Assembly (NCBI RefSeq): GCF_008757455.1
Contig: NZ_VCMV01000009.1
Coordinates: forward strand, 1 to 64,000
Reading direction: 5' to 3'
DNA length: 64,000 bases
Source of the DNA: Microvirga brassicacearum
Lineage (GTDB): Bacteria > Pseudomonadota > Alphaproteobacteria > Rhizobiales > Beijerinckiaceae
In this document: one piece after another, positions 1-64,000 of the stretch
How positions within the stretch are numbered: position 1 is the stretch's first letter
Layout: the number at the start of each line of letters is the position of its first letter
Notes under the pieces: model-generated
Seen by the model: only the letters and a program-made list of their open reading frames with translations
Database searches by the model: none
Told to the model about the DNA's origin: nothing
Program-made: the position numbers and the translations under genes

Positions 1-128
1 GACCGCCATCCCAGTAGCTGAAACTCTGAAACAAAAGGTTTGCGACAAAGCCCCTTGCCGGCCTCGTCAACACCGTGAACCTGGAAGATGTGCTTGGCCA
101 GATCCAAGCCGACTGTGGCAACATGTAT
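1..128 (-). mobile_element. IS110/IS1111-family transposase, N-terminal part, cut by window edge
   Basis: Read on the minus strand from about 128 down to base 1, the frame gives VATVGLDLAKHIFQVHG and then a DEAGK stretch. This is the N-terminus of IS110/IS1111-type DEDD transposases, whose first catalytic Asp lies in the GLDLAK motif. About 42 codons are inside the window and the rest lies to the left. No ATG or GTG sits just before the conserved start. The frame can only begin near an ATA at 126-128, with an in-frame TGA upstream, so the gene may start unusually or be damaged. Family assignment is by motif recognition. Confidence 0.7.
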
Positions 129-552
129 GGCGGACGCTCCCTCTCTTTGTTGCGATCTTCACGACGACCACGCTATGGCACTTTGATGCCGGTGAGCAGG
201 GAGCGTCCACACCATCACGTTAAATGCCCAAACCTTTGTCTCGTGATTACAACTAAGTCACTGAAACTATTGGATCGTCTGTCTCACGCCAAAATGCCCA
301 GTGACACTGCTGCCTATCGATTGCGGCGACACCGCACCAGGCGTCTAAATCTGATCCACTGAAAATCGTGACGGGACGCCAAGCGAGGCTAGTCGATAAC
401 GGCGGAAGAGGATCAAACCAGCACCCTTGATGATCTTTAGCTAAGCTTTGCGACGCGCCGAGCGCGTCCGGCGAAGAGATGAAAGCGGAGCATAGACCCT
501 TCTTGGCTCTTCGGACATCAGCGGATCGCCAGCTTCCTCAAAAGGGAGACAA
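129..552. other. Gene-free stretch beside the IS110-type element
   Basis: No reading frame here resembles a protein on either strand. It lies between the 5' end of an IS110-type transposase and the 3' end of an ABC-transporter operon, so it probably holds the element's non-coding end and older insertion debris. No terminal inverted repeat or terminator is evident by eye. Confidence 0.4.
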
Positions 553-2301
553 TTACGCCGCACAAGGATTTCTCAGCACAGTGCCGACGCTGTCCCGTTC
601 AAGTCCGGATAATTCTGGAATTCCTTTTCCGGCGCCTCCTGGCGGTAGTTCCAAGAGCTCGGCCGCACGCAGCAATCTGCGAGTGTAAGACTCGGATGGT
701 GCTTTCAGAATGGTCTCTGCTTGTCCGTACTCGACCACCTTACCCGACTTCATCACTGCAATGGCGTCACACATGTGAGCCACGACAGAGAGATCGTGAC
801 TAATGAAAATGAGGCTCAAGCCTCGCAATTCCTGAAGATCCTTGAGAAGATTGAGGATCTGCGCCTGCACCGATACATCGAGAGCCGATACGATTTCATC
901 ACAGATCAGGACCTGCGGCTCGAGAGCGAGGGCACGCGCGATCGTCACGCGCTGACGCTGGCCGCCCGAGAGTTCGTGCGGGAGCCGATCGAGGTGCATC
1001 GAGGCAAGGCCGACCTCATCGAGGAGCTTCAGGATGGCGCTGCGCCGATCCCTGCCGCGATGCAGCCCATGGATCGACATCGGCTCCGCGATTGCCTGCT
1101 CAACGCTCTTTCGTGGATTAAGCGCCCCAAAAGCATCCTGAAAGATATACTGAATGTCACAGCGCAATCTCTGACTCATCCGCGAAGGGTCGGCGATTGT
1201 CTCGTCGCGATAGATGATGCTCCCGGATCGTGACCGCACGAGCCCGACGAATGCCTTGGCGAGCGTGCTTTTGCCGCTTCCACTCTCGCCGACGATCCCG
1301 AGAGCGCCCCCGTGCGGGACTGCCAGCGAGACGCCGTCGACGCCGCGCACCTCCGGTGCGAACGGGCCGCGTCCCGGGTAGGTCACGACAAGGTCGCGAA
1401 CCTCTACCAGAGGTCTGGCTGTGGTATTCTGGCGGGCCGTTGGCGATGATCTGTTTTCGTCCACGCGATCTATCGTCGGGAGACGATCGAGCCGGACACC
1501 GACGCGCGGTACACAGGACACCAGGGCGCGTGCATAGGCGGTCTGCGGATTGGCAATGACGCCGGATGCAGGCCCTCGTTCCACGATCGCTCCCTGTCGG
1601 AGAATGACGATACCCTGCGCCAGGTCCGCGACGAGGCCGAGATTGTGCGAGATCATCAGCATGGACATGCCGCGCGCGCGCTGAAGTCGCTTGAGCAACT
1701 GGAGGATCTGCGCCTGCACGGTCGCATCAAGAGCGGTCGTTGGTTCGTCGGCGATCAATAGCGAGGGGTTACCCGCAAGGGCGATAGCGATCATGACCCG
1801 CTGCTGTTGGCCGCCCGAGAGCTCATGCGGGTATCGGTGGGCGATATCCGGTACCTCGAGCAAACTCACTTCATCGAGCAGCCGAGTAACTGTCGACGTT
1901 ACGCTTCCCGGGACGGCGTTGTGACGGAGTTGGGCGGCATGAATCGCTTCTCCGATCTGGGCCCCGACAGACATAAGTGGATTGAGCGATGCCGAAGGAT
2001 CCTGAAACACGGTCCCGATTCTGCTACCTCGAATTTTGCGCAACTCACGTTCAGACAGCTTGAGAAGGTCTTTTCCCTCGAAGAGCGCCTCGCCGGTGCA
2101 TGTAACCGACGTTCCCACCGGCGCAAGTCCAATGAGCGAGAGAGCAGTCATGGATTTGCCGGAACCAGATTCCCCGACGATTGCCAGGGTTTCCCCGGCA
2201 CCGAGATCGAAGGAGATGTTTTTGGCGGCTACGACCGTACCTGCGCGACCGGTAATCGAGACCGAGAGGTCACGGACGGAGAGGATCAGATCTGGCTTCA
2301 T
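553..2301 (-). CDS. Dipeptide/oligopeptide/nickel-type ABC transporter, fused double ATPase (DppD-DppF type)
   Basis: This 582-residue protein carries two complete ABC ATPase domains in tandem. The first has a Walker A (GESGSGKS) at 43-50 and the signature LSGGQ at 161-165. The second has Walker A at 338-345 and LSGGQ at 444-448. Each domain has its own Walker B (ADEP and CDEI) and switch His (ISHN, ISHD). Such fusions power peptide/nickel-class (family 5) importers and replace separate DppD and DppF subunits. It overlaps the upstream permease gene by 4 bases and is the last gene of a minus-strand operon. The substrate cannot be read from the ATPase; the operon's phosphonate hydrolase hints at a phosphorus compound. 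Confidence 0.93.
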   Translation of the reverse strand: MKPDLILSVRDLSVSITGRAGTVVAAKNISFDLGAGETLAIVGESGSGKSMTALSLIGLAPVGTSVTCTGEALFEGKDLLKLSERELRKIRGSRIGTVFQDPSASLNPLMSVGAQIGEAIHAAQLRHNAVPGSVTSTVTRLLDEVSLLEVPDIAHRYPHELSGGQQQRVMIAIALAGNPSLLIADEPTTALDATVQAQILQLLKRLQRARGMSMLMISHNLGLVADLAQGIVILRQGAIVERGPASGVIANPQTAYARALVSCVPRVGVRLDRLPTIDRVDENRSSPTARQNTTARPLVEVRDLVVTYPGRGPFAPEVRGVDGVSLAVPHGGALGIVGESGSGKSTLAKAFVGLVRSRSGSIIYRDETIADPSRMSQRLRCDIQYIFQDAFGALNPRKSVEQAIAEPMSIHGLHRGRDRRSAILKLLDEVGLASMHLDRLPHELSGGQRQRVTIARALALEPQVLICDEIVSALDVSVQAQILNLLKDLQELRGLSLIFISHDLSVVAHMCDAIAVMKSGKVVEYGQAETILKAPSESYTRRLLRAAELLELPPGGAGKGIPELSGLERDSVGTVLRNPCAA

Positions 2302-3227
2302 GATTTTCTCAACCTTGGATCGATAAATCGCTGGAGAAGATCGGTCAGGAGATTGGCGAAGATCACCGCAAGGCCGAGCCAGATGATCACGGCTTGCACT
2401 ACAGGATAATCTCGCCCCTTGATGGCTTGCAGCGTCAATGTGCCGAGGCCAGGAAGGCCGAACACCACTTCCATGGTCAAGGCGCCAGTCAGAACGCCGG
2501 CAAGGATCAGGCCTGCGAGCGCAATGACAATCGTGAAGGCATTCGGAAGAATATGCCCGATGACGATCCGCGCCGGACTAAGTCCTTTGGCGCGGGCTGT
2601 GCGGATATAATCCGCTCCCTCGATGTCCTTCATATCCTCATGAAGCATCTTCGCGATCGTTCCCGCGATATCCATACCGAGAATGATGGCCGGGACGACA
2701 AAGTTGCCAATCGCCGGAATCCAGCCCAACCAGACCGCAAAGACGACCACACAGAGGATGCCGATCGAGAAAGTCGGAATCGTGATCGACCAAATCGTCA
2801 CGAAATCGACCAGACCCACGAAGATTGACCGAGGGTAGACGCAGGCCAGTGTCGGCAGTGCGATACCGAAGAACAACCCAATACCAAGCGCCGCCAACCC
2901 CAACTTCAGAGTCGATGGCAACACCGTGGCGATAAGGTCGACAATCGGTGTCGCGAACCGGGACGAAACGCCGAGGTCTCCGGTCGAGATCATCGAGAGC
3001 CATGTGAAGAACTGTTCGATCCATCCTCGAGAGAGCCCCAAATCATCACGCATTGCGCTTTGCTGCGCGTAAGTGAGGGAACCTTCAAGGCCTCGAACAT
3101 CGACAACATCGCCCGGGATCATGCGGATCAGAAAGAAGGTGATCAGGACGATCCCGACCGCAATCGCAAGCGAGCGCAGGATATCGACCGTGATGCCGAC
3201 GAGCAGGCGTGCAAGGTGAGGGGTCAC
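2298..3227 (-). CDS. ABC transporter permease, DppB/OppB type
   Basis: A 309-residue inner-membrane protein with about six hydrophobic segments. It has the N-terminal PGD motif (RMIPGDVVD) characteristic of DppB/OppB permeases and the EAA loop near DYIRTARAKGLSPARIV (about 215-230), which docks on the ATPase. It forms the translocation channel with the DppC-type partner just upstream. The start overlaps the preceding gene's stop by 4 bases and its own end overlaps the ATPase start by 4 bases, indicating translational coupling. Length is normal for the family. Confidence 0.92.
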   Translation of the reverse strand: MTPHLARLLVGITVDILRSLAIAVGIVLITFFLIRMIPGDVVDVRGLEGSLTYAQQSAMRDDLGLSRGWIEQFFTWLSMISTGDLGVSSRFATPIVDLIATVLPSTLKLGLAALGIGLFFGIALPTLACVYPRSIFVGLVDFVTIWSITIPTFSIGILCVVVFAVWLGWIPAIGNFVVPAIILGMDIAGTIAKMLHEDMKDIEGADYIRTARAKGLSPARIVIGHILPNAFTIVIALAGLILAGVLTGALTMEVVFGLPGLGTLTLQAIKGRDYPVVQAVIIWLGLAVIFANLLTDLLQRFIDPRLRKS

Positions 3228-4081
3228 TGGGCGATCCTCCGGCGGGCGGGATCGAAGCGGCGACGAAGCGCATCCCCGATGAGGGCGAGAGAAAATGTGA
3301 CGATCGACAAAGCCAGAATTGGCGCGATGACCGCGTGCGGGGCATCCTCCGTAAAGCTCGCCGCGCTAGCGATCATGCGTCCCCATGTTGGAGTTTCGGG
3401 CGAGACACCAAGGCCGAGAAAACTCAGCACCGATTCAGAGACGATGCAGCGCGGCAGGATAATCGCAAACTGCGTGATCAAGGCGCCGCCGATATTGGGA
3501 AGCACATGAACCAGTGCGATCCGCAATCGGCCAGCGCCAAGGACTTTCGCCGCGTCCGTATACGGTCGCGCCATCTGCTGGAGGTACGTGGCGCGTGCAA
3601 TCAGCGCAAAATTCGGTGCAAATGAAATGCCCAACGCCAAAACAACCGATGTCTCGCTGGGCTCGAACGCAACGACGAATGCGAGAGCAAAGAGGATGCC
3701 CGGCAGAGCGCGGATAAGATCGACGACAGCGAAGACCACCGTCTCGGTGACCGGCCCGAGCGCCATCGCGATCAGCGCCGCAAGCCCGCCCGTGATGAGG
3801 GCAACGCAGGCTGCGCTCGCGCCATAGAAAAGGCTCAGCCGCGTCCCAATCAGAAGCCGAGAATAGACGTCCTGCCCCTGATCGTCAGTGCCAAGCCAGT
3901 GTTCCTTGCTCGGTGGCGAATTCATATCCGCGCCGAACATGTAAGGATCGTGTGTGACCAGAAAGGGTCCGATCAAGGTGACGATCAGAGCGACGGCGAT
4001 AAAGCCGATGCTGATCCATGTCATGAGAGGGAGCGCGGGCATCCGATACCTTGAATACCCTGTAGGGGCTATCATCGACAT
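3224..4081 (-). CDS. ABC transporter permease, DppC/OppC type
   Basis: A 285-residue membrane protein of the DppC/OppC class. After the first membrane segment comes the periplasmic stretch HDPYMFGADMNSPPSKEHWLGTDDQGQDV, a DppC-type signature (GTDDQGQDVYSRL). It has five or six membrane segments and an EAA loop around YLQQMARPYTDAAKVLGAG. It lies 42 bases downstream of the binding-protein gene and overlaps the DppB-type permease by 4 bases. It pairs with that protein to form the channel of a family-5 importer. No oddities are visible. Confidence 0.92.
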   Translation of the reverse strand: MSMIAPTGYSRYRMPALPLMTWISIGFIAVALIVTLIGPFLVTHDPYMFGADMNSPPSKEHWLGTDDQGQDVYSRLLIGTRLSLFYGASAACVALITGGLAALIAMALGPVTETVVFAVVDLIRALPGILFALAFVVAFEPSETSVVLALGISFAPNFALIARATYLQQMARPYTDAAKVLGAGRLRIALVHVLPNIGGALITQFAIILPRCIVSESVLSFLGLGVSPETPTWGRMIASAASFTEDAPHAVIAPILALSIVTFSLALIGDALRRRFDPARRRIAQ

Positions 4082-4123
4082 TTCCGCGCTCCCTGTTCTT
4101 TCATTAATGCAGTCCGGCGAGAG

Positions 4124-5644
4124 TTATCGTTCGATCCATGCGAAGGCGACACCGCCATCGGCGCGATGTGCCGAGGTGTTGAAGCCGATGGTCAGATCCT
4201 TGACTTCACTCCGGATGCCATACGCGCCCGGCGAATGCCCGAGGACCACCGTGTAGTAATTGTCGATCACGCGCTGCCAGGCTTTGAGATAGAGTGCACG
4301 ACTCTCATTTTGATCGACCGCGGAAATTGCTGCCGTTACCAGAGTGTCGAACTCCTTATCCTGCACTCCGCCCCAGAGACCTGGATTCGGGCCGTCGCTG
4401 GTTAAGCGGACGTAGCGAAGAAAAATGTCGTTGCGCGGGCCTGAGCCGCCCGGGAAAACGTCCCAATCGTAAGCTGATAGCGCCTTCTGAAAGCCCAGGT
4501 CGTCGAACGACTTGTTGTCGACTTTGAAGCCAAGTTGGCGCAGCACTTGAGCGATCGGCGCCGCGGTCCGGCTTGTAATCTCGGAGATCATGTAGATCGT
4601 GGTCTTCCCCGGATCGACACCTTCGGCGGCCAGGATTTTTTTGGCCCGCTCGAGATCAGGCTTCGCGTGTTTGTCTTTGGCCGCCATTTCGGCGTCGAAG
4701 AAGAAGTTGCCCTTGTCCACCATCTGGTTGCCGACGGTGCCGTATTCTCCAGCCGCCTGATTCAGGAGGGCTTTTTTGTCCAACGCATAGGCGACCGCCT
4801 CACGAACCTTTATGTTGTCGAAGGGCGGACGCGGCTTGCGGTTGTTGAAGGACAGGAAGTTCCAGCTCGTATCGCCGCGAAACTCGACTCTGATGTTCCC
4901 GCCGGCTTCGACGCTTTTGATCTTCGAGAGCGGGATGGAGGCGGCGTGGTAGTCGCCTGCGCGCAAGGCGAGCGAAGCATCGCCGACCTCGCGCACATCG
5001 AACTTGATGCCGTCGACATAAGGCTTGCCTTCCATCCAATAGTCTTTGAACTTGGCGCCGGTGATTTTGAGCTGCGGTGTCCAGCTATCGAAGGTAAACG
5101 GTCCGGTACCGATCGGCTTCGTGATGTTGGAATCCCAGCCAGGCGATTCAGGCGCCAGAATCCATGCCTCGGCGAGAAGGTTGACGAATGGCGCGAAGGG
5201 AGCCTTGAAATGAACCACAAGGGTGTTCGCGTCTGGAGTCTCCATGCTTTCGACCTGCTGCATCGCGCTGGTCAGCCAGCCCCCTTTGACCTCCCGCTCG
5301 ATGCGCTCCAAGTTCTTTTTCACATCCTGCGCAGTCAGGATGCGGCCGTTGTGAAACTTGACGCCCTTTCGGATTGCAAAGGTGTAGGTCCGGCCGTCGC
5401 TGGAAATGTCCCATTTCTCGGCGAGAAGGCCCTTGGGCTGGCCGTCCTTCGAGATTGTCGTCAGTGTTTCGGCAAACGGATGCGGGAGTGAGATCGTGCC
5501 GGTATGGCGATGGAAGTCCGCGGTGTCGAGAGTTCCCCATTGCAGCTTTAGAATGCCGCCATATTTTGGCTCTGCGTGTGCGGCAACGGACCCCGATATT
5601 GCAAGTGTTGCAGATAGCAACAGTCCAATCAGATGTTTTTTCAT
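4124..5644 (-). CDS. ABC transporter substrate-binding protein, family 5 (peptide/nickel/oligosaccharide class)
   Basis: A 506-residue periplasmic binding protein. A Sec signal peptide (Lys at 2-3, hydrophobic core, AHA cleavage site) occupies about residues 1-24. The mature protein begins with the family-5 pattern KYGGILKLQWG and contains the typical AEKWDISSDGRTYTFAIRKGVKFHNG segment. It delivers substrate to the two Dpp-type permeases encoded downstream. An AAGGAGC-like ribosome site lies about 7 bases before the ATG. Family-5 proteins bind peptides, nickel chelates, opines, glycosides or amino-acid conjugates. A phosphonate or phosphoester ligand is only suggested by the two downstream-facing hydrolase genes 24 bases upstream. 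Confidence 0.92.
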   Translation of the reverse strand: MKKHLIGLLLSATLAISGSVAAHAEPKYGGILKLQWGTLDTADFHRHTGTISLPHPFAETLTTISKDGQPKGLLAEKWDISSDGRTYTFAIRKGVKFHNGRILTAQDVKKNLERIEREVKGGWLTSAMQQVESMETPDANTLVVHFKAPFAPFVNLLAEAWILAPESPGWDSNITKPIGTGPFTFDSWTPQLKITGAKFKDYWMEGKPYVDGIKFDVREVGDASLALRAGDYHAASIPLSKIKSVEAGGNIRVEFRGDTSWNFLSFNNRKPRPPFDNIKVREAVAYALDKKALLNQAAGEYGTVGNQMVDKGNFFFDAEMAAKDKHAKPDLERAKKILAAEGVDPGKTTIYMISEITSRTAAPIAQVLRQLGFKVDNKSFDDLGFQKALSAYDWDVFPGGSGPRNDIFLRYVRLTSDGPNPGLWGGVQDKEFDTLVTAAISAVDQNESRALYLKAWQRVIDNYYTVVLGHSPGAYGIRSEVKDLTIGFNTSAHRADGGVAFAWIER

Positions 5645-5668
5645 CGTAAGCTCCTTGAAGAGTGACGG

Positions 5669-6985
5669 TCAGTTCTGTGGAAGCGCCAGGCCATCGACGC
5701 CTGTGCGAGGCAGATCGAGATAGCGCAGAATGGTCGGGGCGATGTCGATGAGCCTGGTCTCGCCGTGTTCGACGGTTTCCGAGGCAAATCCGCCGCCATT
5801 GATCATCAAGAAAGGATGCCGCTCGAACGATCCGAGCCCGCCATGACTGCCGAAGCCTTCTGGCTTTCCGGGTTTTTCATCGGACACGCAGATCGTAATG
5901 TGGCCCGGTACGCCGTACGAGTTGCGCTCGTCCGTTCGCGCCATCGAGAAGGCGATGCTGAGCCCGTTGTCGGGCCTCTGCCCGAGATGACCCATTTCAT
6001 CTCCGACGAAGACCTGCCCGATCCATGGTTGAGCGCGCAGGAACGATGCCACCTCGCCCTTGCGAGCACTCATGTGAGGAGCAAGGTAGATCAGTCCGGC
6101 GCCACCCTGCGGCGCCACCACGAGATCGGTCGATTCGGGCGCTTCCTTCAGCCCCGCATCGACTAGGCGCGCCGCCACGGCGACACGTTCAGCAACGGTT
6201 TCCTGGCCATGGTCCGATCCGACCATCAGCAGAATTTCTTCACCCTCAGCACGAAGTTGCGCGACCGTGTCCTCGACCTGACCGAAACTACGATCGGCGC
6301 AGGCGATGCCGTCGAGATGAGTGCCCGAACCAAGGTGATCCGCGTGCATGGCCGCATCCGGATTCGAAAGCCACAAGACAGCCAGCCTCGGTTGGCGTTC
6401 CCGCAGGACGATCTTGCAGAACCAATCGGTGAGCGCCTCGTCACCTGCATAATCGTGGGTGACGACGGGTGCCTCGTCCTTGTCCAGACGGCGGCCGCCG
6501 GGGCCGAACGAACCGGCGCGGTGAATGACGTGACCGAAGTGGTCAGGGTCATGGAAATACGCTGCTCCCGGGGAGACGTTCGAGGCGATAACCGCGCCGC
6601 CGTAAGGCGCGAGACGCTCGGCCAGTGTTGGCACGCGCAAAGTACGCCCGAATGCCGCGCGCATTTTGCCGACGAACGCAGGGTCTCCGACATCGTGAAC
6701 GCGAAACCCGTCGGCGTCCGGCAATCCCATCATGTTGCCATGCAGCCCATGATTGGCGGGCCAGCAGCCTGTGGCGATGGAGGCTGCGCTGGCCCGTGTC
6801 GCGGACGGGAAAATCGCGCGGTGGTTGGCGAAGCTCCGAGAGCGGTGGGCAAAATCCGTGATCCGAGGGCACGTGTCATGTCGTACGAAGTCCGCGCGAT
6901 GGCCGTCGCAGATGACAAGGACCACGCGCCCCATCGAACGGGAATTCTCCGGCTGCGGTGATCTGATCGAGGATGTAACGGTCAC
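5669..6985 (-). CDS. Alkaline-phosphatase-superfamily hydrolase (type I phosphodiesterase/nucleotide pyrophosphatase-like)
   Basis: This 438-residue hydrolase shows all seven residues expected of a two-metal alkaline-phosphatase-superfamily active site. They are Asp27 (ICDGHRAD), nucleophile Thr63 (FPSATR), Asp210 and His214 (NPDAAMH), Asp258-His259 (GSDHGQ) and His381 (GSHGG). The enzyme should cleave a phosphoester, phosphodiester or phosphonate through a Thr-linked intermediate. There is no signal peptide, so it is probably cytoplasmic and acts after import. The start overlaps the upstream phosphonoacetate hydrolase gene by 4 bases, and the binding-protein gene follows within 24 bases, so all six genes form one operon. 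It is a diverged relative of its neighbour with an unknown substrate. Confidence 0.85.
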   Translation of the reverse strand: MTVTSSIRSPQPENSRSMGRVVLVICDGHRADFVRHDTCPRITDFAHRSRSFANHRAIFPSATRASAASIATGCWPANHGLHGNMMGLPDADGFRVHDVGDPAFVGKMRAAFGRTLRVPTLAERLAPYGGAVIASNVSPGAAYFHDPDHFGHVIHRAGSFGPGGRRLDKDEAPVVTHDYAGDEALTDWFCKIVLRERQPRLAVLWLSNPDAAMHADHLGSGTHLDGIACADRSFGQVEDTVAQLRAEGEEILLMVGSDHGQETVAERVAVAARLVDAGLKEAPESTDLVVAPQGGAGLIYLAPHMSARKGEVASFLRAQPWIGQVFVGDEMGHLGQRPDNGLSIAFSMARTDERNSYGVPGHITICVSDEKPGKPEGFGSHGGLGSFERHPFLMINGGGFASETVEHGETRLIDIAPTILRYLDLPRTGVDGLALPQN

Positions 6986-8253
6986 AACTTTACTCCATTG
7001 AGCGCGTAGTCGAAGATGTCGAAATTGCGCAGCCCCTTACGAGCGCGGCCCGCATAGTCGGGCTTCAGGGGGTGCGAGAGGATAAAGGGGACTTTCTGCT
7101 CGCTGGTGCCGCCATGAGAACGCAAGCGGGTGCCCGCCAGGGCGGATAAGTCATGCTCCTCGGCGCGGGCCCCAAGCGCCACGCCGCGCTCGGCGACGAC
7201 CACGAGATCGCCCTCGCCCTCTCCCGGCAGTTCGTAGAGCTTGCACGCCTCCGCGGCGCTCAGGACGCTCTGGACACCAAGCACTGACGCGAGGAGTGCA
7301 GCGACACTGTCTCGAGAGACATCCGCTCGTTTGAGATAGACCCGCACGAACCCACCGAGAGAGGCATGATGGCGCACGAACGGATCGGTGATCGGACAAA
7401 TGACGCGGGCGGTTCCCTTGCCGAATTCCTGCTCGATCAAATCCTCCAGGAACACGACATTGGCTGCCCCGTCGGGCAATGCCATGTCGTTCATCCCGTG
7501 ATCGGCGACGATGCCGATGACGGCGCCTTTGGCGAGAAGGGTTGCGATGCGGTCGTCCACCGCGCGCATGAAGGCGAGCGCCTCCGGTTCCTCAGGCGCA
7601 TGCTTGTGCTGGATGTAGTCGGAAAGCGAGAGGTAGAGAATGTCGCTGCGGTCGCGGTCGAGCAGTGCGATCCCGGCGTCAAGAACGAAGAGCGACAGGT
7701 CGGCCGAATACTTGTCCGGCTCTTGGGAATCGGGAAGTGGAATGGAACCAATGAGGTTGATCGCCTGCGCTGCGCTTTCGGCCGAACAGGCGGTGCCGGA
7801 GAACCCGCGCGCCAATGATTTCAGCAACTTGTCCTTGGCTGTGACGATGGCAACCTTCGCGCCTGCCGCCGAGAACCGGGCCAGGATGGTGTCGGCGCGC
7901 ATCCGCTCTCCGTCCAGCATCATGACTTCGCGACCGGTTGCCCGATCAAGGTAGTAGTTGCCGGCAATTCCATGAACGGACGGCGCGGCTCCGCAGACGA
8001 TCGAGATATTGTTGGGGTTTGTAAAAGTCGGCATGGCCGCGAGCGCCGTTCCGAAATATCCATGGCGCATGAGAGAGGAAAGCGTGGGGATCACCCCGGC
8101 AGCCTCCGCGGCCTCAAGGTAGCTTGGATCACACCCGTCGAAACAGATGACGACGACTGGCAGACTCGGCCAGGAGTACGAGCGTCCGTTTACAAGCAAG
8201 GGCATGCTGGCATGGTGATATCCAACCGTCGACAAGGCTCCGACTTTAGTCAT
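6982..8253 (-). CDS. phnA: Phosphonoacetate hydrolase
   Basis: A 423-residue member of the phosphonoacetate hydrolase family, which splits the C-P bond of phosphonoacetate into acetate and phosphate. The full metal and nucleophile set is present with spacing close to characterised PhnA: Asp39 (CFDGCD), Thr78 (TFTNPNN), Asp212 and His216 (SDYIQH), Asp251-His252 (ADHGMND) and His380 (RSHGG). Segments such as VHGIAGNYYLD and VAIVTAKDKL are also PhnA-typical. It is the first gene of the minus-strand operon. It lies divergent from a LysR-type gene, the usual arrangement for phnA. Phosphonoacetate normally arises from phosphonoacetaldehyde via PhnY, which is absent here, so the substrate may be imported directly. 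Confidence 0.88.
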   Translation of the reverse strand: MTKVGALSTVGYHHASMPLLVNGRSYSWPSLPVVVICFDGCDPSYLEAAEAAGVIPTLSSLMRHGYFGTALAAMPTFTNPNNISIVCGAAPSVHGIAGNYYLDRATGREVMMLDGERMRADTILARFSAAGAKVAIVTAKDKLLKSLARGFSGTACSAESAAQAINLIGSIPLPDSQEPDKYSADLSLFVLDAGIALLDRDRSDILYLSLSDYIQHKHAPEEPEALAFMRAVDDRIATLLAKGAVIGIVADHGMNDMALPDGAANVVFLEDLIEQEFGKGTARVICPITDPFVRHHASLGGFVRVYLKRADVSRDSVAALLASVLGVQSVLSAAEACKLYELPGEGEGDLVVVAERGVALGARAEEHDLSALAGTRLRSHGGTSEQKVPFILSHPLKPDYAGRARKGLRNFDIFDYALNGVKL

Positions 8254-8388
8254 ACAAGTGTCACCAAACGTAAGTAATGTTATCTGTTAGTTGAGTAAGA
8301 TCATTTGCTCACTGGCTATTTAACGATAGCAACGTCTCGTTTAAAGTAAATTGAGAAATAATCTCTCTGCTGTGACATATAGTAAGAT
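8254..8388. promoter_or_regulatory. AT-rich divergent promoter region between phnA and lysR-type gene
   Basis: These 135 bases separate two divergent genes and are clearly AT-richer than the flanks. They should hold both promoters and the binding site of the LysR-type regulator. A weak dyad is visible (GAGTAAG around 8293 facing TTTGCTC around 8303, 5 of 7 paired). I cannot define a firm LysR box by eye. Confidence 0.5.
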
Positions 8389-9291
8389 ATGAGAAGAAAC
8401 CTTCCTCCACTTAAATCTCTTGTGGCTCTCGAGAGCGTAATACGTCACAAAAGCGTAACAAAAGCGGCAGATGAACTGTTCGTCACACATGGAGCGATAA
8501 GCAAACATATCGCTTCTGTTGAGGATTGGATCGGCCTCCCTCTCTTTGCGAAGAAGCGTCGATCGATGCAGCCGACGGAAGCCGCGCTGAAACTGGCTGA
8601 GGCTGCAAACAAGGCATGGACTCTCATCGCTGATTCCGTCGATGCCGCACGCGCCGAAGAAGAGCCCACGGTTCTGAACGTCGTCTGCCCGGCGACATTT
8701 TCGATGCGATGGCTGATCCCGCGCGTGTGGGATTTTTCCGCAAAGCATCCGCGAATCTCGGTGCTGATTCGTCAGACCCACACTGGTGACAAATGGCTCG
8801 AGACGCCGTTCGACGTCGCTATCCGATCGGCCGGTCCAATTCCGGCGAGATACGCGTCAAACTGTTTCCTTCGGGAGGAGCTTGCGCTCCTCGTTTCGCC
8901 GAGGGCTGTCAGCAAGCCAGGAGCGATGATCGCGGATATGCACGGCATCAAACTTCTTCGTGCAATGACGCGTCCAGGCGAGCTCGAAGCCTGGCTGAAG
9001 GCGGCTGGAGCTCCAGGCGGAGCCGTTGCTAGCGCACAGGCCTTCCCGCACTTCTATATTGCGTTAGAAGCAGCCCTTGCTGGCGCTGGGGCATTGATTT
9101 GTCCTTTGGAGACCGTGCGAGACTTGTTGGAAAGAGGCGATCTCATAGAGCCCTGGCCACGAATCCGAATTCCGGGACCGGATCATGAGGCGATCTATGA
9201 CCCAGGAACGGCACAGGCTAGGGCGGCCGAAACCTTTAGCGATTGGCTGATAGGAGTGGCACGCGAAGCAGCGCGGGCGACCGCTTCGTAA
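8389..9291 (+). CDS. LysR-family transcriptional regulator (GcvA-like), probable regulator of the phnA operon
   Basis: A 300-residue LysR-type regulator. The N-terminal winged helix-turn-helix spans about 5-65 (KSLVALESVIRHKSVTKAADELFVTHGAISKHI), followed by the linker helix and a periplasmic-binding-like effector domain from about 95. The N-terminus PPLKSLVALE resembles the GcvA subgroup. It is transcribed divergently from phnA, and LysR regulators usually control the divergent neighbour. Control of the phnA/ABC operon by an imported phosphonate is therefore the natural inference. The ribosome site before the ATG is weak (AGTAAG). Confidence 0.9.
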   Translation: MRRNLPPLKSLVALESVIRHKSVTKAADELFVTHGAISKHIASVEDWIGLPLFAKKRRSMQPTEAALKLAEAANKAWTLIADSVDAARAEEEPTVLNVVCPATFSMRWLIPRVWDFSAKHPRISVLIRQTHTGDKWLETPFDVAIRSAGPIPARYASNCFLREELALLVSPRAVSKPGAMIADMHGIKLLRAMTRPGELEAWLKAAGAPGGAVASAQAFPHFYIALEAALAGAGALICPLETVRDLLERGDLIEPWPRIRIPGPDHEAIYDPGTAQARAAETFSDWLIGVAREAARATAS

Positions 9292-9569
9292 CTCCGGCGC
9301 GAGCTTCTGCACAATGAACGGGTAGCTGAGTAAGGGCCAAGGTACGAAACGCGCCACGCTCCTTCCTTGCAACGCTCCTGAGGTCGTCCAGGGCAAGTTC
9401 ATATAGTGTGCCCATCGCCTTCTCCGTGGTGAGATGGGCCCAGTTGCACTTTGCCTTCAAAACGATGGGGGCGAGACTGTGGGCATCGATGGAATGCTCA
9501 GACTTACTCCTCCCTTTGATGAGAGAACCTGTCGGTCACTTTCAACCTCTGCGAAGACCACCAGTCACA
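9292..9569. other. Gene-free spacer of scar region
   Basis: These 278 bases lie between the LysR gene stop and a broken oxidoreductase fragment. A minus-strand frame around 9300-9460 reads in a mildly protein-like way (HLTTEKAMGTLYELALDDL), but I cannot place it in a family. It may be another gene scrap. Confidence 0.3.
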
Positions 9570-9745
9570 TCATCCGATCCTCACGAGGTTCTGGTTCGGC
9601 AATGGTCCGCCGGGAAATTGAGTGAGTCTGCCACCGACCTCGAGCGGCCCAAGGTCAATTCCCGCAAAGCCGATGCGGTCGATCAACGCGCCGACCTCTG
9701 CCTTTGCGGTATCGTCATCCCAACGAGAGTCGCCCGTCAGGGAGT
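9570..9745 (-). pseudogene. C-terminal scrap of an NADP/coenzyme-F420-type oxidoreductase (NAD(P)-binding protein)
   Basis: The minus-strand frame from about 9745 to the stop at 9570 ends with AKAEVGALIDRIGFAGIDLG, a GRLTQFPGGPL stretch and NLVRI. This is the typical C-terminal end of small NADPH-dependent F420 reductase-like NAD(P)-binding proteins. The N-terminal Rossmann fold is missing: upstream the frame runs antisense through the IS6-family transposase relic. Only about 56 residues of an expected 200-210 remain, so this is a truncated pseudogene, presumably cut by the adjacent IS. Confidence 0.6.
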
Positions 9746-9785
9746 ATGGCGTATCTTGCGATACCGCCGACCGGCTGCGCGATAG

Positions 9786-10085
9786 GTCGAGGCGCCCATT
9801 GCAGCTAATCCAGATCGGCAGAGTCGATACTTGAACAATCGCATTGAGCAGGATCACAGGAGGATCAAGCGACGGGTCCTGCCGATGCTCGGCTTCCAGT
9901 CCTTTGCGAGCGCCCGCGTGATCCTGGGTGGGATTGAGATGATCCACATGATGCGCACGGGACAGGCGAAATACGCCCGAAACCCGCAGCCGTCGCTCGC
10001 TGCTCAATTCGACCTGCTCGCAGCATGAACGCCTCGCGGAAACTCTGGTGTCTTTTGGACGTCCCTCAAATTTGCGACGGAACCG
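9786..10085 (+). mobile_element. IS6-family element, 3' half: transposase C-terminus and right inverted repeat
   Basis: The open frame from 9786 to the stop at 10028 contains YLNNRIEQDHRRIKRR, LGFQSF and GGIEMIHMMRTGQ. This is the hallmark C-terminus of IS6/IS26-type DDE transposases, with the final catalytic Glu in NRIEQDH. The N-terminal two thirds are absent; an in-frame TAG lies at 9783. At 10066-10085 lies TCAAATTTGCGACGGAACCG, which is identical to the right inverted repeat of the other IS6 remnant near 60.57 kb. This therefore looks like the right half of the same or a closely related element. Its left boundary is approximate. Confidence 0.75.
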
Positions 10086-10099
10086 CCGGCACAGGTATA

Positions 10100-10243
10100 G
10101 GGGAGATGTCACATTAACTGAGTATAAGGCTTCCGCTGGCTACGGCTGCCGATTTGTGCACAGGCCAAGTGGTTGATTCCACTGATGACAGATTTTTTCT
10201 TGACCAGTAAAGCGCAGCATTTCCCGTTGATGTGACATCCCCC
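10100..10243. repeat. 144-bp unit bounded by imperfect inverted repeats
   Basis: GGGGAGATGTCACATTAA at 10100-10117 faces TTGATGTGACATCCCCC at 10227-10243. The two arms pair over about 16 of 18 positions with one single-base offset. The interior codes for nothing recognisable. The arrangement resembles a small non-autonomous (MITE-like) unit or the two ends of a collapsed insertion sequence. It directly follows the IS6 right end. Family unknown. Confidence 0.4.
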
Positions 10244-10245
10244 GT

Positions 10246-10643
10246 AGCAGACTTGGAACGCCCGCGTACGAGCGCGCCGAGATCAGAGGTGTTGGTATGG
10301 GCAGGACGACGGAAGAGAGTGGCGGTCTAATCGTAGGCTGGGAGGAGCTGGAAGACGATGGCGGATTTAGTTGGCAAGCTTTGGCCGAACTTCAGGGCTC
10401 ACTACCGGACCACCTAATGGCTGACCTCCACTCACCGCAAGCATCTCCTCCATTAGAAAATTTGGGAGGCCTAGATACAGAGCCAGACGGCTTGGTTGCT
10501 AACTCTAAGTGAGAAGTGCTGTCAGGTGTAGAGAGGATGACAGGACAGTTCCATCCTTCGTATATGCTATTACTCTGTCACTTACGTGTCAGCTCAAGGT
10601 CCCTCCACTAATGCCCTCTGAAAAGGCCGTAAATGCGCCTAGC
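10246..10643. other. Region without a supported gene
   Basis: One short plus-strand open frame (10297-10512, 71 codons, acidic) has no recognisable motif, and only a weak GGTGTTGG lies before its ATG. I do not call it as a gene. The rest holds no clear promoter or terminator. The IclR gene ends at 10644 on the other strand. Confidence 0.35.
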
Positions 10644-11453
10644 TCAGGCCCCCGTAGCCACCGGGCGCTTTAGTCGAGCCGCATAGACCGAGGCGTCATC
10701 AGAGCCTCGCATCAATCTCGAAACTCCTTCCTCGATCTCAGCTGAGATTCTGCAAATTTCGCTAATAAGCTGAGAGAGGTCGAACTTGGCAAAACGTTCC
10801 TGCGCGACAACAAAAACGACGCTCCCCAGAATACGCTTCTCCGTGTCGCGAACGGGAGCCGCGATACCCACTAAACCTTCGAACACTTCTGAGTGAGTAA
10901 CGGCATAGCCGTCACTTCGCATCACGCTCATTGCCTTACGGAACTCATCCCAGTCCGCTGCTAAACCAATCTCACGAATCTCTTCTTCGTTCCAGCGGTA
11001 TACGTTCTTGAGTTGCGCAAGAGACAGGTGCGCCAGAATGATCTTTGCCATCGCACCGCGAAAGATGGGCATGGCGCGGCCACGTTTGTAGATTTCTTCT
11101 ATGCTGCGGTCGGGCCAAGCGAAATCAGCACAAAGGACTTTGTCTCCGTAATAGCTACAGAGCATAATATTGAGATCAAGATCCTCCGAGTTACGCCGGA
11201 TCAGTCGGCGGGCCGCTCTCAAGAGAGGGTCGCTCTCGCGTATCACCATCTCAAGTTCGATGATGCGCGAACCGAGAACGTAGTTCCCTCCTGCTGCTGC
11301 CATAAGCAGTCCGCTCTTCGTCAGTGACTGGATGTAGCGGTAAGCAGTTGCCCTCGACGTTCCTGTCAGTTCGGCGGCTCGAGACACATCTATCGACAAA
11401 TTGTCTTCGTCAAAATAGTTCATGATTTCAAGCATTTTGTCGAGGCTTGTCAT
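10644..11453 (-). CDS. IclR-family transcriptional regulator of the TRAP/SDR cluster
   Basis: A 269-residue IclR-type regulator. The N-terminal winged helix-turn-helix covers about 1-60 (VSRAAELTGTSRATAYRYIQSLTKSGLL), and the ligand-binding GAF-like domain extends to about 250 (GRAMPIFRGAMAKIILAHL is the typical core). It lies 15 bases downstream of the TRAP large-permease gene on the same strand, so it is probably the last gene of that operon and may regulate it by feedback. Effector unknown; it is likely a sugar acid or aromatic-type acid as for many IclR proteins. Confidence 0.9.
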   Translation of the reverse strand: MTSLDKMLEIMNYFDEDNLSIDVSRAAELTGTSRATAYRYIQSLTKSGLLMAAAGGNYVLGSRIIELEMVIRESDPLLRAARRLIRRNSEDLDLNIMLCSYYGDKVLCADFAWPDRSIEEIYKRGRAMPIFRGAMAKIILAHLSLAQLKNVYRWNEEEIREIGLAADWDEFRKAMSVMRSDGYAVTHSEVFEGLVGIAAPVRDTEKRILGSVVFVVAQERFAKFDLSQLISEICRISAEIEEGVSRLMRGSDDASVYAARLKRPVATGA

Positions 11454-11467
11454 GGTCTCATCTCGGT

Positions 11468-12751
11468 CTATTGGCCGCTCAGCCAGGCCGCGGGGATAGT
11501 GATGATCCCTGGGAAGAGGATGAACAAGATAAGGATGGCGATCTGGGCCAAAATGAATGGCCCCACACCACGGATAACCTGAGGCAAGCTAACCTTTGAC
11601 ACGGCAGCGACAACGTTGAGGACCGCACCAACAGGTGGTGTGAGCAGCCCGATTGCGCAGGCTAACATGAAAACAACACCGAAATAGATGGGGTCGATCC
11701 CCGCGTCCCTGACGGCAGGCAGGAGCACCGGAATAAGAATAAGGATGATCGGAACCATGTCCATGGCGCACCCGATAACGAGCACGAGGCCAACCACGAT
11801 GAACATCAGGAGGGTCGGATTGTTCGCGAATGGAGCGACGAGGTCCGTAATCTGGTCCGGCAGTCCGGCAATGGTAATCATCCAGCTGGACACGAGGGCG
11901 GCAGCGACTAGGAACATGACCATGGCAGTCGTTTTCCCAGCCGCGAGAAACACGTCGAAGAGGTCTTTAGCCCTTAGTTCACGATAGACAAACAGTGCGA
12001 CGAACAGGGCATAAACAGCCGCGACCACGCCAGCTTCAGTGGGCGTAAATACCCCGAAGCGCAAGCCGACGAGGATGATAACAGGCAGAAGGAGGGCCCA
12101 TATTCCTTCCCGAGCTTTCCCGAACACCGCCTTGACCGGCACGCGAGCCGGCGTGGCAATGTTCTCATGACGCGATACGAAGTACCATGTGGTCGCGAGA
12201 ACCACTCCCATCAAAATGCCGGGAACGATACCAGCGATGAAAAGCTTCGTGATCGACATATTGCCGACCACGCCGATCAGAATAAAACCGATGGAAGGCG
12301 GGATGATCAGAGCTGTGATGCCAGATGCTGCGATCAGACCGGCAGAACGTCCCTTGTCGTGGCCCGCTTTGACCATCATGGGAACGAGGATCGCAGAAAG
12401 GGCGGCTGCATCAGCTGCGGCGGAGCCGGACAGACTTGCAAGAATACAGGCGGCGAGAACGCCGACATATCCGAGGCCGCCCTTAATATGGCCAACCGCG
12501 GCCAGTGCCAAATTGACGATGCGCCGTGATAGACCACCTGCATTCATCAACTCGCCGGCGAGCATAAAGAATGGCACAGCCATAAGTGGGAAGCTATCAG
12601 CGCCATTCAGAAGATTCTGGGCAACGATTTGGGAGTCGAAGAAATCCAACTGCCACATCAGGGCGACCCCTGTCATGAGCAGAGCGTAAGCGATGGGCAG
12701 ACCAATGAACATGCTGCCTAGCAGGGCGCCGAGGAAGACAAGCAGCGTCAT
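11468..12751 (-). CDS. dctM: TRAP transporter large permease subunit (DctM family)
   Basis: A 427-residue, very hydrophobic protein with about 12 membrane segments. It has DctM-typical motifs such as PYFMLAGELMNAGGLSRR-like (here FFMLAGELMNAGGLSRRIV, about 60-78) and GSAAADAAALSAILVPMM (about 110-127). It is the ion-coupled transport subunit that moves substrate handed over by the periplasmic DctP protein. It starts 2 bases after the small-subunit stop. Usual length and no damage visible. Confidence 0.95.
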   Translation of the reverse strand: MTLLVFLGALLGSMFIGLPIAYALLMTGVALMWQLDFFDSQIVAQNLLNGADSFPLMAVPFFMLAGELMNAGGLSRRIVNLALAAVGHIKGGLGYVGVLAACILASLSGSAAADAAALSAILVPMMVKAGHDKGRSAGLIAASGITALIIPPSIGFILIGVVGNMSITKLFIAGIVPGILMGVVLATTWYFVSRHENIATPARVPVKAVFGKAREGIWALLLPVIILVGLRFGVFTPTEAGVVAAVYALFVALFVYRELRAKDLFDVFLAAGKTTAMVMFLVAAALVSSWMITIAGLPDQITDLVAPFANNPTLLMFIVVGLVLVIGCAMDMVPIILILIPVLLPAVRDAGIDPIYFGVVFMLACAIGLLTPPVGAVLNVVAAVSKVSLPQVIRGVGPFILAQIAILILFILFPGIITIPAAWLSGQ

Positions 12752-12753
12752 GA

Positions 12754-13302
12754 TTACTTCTCCAGACCTTGGCTGACTGCGGCAGTTTCTTCATCGATCA
12801 CGATCATTCGATCCATTTGTCCGGTAGCGATTAAGAACAATCGCCAGACCAGGATGAACATTGTGGATATTCCGAAGACTAGGCCAACGCCGAAGAACAA
12901 GCCCATGGAAAGACCTGTCGCTGGCGCATAGGTGTAGAGATTAACGGAAGCCTGGGTCCAGCTGCCCTCGATGATCAGCCAGGTTGCGAGGATCATCAGC
13001 AAATGACCGACGATCAGGCAAATGCGGCGCAGCGGCGTGGGGAGGCTATTGACGACGAAATCCAGTCCAAGGTGGCCATGGTCGCGCAGCACAATAATTG
13101 CTCCGATGAACGTCAGCCAAACAAACAGCCAGCGCGCGAACTCTTCCGAGACTGTAATTCCAGAATTGAAGATGTACCTCATGAGCACGTTGCCGAACAC
13201 AAGGACAACCATGCCCACGAGACACAGGACGACAATCCCCTTCAAGAGGGCGAAATAAGCGTCAATCGCCTTCGTCAACATCTTCTTCCGTCCTCCAGAC
13301 AA
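12754..13302 (-). CDS. dctQ: TRAP transporter small permease subunit (DctQ family)
   Basis: A 182-residue membrane protein with four predicted membrane segments. It has the DctQ signature around VSEEFARWLFVWLTFIGA (about 55-72) and a His-containing RDHGHLGLDF stretch. It forms the membrane complex with the large permease directly downstream. Together with the dctP gene at 14769-15779 this makes a complete tripartite TRAP transporter, but here the cupin and SDR genes are inserted between dctP and dctQ. Confidence 0.93.
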   Translation of the reverse strand: MSGGRKKMLTKAIDAYFALLKGIVVLCLVGMVVLVFGNVLMRYIFNSGITVSEEFARWLFVWLTFIGAIIVLRDHGHLGLDFVVNSLPTPLRRICLIVGHLLMILATWLIIEGSWTQASVNLYTYAPATGLSMGLFFGVGLVFGISTMFILVWRLFLIATGQMDRMIVIDEETAAVSQGLEK

Positions 13303-13375
13303 GTATCGTGAATGATGTTAGAGCTGCATCAACTACCCCAACGTGATGAGCGAACCGGGAATTACCCGGTTATGC

Positions 13376-13801
13376 TTACGGTCTCCGATAGCCTTCCAAC
13401 CCGTCGTCAGGAACGTCCGGGAGGTTCACCACGATATTGTCCGGCGTACGGCAGGTCAGCCAAGTCAGAGGCTCGGTTACGCTCATGTTCGCCTCGACAT
13501 GCGGCATGTTCGGGGGCACGAACACGAAATCGCCGTCCTTCATATCGACGTACTCCTTGTAACCCTCTCCGAAATAGATACGCCCATGGCCCTTGAGAAC
13601 GTAGCCGCCGGTTTCTGCATCGCCATGGTGATGAGGAGGCGAACGGAAGCCAGGCTCATTGGTGACCTGTCCGAACCAGATCTTCGTGGCCGGGGTGTGT
13701 TGCGGGCTTACGCCCGAACGCCGGACGCAATCCCCGGATTGATCGGTATTTGAGTCGAGCTCACCTGCGCGGGTTACAACAGGCACAACTTTGATAGTCA
13801 C
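13376..13801 (-). CDS. Cupin-domain protein
   Basis: A 141-residue single-domain cupin. Motif 1 is visible as PPHHHGDAETGGYVLKGHG (about 57-75, His-rich metal site with Glu) and motif 2 as FVFVPPNMPHVEAN (about 93-106). It is probably a small metal-dependent isomerase, epimerase or dioxygenase-like protein, or a sensor acting on the imported acid. The start is a GTG at 13801, preceded by GGAGAAATGAA; the nearby ATG at 13804-13806 runs into a stop after two codons. It lies between the SDR and dctQ genes of the same operon. Confidence 0.85.
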   Translation of the reverse strand: MTIKVVPVVTRAGELDSNTDQSGDCVRRSGVSPQHTPATKIWFGQVTNEPGFRSPPHHHGDAETGGYVLKGHGRIYFGEGYKEYVDMKDGDFVFVPPNMPHVEANMSVTEPLTWLTCRTPDNIVVNLPDVPDDGLEGYRRP

Positions 13802-13854
13802 TTCATTTCTCCTCGTTAGGATTGCTCAAGCAGTCCACTGTCGGGTGACTTTCG

Positions 13855-14598
13855 TCAGTTCATATGCATTCCGCCATTCACGTCGATCGCAGATCCTGTG
13901 ATGTAGGCGGATTGATCGGACGCCAGGAACAAGCAGGCTCCCGCGACATCGTCTGGCGTTCCAAAGCGTCCAAGAGGCACTGTAGGAAGCACTTTTGCCG
14001 TCAACTCATCGTCGTAGAAATCTTTGGTCATCTGGGACATGATGACCCCTGGATTAATCGCGTTGACGCGAATTCCGGCAGGTCCAACATCGCGTGCCAT
14101 AGCCTTGACCAGGCCTAGGACGCCACCCTTAGAGGCAGCGTAATGGGGTCCGCCCATGAGGCCGCCGCCGCGCTGTGCCGCGATCGACGCGATGCAGATA
14201 ATCGAGCTCCCAGCCTTCATCACGCGGAGTGCCTGCTGTGACATGATGAGGGTGCCGCGGAGGTTTACGTCCATGATCGCGTCGTATTCATCACGGGTAA
14301 TATCGACGGTTTTGCGCGGTTGAGTGATCCCCGCGTTGTTCAACAGAATGTCGATTCTCCCGTACCTCTCCGTCGCAGCGGCATACACATGCTGGGAGGT
14401 CTCCTGGGATCTCACGTCCGCCGCAATCCCGAGCGCACTGGGTCCGATCTCGCGTGCGGCGGTCTCGACCCCGTCTTTATCGAGATCGACGAGGATTACG
14501 GATGCGCCGTTACGCGCAAACGCGCGAGCAGCAGCAAAGCCAATGCCTTGGGTGTTCCCGGCGCCAGTAACAATCGCAACCTTCTCTTTCAGCAACAT
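13855..14598 (-). CDS. Short-chain dehydrogenase/reductase (FabG-like SDR)
   Basis: A 247-residue classical SDR. The nucleotide-binding motif TGAGNTQGIGFA lies at about 13-24, NNAG at about 88, Ser in the ICIASIAAQ strand and YAASK (catalytic Tyr and Lys) at about 152-156. The Asp ending the second strand (VDLDKDG) suggests NAD preference. It oxidises or reduces an alcohol/ketone in the breakdown of the TRAP substrate. I prefer the ATG at 14598 over the GTG one codon earlier. It lies between dctP and the cupin gene in the same operon. Confidence 0.9.
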   Translation of the reverse strand: MLLKEKVAIVTGAGNTQGIGFAAARAFARNGASVILVDLDKDGVETAAREIGPSALGIAADVRSQETSQHVYAAATERYGRIDILLNNAGITQPRKTVDITRDEYDAIMDVNLRGTLIMSQQALRVMKAGSSIICIASIAAQRGGGLMGGPHYAASKGGVLGLVKAMARDVGPAGIRVNAINPGVIMSQMTKDFYDDELTAKVLPTVPLGRFGTPDDVAGACLFLASDQSAYITGSAIDVNGGMHMN

Positions 14599-14768
14599 CA
14601 CGGTTCGCTTTCTTATCTTTTGGACTCAGCCGTCGTGCAGACGGAAGAATCGTTCCTGTGGCGGACAGGTGCCTCTGTTAAAATAGGCGACTTAGCTCAG
14701 CACCGGCAAACGCAATGACAAATCGCACAACTGCGCCCGCTGATGCGAGCGCAGTATTGTCTCACAGG

Positions 14769-15779
14769 TTACTGACTCTTCGCTTTGGCGGCTTCGCGAT
14801 CGGCATTGAAGCTCTTCACGACTTCCTGGTCCAGACCGGCTGTTACGCGCTCAATGACCGGCTTTACAGCCTCACGCACCTTCTGCATGCTTTCGTCAGA
14901 GATCTGGTTGATCTGCATGCCCTTGTCGACCAGGAATTTCCGGGTATCGACGTCAGACGCTTCGATAGCTTTACGGTTGAAGATGGCCGCCTCATCACAA
15001 GCAGCGCGCACGGCTTCTTGCTTCTGCGTATCAAGCTTGTCCCAGAAGCGCTTGCTGACGAGCACGACGCTCGATGTCGGGAAATGGCGCGTTTCCGTCA
15101 GGTACTTCTGGACCTCATAGAATGACGTTGCCCGAGTAACATCGTTCGCGATCTCATTCCCGTCGATTGCCCCGGTTTCGATGGCTGTGAAGGTCTCAGG
15201 AAACGGCAGCGGCGTGGGGTTCATACCGAGAGCCTTCAGAACGTCGAGATACACGGCATTCTGAATGGTTCGGATACGAAGGCCGTTCATGTCCTCAAGC
15301 TTCTCGATCGGGCGCTTGTTGTTCGTGACGTTACGGAACCCATAATCCCAATAGCACAGGCCGACCAGATTAGAGGCCGAGAGCTTGTCGAGCATTGTTC
15401 GGGCGGTCTTTCCGCGCAACACGCCATCAAGTTCCTGATAATTCTTGAATTGGAACGGAAGCTGGAAAAGATCGAAATCCTTGACCGTGCTCGCAAGTGC
15501 GGCAGTAGTCGTCACGGCCATCTCGACGATCCCGCCCTGCGCCGAGGATGCAGATTGGATTTCGTTGCCAAGTTGGGCATCGGGGAAGCCGCGGACTTTC
15601 AAAGCGCCATTGGTACTTTTTTCGATGAGGCTACCGAAATGGTCGACCGTTTGGCCCATCGTGCTTGTCTTCGCCACTGGGTAGCTGAACTTGACGGTCT
15701 GGGCTGATGCGCTGCCCGCAATACAGATCGCAACCGCGGTACCCGCAAGCGTTGTGCTTAGCCATTTAGACTTTGTCAT
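14769..15779 (-). CDS. dctP: TRAP transporter substrate-binding protein (DctP family)
   Basis: A 336-residue periplasmic binding protein with a Sec signal peptide ending in SASAQ (about 1-27). DctP-type features include the central FPETFTAIETGAIDGNEIA segment (about 175-195) with the conserved region that binds a carboxylate through Arg (GLRIRTIQN just upstream). The ATG at 15779 is preceded by GGAGGAGA at good spacing, which decides against the in-frame start 12 codons upstream. It is the first gene of the operon and lies divergent from the SDR gene at 16069. The substrate is probably an organic acid or sugar acid. Confidence 0.93.
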   Translation of the reverse strand: MTKSKWLSTTLAGTAVAICIAGSASAQTVKFSYPVAKTSTMGQTVDHFGSLIEKSTNGALKVRGFPDAQLGNEIQSASSAQGGIVEMAVTTTAALASTVKDFDLFQLPFQFKNYQELDGVLRGKTARTMLDKLSASNLVGLCYWDYGFRNVTNNKRPIEKLEDMNGLRIRTIQNAVYLDVLKALGMNPTPLPFPETFTAIETGAIDGNEIANDVTRATSFYEVQKYLTETRHFPTSSVVLVSKRFWDKLDTQKQEAVRAACDEAAIFNRKAIEASDVDTRKFLVDKGMQINQISDESMQKVREAVKPVIERVTAGLDQEVVKSFNADREAAKAKSQ

Positions 15780-15819
15780 TCTCGTCTCCTCCAAATTCGT
15801 GTTCTGGGGTCTCAAGAAT

Positions 15820-15834
15820 TCTCATATTATGAGA
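15820..15834. promoter_or_regulatory. 15-bp palindrome, candidate operator in the dctP/SDR divergent promoter
   Basis: TCTCATATTATGAGA at 15820-15834 is a perfect dyad (TCTCATA, centre T, TATGAGA). It lies 41 bases upstream of the dctP start in an AT-rich 289-base divergent intergenic region. The position suits an operator for the IclR regulator encoded in the same operon. That pairing is inference. Confidence 0.45.
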
Positions 15835-16068
15835 TAAGTCAAGGAGGTTCCAATGATGCATATGCTCGACCCGACAGCGTAGATCCGTAGGTTTATTAGA
15901 TGTAACGTGATTTTATGCCCGAGAAATCAAAAACTTAATCATGCTGGGCAGCGATGAAGCCGTGCCATCGTTGTAGACGGTAGTCGCATCATGTGATAAT
16001 TCGGTGGACCTCATCTGGCCTGGGCCCTATGGGTTAAAGCCTGTGAGGATGAGCTTCTGGGAGTGAAG

Positions 16069-16809
16069 ATGACCCTTAGGGAGAACAGCTACGACTTGGC
16101 TGGGCGCTTGGCCGTTATCACGGGTGGGGCAGGTCAGATTGGGAGCGCGATCGCCAAGATTTTCTCCCGGTCCGGCGCCAAGGTTGAGATCTGGGACCGG
16201 CATGAACCTGCCGCTGCTGAAGGAGTTCTTCGCTTCCGGGCTGTCGACGTAACGGATCCGGGATCCGTTAGCCGGGCAATGGCAGAGGCGGCGCGGGACT
16301 TGGGAGGCGTCGATCTCCTCGTCAACGCCGCAGGCGTGACTGGGCCGACAAAGAACGTTGCCGACTATAGCCCTGCCGAGTGGCAACTAACGCTCTCCGT
16401 TAATCTCACAAGCGTCTTCTACTGCTCGCATGCTGCTTTACAAGTAATGGACAGGTCACGAAGCGGCCGGATCATCAACATAGCGTCCGTCGCCGGGAAA
16501 GATGGCAATCCTGGCATGGCGGCTTACTCAGCAGCAAAGGCCGGTGTCATCGCGTTCTCAAAAGCGCTCGGTAAAGAGTTGGGGACCACTCAAATTCGCG
16601 TTCACAGTATTGCGCCAGCGCTTATCGAGACAGGTCTTTTGCGCCAAATGGACCCTGAGATGGTCGCTGCCAACTTCGCGAAAATCCCTATGGGGCGCGC
16701 TGGTACACCTAAGGAGGTCGCTGAGCTCGCCGCGTGGCTGGCCTCTGATGGCTGCTCCTTCTCTACCGGAGCCGTGCACGATCTTTCCGGCGGAAGGGCG
16801 ACTTACTAA
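16069..16809 (+). CDS. Short-chain dehydrogenase/reductase (SDR), first gene of divergent arm
   Basis: A 246-residue classical SDR. It has GGAGQIG at about 19-25, VNAAG at about 86 in place of NNAG, Ser in NIASVAGKDG and the YSAAK catalytic pair near 146-150. The ATG at 16069 has a GGGAG site 5 bases before it, which favours it over the GTG at 16063. It overlaps the next SDR gene by one base (TAATG), implying coupled translation. With that SDR and the FAH-fold enzyme it likely forms consecutive oxidation and cleavage steps. Confidence 0.9.
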   Translation: MTLRENSYDLAGRLAVITGGAGQIGSAIAKIFSRSGAKVEIWDRHEPAAAEGVLRFRAVDVTDPGSVSRAMAEAARDLGGVDLLVNAAGVTGPTKNVADYSPAEWQLTLSVNLTSVFYCSHAALQVMDRSRSGRIINIASVAGKDGNPGMAAYSAAKAGVIAFSKALGKELGTTQIRVHSIAPALIETGLLRQMDPEMVAANFAKIPMGRAGTPKEVAELAAWLASDGCSFSTGAVHDLSGGRATY

Positions 16810-17621
16810 TGGTGAACTCTCAGACATTTGCCGCTGCAATGCCAGCAACCCTCGAAGGCAAAGTGGCGATCGTTACAGGTGCAAGCCGAGGCCAGGGACT
16901 GGCCGAGGCTCGACTTCTTGCGCAGCGAGGTGCTGCCGTTGCGCTATGCGACGTCCTTGAGGAGGAAGGTGTTGCGACCACGGAGGAGCTGACCCGTGCT
17001 GGCTTGGACGTTCGCTTTTTCAGGCTTGACGTTAGTCAGGAAACCGATTGGACGACCCTCGTTGACGCCGTCATGCAATGGCAAAGGGCAATCAATATTC
17101 TTGTCAACAATGCCGGGATCATCAATCGGCAGTCGATTGCCCAGACGACACCTGATCAATGGAGGCGTCTTGTTGATATCAATCTGACGGGTGCCTTTCT
17201 AGGCATCCGTAGTGTCAGTGACAAGATGGCAGACGGATCAGGTGGGGCGATCGTCAATATCTCCTCCAACTCAGCTTTCTCAGCTCATTATGACCCAGCC
17301 TATACGGCGAGTAAGTGGGCCCTTCGGGGGCTGACCAAGGCCGCGGCCATGGAATTCGCCGAGCGCCGCATTCGGGTTAATTCTGTTTGTCCCGGGCTGG
17401 TATTAACGAAGCTCAATAGCGGATCACCCCATCTCGCACCTATGATTGAGATGACGCCGATGAAGCGCGCGGCTGCCGACGAAGAAGTCGCGCGATTGGT
17501 GGCCTTCCTGGTCAGCGAAGAGGCCAGCTTCATCACAGGCGAGGACTTCATTATTGATGGAGGATTCACCGCCGGTGCCGCCTATCGCCGGGTTTCTGAA
17601 GAGACGGGCCTGCTGGGCTAG
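16809..17621 (+). CDS. Short-chain dehydrogenase/reductase (SDR), second of the pair
   Basis: A 270-residue classical SDR. It has the glycine motif TGASRGQG at about 24-31, NNAG at about 102, Ser in NISSNSAF and YTASK at about 167-171. It resembles the 3-ketoacyl-ACP-reductase-like enzymes found in sugar-acid and cyclic-alcohol catabolism. It is translationally coupled to the SDR upstream (TAATG overlap) and is followed after about 60 bases by an FAH-fold hydrolase. An SDR followed by an FAH-fold enzyme recalls the diketo-deoxy sugar acid pathways (L-rhamnose or L-fucose, non-phosphorylative). The lactonase and dehydratase of those pathways are not present here. Confidence 0.9.
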   Translation: MVNSQTFAAAMPATLEGKVAIVTGASRGQGLAEARLLAQRGAAVALCDVLEEEGVATTEELTRAGLDVRFFRLDVSQETDWTTLVDAVMQWQRAINILVNNAGIINRQSIAQTTPDQWRRLVDINLTGAFLGIRSVSDKMADGSGGAIVNISSNSAFSAHYDPAYTASKWALRGLTKAAAMEFAERRIRVNSVCPGLVLTKLNSGSPHLAPMIEMTPMKRAAADEEVARLVAFLVSEEASFITGEDFIIDGGFTAGAAYRRVSEETGLLG

Positions 17622-17683
17622 AACATCGCGCGATCAATGCTGCCGTGGCTGACCACCAATTATTTAATTGTCAGGATGGAACG

Positions 17684-18577
17684 ATGAAACTTGCATGTGT
17701 CCGCGTCGGGACTACGGAGCGGTCTGGAATTATCCGTGGAGACAAGGTTGTACTCTTACCACCGTCGAGTGGCGACCTCGTAGACCTTATCAACTTAGGG
17801 TTCGGTGCATTCACTGAACTGGAATCTGCTGCCAGTGAGTCTGTATCAGTTGAGGAGGCTCAGTTCCTGCCCCCGATCCGCCGGTTCCGCCGCGATGTAC
17901 TATGCACGGGTTGGAACTATTGGGACCACTTTGAAGAAGGTGTCGGCAAGCGCGACGGGCAGGAAGTCGAACGCCCAACGGCTCCCACGTTCTTCAATAA
18001 GGCTCCCAGCGCACTGGTCGGCGCGCGGGAAGATATTGCCTTTGATCTGCGTGTCTCACAAAAGTGGGATTACGAAGGCGAGATTGCAGTTATCATCGGC
18101 AAAGAAGGGCGGAGCATCCCCTCAGGTCGTGCGTCGGATTATATTTTTGGATATACTCTGGCCAATGATGTGTCTCAACGTGATCTCCAGCGTCGTCACG
18201 GTGGCCAATGGTTCAAAGGCAAGAGCATTGATCGAAGCACCCCGATCGGACCATTCCTTGTGACCGCCGACGAAATCGACCTTCCTTCAGTCAGACTGGA
18301 AACGTTTGTAAATGGCGAGAAGCGTCAGGACGCATTCGCTCAGCAGATGGCCTTTAACATCGGACAGATCATCGCAGAGCTGTCCTTCGGGATGACTCTG
18401 TATCCTGGTGATGTCATTCTGACTGGGACTCCCAGTGGTATCGGGATGGCGCACGACCCGCAGATTTTCCTAAAGAGCGGCGACGAGGTCGTCGTTCGCG
18501 GGACAGGTCTTGGAGAACTTCGCAATCGAGTTGTTGAAACAGATTTGTATGGCAGTTCGGACGTCGCGCTCGCATAG
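17684..18577 (+). CDS. Fumarylacetoacetate hydrolase-family protein
   Basis: A 297-residue FAH-fold enzyme. The metal site is visible in WDYEGEIAVIIGKEGR (two Glu) and the following ANDVSQRDLQ (Asp), with the Lys-bearing QWFKGKS segment. The C-terminal GDVILTGTPSGIG is a strong family signature. Members hydrolyse or decarboxylate 2,4-diketo acids, so it could cleave the product of the adjacent SDR enzymes. I choose ATG at 17684 because AGGATGGA precedes it and the family usually begins MKLA; an in-frame GTG lies 13 codons earlier. Confidence 0.92.
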   Translation: MKLACVRVGTTERSGIIRGDKVVLLPPSSGDLVDLINLGFGAFTELESAASESVSVEEAQFLPPIRRFRRDVLCTGWNYWDHFEEGVGKRDGQEVERPTAPTFFNKAPSALVGAREDIAFDLRVSQKWDYEGEIAVIIGKEGRSIPSGRASDYIFGYTLANDVSQRDLQRRHGGQWFKGKSIDRSTPIGPFLVTADEIDLPSVRLETFVNGEKRQDAFAQQMAFNIGQIIAELSFGMTLYPGDVILTGTPSGIGMAHDPQIFLKSGDEVVVRGTGLGELRNRVVETDLYGSSDVALA

Positions 18578-18588
18578 CGCGCTACATG

Positions 18589-18693
18589 TCATAGATGTTT
18601 AATGTTCGGCAATATCTCTGCCGAACTTAGACTTGCTGGAACTCCTGCCTGCGCCGTCAGACCTGCGCCAATTACAATTGCGTTCCATTGCAT
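18589..18693 (-). pseudogene. N-terminal scrap of an FAD/NAD(P)-binding oxidoreductase
   Basis: A 34-codon minus-strand frame begins MQWNAIVIGAGLTA and then runs into AGVPASLSSAEILPNI. The beginning is exactly how FAD-dependent oxidoreductases start (beta strand plus GxGxxx dinucleotide fold), yet the remaining 400 or so residues are absent. It looks like the relic of an internal deletion in a gene once placed between the FAH and NIPSNAP genes. Chance resemblance cannot be excluded. Confidence 0.35.
18604..18626. terminator. Hairpin between convergent genes, weak terminator candidate
   Basis: GTTCGGCA at 18604-18611 pairs perfectly with TGCCGAAC at 18619-18626 around a 7-base loop. It lies 27 bases after the FAH gene stop and before the convergent NIPSNAP gene. 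No T-run follows on the plus strand, so termination is uncertain. Confidence 0.35.
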
Positions 18694-18726
18694 CCTCACG
18701 TCATGATGTTTTTTGCGTGCCAACCC

Positions 18727-19041
18727 TTATCGGATTGGCGAGAAAGCAGTTGGAACGAGTAGTCGATTTTCCATCTTCACAATCAAAGGCGTGACGGCCG
18801 AGAGATAGTTCTGCCACTCGGGCTCTGCCGCCAGAGCCTCCCGACGCGAAATGCGTTCCTCGAACGAAGTGTAACCCCAAAGATGAACAAGCGTGCTGAG
18901 CGGACCCACTTCGCTAGTAAAATAGCCAAGTAAATTGCCCAGGACTCGCGTTTGTAAGTCGAGCGGGCCATTCGTGTATAGCGCGAGATAGGTCGGCAGC
19001 TTCCCTGCTGCAATAGTGTAGATGCGTTCTTCGATGAGCAT
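18727..19041 (-). CDS. NIPSNAP-family protein
   Basis: A 104-residue protein of the NIPSNAP (ferredoxin-like alpha/beta barrel) family. It begins with the typical IEERIYTIAAGKLPTYLALY and has the LVHLWGYTSFEERISRR segment near the middle. Function is unknown; in proteobacteria such genes often accompany dehydrogenase or TRAP catabolic clusters, as here. ATG at 19041 is preceded by AAGGAA. The frame stays open upstream, but that extension does not resemble the family. It is convergent with the FAH gene. Confidence 0.8.
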   Translation of the reverse strand: MLIEERIYTIAAGKLPTYLALYTNGPLDLQTRVLGNLLGYFTSEVGPLSTLVHLWGYTSFEERISRREALAAEPEWQNYLSAVTPLIVKMENRLLVPTAFSPIR

Positions 19042-19830
19042 CGTTAGTTCCTTCGAATCAAACCATTTGCACGACAGGAATGCGAGAGGTGCCAAGATGA
19101 TGGAGCTAACGCTATCGGCGCCAGATCTTGCCATGCCCCCGTCAAGCGCGTGTAGTATTACCAGTTGCGTCTGTCCATCCCGAGCAAGCTGTCGCATGCG
19201 TCTCGCTCGATTAAGCCATGCTGCCGAACGTAACGGCAAATTGCTCTGAACCCTGCATGGGTCTAGCCCGTGGTTCAGTGTTTGGAGCAGATCTAACCGT
19301 GATTGGAGCGCCGGTCAGGCGCGCATTGGGGCGACCGTCGTTGCCGAGGAGGCAGAGTGGAAAGTGCGTTCCGCTCCCTTCCAGGTCATGGGCACGAAGC
19401 TCTGGGGAATGCCACGTCCCAGACCCCAAAGGCTCACGTGGCCTGAGTGCGTGAGACCATCCGGCCTCGCGAACGGCACTTGGTGGAACCCTGGTGCAGA
19501 ACTAAACCACGGCTGATAGGGAAGGTCTCTTACGGGTCCAGTCGACATCGAGAGTTTACAATGAACGTCCGCTTTCCGCCTATACGCTGACCAAAGCAGT
19601 ACTTCGGACACGTGCCACGAGCGGTCATTGCGGCGCGCTTCTCTAATGTCTGGTTCGCGCCGCATTGCGGACGTTCGATGTACTTCCGGAATGTGCCAGG
19701 AGCGGACGTCTCAGCCGTGGAGAGAGCCGATCCCTAAATGGAAGCATACCGTGAATGGCTACGCGCCGTATCAGTGACGGTGTCACCTTTATCCCTTCGC
19801 CAAAGGGCTGCTTCGAGCAATGTCATTGAG
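19042..19830. other. 789-base stretch without a supported gene
   Basis: Several open frames of 60-120 codons exist on both strands, but none looks like a known protein and none has a convincing ribosome site. It separates the TRAP/SDR cluster from the TetR-controlled cluster. No inverted repeats marking an IS were found by eye. It may hold untranslated or degenerate sequence. Confidence 0.4.
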
Positions 19831-20415
19831 TCAAAACCACCTGTCTGATGCGATGGCCGACCAGCACATCGCCGCGATATTGTCGCGCTCTCCGGGAGTC
19901 AGTCTTGCTCCTGCGGCGCGATGCCATTTCAGTGTGTTGCGGATGCCGCCGCCGATGAACCCGCCCATGTCCTGTACTGGGAGGTTGCGCAGCACCCCGG
20001 CCGCTCGGGCATCCTCTATCAGCTTGTTGGTGAACGTCGTGACCGGTGCGAAGGCCCGCCGCAGTTCGTTGGCCGGAATCAACGGGACATTCGACAGATA
20101 TTCAAACAGGATAGCGCGATCGGGATCGGACCAGATGAAATCGATATAGTCGCCGATGTAGCGACGGATTCGCGCCTCGTGCGGGGTCGCCGGATCGTGC
20201 TCCACCACGAGCGCCGCGGCAACCGTTTGCGTCAGGCGCTCGTATACGCCCCAGATGAGATCGTCCTTGGATTTGAAATAGTTGTACAGCGAGCCGGTCG
20301 CGATTCCCGCCGTCGTCGCGATCTCGGCCATCGAGCACTGAAGACCGTTGCGCACGATGAGCTCAGCGGCGGCGGCCAGAATGCGTTCCCGCTTGTCCAC
20401 AACGATGCCGTCCAT
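19831..20415 (-). CDS. TetR/AcrR-family transcriptional regulator
   Basis: A 194-residue TetR-type repressor. The helix-turn-helix spans about 8-55 (MAEIATTAGIATGSLYNYFKSKDDLI), and a variable ligand domain follows. It is divergent from the phosphodiesterase/ABC operon. A perfect 18-bp palindrome sits 5-22 bases ahead of its start codon, so autorepression and control of the divergent operon are likely. Ligand unknown. Confidence 0.9.
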   Translation of the reverse strand: MDGIVVDKRERILAAAAELIVRNGLQCSMAEIATTAGIATGSLYNYFKSKDDLIWGVYERLTQTVAAALVVEHDPATPHEARIRRYIGDYIDFIWSDPDRAILFEYLSNVPLIPANELRRAFAPVTTFTNKLIEDARAAGVLRNLPVQDMGGFIGGGIRNTLKWHRAAGARLTPGERDNIAAMCWSAIASDRWF

Positions 20416-20419
20416 GGTC

Positions 20420-20437
20420 TGAATGAACCTTCATTCA
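20420..20437. promoter_or_regulatory. 18-bp perfect palindrome, probable TetR operator
   Basis: TGAATGAACCTTCATTCA at 20420-20437 consists of two 8-base inverted arms around CC. The TGAATGA half-site is typical of TetR/AcrR-type operators. It lies immediately upstream of the tetR-type start and in the shared promoter region of the divergent operon beginning at 20539. Confidence 0.75.
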
Positions 20438-20538
20438 CCTGTCACAAAGACTAAGTAGCGGTAGCTCCGTTCTCGCGCAAGAGCCATCCGGACATAGCGG
20501 CCCGATGGTTGTTGCCCCCTCGAAAGGAGCCGCGCGCC

Positions 20539-21435
20539 ATGCCGGATGCTTACCCGACCTTTGTTCATCTGACCGACCTCCACATAGGAAATCCGGCCGT
20601 CGAGGACGATCACCTCTATTCGGACACCGCGACCACACTTCGCAGTATTCTGGCCGAGGTGAAGATGCTGGTGCCTGCGCCGCGCTTCATCGTCGCCAGC
20701 GGCGATCTCACCAATCGAGGCGATGCGGGCAGCTACGAACAGCTGAAGTCGATCATGGCCGAGGCCGATCTCGGCATTCCGATCTTGTACGCGCTCGGCA
20801 ATCACGACAAGCGTGCCGGCTTCTACTCGGCGATGCTCGACCGCACCGGCGATCTCGACAAGCCCTACGACCACGCGGCGGTGATCGACGGCATCCACAT
20901 CGTCGTCCTCGACAGCAGTGTGCCCTTCAAGATCGGCGGCCATTTTGAGCCGGGTCAGATCGAATGGCTGACGGCCGAACTCGACCAGCATCCGGACGTG
21001 CCGAAGCTGATCGTCATCCATCATGCACCGGCGCTCGACACCGAGCACCCGGATCTCGAATGGGAGTCGCTGTCGTTTGTCGATACCGAGCGTCTGCGCG
21101 TTGCCCTCGAAGGGCGAAACGTGATCGGCGTGCTTTCTGGTCACATCCACTTCGACCGCGTCAGCAACTGGCACGGCATCCCGGTGGTCGTCGGCATCGG
21201 CCAGCATGCTGCGACCGACGTGCTCTACCTGCACGAGGGCCTGCGCATGCTGTCGGGTGCCTCCTTCGCCGTCGGCACGGTGCGCCCCTCGGGGCTGACC
21301 ATCTCCTTCATTCCGCAACCTTCGGAGCGGCGTGAACTGAAGGTCCACACCTTCGCTGGCATGGCCGAGATCATCAAACGCTACGAGACGGAGGCTGCTA
21401 CTGCTGCTGCAGTCTCCGCCATCGCCGCAGAATAA
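20539..21435 (+). CDS. Calcineurin-like metallophosphodiesterase (Icc/CpdA/GpdQ class)
   Basis: A 298-residue binuclear metallophosphoesterase. All family motifs are present in order: HLTDLHIG (Asp13, His15), ASGDLTNRGD, GNHDKR, IVIHHAP and GHIHFD. Class III cyclic-nucleotide phosphodiesterases and glycerophosphodiesterase GpdQ share this layout. No signal peptide is seen, so it acts in the cytoplasm. It is the first gene of an operon with an Ugp-like ABC importer, which suggests cleavage of an imported phosphodiester such as a glycerophosphodiester. This is inference. The ATG at 20539 has AAGGAG ten bases upstream. Confidence 0.88.
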   Translation: MPDAYPTFVHLTDLHIGNPAVEDDHLYSDTATTLRSILAEVKMLVPAPRFIVASGDLTNRGDAGSYEQLKSIMAEADLGIPILYALGNHDKRAGFYSAMLDRTGDLDKPYDHAAVIDGIHIVVLDSSVPFKIGGHFEPGQIEWLTAELDQHPDVPKLIVIHHAPALDTEHPDLEWESLSFVDTERLRVALEGRNVIGVLSGHIHFDRVSNWHGIPVVVGIGQHAATDVLYLHEGLRMLSGASFAVGTVRPSGLTISFIPQPSERRELKVHTFAGMAEIIKRYETEAATAAAVSAIAAE

Positions 21436-21451
21436 TTCCGGAGATACACCG

Positions 21452-22756
21452 ATGAACCGCAAGACCTTTCTGACCGGTGCACTCGCGCTGCTTGCCACAG
21501 GCGTCGCCTATCCGGCGCTCGGCCAATCCATTCCGGCGACCGTCGATCAGCCAGTGACGATCAGCTATTACAACTACAATCTCGCGTCGGCCGGCAACGG
21601 CGCAGAGGCGACGAAACGGCTCATCGCCAAGTTCGAGGCCGCCAACCCGAACATCAAGGTGAAGGGTGTCGGCGCCAGCTCGGCCGACATCACCAGCCGC
21701 ATCCAGGCCGATGTCGCCGCCGGTCGCATTCCCGACGTTGTGCAGATGGTGTTTTCCGATCTGGAATTCACCGTGGACAATCTCGGCGCCGCAGCGCTCG
21801 AGCAAATCGTGCCAGAGACGGAACTCAAGGCGCATTTCGAGGGCATTTCGCCAAACGGCCTCCAGCTCGGCGTGTTGAACGGCAAAACTTACGGGCTTGC
21901 CTATACTTTCTCGACACCCGTTCTGTTCTACAACGCCGATCTGTTCAAGGCAGCAGGCCTCGATCCAGACAATCCGCCCAAGACCTGGGCCGAGGTCAAG
22001 GCAGCAGGGCTCGCTATCACGAAGAAGACAAAGGCCGAGGGTATTGCGACCGGCATCTTCGGACCCTCCGCCGGCGACTGGTTGTTCCAGGGCGTGCTTC
22101 GTTCGAACAACGGAAGTCTGATGTCTCCCGATCGCAAGACCCTGGCCTTCGCGGAGCCTGCATCGGTCGAGGCAGTCGCCATGCTGCGCGATCTCTATGA
22201 CAGCGGCGCCTACACCAACCTCGACATCACGGCGGCCATGGAAGCAATGGCTTCGGGCAACGTCGGGATGTATCTCCAGACCTCCGCAATACAGGGCTTC
22301 CTGGTGAAAGGCTCGCAAGGCAAATTCGACTTGCGCGCTTCGACCATGCCGCGCTTTGGCGATAAGCCCCAACGGCCGAACAATTCCGGAAGTGCGCTGG
22401 TGATCCTGAGCCGAGACCCGCTGAAGCGGCGCGCCGCCTGGGAACTCATGAAGTTCATGACATCCAAGGAAGCCTACACGGTTATCACCTCGGAGATTGG
22501 CTACCTGCCTCTGCGCGCCGACATCGTCGAGGACCCGAAATATCTTGGTAATTGGGTGAAGGAACACCCGCTGATCCAGCCGAACCTTGAGCAGCTCAGG
22601 ATGCTCGAGCGGTGGGAGTCCTTCCCAGGTCCAAACTATCGGCAGATCCAGAAAACCATGATGGAAGGCGCCGAGATGGCTGTCTTCGGCGGCACGGATC
22701 CGGCTGCGGCGATGCAGGCGGCGCAGAAGTCCGCACAGGCGATGATGCCGAAGTGA
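21452..22756 (+). CDS. ABC transporter substrate-binding protein, family 1 (UgpB-like)
   Basis: A 434-residue periplasmic binding protein with a Sec signal (about 1-24, ending in ALG). It has the family-1 features IAKFEAANPNIKVK, IPDVVQMVFSD and GLAYTFSTPVLFYNADLFKAAGLDP. The last is the sugar/glycerol-3-phosphate binding-protein signature. The context (phosphodiesterase, tyrosine phosphatase) fits a phosphorylated polyol ligand like that of UgpB, but no binding residue proves it. It starts 16 bases after the phosphodiesterase gene. Confidence 0.9.
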   Translation: MNRKTFLTGALALLATGVAYPALGQSIPATVDQPVTISYYNYNLASAGNGAEATKRLIAKFEAANPNIKVKGVGASSADITSRIQADVAAGRIPDVVQMVFSDLEFTVDNLGAAALEQIVPETELKAHFEGISPNGLQLGVLNGKTYGLAYTFSTPVLFYNADLFKAAGLDPDNPPKTWAEVKAAGLAITKKTKAEGIATGIFGPSAGDWLFQGVLRSNNGSLMSPDRKTLAFAEPASVEAVAMLRDLYDSGAYTNLDITAAMEAMASGNVGMYLQTSAIQGFLVKGSQGKFDLRASTMPRFGDKPQRPNNSGSALVILSRDPLKRRAAWELMKFMTSKEAYTVITSEIGYLPLRADIVEDPKYLGNWVKEHPLIQPNLEQLRMLERWESFPGPNYRQIQKTMMEGAEMAVFGGTDPAAAMQAAQKSAQAMMPK

Positions 22757-22866
22757 TGCGAGACGCGAACCGGCCCTGTGCACCGCAGGGGATGCGGGGC
22801 CGGCTTTGGCAAAACGGCGATATCCGAGGCCTTCGGCCGACGAGCAGCAGGATTCGAGGATTGCAG

Positions 22867-23799
22867 ATGTCTGAAGCCGCTCTGAGCACCCATGGTGGCA
22901 CTGTTCGACGCCGCCGAATGGACAACTGGCGCGTCACGCCCTGGCTCTACCTTGCGCCAGCGGTTCTGACCCTCGCGATCTGGATCTATTGGCCGCTCAT
23001 CGACGCTTCTCGGCTGAGCTTCTACGAATGGAACATGCTACCGACCACACCGCAGACCTATGTCGGTTGGCAGAATTACATCAACATATTCGCACTGCCG
23101 AAATTCTGGCAGGCATTGTGGAACACCGGCATCTACATCATCGGCCTGCTGCCGATCGCCGTTCTCATTCCGCTCGCCATCGCGATCTACACGCATGACC
23201 TGCCGGCTCGCGCGCGCAACTTCTATCGTGCCATCATCTTCGTGCCGATGATCATCGCCCCAGTCGTCGCAGCTGCGGTCTGGCGCTGGCTGCTCGATCC
23301 CGGCCACGGCATGGTCAACGAGGCGATTACGCTGTTCGGATTCCGCCCCGTCCGCTTCCTGCAGGACCCGAAGATCGCGATCTGGACGATCATCGTCATC
23401 ACCGGATGGAAGCTGATCGGATTCTCGACGCTGATCCTCTCCGCTGCCAATGCCAACATCAATCCGTCGTTGGTCGAGGCGGCGCGGATGGACGGGGCCT
23501 CGAAGTGGGAGATCGTCCGCGATATCCGCCTGCCGCTCCTGCGCTCAACGGTGCTCTTCCTCGTGCTGATGACGATCTTGCTCGGGGCGCAGTGGAGTTT
23601 CGCCTACATCCATGTGCTGACTGGCGGCGGCCCGCTCGGCGCGACCACCAATATCTTCTACATCCTCTGGGATTTTGGCTTCTCCAGTCTGTCGGTGGGG
23701 TGGAGCTCTGCAGCCGCCGTCATCCTCTTCCTCGGCTTTGGCGTGGTGGCCTTTGTGCTCTTCCGCCTGATGGATAGGTATTCGTTCCATGACAATTGA
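22867..23799 (+). CDS. CUT1-type ABC transporter permease (UgpA/MalF-like)
   Basis: A 310-residue membrane protein with about six segments. The EAA motif near EAARMDGASKWEIVRDIRLP is the ATPase contact of CUT1 permeases, and WPLIDASRLSFYEWN is typical of the N-terminal region. I place the start at ATG 22867; the frame is open for 85 codons upstream but that part is non-conserved and overlaps the binding-protein gene. It forms the channel with the next gene. Confidence 0.9.
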   Translation: MSEAALSTHGGTVRRRRMDNWRVTPWLYLAPAVLTLAIWIYWPLIDASRLSFYEWNMLPTTPQTYVGWQNYINIFALPKFWQALWNTGIYIIGLLPIAVLIPLAIAIYTHDLPARARNFYRAIIFVPMIIAPVVAAAVWRWLLDPGHGMVNEAITLFGFRPVRFLQDPKIAIWTIIVITGWKLIGFSTLILSAANANINPSLVEAARMDGASKWEIVRDIRLPLLRSTVLFLVLMTILLGAQWSFAYIHVLTGGGPLGATTNIFYILWDFGFSSLSVGWSSAAAVILFLGFGVVAFVLFRLMDRYSFHDN

Positions 23800-24670
23800 T
23801 GCGGCAGCCTTTGCTCCCTCCATACCCGCCATAAGCATTGCTCGACCTACGAAACGCGGTGCAACCGGGCTCAACAAATCCGTGGGCCATTTGGTGATGG
23901 CCGTACTCGCAATCTTCTGCCTGTTCCCGGTCTACTGGATGATCGTCACGTCCTTGCGGCCGGCAAACGAAGTCTTCGATACCAGTCTGTGGCCAACCGC
24001 CGCCTCGCTCGACAACTATGTCTACGCACTCAATGCTATCCCGATCATCGAGATGCTGGGCAACACGCTGCTCGTCTCGGCGGTAGTCACGGTGGTGCAG
24101 CTCTTCACCGGCCTGCTCGCTGCCTACGCTTTCGCGCGCTGGCGCTTTCCGTTCGACAAGCTGACCTACACGCTGATCGCTCTCACCTGGCTCGTGCCTT
24201 TCCAGGTCGTAATGATCCCGAACTACCTGCTGGTAGCCGATCTCGGCCTGCTCGACAGTCTCGCCGCGCTCATCCTGCCGCACTTCGCGGCAGCACTCGC
24301 CATCCTGATGCTGGCACAAGCCATGCGTTCCTTTCCACGGGAAGTCCTGGAAGCAGCGCGAATGGACGGCGCCAAGAGCTGGCGAATCCTGTGGGAGGTG
24401 ATTGCGCCGAACCTGCGCGGCACGATTGCGTCGCTGACAATCCTCATCTTCATCTCGACATGGAACGAGTATTTCTGGCCGCTGCTGCTCTCCCGGACAC
24501 CGGAGAACAGCGTCATCCAGATCGGCATTCAGATGTTCATGACCTCGGAAGGTACCCAGTGGGGGCCGCTGATGGCGGCCTCGACGATGGCCAGCTTGCC
24601 GATCCTCCTTCTCTATGTCGGCCTGCAGCGGCAGGTGATTCAGTCCTTCATGAAATCGGGAATTCGCTGA
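23789..24670 (+). CDS. CUT1-type ABC transporter permease (UgpE/MalG-like)
   Basis: A 293-residue membrane protein with six segments. It has the MalG/UgpE-type FPVYWMIVTSLRP near the N-terminus and an EAA loop at EAARMDGAKSWRILWEVIAP. Its start overlaps the previous permease by 11 bases and its stop overlaps the phosphatase start (TGATG), indicating one tightly coupled operon. It is the second half of the membrane channel. Confidence 0.92.
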   Translation: MTIDAAAFAPSIPAISIARPTKRGATGLNKSVGHLVMAVLAIFCLFPVYWMIVTSLRPANEVFDTSLWPTAASLDNYVYALNAIPIIEMLGNTLLVSAVVTVVQLFTGLLAAYAFARWRFPFDKLTYTLIALTWLVPFQVVMIPNYLLVADLGLLDSLAALILPHFAAALAILMLAQAMRSFPREVLEAARMDGAKSWRILWEVIAPNLRGTIASLTILIFISTWNEYFWPLLLSRTPENSVIQIGIQMFMTSEGTQWGPLMAASTMASLPILLLYVGLQRQVIQSFMKSGIR

Positions 24671-25406
24671 TGCAACCACAATACCAGCGCCATTTGGCCG
24701 TCGACGGAACCTTTAACATCCGCGATCTCGGCGGTTACGCCATTGCCACGGGCGAGACCCGCTGGCGACGCGTCCTGCGCGCCGACGGGCTGCATCGCCT
24801 CGACCATGCGGGCATGGCTGTGCTGACGGCGGAAGGCGTCACCACAATCATCGATCTGCGCCACGGCCACGAGCTTGAAACGCAACCCAATCCGTTCAGC
24901 ACCAATCCGGCGGTGCAGTACCACCACGTGTCGCTATTCGATCAGCTCGCTCCCTCGGCGATGGCAGGCGATGATGTGCTCTACGACCTCTATGTCCAGG
25001 CCTTGACCAGCCGACAGGGCGCGATTGCGCAGGTTCTGACGGTGATCGCCAATGCGCCCGACGGAGTCGTGCTCTTTCATTGCACCGCAGGAAAGGATCG
25101 GACAGGCATCGTGTCCGCACTGATGCTGGCGGTCGCCGGTGTGGAGACCGCGATCATCCTGGAAGACTACGCCATGACCAAGACGCGGATCGCACCGATG
25201 ATCGACGAGATCCTCGAAGGCGCGGCCACCCGTGGGGTCGATGTCGAGACCTTCATGCCGCTGCTCGCCTGTGAGCCCGAGACCATGGCGGCGACCATCG
25301 CCCATGTCATCGGGTCCTATGGCTCGGCCGAAGCCTACCTCGAAACAATCGGCCTTGCTCCCCAAACCATCGATCGCCTCAGGTCGCGCCTTGTGGAGGA
25401 TGTCTG

Positions 25407-25407
<1 letters not shown>
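24670..25407 (+). CDS. Tyrosine-protein-phosphatase-family protein (PTP, DSP-like)
   Basis: A 245-residue phosphatase with the Cys-X5-Arg loop HCTAGKDRTG (Cys138, Arg144) and the N-terminal FNIRDLGGY motif that defines the bacterial protein-tyrosine/lipid phosphatase family. Members remove phosphate from tyrosine or phosphoinositides. Inside an importer operon with a phosphodiesterase, it may instead dephosphorylate the imported compound. ATG at 24670 overlaps the upstream stop, and its stop overlaps the ATPase start by one base. Confidence 0.9.
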
Positions 25408-26546
<1,139 letters not shown>

Positions 26547-27147
26547 CAGAGATCCATCGCGGACCCAAACGGCAGTAAATTTCGATCCAACAAGTACCTC
26601 TGTGTCCTGACGGATCCGGCGATAATCGCCGTTTGGCACTTTTTCTGTCTTTAGTCGGAACCTCGGACAGAGCCTTCTTATGTGCAATCCATGCGCCTTT
26701 CGCGGCTTGTGCCATCGGTTGAAAAGCGAATGAGCATGTCGTCGTGTCGGTAGACCTCGCCAGGCCTCGGTACGGGCGAAGGAAAGCGGTCAGCAAGCGT
26801 TGAAATGTTCACGCCACAGGAATCTTGGTGCGCCGCTGCTGTGATCGGGCAATTCGGCTGTTGGGCGGGATCCGCGAAGGTGTCTGTTCAATATCGTGAT
26901 GCTCAAGCGCCGGCAGTCAAAGCACCGGGCCTCGACATACCGAACAAGAAAACACCTGCGATTTCATGTCCGATCGCACAGGGGCTCCAGACCAACCAGC
27001 CAATGGTTGGCCCCACTTGGACGTCCATCGGTGCATCAAGCCTTGCCGGGGCGGCCTGCGACTGCTCTAACAAAATCATTAGTAGAGCCGCCGCATACTT
27101 TCCCATTATGTGTTCCCAATGTGCAACGCGCTGCCCCGGCAAATGCC
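26547..27147. other. Scar region without a supported gene
   Basis: This 600-base region separates two unrelated operons. A small hairpin (CGGCG, ATAAT, CGCCG at 26617-26631) follows the ATPase gene and could act as a weak terminator. Open frames on both strands carry no motif I recognise. Together with the cut LysR gene next to it and the odd ATPase tail, it looks like rearrangement debris. Confidence 0.4.
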
Positions 27148-27325
27148 ATGCTCAAGCGTGAACTCCGGCACAAGCATATCGAGATATTTCGTGCCGTCAT
27201 TCGAAGCGGCAGTGTAACGGGCGCCAGGCGCCTGCTCGGTATCACTCAGCCAGGGGTCAGCAAGCTCCTGAGCCAGACTGAAGAACTGTGTGGATTCAGC
27301 CTCTTCGTCCTCTTTGAGCCGACGG
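27148..27325 (+). pseudogene. LysR-family regulator, N-terminal fragment
   Basis: From ATG 27148 the frame gives LRHKHIEIFRAVIRSGSVT, ARRLLGITQPGVSKLL and TEELCGFSLF, which is a LysR-type helix-turn-helix. After about 55 residues the resemblance stops exactly where the convergent histidine-phosphatase gene begins, and the frame ends at 27369. The whole effector domain is missing, so this is a truncated pseudogene cut during joining of the two regions. Confidence 0.75.
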
Positions 27326-27907
27326 TTAATCCGGCGTGTCCAATGTTGCGATATTGCCGGTCACATTGAAGGCCTTCAACCTTGCCATCCCATTGAGATC
27401 CAACACAGTCAGACTTCCAGGTTCGACCGGGATGATGCGGTCGGGCTCCAGTCCGATCAGCACCGACAGCGCTGCCCGGATTGCGCCGCCATGGGTTACC
27501 ACCACCGTTGTCCCGTCGCTCGGAAGGGCCGCGAGTGCCTGGCGGATTCGCTCCCTGAACTCCTGCCACGGTTCGGCCCCCGGGGGGTCGAACCGGGCAG
27601 CCCGCCAGGCTTGATACTCGGCCGGATCAAGGTGGGCCTTTGCCTTACCCTCCCATGCCCCCAAGCCCGCTTCACGCCAAGCCGGGTTGGTTATCACTGG
27701 ATTGAGGCCGAGAATCCCCGCTGTCTCCCGAGCGCGCCGAAGGTCGGATGCATAGGCGGCCTGTGGGTTCAGCTCATGAACAAGCGGCGCGATTGCAGCG
27801 GCCTGCTGCTCCCCTTGTGGCGACAGACTGATGTCCTCCTGGCCTTGCAACACGTGCTTCGCATTCCAGGCCGTCTCGCCGTGTCGCACCAAAACCAATC
27901 TCTTCAT
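27326..27907 (-). CDS. Histidine phosphatase-family protein (phosphoglycerate-mutase-like)
   Basis: A 193-residue enzyme of the histidine phosphatase superfamily. It has the RHG motif VRHGETAWN (Arg8, His9), the second Arg in SDLRRARETA, acid Glu in WREAGLGAWEG and the second His in VVTHGGA. It removes phosphate through a phosphohistidine intermediate. The last gene of an importer operon, it overlaps the ATPase gene by 4 bases, so it probably dephosphorylates the imported compound. CobC/GpmB-like proteins share this size, but no cobalamin genes are nearby. Confidence 0.88.
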   Translation of the reverse strand: MKRLVLVRHGETAWNAKHVLQGQEDISLSPQGEQQAAAIAPLVHELNPQAAYASDLRRARETAGILGLNPVITNPAWREAGLGAWEGKAKAHLDPAEYQAWRAARFDPPGAEPWQEFRERIRQALAALPSDGTTVVVTHGGAIRAALSVLIGLEPDRIIPVEPGSLTVLDLNGMARLKAFNVTGNIATLDTPD

Positions 27908-29022
27908 GAACGCAGAATCCCTCTCTCGTCGAACACCCCGTCCGGCTCAGACGGCAGGCGAATGCCGATCACCTCCCCAATCGTGAAGCGGTGCGCCTGA
28001 TCAATCACGGCCGTCAGTCGGGTCTCGCCAGCAAGGGCCGTCACCATCGTACGCCCTGCCAGGGGGACGGCTTCTAGTACCTCCACCGGAACCGCATCCT
28101 GCTGGTCATGGCTCGTCACGCCAAGTCGCTCCGCCCGGTACATCAATTGTGCGGATCCGGCTCCTTGGGATGGCCCAAGCCGAATCCCTTGAAAGGACCA
28201 GGATCCCTCGGCGTCCGTTGCCGGCACCAGGTTCGCTGGTGGCGTCCCGATGAAGGTCGCCACAAAGGCTGTCTTCGGCCTGCTCAACAGCTCCTCCGGT
28301 GAGCCAAACTGTTCGACGCGTCCATCCTTCAGGACCGCAACGTGGGTCGCCATCGTGAGGGCTTCGACCTGGTCATGGGTGACATAGACGCTTGTCGCTC
28401 CTGTCGCCCGATGCACACGCATCAGTTCTGTTCGCATCTCGACGCGCAGCTTTGCGTCCAAATTCGACAGTGGCTCGTCGAAGAGAAGGATCTTGGGCCT
28501 AGGGGCAATCATCCTGGCAATGGCCACGCGTTGCTGCTGTCCACCGGAGATCTCGTTTGGAAAGCGCTCGGCGAGATGATCGATCGCCATGAGCTTCAGC
28601 ACGTCCGCAACGCGCGCGCGACGGTCGCCTGCCGACCATTTTGCAACCTTCAACGGCCACTCGACGTTCGCCGCCACCGTCATGTGGGGCCACAAGGCAT
28701 AGGATTGGAACACCAAGCCGCAATCGCGGTCTGCGGGCCCTCTGATGATGCCGCGCGAGCCGCTCGCCACCTCCCGGCCCTCGAAGGTGATCGAGCCGCC
28801 CGTCGGTGTCTCAAGTCCGGCCAGCATGCGCAGCATTGTGCTCTTGCCGCAGCCGGACGGCCCGACCAACACGAGGAACGAGCCGCGCGGCACGGTGATG
28901 TTTACCTCCGAAACAGCGTTGAACGTTCCATAGGTGCGCTCGAGATTGCTGATTTCGATGGCCGAAGCATTCGTTTGGGGCAATATCGGCTCCCCTTTCT
29001 GCTCGCGAATCTGAACGTTCAT
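27904..29022 (-). CDS. ABC transporter ATPase (FbpC/PotA/PhnT-like)
   Basis: A 372-residue ATPase with Walker A GPSGCGKST, signature SGGQQQR, Walker B LLFDEPLSNLDAKLR, switch His THDQVEA and a C-terminal TOBE domain. This layout is shared by iron(III), polyamine and 2-aminoethylphosphonate importers. The ATG at 29022 overlaps the permease stop (ATGA), fixing the start. It works with the fused permease encoded upstream. Confidence 0.9.
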   Translation of the reverse strand: MNVQIREQKGEPILPQTNASAIEISNLERTYGTFNAVSEVNITVPRGSFLVLVGPSGCGKSTMLRMLAGLETPTGGSITFEGREVASGSRGIIRGPADRDCGLVFQSYALWPHMTVAANVEWPLKVAKWSAGDRRARVADVLKLMAIDHLAERFPNEISGGQQQRVAIARMIAPRPKILLFDEPLSNLDAKLRVEMRTELMRVHRATGATSVYVTHDQVEALTMATHVAVLKDGRVEQFGSPEELLSRPKTAFVATFIGTPPANLVPATDAEGSWSFQGIRLGPSQGAGSAQLMYRAERLGVTSHDQQDAVPVEVLEAVPLAGRTMVTALAGETRLTAVIDQAHRFTIGEVIGIRLPSEPDGVFDERGILRS

Positions 29023-30788
29023 CGGGCCTCTCCACGATTGTCGTCGAGCCACGGCTCTGCCTTGCCCTGAAGGCGCTGCGCCAGCAGCGTGGATGCAAGT
29101 GCGACGACGGTAATCAGCGCTGTGATGGCGTTGCCGAACTGAAGGAAGCCTTCTGAGGCATAGCGATAGGCCAACACGCTCAACACGGGCGTGGCTGGCG
29201 TGAACAGCAGCACGACGAGAGACAGGTCTCTCAGGATTTTGACGAAGGTGAGGACGCCGCCGGCCATGAGCGAGCGTGCCGTGAGGGGAAGAAAGATTGC
29301 CAGGAGCCTGCGCGGGAATCCTGCTCCGGTCATACGGGCCGAATCCTCCAGCTCGCCCGCCACCTGCTCCATCGCCGCCCGTCCCGATTGAACGGTAAAC
29401 GGCAGAGTGTAGGCGGCTCCAGCAATCACCAGAAGCACGAAGGTTCCGTAAAGAGCCGGAAACGGCCCGATCGGCGCCCCAAATAATGCAATATAGGCCG
29501 CACCGAATGCAATGCCGGGCACGAGCGCTGGCAGGAAGGCAAGCTGGTTGAGGGTGGCACCGATGGGATGCCGCTTCAGGCGGGAGATCGCGTAGGCGAT
29601 TGCCAGGCCGAGCACCATCGAGACCACCGCGACCGACGCCGCAAAAGCCAGTGTCATCCCGATTGCGTTAAGAGTTTCGGGATTGCGCAGGATCCCAGGT
29701 TGGCCCTGGGCGTAGGCAGGATCGGAGCTGCCAATCCAAAAGTGCAGCGTGAAGCCGGAGAAGATGTCTCCGGTACGGACCGTCAGGCTCGACGTCAGCA
29801 GAGCCAGGAGTGGCATCAGGGTTGTCAACGCGAGGATCAGACCTGCCAGCGCCAACCAGGGCCAGCGCCAGTTCCCCAGGGCGAAGCGTCGGTTGCGCCC
29901 GCCTTTGCCTGAGATCGTCGCGAAGGACCGCCGCCCGGCCATCACGCGGTTGGAGGCCCAAAGCACGAGCGCCGCAACCGCAATCAGCACAATAGCGAGC
30001 ACGTAGCCCCGCTCGGGCTGGCCGGTGGACAGCGCCCCGTACAGACGGGTTGATAGCGTGTGCATGCCCGCTGGCAGCCCGAGGATGGCCGGAGCGGCAA
30101 AGTTCGAGACCGCGCCCGCGAAGGCCAGCGAGCCTGCCGACAGGATTGCCGGTATAACCACTGGGAGCGTGATGCCAACCAGGATACGCGACGGGCGGGC
30201 GCCAGTCATCGTCGCGGCCTCGATGAGGTCAGCGTTCACGGACGCAAGTGCCGCGGCGATGAGGAGAAAGGCGAGCGAATAGTAATGAGCGACCAGGACG
30301 AGGAGGGTCGGCGTCATTCCCCATGCGAGCCAGTCCGGGACTGCGAACCCCAGGTCGGTCAGAACCCCGACCTGTCCCCCCACCCGCTCGTTCCGGAAGA
30401 CAACGCCCCAGGCAAAGGCGGCTGCAAAGCTCGGGATCATGTAGGGAAGCGTCGCAAAGACACCAATGGTGCGCCGGAAGGGGACGTCGGTCAGAACAAC
30501 GAGCCAGGCGAGGAAACCGCCGACGACGATAGTCCCCAGCGCCACGAGAACACCGATAACCATCGTGTTGGCGAGTGGCGACCACAAGAAGTTCTGTGCG
30601 ATGCGACCGGTGAAGACCTGGTGCCAGACGCCCAGGCCTCTGCCCTCTCCCACCGTTGCCAGCGCGACCGTGAGCAGAGGGGCAGCGACGAGAACGAGAA
30701 GAACTCCGCAGAGTACAAGGCCGAGCAGCAGCGACGGGGACACCCCCCGTCGCCAGACTGGAGCAGTCGACAAAGCCAAGGTTGTCAT
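29019..30788 (-). CDS. ABC transporter permease, two fused membrane domains (FbpB-like)
   Basis: A 589-residue membrane protein with about twelve segments and two binding-protein-dependent transport domains. Their EAA loops lie near IEAATMTGARPSRILVGI (about 190-210) and ELEDSARMTGAGFPRRLLAI (about 480-500). Such fusions occur in iron(III) and in some phosphonate (PhnU/PhnV-like) importers. The ATG at 30788 has GGAGAA 8 bases ahead, preferred over the TTG two codons earlier. It overlaps the ATPase gene by 4 bases. Confidence 0.9.
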   Translation of the reverse strand: MTTLALSTAPVWRRGVSPSLLLGLVLCGVLLVLVAAPLLTVALATVGEGRGLGVWHQVFTGRIAQNFLWSPLANTMVIGVLVALGTIVVGGFLAWLVVLTDVPFRRTIGVFATLPYMIPSFAAAFAWGVVFRNERVGGQVGVLTDLGFAVPDWLAWGMTPTLLVLVAHYYSLAFLLIAAALASVNADLIEAATMTGARPSRILVGITLPVVIPAILSAGSLAFAGAVSNFAAPAILGLPAGMHTLSTRLYGALSTGQPERGYVLAIVLIAVAALVLWASNRVMAGRRSFATISGKGGRNRRFALGNWRWPWLALAGLILALTTLMPLLALLTSSLTVRTGDIFSGFTLHFWIGSSDPAYAQGQPGILRNPETLNAIGMTLAFAASVAVVSMVLGLAIAYAISRLKRHPIGATLNQLAFLPALVPGIAFGAAYIALFGAPIGPFPALYGTFVLLVIAGAAYTLPFTVQSGRAAMEQVAGELEDSARMTGAGFPRRLLAIFLPLTARSLMAGGVLTFVKILRDLSLVVLLFTPATPVLSVLAYRYASEGFLQFGNAITALITVVALASTLLAQRLQGKAEPWLDDNRGEAR

Positions 30789-30809
30789 GTCCAATTCTCC
30801 GTCACCCGA

Positions 30810-31934
30810 TCACTTCAGGGACAGAATGAAGTCGGACACATCCTGTCGGATTCCAGCTGTTTTAACCGGGTCCATGCGCCAGGCCCGGAATTGATCAAGG
30901 GGGATTGCATCCTTCGGCTGCTGGATGTCCGTCCGCGTGGCGTAGTCGCCGGGGACGTAGAAGGGCGCAAAACCCGGCCCGCCGTTGGCGCTGTCGTCGC
31001 CGATCATGAAGCGGATCAGCAGGCGAGCTGCCGCCGGGCTCTTCGAACCCTTCACGACACCGAGATAGGCCGGGAAGAGGACACCAGGTGCTGGTTCGAC
31101 GGCGTTCGCCACCTGAAGAGCACGGTTCTCTTTGGCGTTGTCCCGACGATCCGAATAGGTCGTGATGCCAACAGGGGGGCTGGCTTGGCCCTTCTTGCCG
31201 ACGGCGTCATTCACCGCATCCGTGTTCCTGACCAGCACTGGGCCATTGGCCCAGAGCGCTGCGATCCACTGCTCGCCGGCGTTCTTGTAGGATTTGTCGA
31301 GCGCGAACGGCTTGCCGAACGCTGCCTGGTAGGCCTTCTCCATCTCGGCTGAGCGAAGGACGACTTCAGCCATGAAGTCGAGGTAGTCGCCGCGCAGGTT
31401 CGGATCCACGAGCACGACCTTGCCCTTCCATTCGGGCTTTGTCAGATCCCACAGGTTGCGCACAGGCGGGCCGTTCGGGTTCGCCTCTTCATTATACATG
31501 AGGACTTTGGTCGAGAGACGGTTTGCCAGAAGCGGCTTCTCGTGCTCATCGGGCACGCGGCCTGCGATGTCGGTGGGCACGTAAGGCAAAAGCAGGCCCT
31601 TGGAGACGAGCTCCGTGTAGACCACGGGCGCATCGGAAACATAGGCGACGTCCGCGTTCATCACGCCAGCCTGCGCTTCCGACTTCAAGCGCGCGATCAT
31701 CTGGGTGGACGAGATATCGAGCGGGACGACATCGATACCAGGATAAGCAGCCTCGAATGCCTTCTCGATTTGCGCAATACGACTCGTAAAGGCATAGACA
31801 GTGACCTTGCCCTCCTTCCGCGCGAGCGGGAGAAGCTCCGCAGCCGTCATCGCATCGAGGTTCTGAGCGCTGGCCGGGGCGAAGGGTAGGCAGACGGCGA
31901 TTGCAAGAACTGCCAACAAGTTTTGTCTCTTCAT
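30810..31934 (-). CDS. ABC transporter substrate-binding protein (iron(III)/aminoethylphosphonate class)
   Basis: A 374-residue periplasmic binding protein with a signal peptide ending ASAQ (about 1-24). The mature part begins AAELLPLARKEGKVTVYAF and has IEKAFEAAYPGIDV, as in FbpA/AfuA and aminoethylphosphonate binding proteins. The tyrosine cluster that binds iron in FbpA is not evident to me. Coupling to a phosphatase gene makes a phosphorylated organic ligand plausible. Start ATG 31934 has GAGGAGA 7 bases upstream; the longer open frame is not family-like. Confidence 0.88.
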   Translation of the reverse strand: MKRQNLLAVLAIAVCLPFAPASAQNLDAMTAAELLPLARKEGKVTVYAFTSRIAQIEKAFEAAYPGIDVVPLDISSTQMIARLKSEAQAGVMNADVAYVSDAPVVYTELVSKGLLLPYVPTDIAGRVPDEHEKPLLANRLSTKVLMYNEEANPNGPPVRNLWDLTKPEWKGKVVLVDPNLRGDYLDFMAEVVLRSAEMEKAYQAAFGKPFALDKSYKNAGEQWIAALWANGPVLVRNTDAVNDAVGKKGQASPPVGITTYSDRRDNAKENRALQVANAVEPAPGVLFPAYLGVVKGSKSPAAARLLIRFMIGDDSANGGPGFAPFYVPGDYATRTDIQQPKDAIPLDQFRAWRMDPVKTAGIRQDVSDFILSLK

Positions 31935-31975
31935 GTTCGTCTCCTCTATGGCAGCTCGTGTCGGCTGCTTGGTGG

Positions 31976-32809
31976 TTAGTCGAATCGCGTCACCAGCGTC
32001 TCCAGCGCATCGAGCGTCGACACGGACTGGCCGCCGTCGATGCGCGCGATGGTGAGAATGAGCGCGTTGCAAATTGCCATCGGGACGGTGAGCGTCAGGA
32101 ATTCCTCATCTCGGCCGCGCGGAGCGGCGAGCACGTGGTCGGGTGTTCGGGGAATGCGCCGGGCGATGTGATCTGCGATGAGGAGCGTTGTCGCGCCGAC
32201 CTGAGGAGCATGATCGAGCGCTCCGGTGATCTCCCGGGGCAGGTGCCGAAAGGCAAAACAGACGAGCACATCGCCCCGCCCGAGGGGAATGAGACGCTCG
32301 GCGAACTCACGTCCCTGGCCCGTGACGAGGGAGGTGCGAAAGCCCGCGCGGCGCAGACGGCGGTCCAGAAGATCGGCCAGGACGATGGAGTTGCCCTGGG
32401 CACACAGAATGACACTGCGAGCCTTTAGCAATGCCTTGGCGGCGGTCTCGATGGCAGCCTGATCGATATGGCGCACGAGCCCCAGGAGCGTATCAACCTC
32501 GCTGGCAACCAGCGAAGCCAAAAGGTCACCTTCGGATCCGGCAAGTGTCTCGGCGATCCGGCGCGAGGAGTCGGACGCGACGACCTCGGAGCGCAGAGCC
32601 GAGCGCATATCCAGATAGCCCTCGTACCCAAGCTTCTGGGCGAGCCTGACTGCCGCGGCAGCATGCACCCCGGCCTCGCGGGCAACCTCCGAGGCCGAGA
32701 GCATCGCCGTATTTGCGGGATCGCGGAGCAGCACGTCCAAAAGCCGCTGATCGGCCTCAGTCAGGCGGTCCCGGCACCGGTTAATCTGATTTGCAAGGGA
32801 ATGTGCCAT
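31976..32809 (-). CDS. RpiR/MurR-family transcriptional regulator with SIS domain
   Basis: A 277-residue regulator with an N-terminal RpiR helix-turn-helix (about 15-75, SASEVAREAGVHAAAAVRLAQKLGYEGYLDMR) and a C-terminal SIS domain (about 120-250) that usually binds phosphosugars. It is the first gene of the minus-strand importer/histidine-phosphatase operon, 41 bases ahead of the binding-protein gene. Two TGCAA-N6-TTGCA palindromes lie just upstream, so it most likely senses a phosphorylated metabolite and controls its own operon. Confidence 0.9.
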   Translation of the reverse strand: MAHSLANQINRCRDRLTEADQRLLDVLLRDPANTAMLSASEVAREAGVHAAAAVRLAQKLGYEGYLDMRSALRSEVVASDSSRRIAETLAGSEGDLLASLVASEVDTLLGLVRHIDQAAIETAAKALLKARSVILCAQGNSIVLADLLDRRLRRAGFRTSLVTGQGREFAERLIPLGRGDVLVCFAFRHLPREITGALDHAPQVGATTLLIADHIARRIPRTPDHVLAAPRGRDEEFLTLTVPMAICNALILTIARIDGGQSVSTLDALETLVTRFD

Positions 32810-32822
32810 GTGTCACCCGTTC

Positions 32823-32838
32823 TGCAATAATAATTGCA
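32823..32838. promoter_or_regulatory. Palindromic operator candidate 1 of RpiR operon
   Basis: TGCAATAATAATTGCA is a perfect dyad (TGCAAT, AATA, ATTGCA) 14 bases ahead of the RpiR start codon. It shares the TGCAA-N6-TTGCA pattern with a second site 31 bases away (centre to centre). Confidence 0.65.
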
Positions 32839-32853
32839 CAGCATGATGGTTCG

Positions 32854-32869
32854 TGCAAGTACCATTGCA
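32854..32869. promoter_or_regulatory. Palindromic operator candidate 2 of RpiR operon
   Basis: TGCAAGTACCATTGCA repeats the TGCAA-N6-TTGCA dyad of the site at 32823-32838. The centres are 31 bases apart, about three helical turns, as expected for two dimers of a regulator bound to the same DNA face. Confidence 0.6.
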
Positions 32870-33237
32870 TCGTCGTTTGGCACGATCGTGTTTTGCCGAG
32901 AGAGCCACAGAGCATGGCGAGCTGGAAGGCCGCGACCGCCTCCATAACCTTCTTCGTCAGCCGAGCATCCTGCGATGCGGAGGCATTGCCACGGCGGTTG
33001 CAGTCCTCGCCTTCACCTTGAGTGACTTATCGATTGTCGTAGCCATCGATTGCTATGAGGGCCATCGCGCAGAACCCGGCGAGACGGCTGCCCCATTGCC
33101 TCGGAGAGCTAGAGCCGGACAACGTGACATTCACGAGCGGTCCCTATGTCGAAGGCGGAACTGGAGCGATCACTCGGCCATTAATCAGGAGCTGATTTGG
33201 TCTAATCCGAAGGCCGATCCTTGGATGAATGGAAATC
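32870..33237. other. Intergenic stretch without a supported gene
   Basis: These 368 bases follow the RpiR promoter. Open frames exist but lack motifs and ribosome sites. One frame has a hydrophobic run near 32990-33040 that might be a fragment of a membrane protein. Nothing firm can be said. Confidence 0.35.
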
Positions 33238-33453
33238 ATGAGTGATCCGCAAATTCCGACTCCCAATAATTCCCCAACGCGGCCGCCCATTCCGCCCGAG
33301 ACGCCGCCTCGCGAACCGGCTGATGTTCCCTCGCCCGATGTTCCCTCATCTCCTCCCGAGGAGTTCCCCGCTCCAATCGAACCGGGCGGCGTACCTCCTC
33401 CGCGGCCTCCCGAAATTCTTGTCGTGCCGGCAGGTTCGGCGCCTCGCGCTTAG
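33238..33453 (+). CDS. Small proline-rich hypothetical protein
   Basis: A 71-residue protein made largely of Pro, Glu, Ser and Ala (PPIPPETPPREP, PPPRPPEI). It has no hydrophobic segment or cysteine and is likely disordered. Short proline-rich proteins of this kind are common in rhizobial genomes without known function. ATG at 33238 has a GGAA site 4 bases ahead; an ATG three codons earlier is also possible. It may simply be a low-complexity open frame. Confidence 0.45.
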   Translation: MSDPQIPTPNNSPTRPPIPPETPPREPADVPSPDVPSSPPEEFPAPIEPGGVPPPRPPEILVVPAGSAPRA

Positions 33454-33720
33454 AAGCCTCATTCCGGGTCATCGTGCTTGACTCACTGCATCGGCCACCA
33501 AGCCCGTGAATCGGCTCCGCGGACGCAGCTTGATAGCCGAGCGGTGCGAGCAAAACCGCGCCGCTCACCAGCTGACGGAAATGGCAGCGCGTCACGATCC
33601 GACCGAACGGATGAGCTTTCGACGACGCGGTGTGCTCCCGACAGCAAAAAAGCATGCTTTATGCTGCCCGCCCCATCAGCGTCCCCGTTGACGTTCTGTG
33701 AATTCATCTTCAGATCGCGT

Positions 33721-34553
33721 TTAGCGGCGATCACTTGCCCGCAAGGCGCCGCTGGTGAGCGCCGGCTTGCCCGCCCCGGCCCGGCCGCCGAACCAAGCCG
33801 CGAGTGCTCCTAAAATCAAAGCAATCGATCCAAACAAAGCTCCTCGCGAAACCGCCTCCGCCGCCACGTCCGCCGCCTGGGTTGCCTGCTGCCTGACTTG
33901 GTCCATTCTCTGTCGATATTGCTGCTCGTATAGCTGAACCTGGCTGCGCGCCTGCTCGATCGGGATATTCTGCGCCCTGGCGAGGGCCTGAGCCGCCCGT
34001 TCACGGGCCTCCTGCGCTTGGGCCGGATTCCCGGTTAGTGCCGCGCGCACCGCAGCCACCGCCGCATCCCTTAGTGCAGCCGGGTCATTGCCGCCCGTCG
34101 CATTGCGGACAGCCTGCTCGATCGTTGAGAACGGATCCGTGACTTGGGTAAGCCCGGGAGCGGCTACTTGTGCCATCATTTGCGCCGTCCCGCCGGCCGT
34201 GCTCGCCACGTTGCCGACCGCATTGGTGATGGTCCGGTAGGTACCGCCAAGAATGCTGCCGACGGCGGAGGTCAGCAGGTAAAAAATAACGAGGGTTGTC
34301 AGCGCCCCAAGTGGTTAGGCCATGCCAGCCTGCGGGTCGATTCCCTCGGATTGCCGGCCAATCGTCCGGCCGCGTAGCCGCCGGCGAAGGCAGCAACGAT
34401 CCCGGATAGCGTCCACCAAGTCGCAGCGACAATCGAGAATCCGGTTGCGGTGGGATTGTCGCCCGTTCCGGGGTCGAGGGTCGCCACACCAATCCCGATG
34501 CCCGGCAGGTTGCCTGCCATCTCCATGGCGCCGCCTGACCGCATCCACAGCAT
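33721..34553 (-). pseudogene. Alphaproteobacterial membrane protein of unknown function, double frameshift and lost N-terminus
   Basis: Three minus-strand frames join into one protein. 34553-34340 gives GIGIGVATLDPG, NPTATGFSIVAATWWTLSG and GGYAAGRLAG. A short middle frame gives AGWHGLTTW. 34310-33721 gives ALTTLVIFYLLTSAVGSILG, then ASTAGGTAQMMAQ, an Ala/Gln-rich helical stretch and a final membrane segment. The joins need removal of one C in the CCC near 34338 and one G in the GGGG near 34310, so two +1 insertions in short homopolymers. The usual N-terminal membrane segment is also replaced by unrelated sequence before about 34520. It is a broken gene, or the two shifts are sequencing errors on top of a real truncation. 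Confidence 0.7.
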
Positions 34554-34597
34554 CCATTCCCCACCTCACCACGCAAAACGCCTGGAAAGGAAACAGC

Positions 34598-34852
34598 ATG
34601 AAGTTCATTAGCGCCCACGTCCGCCCCGAAAAGGTCTTCCACGGCTACGATGACAACAAGCAGCTGGTGACCAAGCCGATGGCGAACACCGAGTTCGTCG
34701 AGAAGGTCATTCGCGTCGACCGCATCCTGTCGTTCACCGAGAATTACATCTTCATTGAATGCCCGCACGGCACGGCCCAGACCTGGGAATATGAAGGCAG
34801 CCTCGAAAGCATCAAGACGCAGTTGCGCGGGGCCGGCATGCTGCTCGGCTGA
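34598..34852 (+). CDS. Small conserved-looking hypothetical protein
   Basis: An 84-residue soluble protein (MKFISAHVRPEKVFHGYDDN, later ENYIFIECPHGTAQTWEYEG). It has balanced composition and good codon use, and a strong AAAGGAAA site precedes the ATG. I do not recognise a family. It has one Cys and no membrane segment. It lies 79 bases ahead of the molybdenum hydroxylase genes on the same strand and could be co-transcribed, but no functional link can be claimed. Confidence 0.6.
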   Translation: MKFISAHVRPEKVFHGYDDNKQLVTKPMANTEFVEKVIRVDRILSFTENYIFIECPHGTAQTWEYEGSLESIKTQLRGAGMLLG

Positions 34853-34931
34853 ACGCGGCGGGGTGGCGCTGCCGCCCCTTCCGCACAGGCAGCGTCAGCA
34901 TCCGCCCCCTTTTTTTGCGTAGGCTACGATT

Positions 34932-35453
34932 GTGCACAACACCCCTCCCTCGATGACAGTGACCGCGACTGTCAACGGCCAGCCCGTGGCGATCACGGTC
35001 GATGTCCGGCGCACGCTGCTCGACCTTCTGAGGGAAGATCTCGGCCTGACCGGCACCAAGAAGGGCTGCGACCATGGCCAGTGCGGCGCCTGCACCGTGT
35101 TTGTCGATGGGCGGCGCGTGCTCTCCTGCCTGAAGCTCGCCGTGACGACGAGTGGACAGGCGGTGACCACCGTCGAGGGGCTCGGCACCCCGGACGTCCT
35201 GCACCCACTGCAGGAAGCGTTCATGCGTTATGACGCATTTCAATGCGGCTATTGCACCTCCGGGCAATTGATGTCTGCGCTCGCCGTCGTGGCCGATGAG
35301 TCGCTGACGACGCGCGACCAGATTCGTGAAGCCATGAGCGGCAACCTGTGCCGCTGCGGCGCTTATCAGGGTATTGTCGAGGCCATCATCGAGGTGAAGG
35401 CCAGGTCGCATGCGGCCGGTTCAGAGGATGCGACGCCTGATGCGATCGTTTGA
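34932..35453 (+). CDS. Molybdenum hydroxylase iron-sulfur subunit (PaoA/YagT-like)
   Basis: A 173-residue small subunit of the xanthine dehydrogenase family with two [2Fe-2S] clusters. The plant-type cluster uses Cys46, Cys51, Cys54 and Cys66 (GCDHGQCGAC) and the second uses Cys105, Cys108, Cys140 and Cys142 (FQCGYC, GNLCRCG). It passes electrons from the molybdenum site to FAD. Unlike E. coli PaoA there is no twin-arginine signal, so the enzyme is probably cytoplasmic. It starts with GTG at 34932; an ATG lies seven codons on. It overlaps the FAD-subunit gene by 14 bases. Confidence 0.92.
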   Translation: MHNTPPSMTVTATVNGQPVAITVDVRRTLLDLLREDLGLTGTKKGCDHGQCGACTVFVDGRRVLSCLKLAVTTSGQAVTTVEGLGTPDVLHPLQEAFMRYDAFQCGYCTSGQLMSALAVVADESLTTRDQIREAMSGNLCRCGAYQGIVEAIIEVKARSHAAGSEDATPDAIV

Positions 35454-36414
35454 ATTCCTGCAGGCTCATTCCGTCGAGGAGGCTCTCGCCCTGCTCGCCC
35501 TGCCAAGTACCAAGGCACTCGCCGGCGGGACAACGCTTGTCGACCTGATGAAGCTCGGTGTCGAAGCGCCGGCACGCCTGGTCGATATCCAGGCACTGCC
35601 GCTTACCGAGATCGCGGTAACCGGCGAGACGCTGCGCATCGGCGCGCTCGCCAGTAACAGCGCGGTCGCCGCCGATCCGTCCGTGCGCCGGCTTTGCCCG
35701 GCCTTGTGCGACGCGCTGCTGTCCGGCGCGTCTGGCCAGATCCGCAACGCAGCGACGATGGGCGGCAACCTGCTGCAACGGACACGCTGCCCGTTCTTCC
35801 GCTCGCATGATTGGCCGTGCAATAAGCGCGAACCCGGCTCCGGCTGCCCGGCGCATGAGGGCGCCGATGCGCATCATGCCGTGCTTGGCACGAGCGATGC
35901 CTGCCTTGCGGTGCACCCCTCTGACCTCGCCGTCGCGCTGCTGGCGCTTGATGCCGAGATTGGCATCCGCGCCGGCCATGCCGCGCGGCAAGTGTCATTG
36001 GCGGCGTTCTATCGACTGCCGGGCGAAACACCACACCTCGAAACGATCATTGGCGCCGGCGAACTCATCACCCATATCGACGTGCCGATCACCCCGCTTG
36101 CCGCGACCTCCCGCTATCTGAAGCTGCGCGGACGCGCATCCTATGAATTTGCCAGCGCCTCGGTGGCGACCGCGCTCCATTGCGAAAACGGACGCGTTGT
36201 GGAACTAGCCGTCGCGCTGGGCGGGCTGGGAACGGTGCCGTGGCGTGACCGCCAAGCGGAAACGCTGCTGATCGGCGGACCTCTTTCCGAGGCCGTGATC
36301 AATCGTTTTTGCGATGCGCTGCTCGCCCCGGCCCGCGCAAGCGCAGCCAATGCCTACAAGCTGGCGCTCGCGCGCGGCGCCATTCGCCGGATGCTGGAGA
36401 GTGCATCATGCTGA
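35440..36414 (+). CDS. Molybdenum hydroxylase FAD subunit (PaoB/YagS-like)
   Basis: A 324-residue FAD-binding subunit. FAD motifs are seen as ALAGGTTLVDLMK (about 27-39) and TMGGNLLQRTRC (about 106-117). The segment RTRCPFF..PCNKREPGSGC holds Cys117, Cys127 and Cys136, the feature that carries the extra [4Fe-4S] cluster in PaoB-type subunits and is absent from ordinary xanthine dehydrogenases. I choose ATG 35440 over 35410, since SFEFLQAHSVEEAL is the conserved beginning. It overlaps both neighbours slightly. Confidence 0.9.
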   Translation: MRSFEFLQAHSVEEALALLALPSTKALAGGTTLVDLMKLGVEAPARLVDIQALPLTEIAVTGETLRIGALASNSAVAADPSVRRLCPALCDALLSGASGQIRNAATMGGNLLQRTRCPFFRSHDWPCNKREPGSGCPAHEGADAHHAVLGTSDACLAVHPSDLAVALLALDAEIGIRAGHAARQVSLAAFYRLPGETPHLETIIGAGELITHIDVPITPLAATSRYLKLRGRASYEFASASVATALHCENGRVVELAVALGGLGTVPWRDRQAETLLIGGPLSEAVINRFCDALLAPARASAANAYKLALARGAIRRMLESASC

Positions 36415-38609
36415 AGCAGATCGGCATCGCGCAGAACCGGGTCGACGGCCCGATGAAGGTCACGGGCGAAGCGGCTTATGCCGCCGATCGGCGCCCGGGC
36501 GGCCAGCTTTACGCGCTCGCAGTGCGCTCCCCCGTTGCCGCCGGCACGATCACGCGCATCGAGACTGCAGCCGCCAAGTCTGTTGCCGGCATCGTCGCGA
36601 TCTACACCCATGCGAACGCGCCCGCAGCGCTGGACTGGCATGCGGACCCCGCCGTGATGGCGCTCAGCGGCGAGGGGCTCGGGCGGCAAGCGCTCGAAGC
36701 CGCCGAACCCGAAGCGCCGCCGCCCTACCTGCCGATGACCGGGCCGGATATCGTCTTCGCCGGCCAATGGATCGCCGTGGTGGTGGCGACCTCCCTGGAA
36801 GCGGCCCGTGAGGCGAGCCTTTTGGTGAAGCCGATCATCGAACCGCACGAAGCCTCGGTCGAGATCGACGCGCGAAACGACCGTTTCCTCGAGCCGGGCT
36901 TCTTTTTCGCGGCCGACATGCAGGTACAGCGCGGCGCCTGGCCGGACACCGCTGCCAAGCAGCAGATCGTGAGCGAGACATACCGCACCCCGATGCAGAA
37001 CCACCATCCGATGGAGCCTTCGGCCACCGTCGCGGTCTGGGACGGCGATGCGGTGACGGTGTTTGATTCGACGCAGGGGGTGATGGCGACGCGGGAGTAC
37101 GTTGCCCGCTCGCTGAAGCTGCCGTTGGACAAGGTCCGTGTCATCTCCGCTTTTGTCGGCGGCGGTTTCGGCGGCAAGAACCAGACCTGGCCGCATCAGG
37201 CGCTGGCGGCGCATATCGCGCGCGCCCTCGGACGCCCTGTCCGCCTCCAGTTGACCCGCGCCGACATGGCGGTCGCCTCGGGCCACCGCTCGCAGACGGA
37301 GCAGGATGTGGCGCTGCAGGCCGCCTCCGATGGCAGCCTTACGGCGTTGCGTCACGTATCGCGCGTGCCGACCTCGCTGCACGGGAATTTCTTTGAGCCG
37401 TCCGGGCTCAACTCGCTGATGCTGTACGAGGCTGCCGCTCTCGGCGTGCGCCATCATGTCGTACGCAAGGCGTTTGCCACCCCAACGCCGTTTCGCGCGC
37501 CCGGCGAAACACCGGGCTCCTTCGCCGTCGAAAGCGCCGTCGATGAGCTTGCCCACGCGCTCGCCCAGAACCCGCTCGACCTGCGACAACGCTACATCCC
37601 ATCCCGCGACCACTACCATGATCGCGACTGGTCCTCGAACAACCTGCTGGAATGCTATCGCCGCGGTGCCGAGGCTTTCGGCTGGCCGGAGGGGGTCATC
37701 GTGCCACGCGCAAGGCGAGACGGGCACGAGTTGATCGGCGTCGGCATGGCGACGACCGCCTACCCTGCCCCCGCCCTGCCTGCGATCGTCCGGCTGCGCC
37801 TGCGCGTCGAAGGTAAGCTGCAGGTCGAGACCTCGGCAACCGATATCGGCACGGGAATGTACACGATCCTCGCCCAGACCGTCGCCGACGAACTGAGCCT
37901 GCCGGTCGAAGCCATTGAGGTCCGCCTCGGCGACTCGAACTTCCCGCATGCGCCGACAGCCGGCCGATCGAAATCGACCGCAAGCCTGCTTCCGGCGGCG
38001 CAGCACGCAGCCCGTGCCCTGCTGCAACGCCTCGCCGCTGCCGTCAGGGAGCCGCTGTCCGAATTATCGAACGTGGCCCTGCAGGACAGATTGAAGGCCG
38101 CAGGCCTGGCGGAACTCGAGGCGGAGGGCTCCTCGACCGGGCTGCAGGTCGGCCAGCAGGTCAGCTTCTACTCGTTCGGCGCGCATTTCATCGAGGTCCG
38201 GGTCGACGAGGCTCTCGGGCGCGTCAGTGTCACGCGGGTCGTCAGCGCCCTCGATTGCGGGCGCATCGTCAATCCGAAGACGGCGACGAGCCAGATCAGG
38301 GGTGGCATCATTTTCGGCATCGGCATGGCGTTGATGGAGGACGCTGCCTTCCATCCGACGCGAGCGCGCATGATCAACGACAACCTTGCCGATTATGCCA
38401 TCCCTGTGAACGCCGACATTCCCGAGATTGACGTCATCTTCGTTGGCGAGCCAGATAACCGGTTCAACGAGCTGGGTGTGCGCGGGCTGGGCGAAATCGG
38501 CGTGCCCGGAACAGCCGCCGCCATCGCCAATGCGGTATTCGCAGCGACGGGGCAACGGGTGCGCAATTTGCCAATCACACCGTCAGCTATCGTAAGAGGA
38601 GGCGAGTAG
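36408..38609 (+). CDS. Molybdenum hydroxylase molybdopterin-binding subunit (PaoC/YagR-like aldehyde or heteroaromatic oxidase)
   Basis: A 733-residue large subunit of the xanthine dehydrogenase family. It has the molybdopterin motif GGGFGGKN (about 248-255), FRAPGETPGSFAVESAVDELA (Arg for substrate or cofactor) and the catalytic Glu in GVRGLGEIGVPG near the C-terminus. With the FeS and FAD subunits it oxidises aldehydes or N-heterocycles using water and passes electrons to an acceptor. ATG at 36408 overlaps the FAD gene by 7 bases. A PaoD/XdhC-type cofactor-insertion gene does not follow. Confidence 0.92.
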   Translation: MLKQIGIAQNRVDGPMKVTGEAAYAADRRPGGQLYALAVRSPVAAGTITRIETAAAKSVAGIVAIYTHANAPAALDWHADPAVMALSGEGLGRQALEAAEPEAPPPYLPMTGPDIVFAGQWIAVVVATSLEAAREASLLVKPIIEPHEASVEIDARNDRFLEPGFFFAADMQVQRGAWPDTAAKQQIVSETYRTPMQNHHPMEPSATVAVWDGDAVTVFDSTQGVMATREYVARSLKLPLDKVRVISAFVGGGFGGKNQTWPHQALAAHIARALGRPVRLQLTRADMAVASGHRSQTEQDVALQAASDGSLTALRHVSRVPTSLHGNFFEPSGLNSLMLYEAAALGVRHHVVRKAFATPTPFRAPGETPGSFAVESAVDELAHALAQNPLDLRQRYIPSRDHYHDRDWSSNNLLECYRRGAEAFGWPEGVIVPRARRDGHELIGVGMATTAYPAPALPAIVRLRLRVEGKLQVETSATDIGTGMYTILAQTVADELSLPVEAIEVRLGDSNFPHAPTAGRSKSTASLLPAAQHAARALLQRLAAAVREPLSELSNVALQDRLKAAGLAELEAEGSSTGLQVGQQVSFYSFGAHFIEVRVDEALGRVSVTRVVSALDCGRIVNPKTATSQIRGGIIFGIGMALMEDAAFHPTRARMINDNLADYAIPVNADIPEIDVIFVGEPDNRFNELGVRGLGEIGVPGTAAAIANAVFAATGQRVRNLPITPSAIVRGGE

Positions 38610-38718
38610 AATCACATCCTATCTATCCCTAGAGAAGGTTGTGCCATGAGTGTGGCTGTCCGCCATCAGGCAATTTGAGACAGATGGCGAGTTACTTTAG
38701 CGAAGACTCCTAATCATC
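38610..38718. other. Short intergenic stretch after the molybdenum hydroxylase
   Basis: Nothing recognisable is seen here. No strong terminator hairpin follows the large-subunit stop. Confidence 0.3.
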
Positions 38719-39075
38719 TTGGTTGTTATTTTTTCCGGGGGGCTTTGCGATGATGCGCCGTCGATCGTCGATGCAGTCCTCACACTGATGCCGCGCGACC
38801 GAGCTGTGCCCGAGGCCGCCTTCCGGCCCTGTGCCTTTGGCCACTGCGAAAAGCTCAAACCCGTCTTTGGCGAGTTCGAGATGGCGATCACCCGTCATGA
38901 GCCTCACTTCAGGCTGACGCCGCTCGTCGGCGACAAGTTCAACGAACGCGTCCGTAGCGCCGATGCCGTCATCGCCAGTTCCTACACCATGGCAGTCAAG
39001 CCGGTCGGATCGGCCTTCGCGGCGCTGGTGGAACGCGAGAAGGGCAGACGGGTCATCAGCGTCCACATGGGGTAA
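38719..39075 (+). CDS. Unrecognised protein or gene fragment
   Basis: An open frame of 118 codons with a convincing protein-like composition: HCEKLKPVFGEFEMAITRHE, GDKFNERVRSADAVIASSYT and ALVEREKGRRVISVHMG. The frame has no clear ATG; it could begin at the TTG at 38719 or further on, and no ribosome site is visible. I do not recognise a family. It lies between the molybdenum hydroxylase genes and a broken transposase, so it may be the 3' part of a gene whose start was lost. Confidence 0.4.
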   Translation: MVVIFSGGLCDDAPSIVDAVLTLMPRDRAVPEAAFRPCAFGHCEKLKPVFGEFEMAITRHEPHFRLTPLVGDKFNERVRSADAVIASSYTMAVKPVGSAFAALVEREKGRRVISVHMG

Positions 39076-39079
39076 TCGC

Positions 39080-40010
39080 CGGAGCGAGTCGCTCTGGATC
39101 TGCAGTCCCGCGCATGGAAGCCGGTGGCTGTTCCCCGATAAGGTGGGAAAACGGGCTCACGACGGAAGCCGGGCCCAGCGGGATGTCGAGATCGGCAGGT
39201 CTGCTCGAGTCCATCGTCAATCAGGGCGCCGGCGTTGAATCCCAAATAGATCTCGAGCTCTCGGACGAGCTGGACAAAGCGCTCGACGCGGGCTCGCCCG
39301 CGCGGTCCGTTGAGGACAATGGCGCTAGCGGCCATCTGCATGATGCCAGGCAGCGTCCAGCGGGCCCTTGTGCTCGAGGTCCAATCCAAGCAGGCCGGCC
39401 AACGTCTGCTCGATGTGACGCGCCCGCATGGAGATGTGAAACCAATCCAGAATATGCGTCACCGGCCCGCGCACGGCCGCGTGCACGGCACCGACGGGCG
39501 AGGGATCACCATCGCTGAGCACGACCACCACCTCGCGGCCGGGGAGCCAACCCTGAGCGCGAAGGGTGTTGCGGATCGCGTCGGGCCGGCTCACCGGCAC
39601 GACCGCAAAGTGCCTTGCCCGTCGTCCTTGAGCGTTGACACGGCCGGTGGTCACTTCGAAGTGGCGGGTCTGGACTGGGACAGCGCGGATGTGGGCGCCG
39701 TCGAGGGAAACGATCAGCGGTCCGCCCTGGGACAGGCTCATGCAATGCGGGCTGGCATGATCGCGTGTCTCGATACGATCAGCGATCTCGGCCAGGCGGC
39801 GGCGCACCGTCATGTGGTTGGCGCCGATGCCGCTCGGGAGGAACAAGCCGATGACAGGGGTGGCCTCGCGGAACGAAGCCTTGCGCCAAGCTCGGCTTGC
39901 ACGCGGGCGAGTTCGGGTGTGGCGCGGCCGCCCGCAGGAAGCCCGTGTCCGGATGAATTGTCGGCGCGCGAGAGAAACAAAGAGTAGTCCTGCGGCGAGG
40001 ACGGTCCATA
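39080..40010 (-). mobile_element. ISKra4-type transposase, multiply frameshifted relic
   Basis: Minus-strand frames together give pieces of an ISKra4-like transposase. One frame near 39900 gives GGRATPELARVQAELGARL. The next, from about 39880 to 39345, gives ASFREATPVIGLFLPSGIGA, MTVRRRLAEIADRIE, VSLDGAHIRAV and THILDWFHISMRARHIEQTL. A third, from about 39330, gives NGPRGRARVERFVQLVRELE and IYLGFNAGALIDDG. At least two frame changes are required and the C-terminus is degenerate, so the element cannot be active. The DWFH and LDGAH motifs support the family call. Ends were not found. Confidence 0.7.
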
Positions 40011-40033
40011 GATTCGTGGCAACCAATGCTTTA

Positions 40034-40923
40034 CTAGGCCATCGGGACACCAATCGTACAGACCACGCCGGTTGGGACGAACGCGATCCGGGCCTCACCG
40101 TCAAGGTCCTGTGCCAGGATGCGCTCAATCAGCCGTGTTCCAAAACTGCGGCGGCTCGGCGGCTCGACCCGTGGGCCGCCCTTCTCTGCCCAACGCAGAT
40201 TAAGGTGGGGTTGAGTGCACTCGTGATCCACCCGCCACGTGAGGTCGATTTCACCAGTCAGATTCGACAGCGCGCCGTACTTGACGGCGTTGGTCGCCAG
40301 TTCATGCAGCATCATCGCCAGATCAAGAGCCATGCGCGGCGACAGCCTAGTTTCTGGTCCTCGCACGTGAAGGCGGTCGTTCTCCGGGGCGCGGAACGGC
40401 GCAACCGCTTGCGCAATAATCTCGCGCAGATCCGCCCCCTCCCATTTCTCCTGGGTCAGCACGTCATGGGCGCGCGCGAGAGCGATCATGCGCTGCTCGA
40501 TCAGGGCGCGCGCTTCTGGCGGGTCGGCGCATTCCGAAGCGTCTGCGACACGATGGATTGAACCGTCGCGAGGGTATTCTTGACCCGATGGTTCAGCTCA
40601 TTGAGGAGCAGTTGTTGGCAATCAGCGGTACGGAGGCGATCCGTGACGTCGTTGCCCTCGATGAAGATACCCGAAACCACCCCACCCGCCCCCATGATGG
40701 GCTGGTACACGAAATCAATGAAGGCGTCCTCAGCGGAACCATCCGGCCGCCTTTGAAGCGTTACCGGCATCTGGCGCCCGACAAACGGTTCGCCGGTCGC
40801 ATAGACCTGGTCGAGCAACTCGAAGAAGCCCTGCCCCTCCAGCCCGCGGTCCGCAGCCAGCACTTGCCGAGCAATTTGCTCTACTGGCTGCGTGAACGCT
40901 TCTAGGTGTTCCGCGATGTTCAC
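40034..40923 (-). pseudogene. HWE-family histidine kinase with PAS domain, single frameshift
   Basis: The upstream frame (40923-40501) holds the end of a PAS domain and the HWE phosphorylation site (LLLNELNHRVKNTLATVQSI). The downstream frame (from about 40530 to 40034) holds RMIALARAHDVLTQE, a WEGAD box, LDLAMMLHELATNAVKYGAL (N box) and the ATP-binding end. The two fit together if one base is restored near 40535, where CCGACC is read and CCGGACC would be expected. About 290 residues remain and the PAS N-terminus looks short. Either a true pseudogene or a sequencing slip; such kinases sense light or general stress. Confidence 0.75.
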
Positions 40924-40951
40924 GTCCTCGTTTCAAGTTTGCGACGCAACC

Positions 40952-41677
40952 TCATTTTCCAGAGTTGCCTAGGATTGATTGGAATCGGTCCGCCATCTCA
41001 ATTACGGTTGACGACAGTTGGGTCAGTCGATCGTTCTGGAAGTAAACAGTTGCCCCGTTAATGCTCACAGCGGCATCGACAAATTGGTTGACCCGGAAAG
41101 CGGCGGCGACACCGCATGTGCCGAGGCTCACTTCCTCGAAGTCGGTCGCAAATCTCCGGCGCTTTGCATTCTCGAATTCTGACCGGATCTCTGTCATGTT
41201 GCGTGCATAGTGTTTGGGAATGTTCTGAAGATACGCATTCCAGGTATGCGAGGGGCGGCGACCGATCAGGGCCTTGCCAACCGCGGTTCGGTAAGCTGGG
41301 GCGCGTTGGCCGACATGCGAGCGGATCTGCAATTCCCGCCGGCCGGCAATACGCTCGACAAGGATGATATCGGGCCCGTCGAGGATTGCGAGGTGCAGGG
41401 TATCTCCGACTCTCTCCGCATATTCCTGCAGGGTCGGCCGCAGCGTCTCGACAAAATCAAGACTACGTTTCTTTTTTTCGCCTAATTCAAGCAACTTGAA
41501 TCCGAGGTCATACCGCTTCGAACTGTAGGACAGATAACCGTGCGCAACCAGTGTCGAAAGCAGACGATGCGTGGTGCTGCGCGACAATTCGGATTCTCTG
41601 ATCAGATCGACGAGGGTTTGATTTCCAGCCGCGACAAGCCCGATCAAATTTAGCGCCTTATCAAGGACGAGACTCAT
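40952..41677 (-). CDS. IclR-family transcriptional regulator
   Basis: A 241-residue IclR-type protein with a helix-turn-helix (about 5-60, LVDLIRESELSRSTTHRLLSTLVAHGYL) and an effector domain ending near the C-terminus (RVNQFVDAAVSINGAT). The ATG at 41677 is preceded by CGGAG at 8 bases and matches the family start (KALNLIGLVAAG). The frame continues 99 codons upstream, but that stretch is not family-like. It is divergent from the large plus-strand catabolic operon starting at 42066 and is its likely regulator. Confidence 0.88.
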   Translation of the reverse strand: MSLVLDKALNLIGLVAAGNQTLVDLIRESELSRSTTHRLLSTLVAHGYLSYSSKRYDLGFKLLELGEKKKRSLDFVETLRPTLQEYAERVGDTLHLAILDGPDIILVERIAGRRELQIRSHVGQRAPAYRTAVGKALIGRRPSHTWNAYLQNIPKHYARNMTEIRSEFENAKRRRFATDFEEVSLGTCGVAAAFRVNQFVDAAVSINGATVYFQNDRLTQLSSTVIEMADRFQSILGNSGK

Positions 41678-42065
41678 CAATTTACTCCGTAGGCTCCTCA
41701 TGATTTCGCGTCTGGTCGATCCCGAAATCATGAGAATGTGGTCGATCCCATCGTCCAATGCGAGGGCTCGAAAAAGCGCGAGGAATCCGCTTCCCTGTTC
41801 GTCTTGACTACCGAGGCACGTAACTCCCGCGGAACTGGACAGGTCGAGAAGCTCTCCAAGTACCCTAAGCTCCCTCGCAAATCCCAACATGCGGGATATA
41901 TATTCCAAATATTGACAGCTAAAACGCGTTGCGGCAAGTTTCCTGGAACAAGAATTTTGGCGGGGATGCCGCAATAGGCACCCATAAAACCAAGGGAGCG
42001 GGCATGGCCAAGCGGATATTCACGACACCGAAGATGCTGCTCGACGCCCAGCTCCCCGAACTGCC
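41678..42065. promoter_or_regulatory. Divergent promoter region between IclR gene and the NMT1/amidohydrolase operon
   Basis: These 388 bases separate divergent genes and should contain both promoters. No strong palindrome was found by eye. A 26-codon frame at 42004-42084 begins MAKRIFTTPK but is too short to support. Confidence 0.4.
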
Positions 42066-43043
42066 ATGCGCGCTGTCGTTCTGAGCGAGGTCGGCACTCC
42101 CGACAAGCTAACGTTGATGGATGTGGAGGCACCTCTCCCACGTGAACATGAGGTGACAATCGCTGTCACTGCCGCGGCGCTGAACTATTCCGACCTCTTG
42201 CAGCGGCAGGGGATCTACAGCAAAGCCGCCGCCCTTCCGACAATCCTCGGAATAGAGTGCTCGGGCACGATCACCCAAATGGGGAGCAAGGTGACGGGTT
42301 GGCAGGTGGGCGACCCGGTATGTGCACTAGTGACCGGTGGGGCCTATGCGGAACGCGTGGTTGCCCCGGCTTCGCAGTTGATGCCCGTGCCTGCGGGAAT
42401 CGATCTTGTGGCGGCCGCAGCCATGCCGGAAGCGGCGTGTACGATCTGGTCGAACCTCATCGATATCTGCTCTATGAAGGCAGGAGACACGGTGCTCGTT
42501 CATGGCGGCGCCGGCGGCATAGGGTCATTCGCGATCCAGGTTGCCAGTGCCATCGGTGCAACAGTTTTCGCAACTGCGGGCGACGCAACGAAGCTTGCGC
42601 GTTGTGTGGCCATGGGCGCCGAGCGGGCCATCTCCTATCGTGATGACGACTTCGTCAAAGTCCTGCAAGCCGAAACGGGGAACCGGGGTGCCGACGTCAT
42701 TCTTGATAATATGGGCGCGTCCTATCTGCAGCGGAATCTCGCAGCGCTCGCCATGGATGGCCGTATCGCGATGATCGGTCTGCAAGGCGGGACGGATGTG
42801 CGGTTCTCGCTTAGAGAGATGTTCGCCAAAAGAGCTTCGCTTATAACCACATCGCTCCGGGACCGCACCGCAGCTGAAAAGCAACGCATCGTCTCAGGGG
42901 CGTGTCGCGATCTTTGGCCTCTTCTAGAACGCGGTCAGGTCGTGCCTGTCATCGATAGGACATTCCCGCTGACGGACGCCAGGGCGGCGCACCAATATAT
43001 GGAAACAGCCCAACACGTCGGAAAAATCTTGCTGGTGACTTAA
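42066..43043 (+). CDS. Zinc-type alcohol dehydrogenase-like protein (quinone oxidoreductase, MDR superfamily)
   Basis: A 325-residue medium-chain dehydrogenase/reductase. The N-terminal GroES-like domain has ALNYSDLLQRQGIY, and the NADPH-binding motif is VHGGAGGIGSFAIQ at about 148-161. Zinc-binding cysteines are lacking, as in quinone oxidoreductases. It probably reduces an enone or quinone-like intermediate using NADPH. It is the first gene of an operon that runs to 49855, 29 bases ahead of the binding-protein gene, and lies divergent from the IclR gene. Confidence 0.9.
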   Translation: MRAVVLSEVGTPDKLTLMDVEAPLPREHEVTIAVTAAALNYSDLLQRQGIYSKAAALPTILGIECSGTITQMGSKVTGWQVGDPVCALVTGGAYAERVVAPASQLMPVPAGIDLVAAAAMPEAACTIWSNLIDICSMKAGDTVLVHGGAGGIGSFAIQVASAIGATVFATAGDATKLARCVAMGAERAISYRDDDFVKVLQAETGNRGADVILDNMGASYLQRNLAALAMDGRIAMIGLQGGTDVRFSLREMFAKRASLITTSLRDRTAAEKQRIVSGACRDLWPLLERGQVVPVIDRTFPLTDARAAHQYMETAQHVGKILLVT

Positions 43044-43072
43044 ATCCAAATACCAAACAGGGGAACTACGCA

Positions 43073-44074
43073 ATGAAATCTCGCATTCTTCTTTCATCGC
43101 TTTTTGCCGCCGGACTGGCGATGATGAGCTCTGCCTCGGTCGCGCAACCTGCTGCCGCGCCCGAAAAGATCAATATTTCGATGCATTTCAACGTGCCGCA
43201 GCTCTCCTGGTATGGTCTTTACTGGGCGCAGGAGCATGGCTATTTCAAGGATGCCGGCCTGGAGGTGAACTTCCAGTATCTGCGCGGATCGACGCTTGCT
43301 GTGCAGGCGACCGGCGCAGGTCAATCCAACCTCGGCATTGCTGCTGCCGACACCGCGCTCCTGGGCGTCGCGAAGGATTTGCCGATCACCGCCATCGCAA
43401 ACCATCTGCAGAAGGATGCGACCGGCGTCATTTTGAACAAGGCGAAGGGCGAAGCCTCGAGCTTCAAGGATCTCGGCGGAAAGACGATCGTCACCTCGGA
43501 CACGACGACGCTCGCAACGCTCCTGCGATCAGCCCTGAAGCGCTCTGACATGACAAACAAGGTGAAGGTTCTGTCGGTCGATGCGCAGGCGGTCTGTACG
43601 CTCATGCTGACGGAGCAGGCCGATGGATGCACCGGTTTCTCCTTTGCGCACCTGCTTCAGGTGAAGGCAAAGGGTGTAGATCCGCTCTTCCTGCCCTTCA
43701 GCACGCCCGAATTCCCGATCCTTGGCCACGTCATCCTGGCGAACAATGATTATCTTGCCTCGCACAAAAAGCAGGTTCGCGCCTTCCTTGCTGCGGTTGC
43801 GCGCGGCTATAGCGAGGCCAACGCCGACATACCTGCAACCGTCAAGATGATGGCCCGCATCGATCCGACCCAGCCGCGCGAGACATTGACAGAGGCGATC
43901 ACCATCATCGCAGGCCTCACGACTAGCCCGCGCTCCGAACAGAATGGTTGGGGCTGGATGGACGACGAGTCCTGGAAAAACCTCTATATCGGTCTGACCG
44001 AAGGCAACGTCATGCAGCCCGGCCTCCAAGTCTCAAAAGTTTACACCAACGAGTATCTGCCGGCCAAGAACTGA
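43073..44074 (+). CDS. ABC transporter substrate-binding protein, NMT1/THI5-like
   Basis: A 333-residue periplasmic binding protein with a signal peptide ending SVAQ (about 1-24). NMT1/THI5 features include SWYGLYWAQEHGYFKDAGLEV near the N-terminus and the GGKTIVTSDTTTLATLL segment. This class delivers pyrimidines, riboflavin, nitrate, sulfonates or aromatic acids. The matching ATPase and permease are at the far end of the same operon (48316-49855). Substrate unknown; the operon's enzymes suggest an amide or acid that is CoA-activated. Confidence 0.9.
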   Translation: MKSRILLSSLFAAGLAMMSSASVAQPAAAPEKINISMHFNVPQLSWYGLYWAQEHGYFKDAGLEVNFQYLRGSTLAVQATGAGQSNLGIAAADTALLGVAKDLPITAIANHLQKDATGVILNKAKGEASSFKDLGGKTIVTSDTTTLATLLRSALKRSDMTNKVKVLSVDAQAVCTLMLTEQADGCTGFSFAHLLQVKAKGVDPLFLPFSTPEFPILGHVILANNDYLASHKKQVRAFLAAVARGYSEANADIPATVKMMARIDPTQPRETLTEAITIIAGLTTSPRSEQNGWGWMDDESWKNLYIGLTEGNVMQPGLQVSKVYTNEYLPAKN

Positions 44075-44145
44075 GGCCGGATCATGCAATCGGAGTGCCC
44101 GGATCAGTCTCCGGGTATCCCCACCACGCAATCGGACAATCTGCT

Positions 44146-45336
44146 GTGTTGAATCATTCTCCCCAGGAGACAGGTCTCGTCATCGAAGGTGGCGAGTTGT
44201 TCGCGCCCGAGTCGTTCGGTGTCGCGTCCATCGCCGCAATCGCTGGCGTCACGACATGGATCGGCGAAGGCGCGACAGATCGCCTTGCCGGATTGCCGGG
44301 TCTGAAAACGATCGACGCGCGTGGCATGCGGATCATTCCCGGCCTGATTGATCAGCACATTCATTTCCTTGGTGGCGGGGATGCCAACGGCCCGCTCGGC
44401 CGTGTGCCGGAATTGACCCCCGATATGCTGCTTTCCACGGGCACCACCACGGCGGTGGGGGTGCTCGGCGTCGACAACGAAACGCGCGATTTGCGCCTTT
44501 TGCTGCGCAAGGCGCATGAACTCAGGAACTCCGGCGTCAGCGCTTACCTCTATTCAGGCGGCATGCCCCTGCCGGCGCGCCATCTTATGGGAAGCGTCTG
44601 CGCGGATGTCTCCTTTATCGATCAGGTGATCGGCGCAAAATCGGCCGTGGCAGAACGACTGCATCCCAACCGCTCGTGGCACGATCTGGCCGAACTTGCG
44701 GGCGAGTTGATGCGCGCCCGCGCCCTGTCGGGCAAGGCTGCGGTTCTTCACTGCCATGTCGGTTCGCTTCCTGAAGCGATCGAGCCACTTATGAGACTCG
44801 TGACGGAACTCGGCATGCCGCCGGACCAGATCGTACCGACGCACGTGAACCGAACACCGGATTTCTCGCCGGTGTTCGGGCAGGCGATTGCCTTCGCGAA
44901 AAACGGCGGCACGATCGACATGACATGCTGCGTTTCCCGGATCGACGGGAATTTGGCCGGCGTCGACGTGCCGGAGGCGGTCAAACATTGCCTCGAAGAG
45001 GGTGTGCCGCTTGGAAACATCACCATATCGACCGACGGCAACATCCCGGCGACGGTGCGAGACATCAAGGGTCGCGCACTCGGCTACCGGGTGGTCCCGC
45101 CGAGCGTGCTCTTTCGCGATGTCATGCGCCTTGTCCATGAATCCGGGCTTGCTCTTGAGAAGGCATTGACACTCGCGACGACGAATGTGGCGCGCGTCCT
45201 TGGTCTCGCCGGACGCAAAGGCCAGATCGCGCTTGGCCATGACGCGGATTATGTCCTGCTGGGTCCGGACGACTCGATACAAATGGTGATTGCACGAGGT
45301 CGCATCGTGTTTCGTCGCGGTGAGCAAGGCGCATGA
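44146..45336 (+). CDS. Amidohydrolase-superfamily protein, isoaspartyl dipeptidase-like (IadA class)
   Basis: A 396-residue amidohydrolase. The metal site reads DQHIHF (His71, His73), a Lys in QVIGAK that would be the carboxylated bridge as in IadA, LHCHVG, PTHVNRTPD and STDGNIPA (Asp). The GTTTAVGVLG segment is also IadA-typical. It should hydrolyse an amide bond, either of beta-aspartyl peptides or a related acyl-amino compound. There is no ATG; GTG at 44146 or TTG at 44149 is the likely start, giving the normal length. It overlaps the next gene by 4 bases. Confidence 0.85.
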   Translation: MLNHSPQETGLVIEGGELFAPESFGVASIAAIAGVTTWIGEGATDRLAGLPGLKTIDARGMRIIPGLIDQHIHFLGGGDANGPLGRVPELTPDMLLSTGTTTAVGVLGVDNETRDLRLLLRKAHELRNSGVSAYLYSGGMPLPARHLMGSVCADVSFIDQVIGAKSAVAERLHPNRSWHDLAELAGELMRARALSGKAAVLHCHVGSLPEAIEPLMRLVTELGMPPDQIVPTHVNRTPDFSPVFGQAIAFAKNGGTIDMTCCVSRIDGNLAGVDVPEAVKHCLEEGVPLGNITISTDGNIPATVRDIKGRALGYRVVPPSVLFRDVMRLVHESGLALEKALTLATTNVARVLGLAGRKGQIALGHDADYVLLGPDDSIQMVIARGRIVFRRGEQGA

Positions 45337-46832
45337 TGAAGTTCAACAATCTCGGCGCGGCGCTTTCGCTTGTTGATCCCGAACGAGCGGCGATCGTGGA
45401 CCTGAGTTGCGCACCACCCCGCAACATCAGCTATGGCGCGTTCGAGACGCTCGCTGCCTCGTTCGCGCGCGGATTGCGCAAACGTGGATTTGCGAGTGGC
45501 AGCCGCATCGCAGTCGTCGCCGCCAACAGCACGACCTATCTCGCCATCGTCTATGGCGCGCTCCGTGCGGGCGTCACGGTCGTACCGGTCAATTACAAGC
45601 TGCCTCCCGCGCTCGTCGCGTTCATCCTTCGGGACAGTGCGGCAAATCTCGTCTTCACCGATGAAGCGCGGCGCCATCTCGTCCCGCCCGGCATCGAATG
45701 CATCGATATGGACAACGCCGACAGATCGGGTGCGATCCCCGGCTTTTGTGACTTCGGCGATTTCGACACTATCCAGCCCGCTGAGGGCGACATGGCGATG
45801 TTCATTTACACCTCTGGTTCATCCGGCGTGCCAAAGGGTGTCATATTCTCGCATCTCGGCCACCTCTGGGCACTTCATCACCGTACCAGCGCTGCCAGTC
45901 CAATGGCACAGCGCACCGTTGTGGCGGCACCGCTCTATCACCAGAACGGACTCGCATCCTCTCAGGCGGCCCTCGGCAGCGGGGGTACCGTGATCCTGCT
46001 TCCGACATTCGAAGTCGAGGCGTTCGCGCGAGCGATTGTCGACTATGGAGTCGAGATGATTACGGCCGTGCCGACCATGATTGCGATGCTTCTGCGCCGG
46101 ACCGATCTGGTTCGTGAGCTCGATTTCTCGAAGGTGAGACTCGTGCGCGTCAGTTCCGCACCGTCTAGCCCGGAGCTCATCGCCGATATCGGCCGGATCT
46201 TCCGAAACGCCAAGGTCGTCAACGGGTTCGGAACCACCGAGGGCGGGCCGATCTTCTTCGGGCCGCATCCGGACGGCATTGAGACACCTCAAATGTCAGT
46301 TGGCTACGCGCATCCCGACGTCACACTGCGCCTCATGCGCGATGGGCGGGAAGTCGAGGATGAAGGCGTACTCGAGATCAAGAGCCGCGCCATCATGATG
46401 GGCTATCTCAACAAGCCCGAACTCTCGTCCACAGTCATCACGTCGGACGGGTTCTACGTGACCGGAGATATCTTCCGGCGCGACGAGAACGGTTTCTTCT
46501 TCTTCGTCAGCCGGGCCGATGACATGTTCATCTGCGGCGGGGAAAATGTATTCCCGAGCGACGTGGAGGCGATGCTGATGCGTCATCCGGCGGTCGCCGA
46601 AGTTTGCGTCGTCCCGATCGCCGATGACATCAAGGGCCAGAAGCCGGTTGCTTTTGTCGTGAAGCGGCAGGGCGTGGATGTGAGCGAGGAGGAGATCAAG
46701 TCCTTTGCACTCCGGAACGGACCCGCATACCAGCATCCGCGTCGCGTCTATTTCGTCTCGGAATTTCCGCTTGCTGGCACCAACAAGGTCGACCGCCGGG
46801 CTTTGGCCGAGCGCATCGCTTTTGCGACATAA
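45333..46832 (+). CDS. AMP-binding acyl-CoA synthetase/ligase
   Basis: A 499-residue adenylate-forming enzyme. The P-loop YTSGSSGVPKGVIF lies at about 156-169, then GFGTTEGGP, the hinge TGDIFRRDENGFFFFVSRADD and the C-terminal catalytic Lys in AGTNKVDRRAL. It activates a carboxylic acid to its CoA thioester. In this operon it may act on the acid released by the amidohydrolase upstream, with which it overlaps by 4 bases (ATGATGA). Substrate class cannot be decided by eye. Confidence 0.92.
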   Translation: MMKFNNLGAALSLVDPERAAIVDLSCAPPRNISYGAFETLAASFARGLRKRGFASGSRIAVVAANSTTYLAIVYGALRAGVTVVPVNYKLPPALVAFILRDSAANLVFTDEARRHLVPPGIECIDMDNADRSGAIPGFCDFGDFDTIQPAEGDMAMFIYTSGSSGVPKGVIFSHLGHLWALHHRTSAASPMAQRTVVAAPLYHQNGLASSQAALGSGGTVILLPTFEVEAFARAIVDYGVEMITAVPTMIAMLLRRTDLVRELDFSKVRLVRVSSAPSSPELIADIGRIFRNAKVVNGFGTTEGGPIFFGPHPDGIETPQMSVGYAHPDVTLRLMRDGREVEDEGVLEIKSRAIMMGYLNKPELSSTVITSDGFYVTGDIFRRDENGFFFFVSRADDMFICGGENVFPSDVEAMLMRHPAVAEVCVVPIADDIKGQKPVAFVVKRQGVDVSEEEIKSFALRNGPAYQHPRRVYFVSEFPLAGTNKVDRRALAERIAFAT

Positions 46833-46859
46833 ATTCGAGAGTTGAAAGGTACGCGTCCC

Positions 46860-47873
46860 GTGAGAGCATTCTACATCAAGGAACATGGCGGTCCCGAAGC
46901 CTGCGTCTACGCAACCGACTACCCGGACCCGGTAGCCAGGCCCGGTGAAGTCGTGCTTCGCGTCAAGGCGTCGACCCTGAATTACCACGACATCTTCACA
47001 CGGCGCGGCATGCCGGGCATTACGCTGCGCCTGCCGGTCGTTCCAGGCCTCGATGTCGCAGGTGAGGTCGTCGAAATTGGCGAAGGCGTCGAAGGCTGGT
47101 CGCTCGACGACCGCGTGGTTGTCGACCCGATCAATCGGATCGGCCGCGGCATTGTCGGCGAGACGATCGATGGCGGCCTTGCCGAGTACTGCGCGGTTCC
47201 GGCGCATCAGCTGATCCGTATCCCGGACAATGTGGATTTCAATACGGCCGCCGTCATGCCGACCGCCTATGCGACAGCGCTGCGCATGATGTTCACCAAT
47301 GGCCGCGTCTCGGAAGGTGAGAAGGTGGGCGTTCTTGGCGCCAGCGGCGGTGTCGGCGTCTGTTGCGTGCAGCTTGCCAAACTCGCCGGGGCCGAAGTCG
47401 TCGCCTTCGCCGGCTCGGACGAAAAGCTCGCGCGCCTCAAGGAGCTCGGCGCCGACCACGTTATCAACTATCAGGAAAAAGATTTCCTGGAGGAGATATA
47501 CAGCCTCTATGGCAAGCCGAGCCGCCGGGGCCCAAAGGCCACCAACGGGCTCGACGTCATTGTCAACTATACAGGCGGGGACACCTGGGTGAAGTCGCTG
47601 AAGACGCTGCGCGTCGGCGGCCGCCTTCTGACCTGCGGCGCGACCGCTGGCTTCGACCCTGTCGAGGACATTCGCTATATCTGGGTATTCGAACTCCAGA
47701 TCCGCGGATCAAATGCTTATACACGCGAGGACATCGTCACCTGCCTTGATCTGGCGAGCCAGGGCAAGCTGAAGGCGCTCATCGATGAGACCTACACGCT
47801 TGATCGGGCCGCTGAAGCATTTGCCCGCGTCGAAGAGCGTCGTGTTCTCGGCAAGGTGCTGGTTCGCCCATGA
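46860..47873 (+). CDS. Zinc-binding-dehydrogenase-like MDR enzyme (enoyl/quinone reductase type)
   Basis: A 337-residue medium-chain dehydrogenase. It has STLNYHDIFTRRGMPG in the first domain and GASGGVGVCCVQLA as nucleotide-binding motif. The C-terminal ERRVLGKVLV is typical. It is related to, but clearly different from, the MDR protein at 42066. It probably handles a CoA-bound or free unsaturated intermediate. I use the GTG at 46860, with AAAGG ten bases before it, rather than a TTG six codons earlier. It overlaps the thioesterase gene by 4 bases. Confidence 0.9.
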   Translation: MRAFYIKEHGGPEACVYATDYPDPVARPGEVVLRVKASTLNYHDIFTRRGMPGITLRLPVVPGLDVAGEVVEIGEGVEGWSLDDRVVVDPINRIGRGIVGETIDGGLAEYCAVPAHQLIRIPDNVDFNTAAVMPTAYATALRMMFTNGRVSEGEKVGVLGASGGVGVCCVQLAKLAGAEVVAFAGSDEKLARLKELGADHVINYQEKDFLEEIYSLYGKPSRRGPKATNGLDVIVNYTGGDTWVKSLKTLRVGGRLLTCGATAGFDPVEDIRYIWVFELQIRGSNAYTREDIVTCLDLASQGKLKALIDETYTLDRAAEAFARVEERRVLGKVLVRP

Positions 47874-48319
47874 CATCCCCGACCGCTCCCGATCTCGAGC
47901 GCTGGCTGCGACAATCGCCCTTCGTCGCGTTCATGGGTCTCGAACTTGCCTCGGCCGACCCGGCCGAAGGCAAGCTTGCCTTGCGCATGAAGCTGAAGCC
48001 GGAATTCGAGCGTTCCGCCGGCGCTTCCGGCCGATGGCATGGCGGCGTGATTTCGGCGCTTGCCGATACAGCAGGCAACTTCGCACTGATCATGGTACAT
48101 GGCGCGCCGCCGCCGACCGTAAATATCCGCATTGATTATCTGCGGCCGATCATGGGTGAGGCGGTGATCGCAACGGCGCTCGTGCGCAAGACCGGTCGCA
48201 GCATCGCCTTTGTGGATATCGATATTCATAGCGAAGACGGCTCTCTCGTAGCAATCGGGCGTGCCAATTATGCGACGTCCGGATTACAGGGCGCTACACC
48301 GAGGGAGCGCAAGCCATGA
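47870..48319 (+). CDS. PaaI/hotdog-fold thioesterase
   Basis: A 149-residue hotdog protein of the PaaI family. It has the conserved GRWHGGVISALADTAGN stretch with catalytic Asp (about 57-73), VNIRIDYLRPI and the final strand VDIDIHSEDGSLVA. It hydrolyses acyl-CoA thioesters, either as the last step or to rescue CoA from a dead-end product of the synthetase. It overlaps both neighbours by 4 bases (ATGA and TGA/ATG junctions), so it is firmly part of the operon. Confidence 0.9.
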   Translation: MTSPTAPDLERWLRQSPFVAFMGLELASADPAEGKLALRMKLKPEFERSAGASGRWHGGVISALADTAGNFALIMVHGAPPPTVNIRIDYLRPIMGEAVIATALVRKTGRSIAFVDIDIHSEDGSLVAIGRANYATSGLQGATPRERKP

Positions 48320-49116
48320 CAGCAGACAATAAATCGATTGTCGGCCAGAATTTAAACCTCATCTACCGGCGCGCCGGCGCCGAGCCGGTTGCGGCACTCC
48401 AGGATGTGTCGTTCACCATCGAAGACGGGCAGTTCATTTCCCTGATCGGACCATCCGGCTGCGGGAAAACCACGCTTCTCAAGATCTTCGGTGATCTCCT
48501 GGTACCGACATCGGGTCAACTGACCATCAATGGCGAACCGCCATCAGTATTGCGGCGCCGACAGGCGATCGGCCAGATGTTTCAGGATGCAACCCTACTG
48601 CCGTGGAAAACCATCGGCCAGAACATCGCGCTCCTGGGGGAGATCGCCAGCCGCAAGCCGCCACCGCATGAGGTGGCGGCGCTCGCCAACATGGTGGGGA
48701 TCGGTCGTTTCATCGACAATTATCCGCATGAGCTGTCGGGCGGCATGCGCCAGCGCGCGGCACTCGCCCGCGCCTATGCCCTGAAACCCCGGATCCTGTT
48801 GATGGACGAGCCATTCGGCGCGCTGGACGAGATCACGCGCGAACATATGAATGACGAACTCGTGCGCATCTGGACGAAGAGCCGGCTTACTGTGATCTTC
48901 GTCACCCATTCGATTGCCGAAGCCGCCTATCTCTCCGATCGCGTCCTCGTCATGGCGCCGCGCCCAGGCCGCGTCGTGGCTGAAATCAGCATCGATATGC
49001 CCCGCGAACAACGCCCGGCGGAGCGGTTCGGACCAGAGCTGACACGCTGCGCCGAAGAGATTCACCACCACCTCGTGACGAATATGCAGCTGGGGAATGA
49101 AAATGAGCCTGCTTAA
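48316..49116 (+). CDS. ABC transporter ATPase (SsuB/TauB/NrtD class)
   Basis: A 266-residue ATPase with Walker A GPSGCGKTT at about 47-55, LSGGMRQR at about 141-148 (the GMRQR form is typical of nitrate/sulfonate/taurine-class ATPases), Walker B LLMDEPFGALDE and switch His FVTHSI. It energises the permease encoded next and serves the NMT1-type binding protein at 43073. It overlaps the thioesterase gene by 4 bases. Confidence 0.92.
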   Translation: MTADNKSIVGQNLNLIYRRAGAEPVAALQDVSFTIEDGQFISLIGPSGCGKTTLLKIFGDLLVPTSGQLTINGEPPSVLRRRQAIGQMFQDATLLPWKTIGQNIALLGEIASRKPPPHEVAALANMVGIGRFIDNYPHELSGGMRQRAALARAYALKPRILLMDEPFGALDEITREHMNDELVRIWTKSRLTVIFVTHSIAEAAYLSDRVLVMAPRPGRVVAEISIDMPREQRPAERFGPELTRCAEEIHHHLVTNMQLGNENEPA

Positions 49117-49855
49117 CCGGTTCCTACCTGGCATCACTATCGTTGTGGCGCTGCTGATCTGGGAGTTCTCGACCCGCTATTTCGGAATCAAGGAGTTCAT
49201 CCTGCCTGCGCCTTCTGTGGTGCTCGCGACCGCCGTCACCATCGCTCCCGAGCTCATGCGTAATATGTGGGCGACGCTCTCGGTCCTGCTCGTCGGCTAC
49301 GGACTCGGTGTCGTACTGGGCATTGCGCTTGCCGTGCTGATGATAATCCTACCTCCCGTCCGGCGGGCTCTCTACCCGTTGGTCGTGATGTCGCAGACAA
49401 TCCCGAAGATCGCCATCGCTCCGCTTCTGATCCTGTGGTTCGGCGTCGGGCCCGAGCCGAAAGTGTTCATCATCGCGCTGCTTGCCTTCTTCCCAGTGCT
49501 CGTCAACACGGTAGCGGGCCTGGAAGGAACGGATCGCGGGCATCTGGAGCTCATGCGCTCCGTGAACGCCAATCTCTGGAAGGTCTATCGGCACGTCCGT
49601 CTGCCTGCTGCCGTGCCCCAGATCTTCGCCGGACTGAAGCTCGCATTGACCGTGAGCGTGATCGGCGCGGTCGTCGGCGAATGGGTTGTCGGCAACCAGG
49701 GGCTTGGCTATCTGCTGCTGGCCTACAACTCCTCGCTCCTAACCGCCAATGTGTTCGCCACCTTGCTGTTGATTATTCTGATCAGTGCAGTCCTGTTCTA
49801 TTCCATCACGCGGATTGAACGGGTCTTTTCATGGCGCGCGCGCCTGGATAGCTGA
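49103..49855 (+). CDS. ABC transporter permease (SsuC/TauC class)
   Basis: A 250-residue permease with about six membrane segments. It contains the class signature PKIAIAPLLILWFGVGPEPK and an EAA-like loop ELMRSVNANLWKVYRHVRLPAAVP. It completes the transporter with the ATPase upstream. ATG at 49103 gives better spacing from the GGGGA site than the ATG two codons earlier. It is the last gene of the operon; a strong terminator follows 25 bases after its stop. Confidence 0.9.
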   Translation: MSLLNRFLPGITIVVALLIWEFSTRYFGIKEFILPAPSVVLATAVTIAPELMRNMWATLSVLLVGYGLGVVLGIALAVLMIILPPVRRALYPLVVMSQTIPKIAIAPLLILWFGVGPEPKVFIIALLAFFPVLVNTVAGLEGTDRGHLELMRSVNANLWKVYRHVRLPAAVPQIFAGLKLALTVSVIGAVVGEWVVGNQGLGYLLLAYNSSLLTANVFATLLLIILISAVLFYSITRIERVFSWRARLDS

Positions 49856-49879
49856 GAGGTTTCATTCACGCGAAAAAGC

Positions 49880-49908
49880 AGAAGGGCGGTCTTGCGGACC
49901 GCCCTTCT
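49880..49908. terminator. Bidirectional rho-independent terminator between convergent operons
   Basis: A perfect 12-bp stem (AGAAGGGCGGTC at 49880-49891, GACCGCCCTTCT at 49897-49908) encloses a 5-base loop. On the minus strand it is followed by CTTTTTCG, and on the plus strand by CATTTCAT. It sits between two long convergent operons and should end both. Confidence 0.9.
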
Positions 49909-49935
49909 CATTTCATGCCGGCGTCGGACGAGCGA

Positions 49936-51006
49936 TCAAATAACCGGTTGGGCCAATCCCTTGGTCTGGGCCCTCAGCAACATGCCGAACAGGTCGCGCG
50001 GCTCATCCGGATCGGCGAGAAGATCGAGATCTTCGGAAAAACCCGCTCCTTTCAGCTTGTCATGGACATAGCGCAGTGCGGAGAAATCCTCCGTCGCGAA
50101 GCCAACCGAATCGAACAGCGTGATCTGGCCGGCATGGTTGCGGCCGGGCAGCTTGCCGCTGATCACTTGCCAGAGCTCGGTCACCGGATGGTCGCCCGGC
50201 AATTGCTGGATCTCGCCTTCGATCCGCGTCTGGGGCGGATATTCGACGAAGATTTCAGAGCGCATCAGGATGTCGCGGTGTAGCTCTGTCTTGCCCGGGC
50301 AGTCGCCGCCGACCGCGTTGATGTGAACGCCGCTCCCCACCATGTTATCTGTCAGGATCGTGCTGTACTGCTTGTCGGCTGTCGCAGTCGTAATGATAGC
50401 GACGCCCTGAACCGCCTCCTGCGGCGAAGCACAGCTTTTGATCGAGAAGCCGAGACCTTTGAGATTGCGCATGCATTTCGCCGTCGCCGCCGCATCAATG
50501 TCATAGAGTTGCAAGCGGTCGACGCCGAGAATCGCCTTGAAAGCCAGCGCCTGAAACTCGGCTTGCGCGCCATTCCCGATGATCGCCATCGATGTTGAGC
50601 CTTCCGGCGCGAGATATTTGGCGGCGACTGCGGATGTCGCGGCGGTTCTGAGCGCTGTCAGGATGGTCATCTCGGAGATCAGCCGAGGGTAGCCGCTCGC
50701 GACATCGGCCAGCATGCCGAAGGCCGTCACGGTCTGCAGACCTTCCTTCATATTCTTCGGGTGGCCGTTCACATATTTGAAACCGTACAGAATGCCATCG
50801 CTCGTCGGCATCAGTTCGATCACACCATCACGCGAATGCGACGCCACGCGCGGCGTCTTGTCGAAGACCTCCCAGCGGCGGAAATCTTCCTCGATATAAC
50901 CGGCCAGCTCCGTCAGGAAGGTTTCGACGCCGATGCTCAGCACCAGCTTCATCATATGGTCTACGCTGACAAAGGGGACGATGTTGAGCTGTCTGTCGGT
51001 GATCAT
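49936..51006 (-). CDS. Ornithine cyclodeaminase/mu-crystallin-family protein
   Basis: A 356-residue protein with the NAD-binding motif AIIGNGAQAEFQALAF (about 133-148). Other ornithine-cyclodeaminase marks are KYVNGHPKN, GADKQYST-like (here ATADKQYST) and GGDCPGKTEL. Members deaminate ornithine to proline or reduce cyclic imines and keto acids. Bacterial ones of this length are often true cyclodeaminases or opine-type enzymes. It is the last gene of the minus-strand peptidase operon, ahead of the terminator. I choose ATG 51006 since homology starts at MITDRQLNIVPFVS; the ribosome site is weak. Confidence 0.88.
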   Translation of the reverse strand: MITDRQLNIVPFVSVDHMMKLVLSIGVETFLTELAGYIEEDFRRWEVFDKTPRVASHSRDGVIELMPTSDGILYGFKYVNGHPKNMKEGLQTVTAFGMLADVASGYPRLISEMTILTALRTAATSAVAAKYLAPEGSTSMAIIGNGAQAEFQALAFKAILGVDRLQLYDIDAAATAKCMRNLKGLGFSIKSCASPQEAVQGVAIITTATADKQYSTILTDNMVGSGVHINAVGGDCPGKTELHRDILMRSEIFVEYPPQTRIEGEIQQLPGDHPVTELWQVISGKLPGRNHAGQITLFDSVGFATEDFSALRYVHDKLKGAGFSEDLDLLADPDEPRDLFGMLLRAQTKGLAQPVI

Positions 51007-51031
51007 GATTCTGGTCTCTGCCGGCACCGCT

Positions 51032-51904
51032 TCACGATTCCTGATTGGTGCGTTCGCACCGCTCATAATGAGCCGCAATGTCGCGCCCGGTAGCGATCCA
51101 GACATCGTCGAACTGCCGCACATGCGTGAGGAATTGGTCAAGGATGCGGATGCGCATCGGACGTCCCGTCACCTGTGGATGCATCACCATCGTGGTCACC
51201 CCGCCCCATTCGCGTGTCTGATCGAATTCGTCGCGCCAGATCGACAGCACGTCCTCGCGACCAAACATCGCGCGCGGGCTTGTGCGGTGGGTGAGTCCGT
51301 AGCTCCAGTCGTCAAAGCTGTAGTTGACGGGGATTTCGATCGGTCCGGCACCGGAAGGCAGCACATGCCGATAAGGCCGAATATCGTCGCGGAAAGAGCT
51401 CGAATACCGGATGCCGCGCGACTTCAGCAGTTCGAGCTGCTCGACACAGGTCTCGCCCCAGGGCGCGCGGTAGCCGGTCGGAGAGATGCCGAGAACACGC
51501 TTCATCGCATCGATGGCGCGATCCATCTCTTCGATCCGCGTCGCTTCGTCAGCCGTGTCCGGGCGCAGATGCAGATAGCCGTGATGAGCGATCTCGTGAC
51601 CGTCGGCCAAGATTGCCTCGCAGGCGGCCGGATGTGCGTCGATCGACCAGCCGGTCACAAAAAAGGTTGCTTTGACCTCATGGCGCCTCAGCACTTCGAG
51701 GATTTTTGGAATGCCGACGCGTGCTTCGTAGCCGCCATAGGACATGGTGACGAGCCGCTTCGCATTCTGCGGGTCGGCGCCGAGCCAGACCGATTCGGCG
51801 TCGACATCGAAGGCGGGGAACAACGCGCATTGCGTGCCGTTCGGCCAGGGGTATTCCGGAGCCGCCGGTGCCGGGTTTGAAGGTCTGGTCGCAAGCAGGT
51901 CCAT
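51032..51904 (-). CDS. Polysaccharide deacetylase-fold hydrolase (PuuE/HpPgdA-like, probable cyclic amide or imide hydrolase)
   Basis: A 290-residue NodB-fold protein without a signal peptide. Catalytic and metal residues are visible: Asp33/Asp35 (AFDVDAESVW), His103, His107 and His108 (GHEIAHHGYLH), GYRAPWGE and the late His in TMVMHPQVTGRP. This arrangement is that of cytoplasmic PuuE allantoinase and HpPgdA-type proteins, which open cyclic amides or imides, rather than of secreted chitin-type deacetylases. In this operon it likely opens a ring or removes an acyl group from an imported nitrogen compound. Substrate unknown. Confidence 0.82.
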   Translation of the reverse strand: MDLLATRPSNPAPAAPEYPWPNGTQCALFPAFDVDAESVWLGADPQNAKRLVTMSYGGYEARVGIPKILEVLRRHEVKATFFVTGWSIDAHPAACEAILADGHEIAHHGYLHLRPDTADEATRIEEMDRAIDAMKRVLGISPTGYRAPWGETCVEQLELLKSRGIRYSSSFRDDIRPYRHVLPSGAGPIEIPVNYSFDDWSYGLTHRTSPRAMFGREDVLSIWRDEFDQTREWGGVTTMVMHPQVTGRPMRIRILDQFLTHVRQFDDVWIATGRDIAAHYERCERTNQES

Positions 51905-51935
51905 GATGAGATTCCCTCAGGTTGATGGGCGGATG

Positions 51936-52613
51936 TTAGCTTCTGCCTTGTGTCTGCATGATCTGGGCGAGTACAAGCCCGGCCGCGGCCTGCGTCGGAT
52001 CGACGACGGGGAGTCCCACGGCGCGCTCCAGCGGCGCCACATACCGGGCAAGACCGGCCGCGGCAAACAGCAGGGCTTCAGCTCCGGCATCTCGCAAGGC
52101 GAGGCCTGCCACGATGGCGCGCTCGGTTACGAAATCAGGATTCTGCAGCTGGTCATAGGTCAGGCCGAGGCCGCGATGCCCTGCAATGCGCGCCGCGACG
52201 CCCATATGCCGCGCAACCCGCATGCTCTTGACGCCCGGCCCGGCAGCAACGCCAATCGTGCCGACAAGCTCTCCGAAACTAAGGGCTGCGGCGAAGCCTG
52301 CCTCGCCAATGCCGACGACGGGCTTCGAAGTCAGACCGCGCGAGGCGAAGACGCCGGGATCCGAAAAACAGGCGACGACAAAGCCGGCGGTCTCCTCGCG
52401 CGCAGCTTGCCTTTCGATGAAGCGCAGAACCGCCGGGGCCGCGTCGTCGCTATCGCGTGCCGTGCTGATGCCGCGCGGCCCGTCCTCCAGAGTCAGGCAG
52501 TTGATCTTGGGCATTCCGTCACGGTCCACCCATGCCAGGCTGCGGGCAATATCTTCCGTGATCCCCGTATCCGTGCGGCTCGACGCGTTGATGACGTGGA
52601 TAATCCGCTGCAT
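51936..52613 (-). CDS. Aspartate/glutamate/hydantoin racemase-fold protein lacking the second catalytic Cys
   Basis: A 225-residue protein of the Asp/Glu racemase superfamily, closest in pattern to hydantoin racemases. The first catalytic cysteine is present (VVACFSDPG, Cys82). The second site, normally in a GCAGM-type motif, reads LLFAAAGLARY (183-191 region) with Ala in place of Cys. A two-base racemase mechanism is therefore not possible as usually drawn; a one-sided isomerase, decarboxylase or lyase is more likely. ATG at 52613 follows GGAGGTAGGAG. It starts 5 bases after the M28 peptidase stop. Confidence 0.82.
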   Translation of the reverse strand: MQRIIHVINASSRTDTGITEDIARSLAWVDRDGMPKINCLTLEDGPRGISTARDSDDAAPAVLRFIERQAAREETAGFVVACFSDPGVFASRGLTSKPVVGIGEAGFAAALSFGELVGTIGVAAGPGVKSMRVARHMGVAARIAGHRGLGLTYDQLQNPDFVTERAIVAGLALRDAGAEALLFAAAGLARYVAPLERAVGLPVVDPTQAAAGLVLAQIMQTQGRS

Positions 52614-52618
52614 GGCTC

Positions 52619-54436
52619 CTACCTCCAAGGCCCCTGGCCGGCGACGACAGCCATGCTCGTCGTGTCTTGCCGGCCGCCTTCTGCGATCATGCGGAAATCG
52701 TCGATCAGATTGCGGGCGGCCTCGAGCGCGTCGGTGATCGACTGGCGCAGGCGCATCAGTTTTGTCTTCAGCAGCCGTGCCTGGAGCGTATCCGCCGGAA
52801 GCGTACGATAATCCTGAAGGCAGGCCAAAGCCGGAACGGGCTGGGCGAGCGTGCTGACGCCATAGCTGTCCTGGCCGTAACGGCCGATTGCCGAACTCGT
52901 CAGAAAGGTCAGAAGTCGGCTCAGGCGCAAGATCAGCCGGTTTGCGCGGATCCGCACAGCATCCGGCGCCGTCGCGGCTGCTCCATCGAGATAGGCCTCG
53001 AACCAGCCGATCTCACTCTTGAGCGTTGCGAGCGCCATCGGGATCCGCGCGAGGTCCGCCGGATCGCTGCCGTCGCCGATCATCGCTGCGAAGCGTTCTT
53101 CGAGATCGGCGAGGCGCATACCGAAGCGCTGCGGCAGGACAGGCTTCGTGACCAGCGCATGCACATATCGGGAGCACCAGTCGAGATCGGCTTCCAGCGC
53201 CGCCTCGTCCACCACGTCGATCGTGTCGAATTCCGTGTGGTTATACCACCCAAGCGTTGCTCCGTTCTGGTCCTTGACCACTGCCGGGCTGTAGCTGTGC
53301 CGGCCGGTCGCGGCGGAGACACCGACACCGAAGAAGGACTGATCACCGACACGGCGCAGCGTCGTCACCTTTTGCGGAAGCGTACCGGCGAAGACCGCCT
53401 TCGACATCTCTGCCGAGAAATCTGCTAGTTCGGGGCAGGAATTTATGTGGAACTCCTCCGTCCCCTTCATGCCGACGGAGTCGATGTTCACATAAGCGAC
53501 CGCATCACGGTTAATCCGCTCCCAGTGGCTATCGACGAAATAGGTCGACCCAGCGGCTTCCGCGACCTCATGTCCGTTCCAGAAGCAGAAGACCACCGAG
53601 CGCCGTAATCTGTCGCGCTGCCGTGAGAGCAGGTGCGCGATCTCCATCATCACGGACATGCCGGTGATGTTGTCGGTGACGCCGGGATTCCAGGAATCGA
53701 TATGACCGGAGACGATGACGAACTGGTCACGTTCCGGAGCATCCGCTGGCGCGTTCAACCAGGCAAGCGGCTGATAGAGCGTACGCCAGAGGCGGCTTGC
53801 GGTGAGGCGGATATGGAGCGTGACCGGACCCTGCGCCATCTTCCGGCGCAACATGATCCCGTCGGAGCGCGATATGCTGACCCCAGAAATGCGCGGAATG
53901 TCGCCCCAATTCTCAGGCGTCGGATTGCCCCAGACAGATTTCAACGCACGCCAGGGGATTTCCTTTCCTTCGTCGCTGCCCCAATTCATGAGTACGATGC
54001 CGGCTGCACCCATCGACGCCGCGATGCGCGCCTTTTCCGGTGTTGCGGGTGCATAGGACACTTCGGCGAGCACAAACTTCCCGCGAACATCCTTGCCGTC
54101 ATAATCGGAAAGCCCTCCCGGGCCGACATCGATGAGCTCGGCAATCAGGCCAGCCTCCGGTGTCGGCTCGGCATGAAGGCAGGGCCGCGCCGTGATCGGC
54201 GTCCCGCCCGGGTCATCGAGCGCGACAAAGGCTTCGCCAATGTCGCTGTCGAACGTTTCAAACGGCTGCAGGCTTGCATCGAGACCGTAGGAGGAAAGCG
54301 TCTCGACCACATACTGACCGGCAGCCAGATCCTGTCCGCCGCCACTCTTCCGATTGGGGAAGTTGGTCCGCATGTGATGCACATGCCGCATGACCTGAGC
54401 AAAGGAATAGTCGAGCGTGCTCATGCGGGATGTCAT
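52619..54436 (-). CDS. M28-family metallopeptidase with PA domain
   Basis: A 605-residue protein. Residues about 80-200 form a PA-type insert (VRGKFVLAEVSY). The M28 catalytic domain shows SGHIDSWNPGVTDNITGM (His and Asp ligands), the Glu in NGHEVAEAAGS, Asp in NIDSVGM and the last His in YNHTEFDTID. No signal peptide is seen, so it is likely cytoplasmic, unusual for PA-M28 enzymes. It should remove N-terminal residues or split an amide of an imported compound. The start overlaps the M20 gene by 4 bases. Confidence 0.87.
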   Translation of the reverse strand: MTSRMSTLDYSFAQVMRHVHHMRTNFPNRKSGGGQDLAAGQYVVETLSSYGLDASLQPFETFDSDIGEAFVALDDPGGTPITARPCLHAEPTPEAGLIAELIDVGPGGLSDYDGKDVRGKFVLAEVSYAPATPEKARIAASMGAAGIVLMNWGSDEGKEIPWRALKSVWGNPTPENWGDIPRISGVSISRSDGIMLRRKMAQGPVTLHIRLTASRLWRTLYQPLAWLNAPADAPERDQFVIVSGHIDSWNPGVTDNITGMSVMMEIAHLLSRQRDRLRRSVVFCFWNGHEVAEAAGSTYFVDSHWERINRDAVAYVNIDSVGMKGTEEFHINSCPELADFSAEMSKAVFAGTLPQKVTTLRRVGDQSFFGVGVSAATGRHSYSPAVVKDQNGATLGWYNHTEFDTIDVVDEAALEADLDWCSRYVHALVTKPVLPQRFGMRLADLEERFAAMIGDGSDPADLARIPMALATLKSEIGWFEAYLDGAAATAPDAVRIRANRLILRLSRLLTFLTSSAIGRYGQDSYGVSTLAQPVPALACLQDYRTLPADTLQARLLKTKLMRLRQSITDALEAARNLIDDFRMIAEGGRQDTTSMAVVAGQGPWR

Positions 54437-55596
54437 GGCATGGGCCTTTCATGCGAGGATTTCAGAAAACGGATCGCAAAATCGATGTAGAGGTCGCGGG
54501 CGAGATGAAGCTGATCGAGGTCGACCCATTCGTCGCCGGCGTGCATGTTCGCACCCCCCGGCCCGAAAAGGATTGTCGGGATGCCTGCGCGCCCTGAAAA
54601 GATATTGGCATCCGAAACGCCGCGCCCGAAGGCGAGGTCCGGTTCCTTGCCCAGAACGCTCCGATAGGCGTCCGCGAAGCCGGATACGAAAGGATGGTCG
54701 CGCTCGAGCAGAAAGCTTTCATAGCGCGGCTCGCGGACCGTTACGCTAAAGCAGGCCTGCGAGTTCAGCCGGGCAACCAGCCCCTCGATGAGCGTGACAG
54801 CGCCGTCCACCGTTTCGCCTGGCATGAAATGCCAGTTGATCGTGAAGGTGCATGTGTCTGGAACGCGGATCTCGTAGCGTCCATCGCCCGCGGCGACATC
54901 GAGCACGCAGTGGCTCGCCCTACCGAAATCCGGGTGGGAAAAGCGCTCCAGCCCGTCTATCGCAACCAGCAGCCGGGCAGCCTCGATCACCGCGTTGACC
55001 CCCTGCTCGGGACGCGAACCGTGGGCGGAACGCCCCTTGACCTCGACCCGCAGATTGATCTTGCCCATGGAGCCGATCACGACATCTTCGAAATGCGGCT
55101 CGCACATGATGGCAGCGTCGATGCCGCGGTCCTTGCGGATGAAGGCATTCGCGCCACGCGAATAGGCCTCCTCGTCAGCGAGTGCGGAAAAGATCAGCCG
55201 GCCGCTCCACTCGGCGCGCCGCCCGTGCAAATCACGGACGGTTTCCATGGCTGCCGCAAGCCCGGCCTTCATATCCATCGTGCCGAGGCCGTAGAGCCTG
55301 TTATCCTCGATGCGCGGGGCGTGCGGCTCACGCGTCCAGCCGGAAGCGATGCCGACCGTGTCGCAATGGCCGCCAATCCAGAGCGTCTGACCATCGCCAT
55401 TGCCGCGGATTTCGACAACGACATTCTTCAGCCCGCCATCGACCTCCTCGATCTCCGCCGTAATGCCATGACTGGCAAACCAGTGGGCAATGCGGTCCTG
55501 AACGGTCGCTTCGTCACCTGAATAGCTTTCGATCGAGACCAGTTCCTCGAGCAGCCCGATAAGCCTGCTGTCATAGACGCTGTTAGCCATTATCAT
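54433..55596 (-). CDS. M20-family peptidase/deacylase (ArgE/DapE type)
   Basis: A 387-residue M20 enzyme with the two-zinc signature: GGHCDTVG (His, Asp), GTMDMKAG (Asp), ADEEAYSRG (Glu pair), CEPHFED and the C-terminal HAGDEWV His. Members cleave acetylornithine, succinyl-diaminopimelate, carnosine-like or N-carbamoyl compounds. The start ATG 55596 overlaps the M24 gene stop by 4 bases (ATGA), which decides it; an ATG two codons on is also possible. Confidence 0.9.
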   Translation of the reverse strand: MIMANSVYDSRLIGLLEELVSIESYSGDEATVQDRIAHWFASHGITAEIEEVDGGLKNVVVEIRGNGDGQTLWIGGHCDTVGIASGWTREPHAPRIEDNRLYGLGTMDMKAGLAAAMETVRDLHGRRAEWSGRLIFSALADEEAYSRGANAFIRKDRGIDAAIMCEPHFEDVVIGSMGKINLRVEVKGRSAHGSRPEQGVNAVIEAARLLVAIDGLERFSHPDFGRASHCVLDVAAGDGRYEIRVPDTCTFTINWHFMPGETVDGAVTLIEGLVARLNSQACFSVTVREPRYESFLLERDHPFVSGFADAYRSVLGKEPDLAFGRGVSDANIFSGRAGIPTILFGPGGANMHAGDEWVDLDQLHLARDLYIDFAIRFLKSSHERPMP

Positions 55597-57236
55597 GCCT
55601 CGGCCGTGAACGGGATCGCGCCGCTCTCGGTGACGAGATAGCCGTCCTCGATCGCTATCAGGATCTCTCCGATTGGCCAGACATATTCCGTGCAGCCGAG
55701 CATACCCTCTTCTATTGTCTCGGTGACACCGGGAAGAAAATAGACCGAAGAAATCGTCTGGCGCTGGATCGTGTGGCCGCAATCGCGCAGATAGCTATCG
55801 ACATTCATGCCTTCCGGCAGAAGACCGAGGCGGCGCAAATCCGCCTCCAGCGGGCGCAAACAATCGACGCCGACGGCGTGTACCTCCTGCCCGGTCATTC
55901 CCGGGCGAATGGCGGGGATCAGCTCATCGACGAGAATGGTCCGTAGCCGATCATGCAAGGCCTCGATTTCAGAATCGGCGCAAATTGTGCGCGCGATATC
56001 CGAGCAACCACGCAGACAGCCGAACGCGTCTGCGACCATCAGACCCATATCAAACTTGATCGTCTTGTCACGAGTGCTGACCGGATAATCACCTGCGGTC
56101 GCCGGCAGGAGAGTTCGCGCGCCTGAATGCACGATGTCGAAATAGGATGACACGCGGTTCTCAAAGCCATAGCGGCGAGCAAAGCGGCGGACAGCCTGAT
56201 GATAAACCGCGACGAGATCGCGCTCGGTCAGCTTTCCCTCGGCATTGCGCGTCAGGAGCGCACGCGCTGCTGAAATTCCTTTCAGAACGGCATTCGCCGC
56301 GAAGATGAAGTAGACGAGATCATCGCCTGCCCGGCGATCCTGCCAGCGGCGCAGCACATAAGCGGCATCCTCCAGCTCCAGCTCCGCTTCCGCCAGCGGC
56401 AGATAAATGCCGGTCGCGAGATGGTCCTTCTGGAAACCGATCCGCTGCGCCCCTGTCGCCAGAAGCGCCGCGGCAAGGCCGTCCGCCCGGCCTGCGGGAG
56501 CAAAACCCACGCCGTCAATCGCCCGCGCCGACAAAAGGAGGATCGTCGTTTCGTCCGGGTTGAACAGCGCGGAAATGCCATACTGCTCGATGACCGCGGA
56601 AGGGAGGCCAGTGAACATCTCGACTTCATGCGCCGCTGTGACGTAGAGCGCCTGAAATCCCCTTTCGCGGCACAGCGCGTCAAGGGGCGCGAAACCTCGG
56701 TTATGGGCCGTCATGGCCGCAACCAACGCATCACCGTTCCGCAGCCCGGCGACGAACGGCGCAAAACGCGCAGCATCGGCATCGCGGGTCGCGATCCATA
56801 GAGCTTCGATATCGCTGCGCGTTTTCCTATAGACGAATAGCTCCGCCGAATCCGGCAAGTCAAACAATGTCACAGGACCGCTATCAGCGAGCATCTCATA
56901 GCGACTGACGGGAAGCGTGGCTTCGCAAGCAATCGCTTCCGGGCCGGTGATCTTGCGCACGGCCTGCGCAAAACTCGTGACTGGCGCGCTCATGTCCCTG
57001 TCCCAGGAAAAATAGCGGCCATAGCTCTCCGCGGTGACACCAGGCGTCATCACGCGGCAAGCGTCGGAATCCGCTTCGCTGACAACGGCCGAAATCTTGC
57101 CGCCTTGCTCTATCACGACCGGGGAAACATTGAGCGGCGATCCGCGATAGATCCCTGGATAGGTCAGCTGATCACCTAACTCGAATCCGAGACGATCGAT
57201 CACGCGATCAAGGCTGGCATAGAGTCGAGCCGTCAT
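55593..57236 (-). CDS. M24-family metallopeptidase (Xaa-Pro aminopeptidase-like)
   Basis: A 547-residue protein with an unusually long N-terminal part (two creatinase-N-like modules to about 320), then a C-terminal pita-bread domain. M24 ligands are seen as IKFDMG, SDIART, RDCGHTI, VTETIEEGM and TEYVWPI. Members remove a residue preceding proline, or hydrolyse creatine or related amides. Normal prolidases are about 360-460 residues, so the extra N-terminal module is notable. It lies 120 bases after the binding-protein gene in the same operon. Confidence 0.83.
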   Translation of the reverse strand: MTARLYASLDRVIDRLGFELGDQLTYPGIYRGSPLNVSPVVIEQGGKISAVVSEADSDACRVMTPGVTAESYGRYFSWDRDMSAPVTSFAQAVRKITGPEAIACEATLPVSRYEMLADSGPVTLFDLPDSAELFVYRKTRSDIEALWIATRDADAARFAPFVAGLRNGDALVAAMTAHNRGFAPLDALCRERGFQALYVTAAHEVEMFTGLPSAVIEQYGISALFNPDETTILLLSARAIDGVGFAPAGRADGLAAALLATGAQRIGFQKDHLATGIYLPLAEAELELEDAAYVLRRWQDRRAGDDLVYFIFAANAVLKGISAARALLTRNAEGKLTERDLVAVYHQAVRRFARRYGFENRVSSYFDIVHSGARTLLPATAGDYPVSTRDKTIKFDMGLMVADAFGCLRGCSDIARTICADSEIEALHDRLRTILVDELIPAIRPGMTGQEVHAVGVDCLRPLEADLRRLGLLPEGMNVDSYLRDCGHTIQRQTISSVYFLPGVTETIEEGMLGCTEYVWPIGEILIAIEDGYLVTESGAIPFTAEA

Positions 57237-57356
57237 GAGCGGCCATCCTTTTGCAGAATGTAAAGGGCCCCGAATTCCCCAGGACCGCTTTTCTTTCGAT
57301 CGAATGGCCGCCGCGTTTGCTCACACGGCAGCCGGCAGTTCCTCAAGGGCGCCGCA

Positions 57357-58232
57357 TCATTTGCGGCGGGGCTCGACATTGATCATCGTCGCCTTCACTT
57401 CCGCATAGGGCATCTCCCACTTTGCGAAGATCTTGGAGTAAGTCCCATCAGCGATCATGGCGTCGACGGCATCGGCCACCACGTTGCGCAGTTCCGTATT
57501 CGCTTTGGAGAAACCGAAGCCGGCATAGTCGACGGCGATGGGGTCGCCGATCAGCTTGAACTTGCCGCGATCGGCCGATTCCTTCTGCTCGTTGAGATAG
57601 CGGATCGCATCGACGCCCTGAGCGGCCGCAGCCGCACGCTTCTGGAGAAGTTGCAGGCGCGCATCCGCCGTCTTGTCGACAAGCACATATTCGACCGCGG
57701 GCAGGCCCTTTGCCACGCAGACCTTCTCATTAAAATCCCTCAGGCGGATGAGGAAGATACCGTTGCGATTGACGGCGATGGGCTTGCCGCACGCGTCTTC
57801 GACCTTGTTGAGGCCGGCGCCCACATCCGGCATGGTGAAAAGCTGCGTGCCTGTAGAGAAATAATCCACGAAGTCCGTCTTCTCGCGGCGGGCCGGGATA
57901 TCGGTCATGCCTGACGCACCCATATCGATGCGGCTGGTATCAAGCGAGTTGATCAGCTGGTCGAAAGACTGTTCCTTCCACTCGATCTTGAGTCCGAGAC
58001 GACGTCCGATCTCCTCAACGAGATCGATATCGAGGCCCTTCAGTTCGAGCGTTGCCGTGTCCTTGTACTCAAGCGGCGGATAGGTAGGACTGGTGCCGAC
58101 CACCAGCTTTCCGGCATCTCGAATTCGCGCTGGAAGCTTGCTGTTCAAGGCGTCCTGCGCAGTGGCCGCACCACCCGACAGTACGATGGCGGCGGCGAGC
58201 GCGCCGCTGAACAATGCTTGCTGCATCTTCAT
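57357..58232 (-). CDS. ABC transporter substrate-binding protein, polar amino acid type (family 3)
   Basis: A 291-residue periplasmic protein with a signal peptide ending ATAQ (about 1-25). Family-3 features include the AGKLVVGTSPTYPPLEY start, LDIDLVEEIGRRLGLKIEW and MGASGMTDIPARREKTDFVDYF. These proteins bind amino acids, opines or amino-acid derivatives. The missing carboxylate-binding Arg or its presence cannot be judged by eye. It is transcribed after the permease and ATPase genes. GAGAGGGAA precedes ATG 58232. Confidence 0.92.
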   Translation of the reverse strand: MKMQQALFSGALAAAIVLSGGAATAQDALNSKLPARIRDAGKLVVGTSPTYPPLEYKDTATLELKGLDIDLVEEIGRRLGLKIEWKEQSFDQLINSLDTSRIDMGASGMTDIPARREKTDFVDYFSTGTQLFTMPDVGAGLNKVEDACGKPIAVNRNGIFLIRLRDFNEKVCVAKGLPAVEYVLVDKTADARLQLLQKRAAAAAQGVDAIRYLNEQKESADRGKFKLIGDPIAVDYAGFGFSKANTELRNVVADAVDAMIADGTYSKIFAKWEMPYAEVKATMINVEPRRK

Positions 58233-58256
58233 GTCTATTCCCTCTCTCGTTGTGGA

Positions 58257-59033
58257 TCAGCTTGGCTCGGAAACGTTGAATCGCTGCAGGAAATCGCGCG
58301 TGCGCTGCTTCTGGGGCGTTGCGAACAGATCCTCCGCCGGGGCGCACTCGATGAGCTGCCCCTGATCCATGAAGGCGATGCGGTCGCAGACGTCGCGGGC
58401 GAAAAGGAGCTCGTGGGTGACGACGACCATTGTCCGACCCTGTTGCGCCAGTTGCCTGATCGTTTCAAGCACCTCGTCAACGAGTTCGGGATCGAGTGCG
58501 GAAGTCGGCTCGTCAAAAAGCAGGATTTCTGGATCCATAGCCATGGCGCGGGCAATCGCCACGCGCTGCTGCTGGCCTCCGGAAAGCTGGACAGGATAGC
58601 GATCATACAATCCGGCAAGACCCACCTGATCGAGAAGGTGGCGACCTTGCTCCCCCGCGTCCACCCGCGACAACTTTTTGACGATAATCGGTCCGCTCGT
58701 GACATTCTCGAGCGCGGTCATATGCGCGAAAAGGTTGAAGCGCTGGAACACCATTCCGATGCGCATGCGCTGAGCGGATTGTTCACGATCGCTCAGTTCG
58801 CGAAGATTGCCGCGTTCGAAGCAATAACCAACGAACTCGCCGTTTACATAGAGATCGCCGCTGTCGATCGTCTCAAGGCTGTTGAGGCAGCGCAGAAAGG
58901 TGCTCTTGCCGCTGCCTGAGGGTCCGATGATCCCGAAAACTTCGCCTGGCTGAACGTCGAGACTGACGCCGCGAAGCACGCTCACCGAACCGAAAGATTT
59001 GCGCAAGTCACGCGCGAGAATGGCGGGGATCAT
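58257..59033 (-). CDS. ABC transporter ATPase, polar amino acid type (GlnQ/HisP class)
   Basis: A 258-residue ATPase with Walker [10 protein letters not shown] (about 36-44), signature LSGGQQQR (about 149-156), Walker [15 protein letters not shown] and switch His VTHELLF. These are all typical of GlnQ/HisP ATPases. It overlaps the permease gene by 4 bases and the binding-protein gene follows 24 bases later. It energises uptake for the peptidase operon. Confidence 0.93.
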
Positions 59034-59911
59034 GCGCCGACACCCTCCTCTACTTTAAGTTTGCCGGAAGATTTGTTAAGCGACCGACCAAGTCGGTTTT
59101 CGAGAAGGGCCTGCCCGAGGCTGAGGAGTGTGACGGCGAAGAGATAGTATATCGAACAGACGATCAGCATTTCGATGACACGGTTGTTGACAAAATAGAT
59201 CATCGACGCGGTGTGCATGATCTCGTGATAGCTGATCACGGCCGCGAGCGAGGTGTGTTTCAGCATGCCGATCACCTCATTGCCGATCGGCGGTGTGATG
59301 ATGCGCAGCGTCTGCGGTAGGACGATATGGCGCAGGACTTGAGGAGCGCGCATGCCCACAGCTTTTGCCGCTTCGATCTGGCCGGAATCCACTGAAAGAA
59401 TGCCGGCGCGAATGACTTCCGCCGTGTAGGCGCCCTGACAGACGCCGAGGCCAAGAAGTGCGGCGAGAAATGGCGTCATCACGTCGACCGTGCGCGCTTC
59501 CACAAGCCCAGGGATTCCAATTACGGGGAAGATCAGGGCAAGGTTGAACCAAAGAAGAAGCTGAAGATAGACAGGCGTGCCGCGAAAGAACCAGATGTAG
59601 CCGGCAGCGACCGCATTCGCCACCGGATTGGATGACAGCCTCATCAGCGCGGCGAGAAGGCCGAGCGCGATGCCCAACGCCATTGCGAGGACCGTCATCA
59701 AAAGCGTGTTGCTAAAACCGATCATGATCGCCTTGGCCGTCAGGAATTGGCCGACATAAGACCATTCAATCTGACCGTAAGCGAATGCCCGGAAAACGAG
59801 CGAGAGTAGGATGACGCATACCACAGCGGTGACCCATCGCATCGGATGGCGCAGCGTCACACGTGCGACATTTGTCATCGTGGGAAGATCGCTTTCGAGA
59901 GAAGTCGTCAT
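59030..59911 (-). CDS. ABC transporter permease, polar amino acid type (HisM/GlnP class)
   Basis: A 293-residue permease. Features are GFSNTLLMTVLAMALGIALG, the FFRGTPVYLQLLLWF motif of amino-acid permeases and the EAA loop QIEAAKAVGMRAPQVLRHIVLPQ. A single permease probably forms a homodimer. I choose ATG 59911, preceded by AGGTCGGA, over an in-frame start 39 codons upstream that is not family-like. It is the first gene of the 10-kb operon that ends at the 49.9-kb terminator. Confidence 0.9.
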   Translation of the reverse strand: MTTSLESDLPTMTNVARVTLRHPMRWVTAVVCVILLSLVFRAFAYGQIEWSYVGQFLTAKAIMIGFSNTLLMTVLAMALGIALGLLAALMRLSSNPVANAVAAGYIWFFRGTPVYLQLLLWFNLALIFPVIGIPGLVEARTVDVMTPFLAALLGLGVCQGAYTAEVIRAGILSVDSGQIEAAKAVGMRAPQVLRHIVLPQTLRIITPPIGNEVIGMLKHTSLAAVISYHEIMHTASMIYFVNNRVIEMLIVCSIYYLFAVTLLSLGQALLENRLGRSLNKSSGKLKVEEGVGA

Positions 59912-60080
59912 CAGTTCCGACCTGAGCTTTCTGAAGCGTATTCCGTGTACGCAGCGCCGTGTTCTTAGCGGACGCTTAGACGAGGAAAGTCCCACAAAGG
60001 ACGAGATGATGTCAACTATAGAGATCAATATCCCAATATATGGGATGCGGAATCTCTATGGTACTCTCGCGGTGGCTTTG

Positions 60081-60586
60081 GGTTCCGTCGCAAATTTGAA
60101 GTGGGGACTGCTGCGTTAACCGGTGTGAGGTAACCCGGGGAGGCCATTTGAGGAGTCGCTCTGTTGTCGATTCACGCGCCGCCGCTTTCCGGTGGAAATC
60201 ATCCTGTTGTGCGTGCGCTGGTACTGCAAGTACGGGATCACCTGATCTGGCCGAGATGATGCAGGAGCGTGGCGTCGCGGTCGACCCAAGCACCATTTTC
60301 CGCTGGGTTCAGCGCTACGCTCCAGAGATCGAGAAGAGGGTCCGCCGGTACCAAGGTCATTGGATATCATCCATTGCTTCGTATCGGATGATCTTCTCCA
60401 GCAGGTCTGCGGGCGTGATCCAATCGATGCGCCGCAACACCAAAGACCTGATTTAAACCAAGAGGAAAAGAGGTGAGCCAAGTCCGCGGTGAATTGACCA
60501 CTTCCCACCCTTTGCAGCCGTCCTCAGGCATTCCGCCTGCGGGGTTCCTAGTATTTTTTGCATCACTTCAAATTTGCGACGGAACC
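60081..60586 (+). mobile_element. IS6-family remnant with perfect 23-bp inverted repeats and foreign interior
   Basis: GGTTCCGTCGCAAATTTGAAGTG at 60081-60103 is exactly repeated inverted at 60564-60586. Inside, two plus-strand frames give the IS6 transposase start: RRFPVEIILLCVRWYCKYGI, then after a frameshift LAEMMQERGVAVDPSTIF and RWVQRYAPEIEKRVRRYQGH. The DDE catalytic core and C-terminus are gone. They are replaced from about 60357 by a scrap that resembles malonyl-CoA decarboxylase. Flanking octamers (TGGCTTTG and GAACACAC) do not match, so no target duplication is seen. The 506-bp unit is non-autonomous but keeps both ends. Confidence 0.8.
60357..60449 (-). pseudogene. Short scrap resembling malonyl-CoA decarboxylase
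   Basis: Minus-strand codons from 60449 to the stop at 60357 read LVLRRIDWITPADLLEKIIR and then YEA. Malonyl-CoA decarboxylases share a segment of the form RI(T/D)W-TPA-LLEKII-YEAVHE, so this looks like an internal piece of that gene. It lies inside the IS6 inverted repeats exactly where the transposase breaks off. The piece is only about 25 residues, so chance cannot be ruled out. Confidence 0.4.
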
Positions 60587-60645
60587 GAACACACTCTTCG
60601 AGACCTTGAGCTCCCGTCGCGTTGGCTCACCCTGTCGCGGAAGCC

Positions 60646-61542
60646 TCACTGCTTCTGGCCCGCATCCGCTCTGCCGACCTCAATCCAGGGCAGGGCGCAG
60701 GATGTAAAGGTTTCGGCGCGTTGCACCGAGGCCGGGGTGCGGTGCGACACAGCTGCGAGAAGGGATTCGATGAGGGAAAGCGCTGCCGCATTCGATACCG
60801 ACGCGAAGTGCCGCTCAGAGCAGGCGTAGAGGCTCACCTGTGCAAGCGCCGCGAGAGGCGAATGATGAGTGTCTGTGATGGCGAGCACCGGGATTTCACG
60901 AGACTTCGCTAAAGCCGCGAGACTGATCGTATCCTTGATGTATCGCGGAAAGGCGATTGCAATTACGAGGTCGGATGCATCAAAGCGCGACAGATGGCGT
61001 ACGACCCCCAGACCCCCGTCTCCGTTAGAAACACGCGCGACATTGTCCTTCAGCTGCAGCAGTCCGTTTGCTAGCACCTGCGCCAAGGCCGCGCCGTTAT
61101 CGAATCCGACTACGAAGATCCGGTTCGCCGCGATAATCAACTCGACGGCCTGCCGGCAGGTCATCTCATCAAACATCGCGATCGTCTGTTCGAGATTGGC
61201 GATATCCTCTCTTAGGCAGCTGACGACGATCTCATAGCTTGTAGAAGCCTTCGAGATCTCCCGCTCAAGGCGCTTCACGGGCTCATAGGCTGAAGCGAAG
61301 CTTTGAATCAGGTTGGCTCGGAAAGTCGGATAGGTCTCGAACCCAATGGCACGCGCAAAGCGGTTGGCCGTCGCCACCGAGACGCCGATTGTTTTCGCGG
61401 CGGCATGACTGCTCATACGCGCGACGTTGACCGGCTCCGCGAGGACCAAATCTGCAAATGCCCGCAGGGCACCCGTCATTGTGGGATATCGCTGCCGAAT
61501 CCGCTCGAGAATGGTCATGTCGGCATACTTTTTAGCGCTCAT
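60646..61542 (-). CDS. RpiR/MurR-family transcriptional regulator with SIS domain
   Basis: A 298-residue RpiR-type regulator. The helix-turn-helix spans about 25-85 (MSSHAAAKTIGVSVATANRFARAIGFETYPTFR), and the SIS domain spans about 130-260 (NRIFVVGFDNGAALAQVLANGLLQL, VIAIAFPRYIKDTISLAALAKS). It is divergent from an NMT1-type binding-protein gene and an amidohydrolase gene, which it probably controls. Several RpiR proteins linked to purine, pyrimidine or amide catabolism have this arrangement. Effector unknown. Confidence 0.9.
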   Translation of the reverse strand: MSAKKYADMTILERIRQRYPTMTGALRAFADLVLAEPVNVARMSSHAAAKTIGVSVATANRFARAIGFETYPTFRANLIQSFASAYEPVKRLEREISKASTSYEIVVSCLREDIANLEQTIAMFDEMTCRQAVELIIAANRIFVVGFDNGAALAQVLANGLLQLKDNVARVSNGDGGLGVVRHLSRFDASDLVIAIAFPRYIKDTISLAALAKSREIPVLAITDTHHSPLAALAQVSLYACSERHFASVSNAAALSLIESLLAAVSHRTPASVQRAETFTSCALPWIEVGRADAGQKQ

Positions 61543-61587
61543 GCTTTAGCTCTTGCACAAAATCTCACCAGCTCGCCAGTTGTGCCC

Positions 61588-61618
61588 TTTGTAACATGTG
61601 GTAGTCTATTTTTGTAAC
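61588..61618. promoter_or_regulatory. Direct repeat TTTGTAAC in divergent promoter
   Basis: TTTGTAAC occurs at 61588-61595 and again at 61611-61618, 23 bases apart start to start, in the 111-base region between the divergent RpiR and binding-protein genes. The repeat could be a regulator site or part of promoter elements. Evidence is the repetition alone. Confidence 0.35.
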
Positions 61619-61653
61619 CGTTGGTTCACAACGGCAGGCGAAGAGGGTTTGCC

Positions 61654-62673
61654 ATGAGGCAGAGTCGCCGTCATTTGCTGAAGGCCTTGGCAGTTTCCGG
61701 GCTGGTCGTGCCTCTCTGTCCGGGGCTGCTATCCGCCCAGGCGAGGACTAAAGTCCGGGTTCAAATTGGATGGATCCCGAATGTCCAATATGCTGGCGAA
61801 TGGATTGCGCTGAAGCGCGGATTGCTCGCTGAGCGTGGTCTCGATGTTGAATGGTATCCAGGCGGGCCAAACGCGCTGCCTTCCCCGGTGATGCTTGCCG
61901 CCGGAAAAGCCGATCTCGGCTATTCCACTTGGTTCCCGTTTCTCGATGCCGTTGCCCAGGGAAACGACCTGGTGATGATCGCGGCCGTCTTTCCAAAAAA
62001 CCCTCTCGGAATCATCTCGCTGGCTAAAAAACCGATCCTTGAACCGAAGGACCTTGTAGGCAAACGCATCCTCGCCCAAGGCGCGAACGAGAAGACTGCG
62101 ATCGAGGCGACTCTTTCTCTCGCCGGTCTTCCGATCCAGTGGACGCAGGTGCCGGCCGGTTTCTCACCGGAGCCGCTGCTCGCGGGAGATGGCGACGGCT
62201 ACACGGCTTTCGGCACGAACCAGACCATCATTCTCGAACGTATGGGGCTCGTCTGGGGCAAGGACTTCCATTTTGTGAGCTTCGACGAACTGGGCTTCAG
62301 GACCTACGGCGCCGTGCTGATCACCACCCGGGCCTATCTTGAGAACCATCGGCCCCTGGTGATTGCCTATCTGCGTGGCATCATCGCCGGGTGGAATCAA
62401 AACGAAGCCGATCCCTCAGTTGCCGCGCGTCTCGCGGTCGAAACGTTTGGAGCCGATCTTGGGCTCGAACTTGCCCAACAGACACGTCAAAACGAACTGC
62501 AGATCCCCCTCACCCGCTATGAAGGCACGGATCGGCCTCGGCTCGCTCTCGATCGCGAGGTCATAACCGGTCCGATGTACAAAGCGGCGCGTGCGACGGG
62601 GAGAAACAATCTTCCGGATGTCGACCGCATCGCGGACTTCACGATCGTCTCTGAGGCTCATCAAGGCTTATAG
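61654..62673 (+). CDS. ABC transporter substrate-binding protein, NMT1/THI5-like
   Basis: A 339-residue binding protein. The N-terminus has twin arginines (MRQSRRHLLKALAVSG) followed by a hydrophobic core ending near SAQA, so export may be by Tat or Sec. The mature protein begins KVRVQIGWIPNVQYAGEWIALKRG, typical of NMT1/THI5-like proteins that bind hydroxymethylpyrimidine, riboflavin or other heterocycles. ATG at 61654 follows GAAGAGGG. It is followed after 10 bases by an amidohydrolase gene; the permease and ATPase presumably lie beyond the window. Confidence 0.9.
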   Translation: MRQSRRHLLKALAVSGLVVPLCPGLLSAQARTKVRVQIGWIPNVQYAGEWIALKRGLLAERGLDVEWYPGGPNALPSPVMLAAGKADLGYSTWFPFLDAVAQGNDLVMIAAVFPKNPLGIISLAKKPILEPKDLVGKRILAQGANEKTAIEATLSLAGLPIQWTQVPAGFSPEPLLAGDGDGYTAFGTNQTIILERMGLVWGKDFHFVSFDELGFRTYGAVLITTRAYLENHRPLVIAYLRGIIAGWNQNEADPSVAARLAVETFGADLGLELAQQTRQNELQIPLTRYEGTDRPRLALDREVITGPMYKAARATGRNNLPDVDRIADFTIVSEAHQGL

Positions 62674-62683
62674 GTTTACCCAC

Positions 62684-64000
62684 ATGGCTTCCCCCCTCGA
62701 CGCCGCGATGCACGGACCGGCAAGTGTCGATATCCTTTTGCGCGGATGCGACGCGGTCACGATGAATGACGGCGGCACCGTGATTCCCGATGCCTCGATC
62801 GCGATTTCCGGTGGACGGATCGTATGGATTGGTCCTTCGGCCGATGCGAATAGCCTGCCTGAGGCAACCAATGTGATCGACGCCGCAGGGCATATTGCGC
62901 TCCCGGGGATGGTCGACGCCCATGTCCACACAGCACAGCAGCTGCTGCGCGGGAAGCTGGCAGAACTGAGCCGGAAGGGCCCACTCCGTAACCCGCCGTG
63001 GAAAAACTATTACGTGCCCTTCGAGGGACTGCTCGAACCGGAGGATGTTTATCTCAGCGGCCTCGTCGCCTACACGAACATGTTGATGGTGGGCACGACC
63101 TGCTTCGCGGAGGCCGGCGGTCCACATCCTGATGAGATGGCACGCGCGGCGGTCGATGTCGGTATTCGCGGCTTCGTCTCGCTCTCAACAGTGGATCAGA
63201 ATACCGGAGTCGCCGGGCGCGCTGTGCCGGATTCCATGGTGATGTCCACGCAGCAGGCCTATGACCGCAACGTCGCGCTGGTGAAACGCTGGCGCAACGA
63301 GGAGCGTGTCAAAGCGTGGTTATCCCTGCGTCAGATCATCGTTTGCTCGCCTGAACTCATCACGTCGCTCTCAGACGCAGCCAAGGATATGGGTGTGAAG
63401 ATTCACACGCATCTCGCCGAGGGAACCTATGAGGTTGATTACGCCCTTGAGCATTTCGGCAAGCGGCCGACCGAATATCTAGATGATCTCGGCGTTCTGG
63501 GCAGGCACCTCCATTGCGCGCATTCAGTGATCCTCTCTCCCAACGAGGTCGATCTGTACGTCAAGCACCGTGTCTCAGCCTGTCACTGCGCCTTTGGAAA
63601 CTACGGAATCGGGATACCGCGGCTGCAGGAAATGTGGCGACGTGGCGTCGATATCGGCTTGGGCACGGACGGAGCGGCTTCCGCTGGCACACTCGATGTA
63701 TTTCAGGTGGCACACGTCGCGCGCGTCGGTCAGCAGGCAAGCGTTGGACACCAGTTCCACACCCGCGTACCGATGAGTGCTGAGGAATTGCTGCGCATCG
63801 CGACCCGTGGCGGCGCCCGTGCCCTCGGAATCGACGATCAGATCGGCAGCATTGAGGTCGGCAAACGTGCCGATGTGATTCTGGTTCGCGCCACGGATCC
63901 AGACCAGATTGGCGCGCTCGACCCGCTCTTTATTGCTTCAACTGTAGTCGTTGGACGCGACGTCCGCACCGTGATCGTCGACGGGCGTATCGTGATGAAG
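62684..64000 (+). CDS. Amidohydrolase-family protein (TrzA/AtzA/guanine-deaminase class), 3' end outside window
   Basis: The frame is open from ATG 62684 to the last base of the window (439 codons) without a stop. It encodes a cytosine-deaminase-fold amidohydrolase: GMVDAHVHTAQQL (His80, His82), KIHTHLAEG, HCAHSV and GLGTDGAASAGTLD, with the usual C-terminal GSIEVGKRADVILV. This set matches deaminases and hydrolases of heterocycles such as methylthioadenosine, guanine or triazines. It lies 10 bases after an NMT1-type binding-protein gene, which fits uptake and deamination of a heterocyclic compound. Family length is 440-480, so little is missing. Confidence 0.88.
   Translation, partial: MASPLDAAMHGPASVDILLRGCDAVTMNDGGTVIPDASIAISGGRIVWIGPSADANSLPEATNVIDAAGHIALPGMVDAHVHTAQQLLRGKLAELSRKGPLRNPPWKNYYVPFEGLLEPEDVYLSGLVAYTNMLMVGTTCFAEAGGPHPDEMARAAVDVGIRGFVSLSTVDQNTGVAGRAVPDSMVMSTQQAYDRNVALVKRWRNEERVKAWLSLRQIIVCSPELITSLSDAAKDMGVKIHTHLAEGTYEVDYALEHFGKRPTEYLDDLGVLGRHLHCAHSVILSPNEVDLYVKHRVSACHCAFGNYGIGIPRLQEMWRRGVDIGLGTDGAASAGTLDVFQVAHVARVGQQASVGHQFHTRVPMSAEELLRIATRGGARALGIDDQIGSIEVGKRADVILVRATDPDQIGALDPLFIASTVVVGRDVRTVIVDGRIVMK

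What the first reader, a model, noticed from the sequence alone, without database searches (positions are those of the whole stretch)
49936..59911. Ten-kilobase operon joining amino-acid uptake with three peptidase families, a racemase-fold protein and a cyclic-amide-type hydrolase
Nine minus-strand genes with mostly 4-base overlaps or short gaps run into one strong terminator. M24, M20 and M28 enzymes, a PuuE/PgdA-like deacetylase, an Asp/Glu-racemase-fold protein and an ornithine-cyclodeaminase homologue appear together with a single importer. This looks like a dedicated route for a modified, perhaps cyclic or D-configured, amino-acid conjugate or small peptide. It is the best candidate in the window for an undescribed system.
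Basis: partly seen in the sequence, partly recalled or inferred. Interest (0 to 1): 0.75.

Follow-up and report, generated by a model that had tools for sequence, protein, structure and literature searches.

The report
Two-operon IclR-controlled amide-catabolism island
A bacterium carries a rare gene island, probably spread between species, whose two operons share one regulatory DNA signature and probably import and dismantle an unusual blocked or cyclic amino-acid compound whose identity is still unknown.

Summary
The nine-gene operon is real, but it is only half of the system. Its promoter carries a palindrome (TCCCA-N6-GGGA, then 15 nt, then TTGACA). Exactly one other copy exists in the 5.2-Mb genome, also in the window: between an IclR regulator (40952-41677) and a convergent operon (42066-49855) encoding an isoaspartyl-dipeptidase-like amidohydrolase, an adenylate-forming enzyme, a thioesterase, dehydrogenases and a second ABC importer. 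The exact element is also in 7 of the 8 other complete loci, including a Gammaproteobacterial plasmid (Pantoea sp. At-9b). An IclR relative and the M24-M20-M28-racemase-fold order recur in 9 of 9 complete loci. Two Chelatococcus-genus genomes keep the convergent-operon genes with the deacetylase and cyclodeaminase at a second locus.

Best reading: an inducible catabolic regulon for an N-blocked or cyclic amino-acid amide or peptide, perhaps ending at ornithine and proline. The substrate is not identified. Several enzymes lack hallmarks of their named families: the racemase-fold protein lost its second catalytic cysteine, the amidohydrolase lost isoaspartyl-binding residues, and the M28 protein carries NGHE. 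Ectoine-pathway membership was tested and not met. I rate it a new variant of a known kind (catabolic island), interest 0.5.

The parts
60010..60045 (-). operator palindrome TCCCATATATTGGGA, 15-nt spacer, TTGACA (-35-like) upstream of the peptidase operon
59030..59911 (-). amino-acid (PAAT-type) ABC permease
   Evidence: Pfam PF00528; ORF
58257..59033 (-). amino-acid ABC ATPase
   Evidence: Pfam PF00005
57357..58232 (-). amino-acid-type solute-binding protein with Gly at the place aligned to the HD Asp of glutamine-binding protein
   Evidence: PF00497; alignments
55593..57236 (-). 547-aa M24 hydrolase with long N-terminal extension; no NCBIfam match
54433..55596 (-). M20 ArgE/DapE-type deacylase (start by eye)
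   Evidence: TIGR01910 206.1 bits, cut-off 217.6
52619..54436 (-). M28 hydrolase with PA domain; WNGHE motif
51936..52613 (-). Asp/Glu/hydantoin-racemase-fold protein lacking the second cysteine (Ala here)
51032..51904 (-). PuuE-like polysaccharide-deacetylase-family hydrolase
49936..51006 (-). ornithine cyclodeaminase (NF005762, 572 bits, cut-off 350)
49880..49908 (-). terminator-like hairpin
40952..41677 (-). IclR-family regulator, relative of the cluster IclRs; start codon chosen by eye
   Evidence: ORF
41882..41917 (+). second copy of the operator and -35-like element, between IclR and the convergent operon
42066..43043 (+). zinc-type quinone oxidoreductase/dehydrogenase
   Evidence: orthologue in L067/L068
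43073..44074 (+). NMT1/SsuA-type solute-binding protein
44095..45336 (+). isoaspartyl-dipeptidase-like amidohydrolase (GTG start chosen by eye)
45333..46832 (+). class I adenylate-forming enzyme
46842..47873 (+). zinc-binding dehydrogenase
47870..48319 (+). 4HBT thioesterase
48316..49116 (+). ABC ATPase (PF00005; SsuB-type by eye)
49097..49855 (+). ABC permease (PF00528; SsuC-type by eye)
60078..60589 (.). decayed insertion-sequence-like relic (26-nt inverted repeats) just upstream of the operator
   Evidence: no Pfam match

Best explanation
The island is one inducible catabolic regulon of two convergent operons under an IclR-type regulator. Shown: the gene content, the shared operator-promoter element, the recurrence of both, and altered active-site residues. 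Inferred: IclR binding, the substrate class and the order of steps. Proposed working: a PAAT importer brings in an amino-acid derivative whose carboxylate is free but whose alpha-amino group is blocked (acylated, ring-bound or in an amide). The PuuE-like and isoaspartyl-dipeptidase-like hydrolases open a cyclic or isopeptide-type amide. M24, M28 and M20 then release the acyl and amino-acid parts. Ornithine cyclodeaminase turns released ornithine into proline. The acid part is activated by the adenylate-forming enzyme and handled by the thioesterase and dehydrogenases. The single-cysteine racemase-fold protein probably does a one-sided proton transfer or decarboxylation rather than racemisation.
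For: Exact operator element: two copies in the whole 5.2-Mb genome, both in the window, and one exact copy each in 5 of the 6 other cluster-carrying genomes scanned (G112, G015, G055, G435, G501; not G160), none in 3 same-genus genomes without the cluster. In the window at up to 2 mismatches: 2 found, both exact, 0.13 expected, though 2 of 100 shuffles also gave 2. In a 397-genome order sample the exact element occurs in G000 (two), G435, G501 and once in G422; M24 carriers in the order sample are G000, G435 and G501 (hypergeometric P 3.9e-7, taking the two samples as the same genomes; optimistic, since G000 and G435 helped to derive the motif). The G501 site and the window's operon site were not used to derive it. 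The second-operon genes plus deacetylase and cyclodeaminase are together again in G015 and G055, next to CtlX, above its equivalog cut-off in G015 and at the same place in G055. Binding protein: Arg of the carboxylate site kept, aligned Asp replaced by Gly in 3 of 3 orthologues (roles recalled). Relatives sit with hydantoin-type or carbamoyl hydrolases.
Against: No substrate, growth or binding data. The second locus of G015/G055 lacks the operator at up to 2 mismatches, so co-regulation of both gene sets is shown only in the window. G160 has the palindrome in its IclR-M24 gap but not the full element. The deacetylase is in-cluster in only 5 of 9 complete loci and the isoaspartyl-dipeptidase-like gene in 4 of 9; G160 and G435 have no isoaspartyl-dipeptidase-like hit. 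Five of nine loci have a Dpp-type oligopeptide transporter instead of, or besides, other importers, which fits plain peptides too. Cyclodeaminase is in or near the cluster only in the window and G435, and at the second locus in G015/G055; ocd beside ctlX is also common in plain citrulline use (PMC9007349, passages). CtlX was not found in the window's genome at E 1e-20.
Confidence: 0.5

Rival explanations
1. Cyclic ureide or imide (hydantoin- or dihydropyrimidine-like) degradation: the PuuE-like protein is the ring hydrolase, the amidohydrolase and M20 finish the carbamoyl or amide cleavage, with no special link to ornithine.
For: Related gene sets stand with N-carbamoyl-D-amino-acid hydrolase, hydantoinase A/B (hydantoinase B also), and dihydroorotase plus hydantoinase/carbamoylase.
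Against: Three peptidase-fold enzymes are more than such a route needs; PuuE equivalog not met (99.8 bits against 424.6); no classical hydantoinase or carbamoylase is among the scanned island genes.
Confidence: 0.2
2. General scavenging of ordinary peptides: the peptidases are broad and the set is an oligopeptide-use operon.
For: Four of nine complete loci (G015, G055, G160, G435) have a Dpp-type binding protein, two permeases and an extra M24 gene between M24 and M20; in 65-79 a Dpp-type transporter follows the exact operator (binding proteins of G015 and 65-79 and the G015 permease confirmed by Pfam; extra M24 of G435).
Against: Tight, rare, regulator-linked set with altered catalytic motifs; racemase-fold, deacetylase and adenylate-forming genes do not fit ordinary peptide use.
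Confidence: 0.12
3. Use of beta-aspartyl-arginine from cyanophycin: isoaspartyl dipeptidase, then arginine to ornithine to proline.
For: Isoaspartyl-dipeptidase-like gene, cyclodeaminase, and in G015/G055 CtlX and an arginase-family gene.
Against: TIGR01975 cut-off not met (268.9 against 331.25); the positions of E77, T106, Y137 and S289 of E. coli IadA read A, V, M and P in the window protein (counted by hand), although R233 is kept; E77, T106 and R233 are substrate-binding residues (PMC10206079, passage; roles of Y137 and S289 recalled).
Confidence: 0.08
4. Ectoine-type (eut/doe) degradation: M24 opens ectoine, a deacylase and cyclodeaminase follow.
For: Same general make-up: M24, deacylase, cyclodeaminase and arylmalonate-decarboxylase-like protein (PMC3187862, passages); PAAT importer ehuABCD (recalled).
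Against: No EutD/DoeA match for the M24 (no NCBIfam family at E 0.001), EutC 96.5 against 471.65, EhuA-D all below cut-off.
Confidence: 0.04

Closest known systems
Ectoine utilisation eutABCDE / doeABX with ehuABCD importer (S. meliloti, Halomonas)
   Same: M24 hydrolase, deacylase, cyclodeaminase-family protein and arylmalonate-decarboxylase-like protein (eutA) in one catabolic cluster (PMC3187862, passages); PAAT importer (recalled)
   Different: None of the family models tested reaches its cut-off; the M24 is far longer (547 against 399 aa for DoeA); extra M28, deacetylase, isoaspartyl-dipeptidase-like and acid-activating genes
Isoaspartyl dipeptidase IadA (cyanophycin and isoaspartyl dipeptide use)
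   Same: Amidohydrolase fold; aligns over nearly its whole length with E. coli IadA
   Different: Equivalog cut-off not met; substrate-binding positions changed in 4 of 4 cluster homologues aligned
PuuE allantoinase / cyclic imide hydrolases / PgdA
   Same: Polysaccharide deacetylase family; best solved relative 3rxz, also PuuE chains
   Different: TIGR03212 cut-off not met; substrate unknown
CtlX-OCD citrulline use
   Same: Ornithine cyclodeaminase; CtlX next to it in G015 and G055
   Different: No CtlX found in the window's genome; here the cyclodeaminase ends a peptidase operon
M28 plus Asp/Glu-racemase pairs in Acuticoccus, Haladaptatus and Nitratireductor
   Same: M28 and racemase-family genes close together, with an ABC transporter in two and M20 genes in two
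   Different: M28 identity only 26-35%; Haladaptatus and Nitratireductor have WPGHS instead of WNGHE; partner racemases keep both cysteines (read by eye)

Membership tests
Ectoine eut/doe system | EutD/DoeA-type M24 | tested here: not met
   no NCBIfam family at E 0.001 for the M24
Ectoine eut/doe system | EutC-type cyclodeaminase | tested here: not met
   TIGR02992 96.5 bits, cut-off 471.65
Ectoine eut/doe system | EhuABCD transporter | tested here: not met
   EhuA 287.5/345.4, EhuB 37/190.9, EhuC 112.6/196.95, EhuD 118/205.2
Ornithine cyclodeaminase | equivalog score | tested here: met
   NF005762 572 bits, cut-off 350
Ornithine cyclodeaminase | ornithine to proline activity | not testable with these tools
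   needs enzyme assay
Isoaspartyl dipeptidase (IadA) | equivalog score | tested here: not met
   TIGR01975 268.9, cut-off 331.25
Isoaspartyl dipeptidase (IadA) | substrate-binding E77, T106, R233 | tested here: not met
   E77 to A, T106 to V, R233 kept (alignment; residue roles from PMC10206079, passage)
Asp/Glu/hydantoin racemase | fold | tested here: met
   PF01177 116.3 bits, cut-off 31
Asp/Glu/hydantoin racemase | two catalytic cysteines | tested here: not met
   first Cys kept, second is Ala in the window and Gly in the 8 other orthologues; both are needed in OpaE (PMC12661438, passages)
PuuE allantoinase | equivalog score | tested here: not met
   TIGR03212 99.8, cut-off 424.6
Peptidase M24 | domain and five metal ligands | tested here: met
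   PF00557 57.7, cut-off 23; D396 D413 H488 E517 E530 invariant in 8 of 8 aligned (ligand assignment recalled)
Peptidase M28 | domain | tested here: met
   PF04389 70.4, cut-off 21.3
Peptidase M28 | Glu general base before the metal Glu | tested here: not met
   WNGHE in 9 of 9 rows that cover it, so His at that place (role recalled)
Cyanophycin use | cyanophycinase in the genome | not tested
   no search was made

The most novel reading that the evidence does not exclude
The island encodes an undescribed pathway for arginine- or ornithine-derived, N-blocked or cyclised conjugates (for example imidazolone-, lactam- or isopeptide-type adducts). It would use a three-peptidase cascade whose racemase-fold, M28 and isoaspartyl-dipeptidase-like members have been re-purposed by loss of canonical catalytic or binding residues, under its own IclR operator, and spread by horizontal transfer between Alpha- and Gammaproteobacteria.
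Probability: 0.3. Interest if true: 0.7.

Novelty: new variant of a known kind. Interest (0 to 1): 0.5.

Why it matters
It gives a bounded, regulator-defined gene set with a promoter signature that is confined to it in the genome, so the unknown substrate can be sought by induction (which compound turns on the two promoters) instead of guessing enzyme by enzyme. It also offers natural active-site variants of several well-known enzyme families, conserved together.

Tried and rejected
Ectoine membership was tested with family models and not met. Structure prediction could not be used, so the N-terminal extension of the M24 stays unexplained. Literature: eight completed searches for a described cluster or substrate; I saw listings with the starts of abstracts, often capped: 3 of 3 papers listed; 15 of 17; 12 of 34; 12 of 2,452; 12 of 34; 8 of 27; 8 of 9; 0 papers held four of the six cluster words. 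None of the rows listed describes this set, but a description beyond them or outside the held library cannot be excluded. A ninth (Pantoea At-9b plasmid; 6 of 270 listed) gave general papers. Chelator (EDDS/iminodisuccinate) use was considered because the deacetylase also sits with ArgH-like and MmgE/PrpD genes (in the window's own genome L069); it was not followed because those genes are not among the island genes scanned. Xanthine-dehydrogenase-like genes beside the IclR in G160 and in the window are only 26% alike and were not counted. Rows dropped: BEIJ2 fragment (3-kb contig) left out of 'complete loci'; duplicates L009=L015, L012=L017, L018=L013 counted once; the distant M24 of G973 (248.9 bits) left out. 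Query ends for IclR and the amidohydrolase were approximate, corrected afterwards (for the amidohydrolase; the IclR start from the ORF, by hand).
Full report
What is there. Junctions in order, read by eye, are -4, +24, +120, -4, -4, +5, +31 and +25 nt. The cyclodeaminase passes its curated cut-off (572 against 350 bits). The M24 protein, 547 aa, matches no NCBIfam family at E 0.001, and the PuuE, EutC, Ehu and ArgE/DapE models stay below cut-off.

Where else it is. M24 relatives are rare: 6 of 199 same-family genomes, 3 of 397 in the order, 1 of 398 in the phylum sample, the window's own, 2 of 385 in the class sample, the other one distant, 3 of 4 in the Chelatococcus-like genus, 1 of 20 and 1 of 10 in the families of G501 and G435, and 4 loci in one pattern-based scan of the GTDB contigs. 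These samples overlap. A Pantoea sp. At-9b plasmid carries SBP, M24, M20, M28, racemase-fold, amidohydrolase, a Pot-like transporter and deacetylase (transporter type by eye). Counting distinct loci there are 9 complete ones (window, Pantoea, C. asaccharovorans, Rhizobiales MAG 65-79, G015, G055, G160, G435, G501) and one fragment. M24, M20, M28 and racemase-fold genes occur in that order in 9 of 9. In five they are adjacent. In G015, G055, G160 and G435 a Dpp-type binding protein, two permeases and a further M24 gene stand between M24 and M20 (4 of 4), and in G435 two ATPase-like matches lie between M28 and the racemase. An IclR relative (49-61% to the window's in 7 loci; 58% to the Chelatococcus one in G501) is present in 9 of 9.

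One module moved between genomes. In the M24 tree the window, Pantoea, C. asaccharovorans, 65-79 and G501 are parted from G015, G055, G435 and G160 with support 100/99. The same-genus genomes G112 (C. asaccharovorans) and G015/G055 fall on opposite sides, and a Gammaproteobacterium sits among Alphaproteobacteria. The M20, M28 and racemase trees show no strongly supported conflict but have weak or open forks, and G160 is a long branch in M28. Horizontal transfer is inferred from this and from the patchy spread.

The regulatory signature. I compared the gaps between IclR and its neighbour in seven regions. The best shared 15-mer is the palindrome TCCCAAATATTGGGA (summed score 80; the best scores of 30 letter shuffles averaged 61.1, s.d. 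0.8). In both window sites the palindrome is followed after exactly 15 nt by TTGACA. In the window at up to two mismatches there are 2 matches, both exact, 0.13 expected; 2 of 100 shuffles reached 2. Genome-wide, at up to one mismatch, the window's genome has 2 sites, both in the window; G112, G055 and G435 have one exact site each; G015 and G501 have one exact site plus one with a mismatch elsewhere; G160 and three same-genus genomes without the cluster have none; the reversed-pattern control gave one hit in the ten genomes. In 397 genomes of the order the exact element is found in G000 (2), G435, G501 and G422 (1, not examined), with one control hit. In the order sample the M24 is found in G000, G435 and G501 alone. 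Pantoea and 65-79 carry the exact element too; in 65-79 the exact copy stands before a Dpp-type binding protein (PF00496) and its permeases, and a copy with one mismatch stands upstream of M24. So 8 of 9 complete loci have the full element; G160 has the palindrome only. Binding by IclR is inferred.

The second half. The second window site lies between the IclR gene and a convergent operon: dehydrogenase, NMT1-type binding protein, isoaspartyl-dipeptidase-like amidohydrolase, adenylate-forming enzyme, dehydrogenase, thioesterase, ABC ATPase and permease. Homologues of the amidohydrolase stand next to the racemase-fold gene in Pantoea, C. asaccharovorans and G501. In G015 and G055 all eight genes (62-84% identity) stand with the deacetylase (79%) and cyclodeaminase (70%) at a second locus. 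There the cyclodeaminase is followed by a CtlX homologue, and an arginase-family gene is close by (CtlX 411 bits, cut-off 334, in G015). That locus has no operator at up to two mismatches. A trio of adenylate-forming enzyme, thioesterase and dehydrogenase (30-58% identity) also occurs on Methylobacterium, Sodalis and Paenibacillus plasmids, in M. radiotolerans within about 20 kb of dihydroorotase, racemase-family, hydantoinase/carbamoylase and Xaa-Pro-peptidase genes.

Altered enzymes. (1) The racemase-fold protein aligns to Klebsiella allantoin racemase with the first cysteine kept and the second lost: Ala in the window, Gly in the 8 other orthologues, while the Acuticoccus, Haladaptatus and Nitratireductor relatives keep both (read). 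In OpaE both cysteines are needed (PMC12661438, passages). (2) The amidohydrolase keeps the His pair, Lys162 and Arg233 of E. coli IadA but has A, V, M and P at E77, T106, Y137 and S289 (counted by hand); the other three cluster homologues also differ at these four places. (3) M28 has WNGHE in 9 of 9 rows that cover it; the usual Glu general base would be His (role recalled). (4) The binding protein has Gly where glutamine-binding protein has the Asp of its HD motif, in 3 of 3 orthologues; that this Asp holds the alpha-amino group is recalled. M24 keeps five putative metal ligands in 8 of 8 aligned.

Function. Free carboxylate, blocked amine, amide-type hydrolases, an acid-activating module and an ornithine cyclodeaminase point to an N-blocked or cyclic amino-acid amide, or a small peptide holding one, with an ornithine-family part. 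The ornithine part is the weakest step: the cyclodeaminase is with the system in 4 of 9 (window; G435 beside IclR; G015 and G055 at the second locus), and ocd beside ctlX is a known citrulline arrangement (PMC9007349, passages). The deacetylase family also occurs with ArgH and MmgE/PrpD genes in Chelatococcus CO-6, Gemmobacter and the window genome's own contig C15, with an arginase-family gene in the last two, which fits an arginine-type theme but is not proof. The Dpp-type transporters in five of nine loci would also suit ordinary peptides.

Comparison. In general make-up it resembles ectoine utilisation (PMC3187862, passages) but fails every ectoine family model that was reported for it. 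In the literature rows I saw (Tried and rejected) no described system has this set.

Noticed in passing
window 60078-60589: 26-nt inverted repeats 460 nt apart with decayed coding between them, an insertion-sequence relic 32 nt from the operator; looks IS6-like by eye, no Pfam match.
   Followed up: partly
window 60646-62673: RpiR-type regulator with SIS domain and a divergent NMT1-type binding protein start another transport locus; what follows it was not examined.
   Followed up: no
G000 contig C15, L069:2384-11769: A paralogous locus in the same genome: ArgH (511 bits, cut-off 279.5), PAAT importer, quinone-oxidoreductase (63%), MmgE/PrpD, deacetylase (74%) and an arginase-family match; similar sets on Chelatococcus CO-6 and Gemmobacter plasmids.
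   Followed up: partly
L029, L031, L033: M28 relatives carry WPGHS instead of WNGHE, so the usual metal-binding Glu position appears to be Ser; seen in Haladaptatus, Deinococcus and Nitratireductor, with a racemase-family gene close by in Haladaptatus and Nitratireductor.
   Followed up: partly
L013:5532-7234: In the G160 metagenome bin the M28 gene matches in two separate frames; sequencing error or decay, not resolved and not mended.
   Followed up: no
window 35410-38609: Molybdenum-hydroxylase-like FAD and large subunits (read by eye) near the IclR gene; Methylobacterium plasmids also have xanthine dehydrogenase genes near the related module, but identity is only 26-27%.
   Followed up: partly
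window 5669-8253: Two adjacent phosphodiesterase/phosphonoacetate-hydrolase-like genes beside a Dpp-type transporter (read by eye).
   Followed up: no
window 39325-40128: Minus-strand ORF that reads like a transposase fragment (by eye).
   Followed up: no
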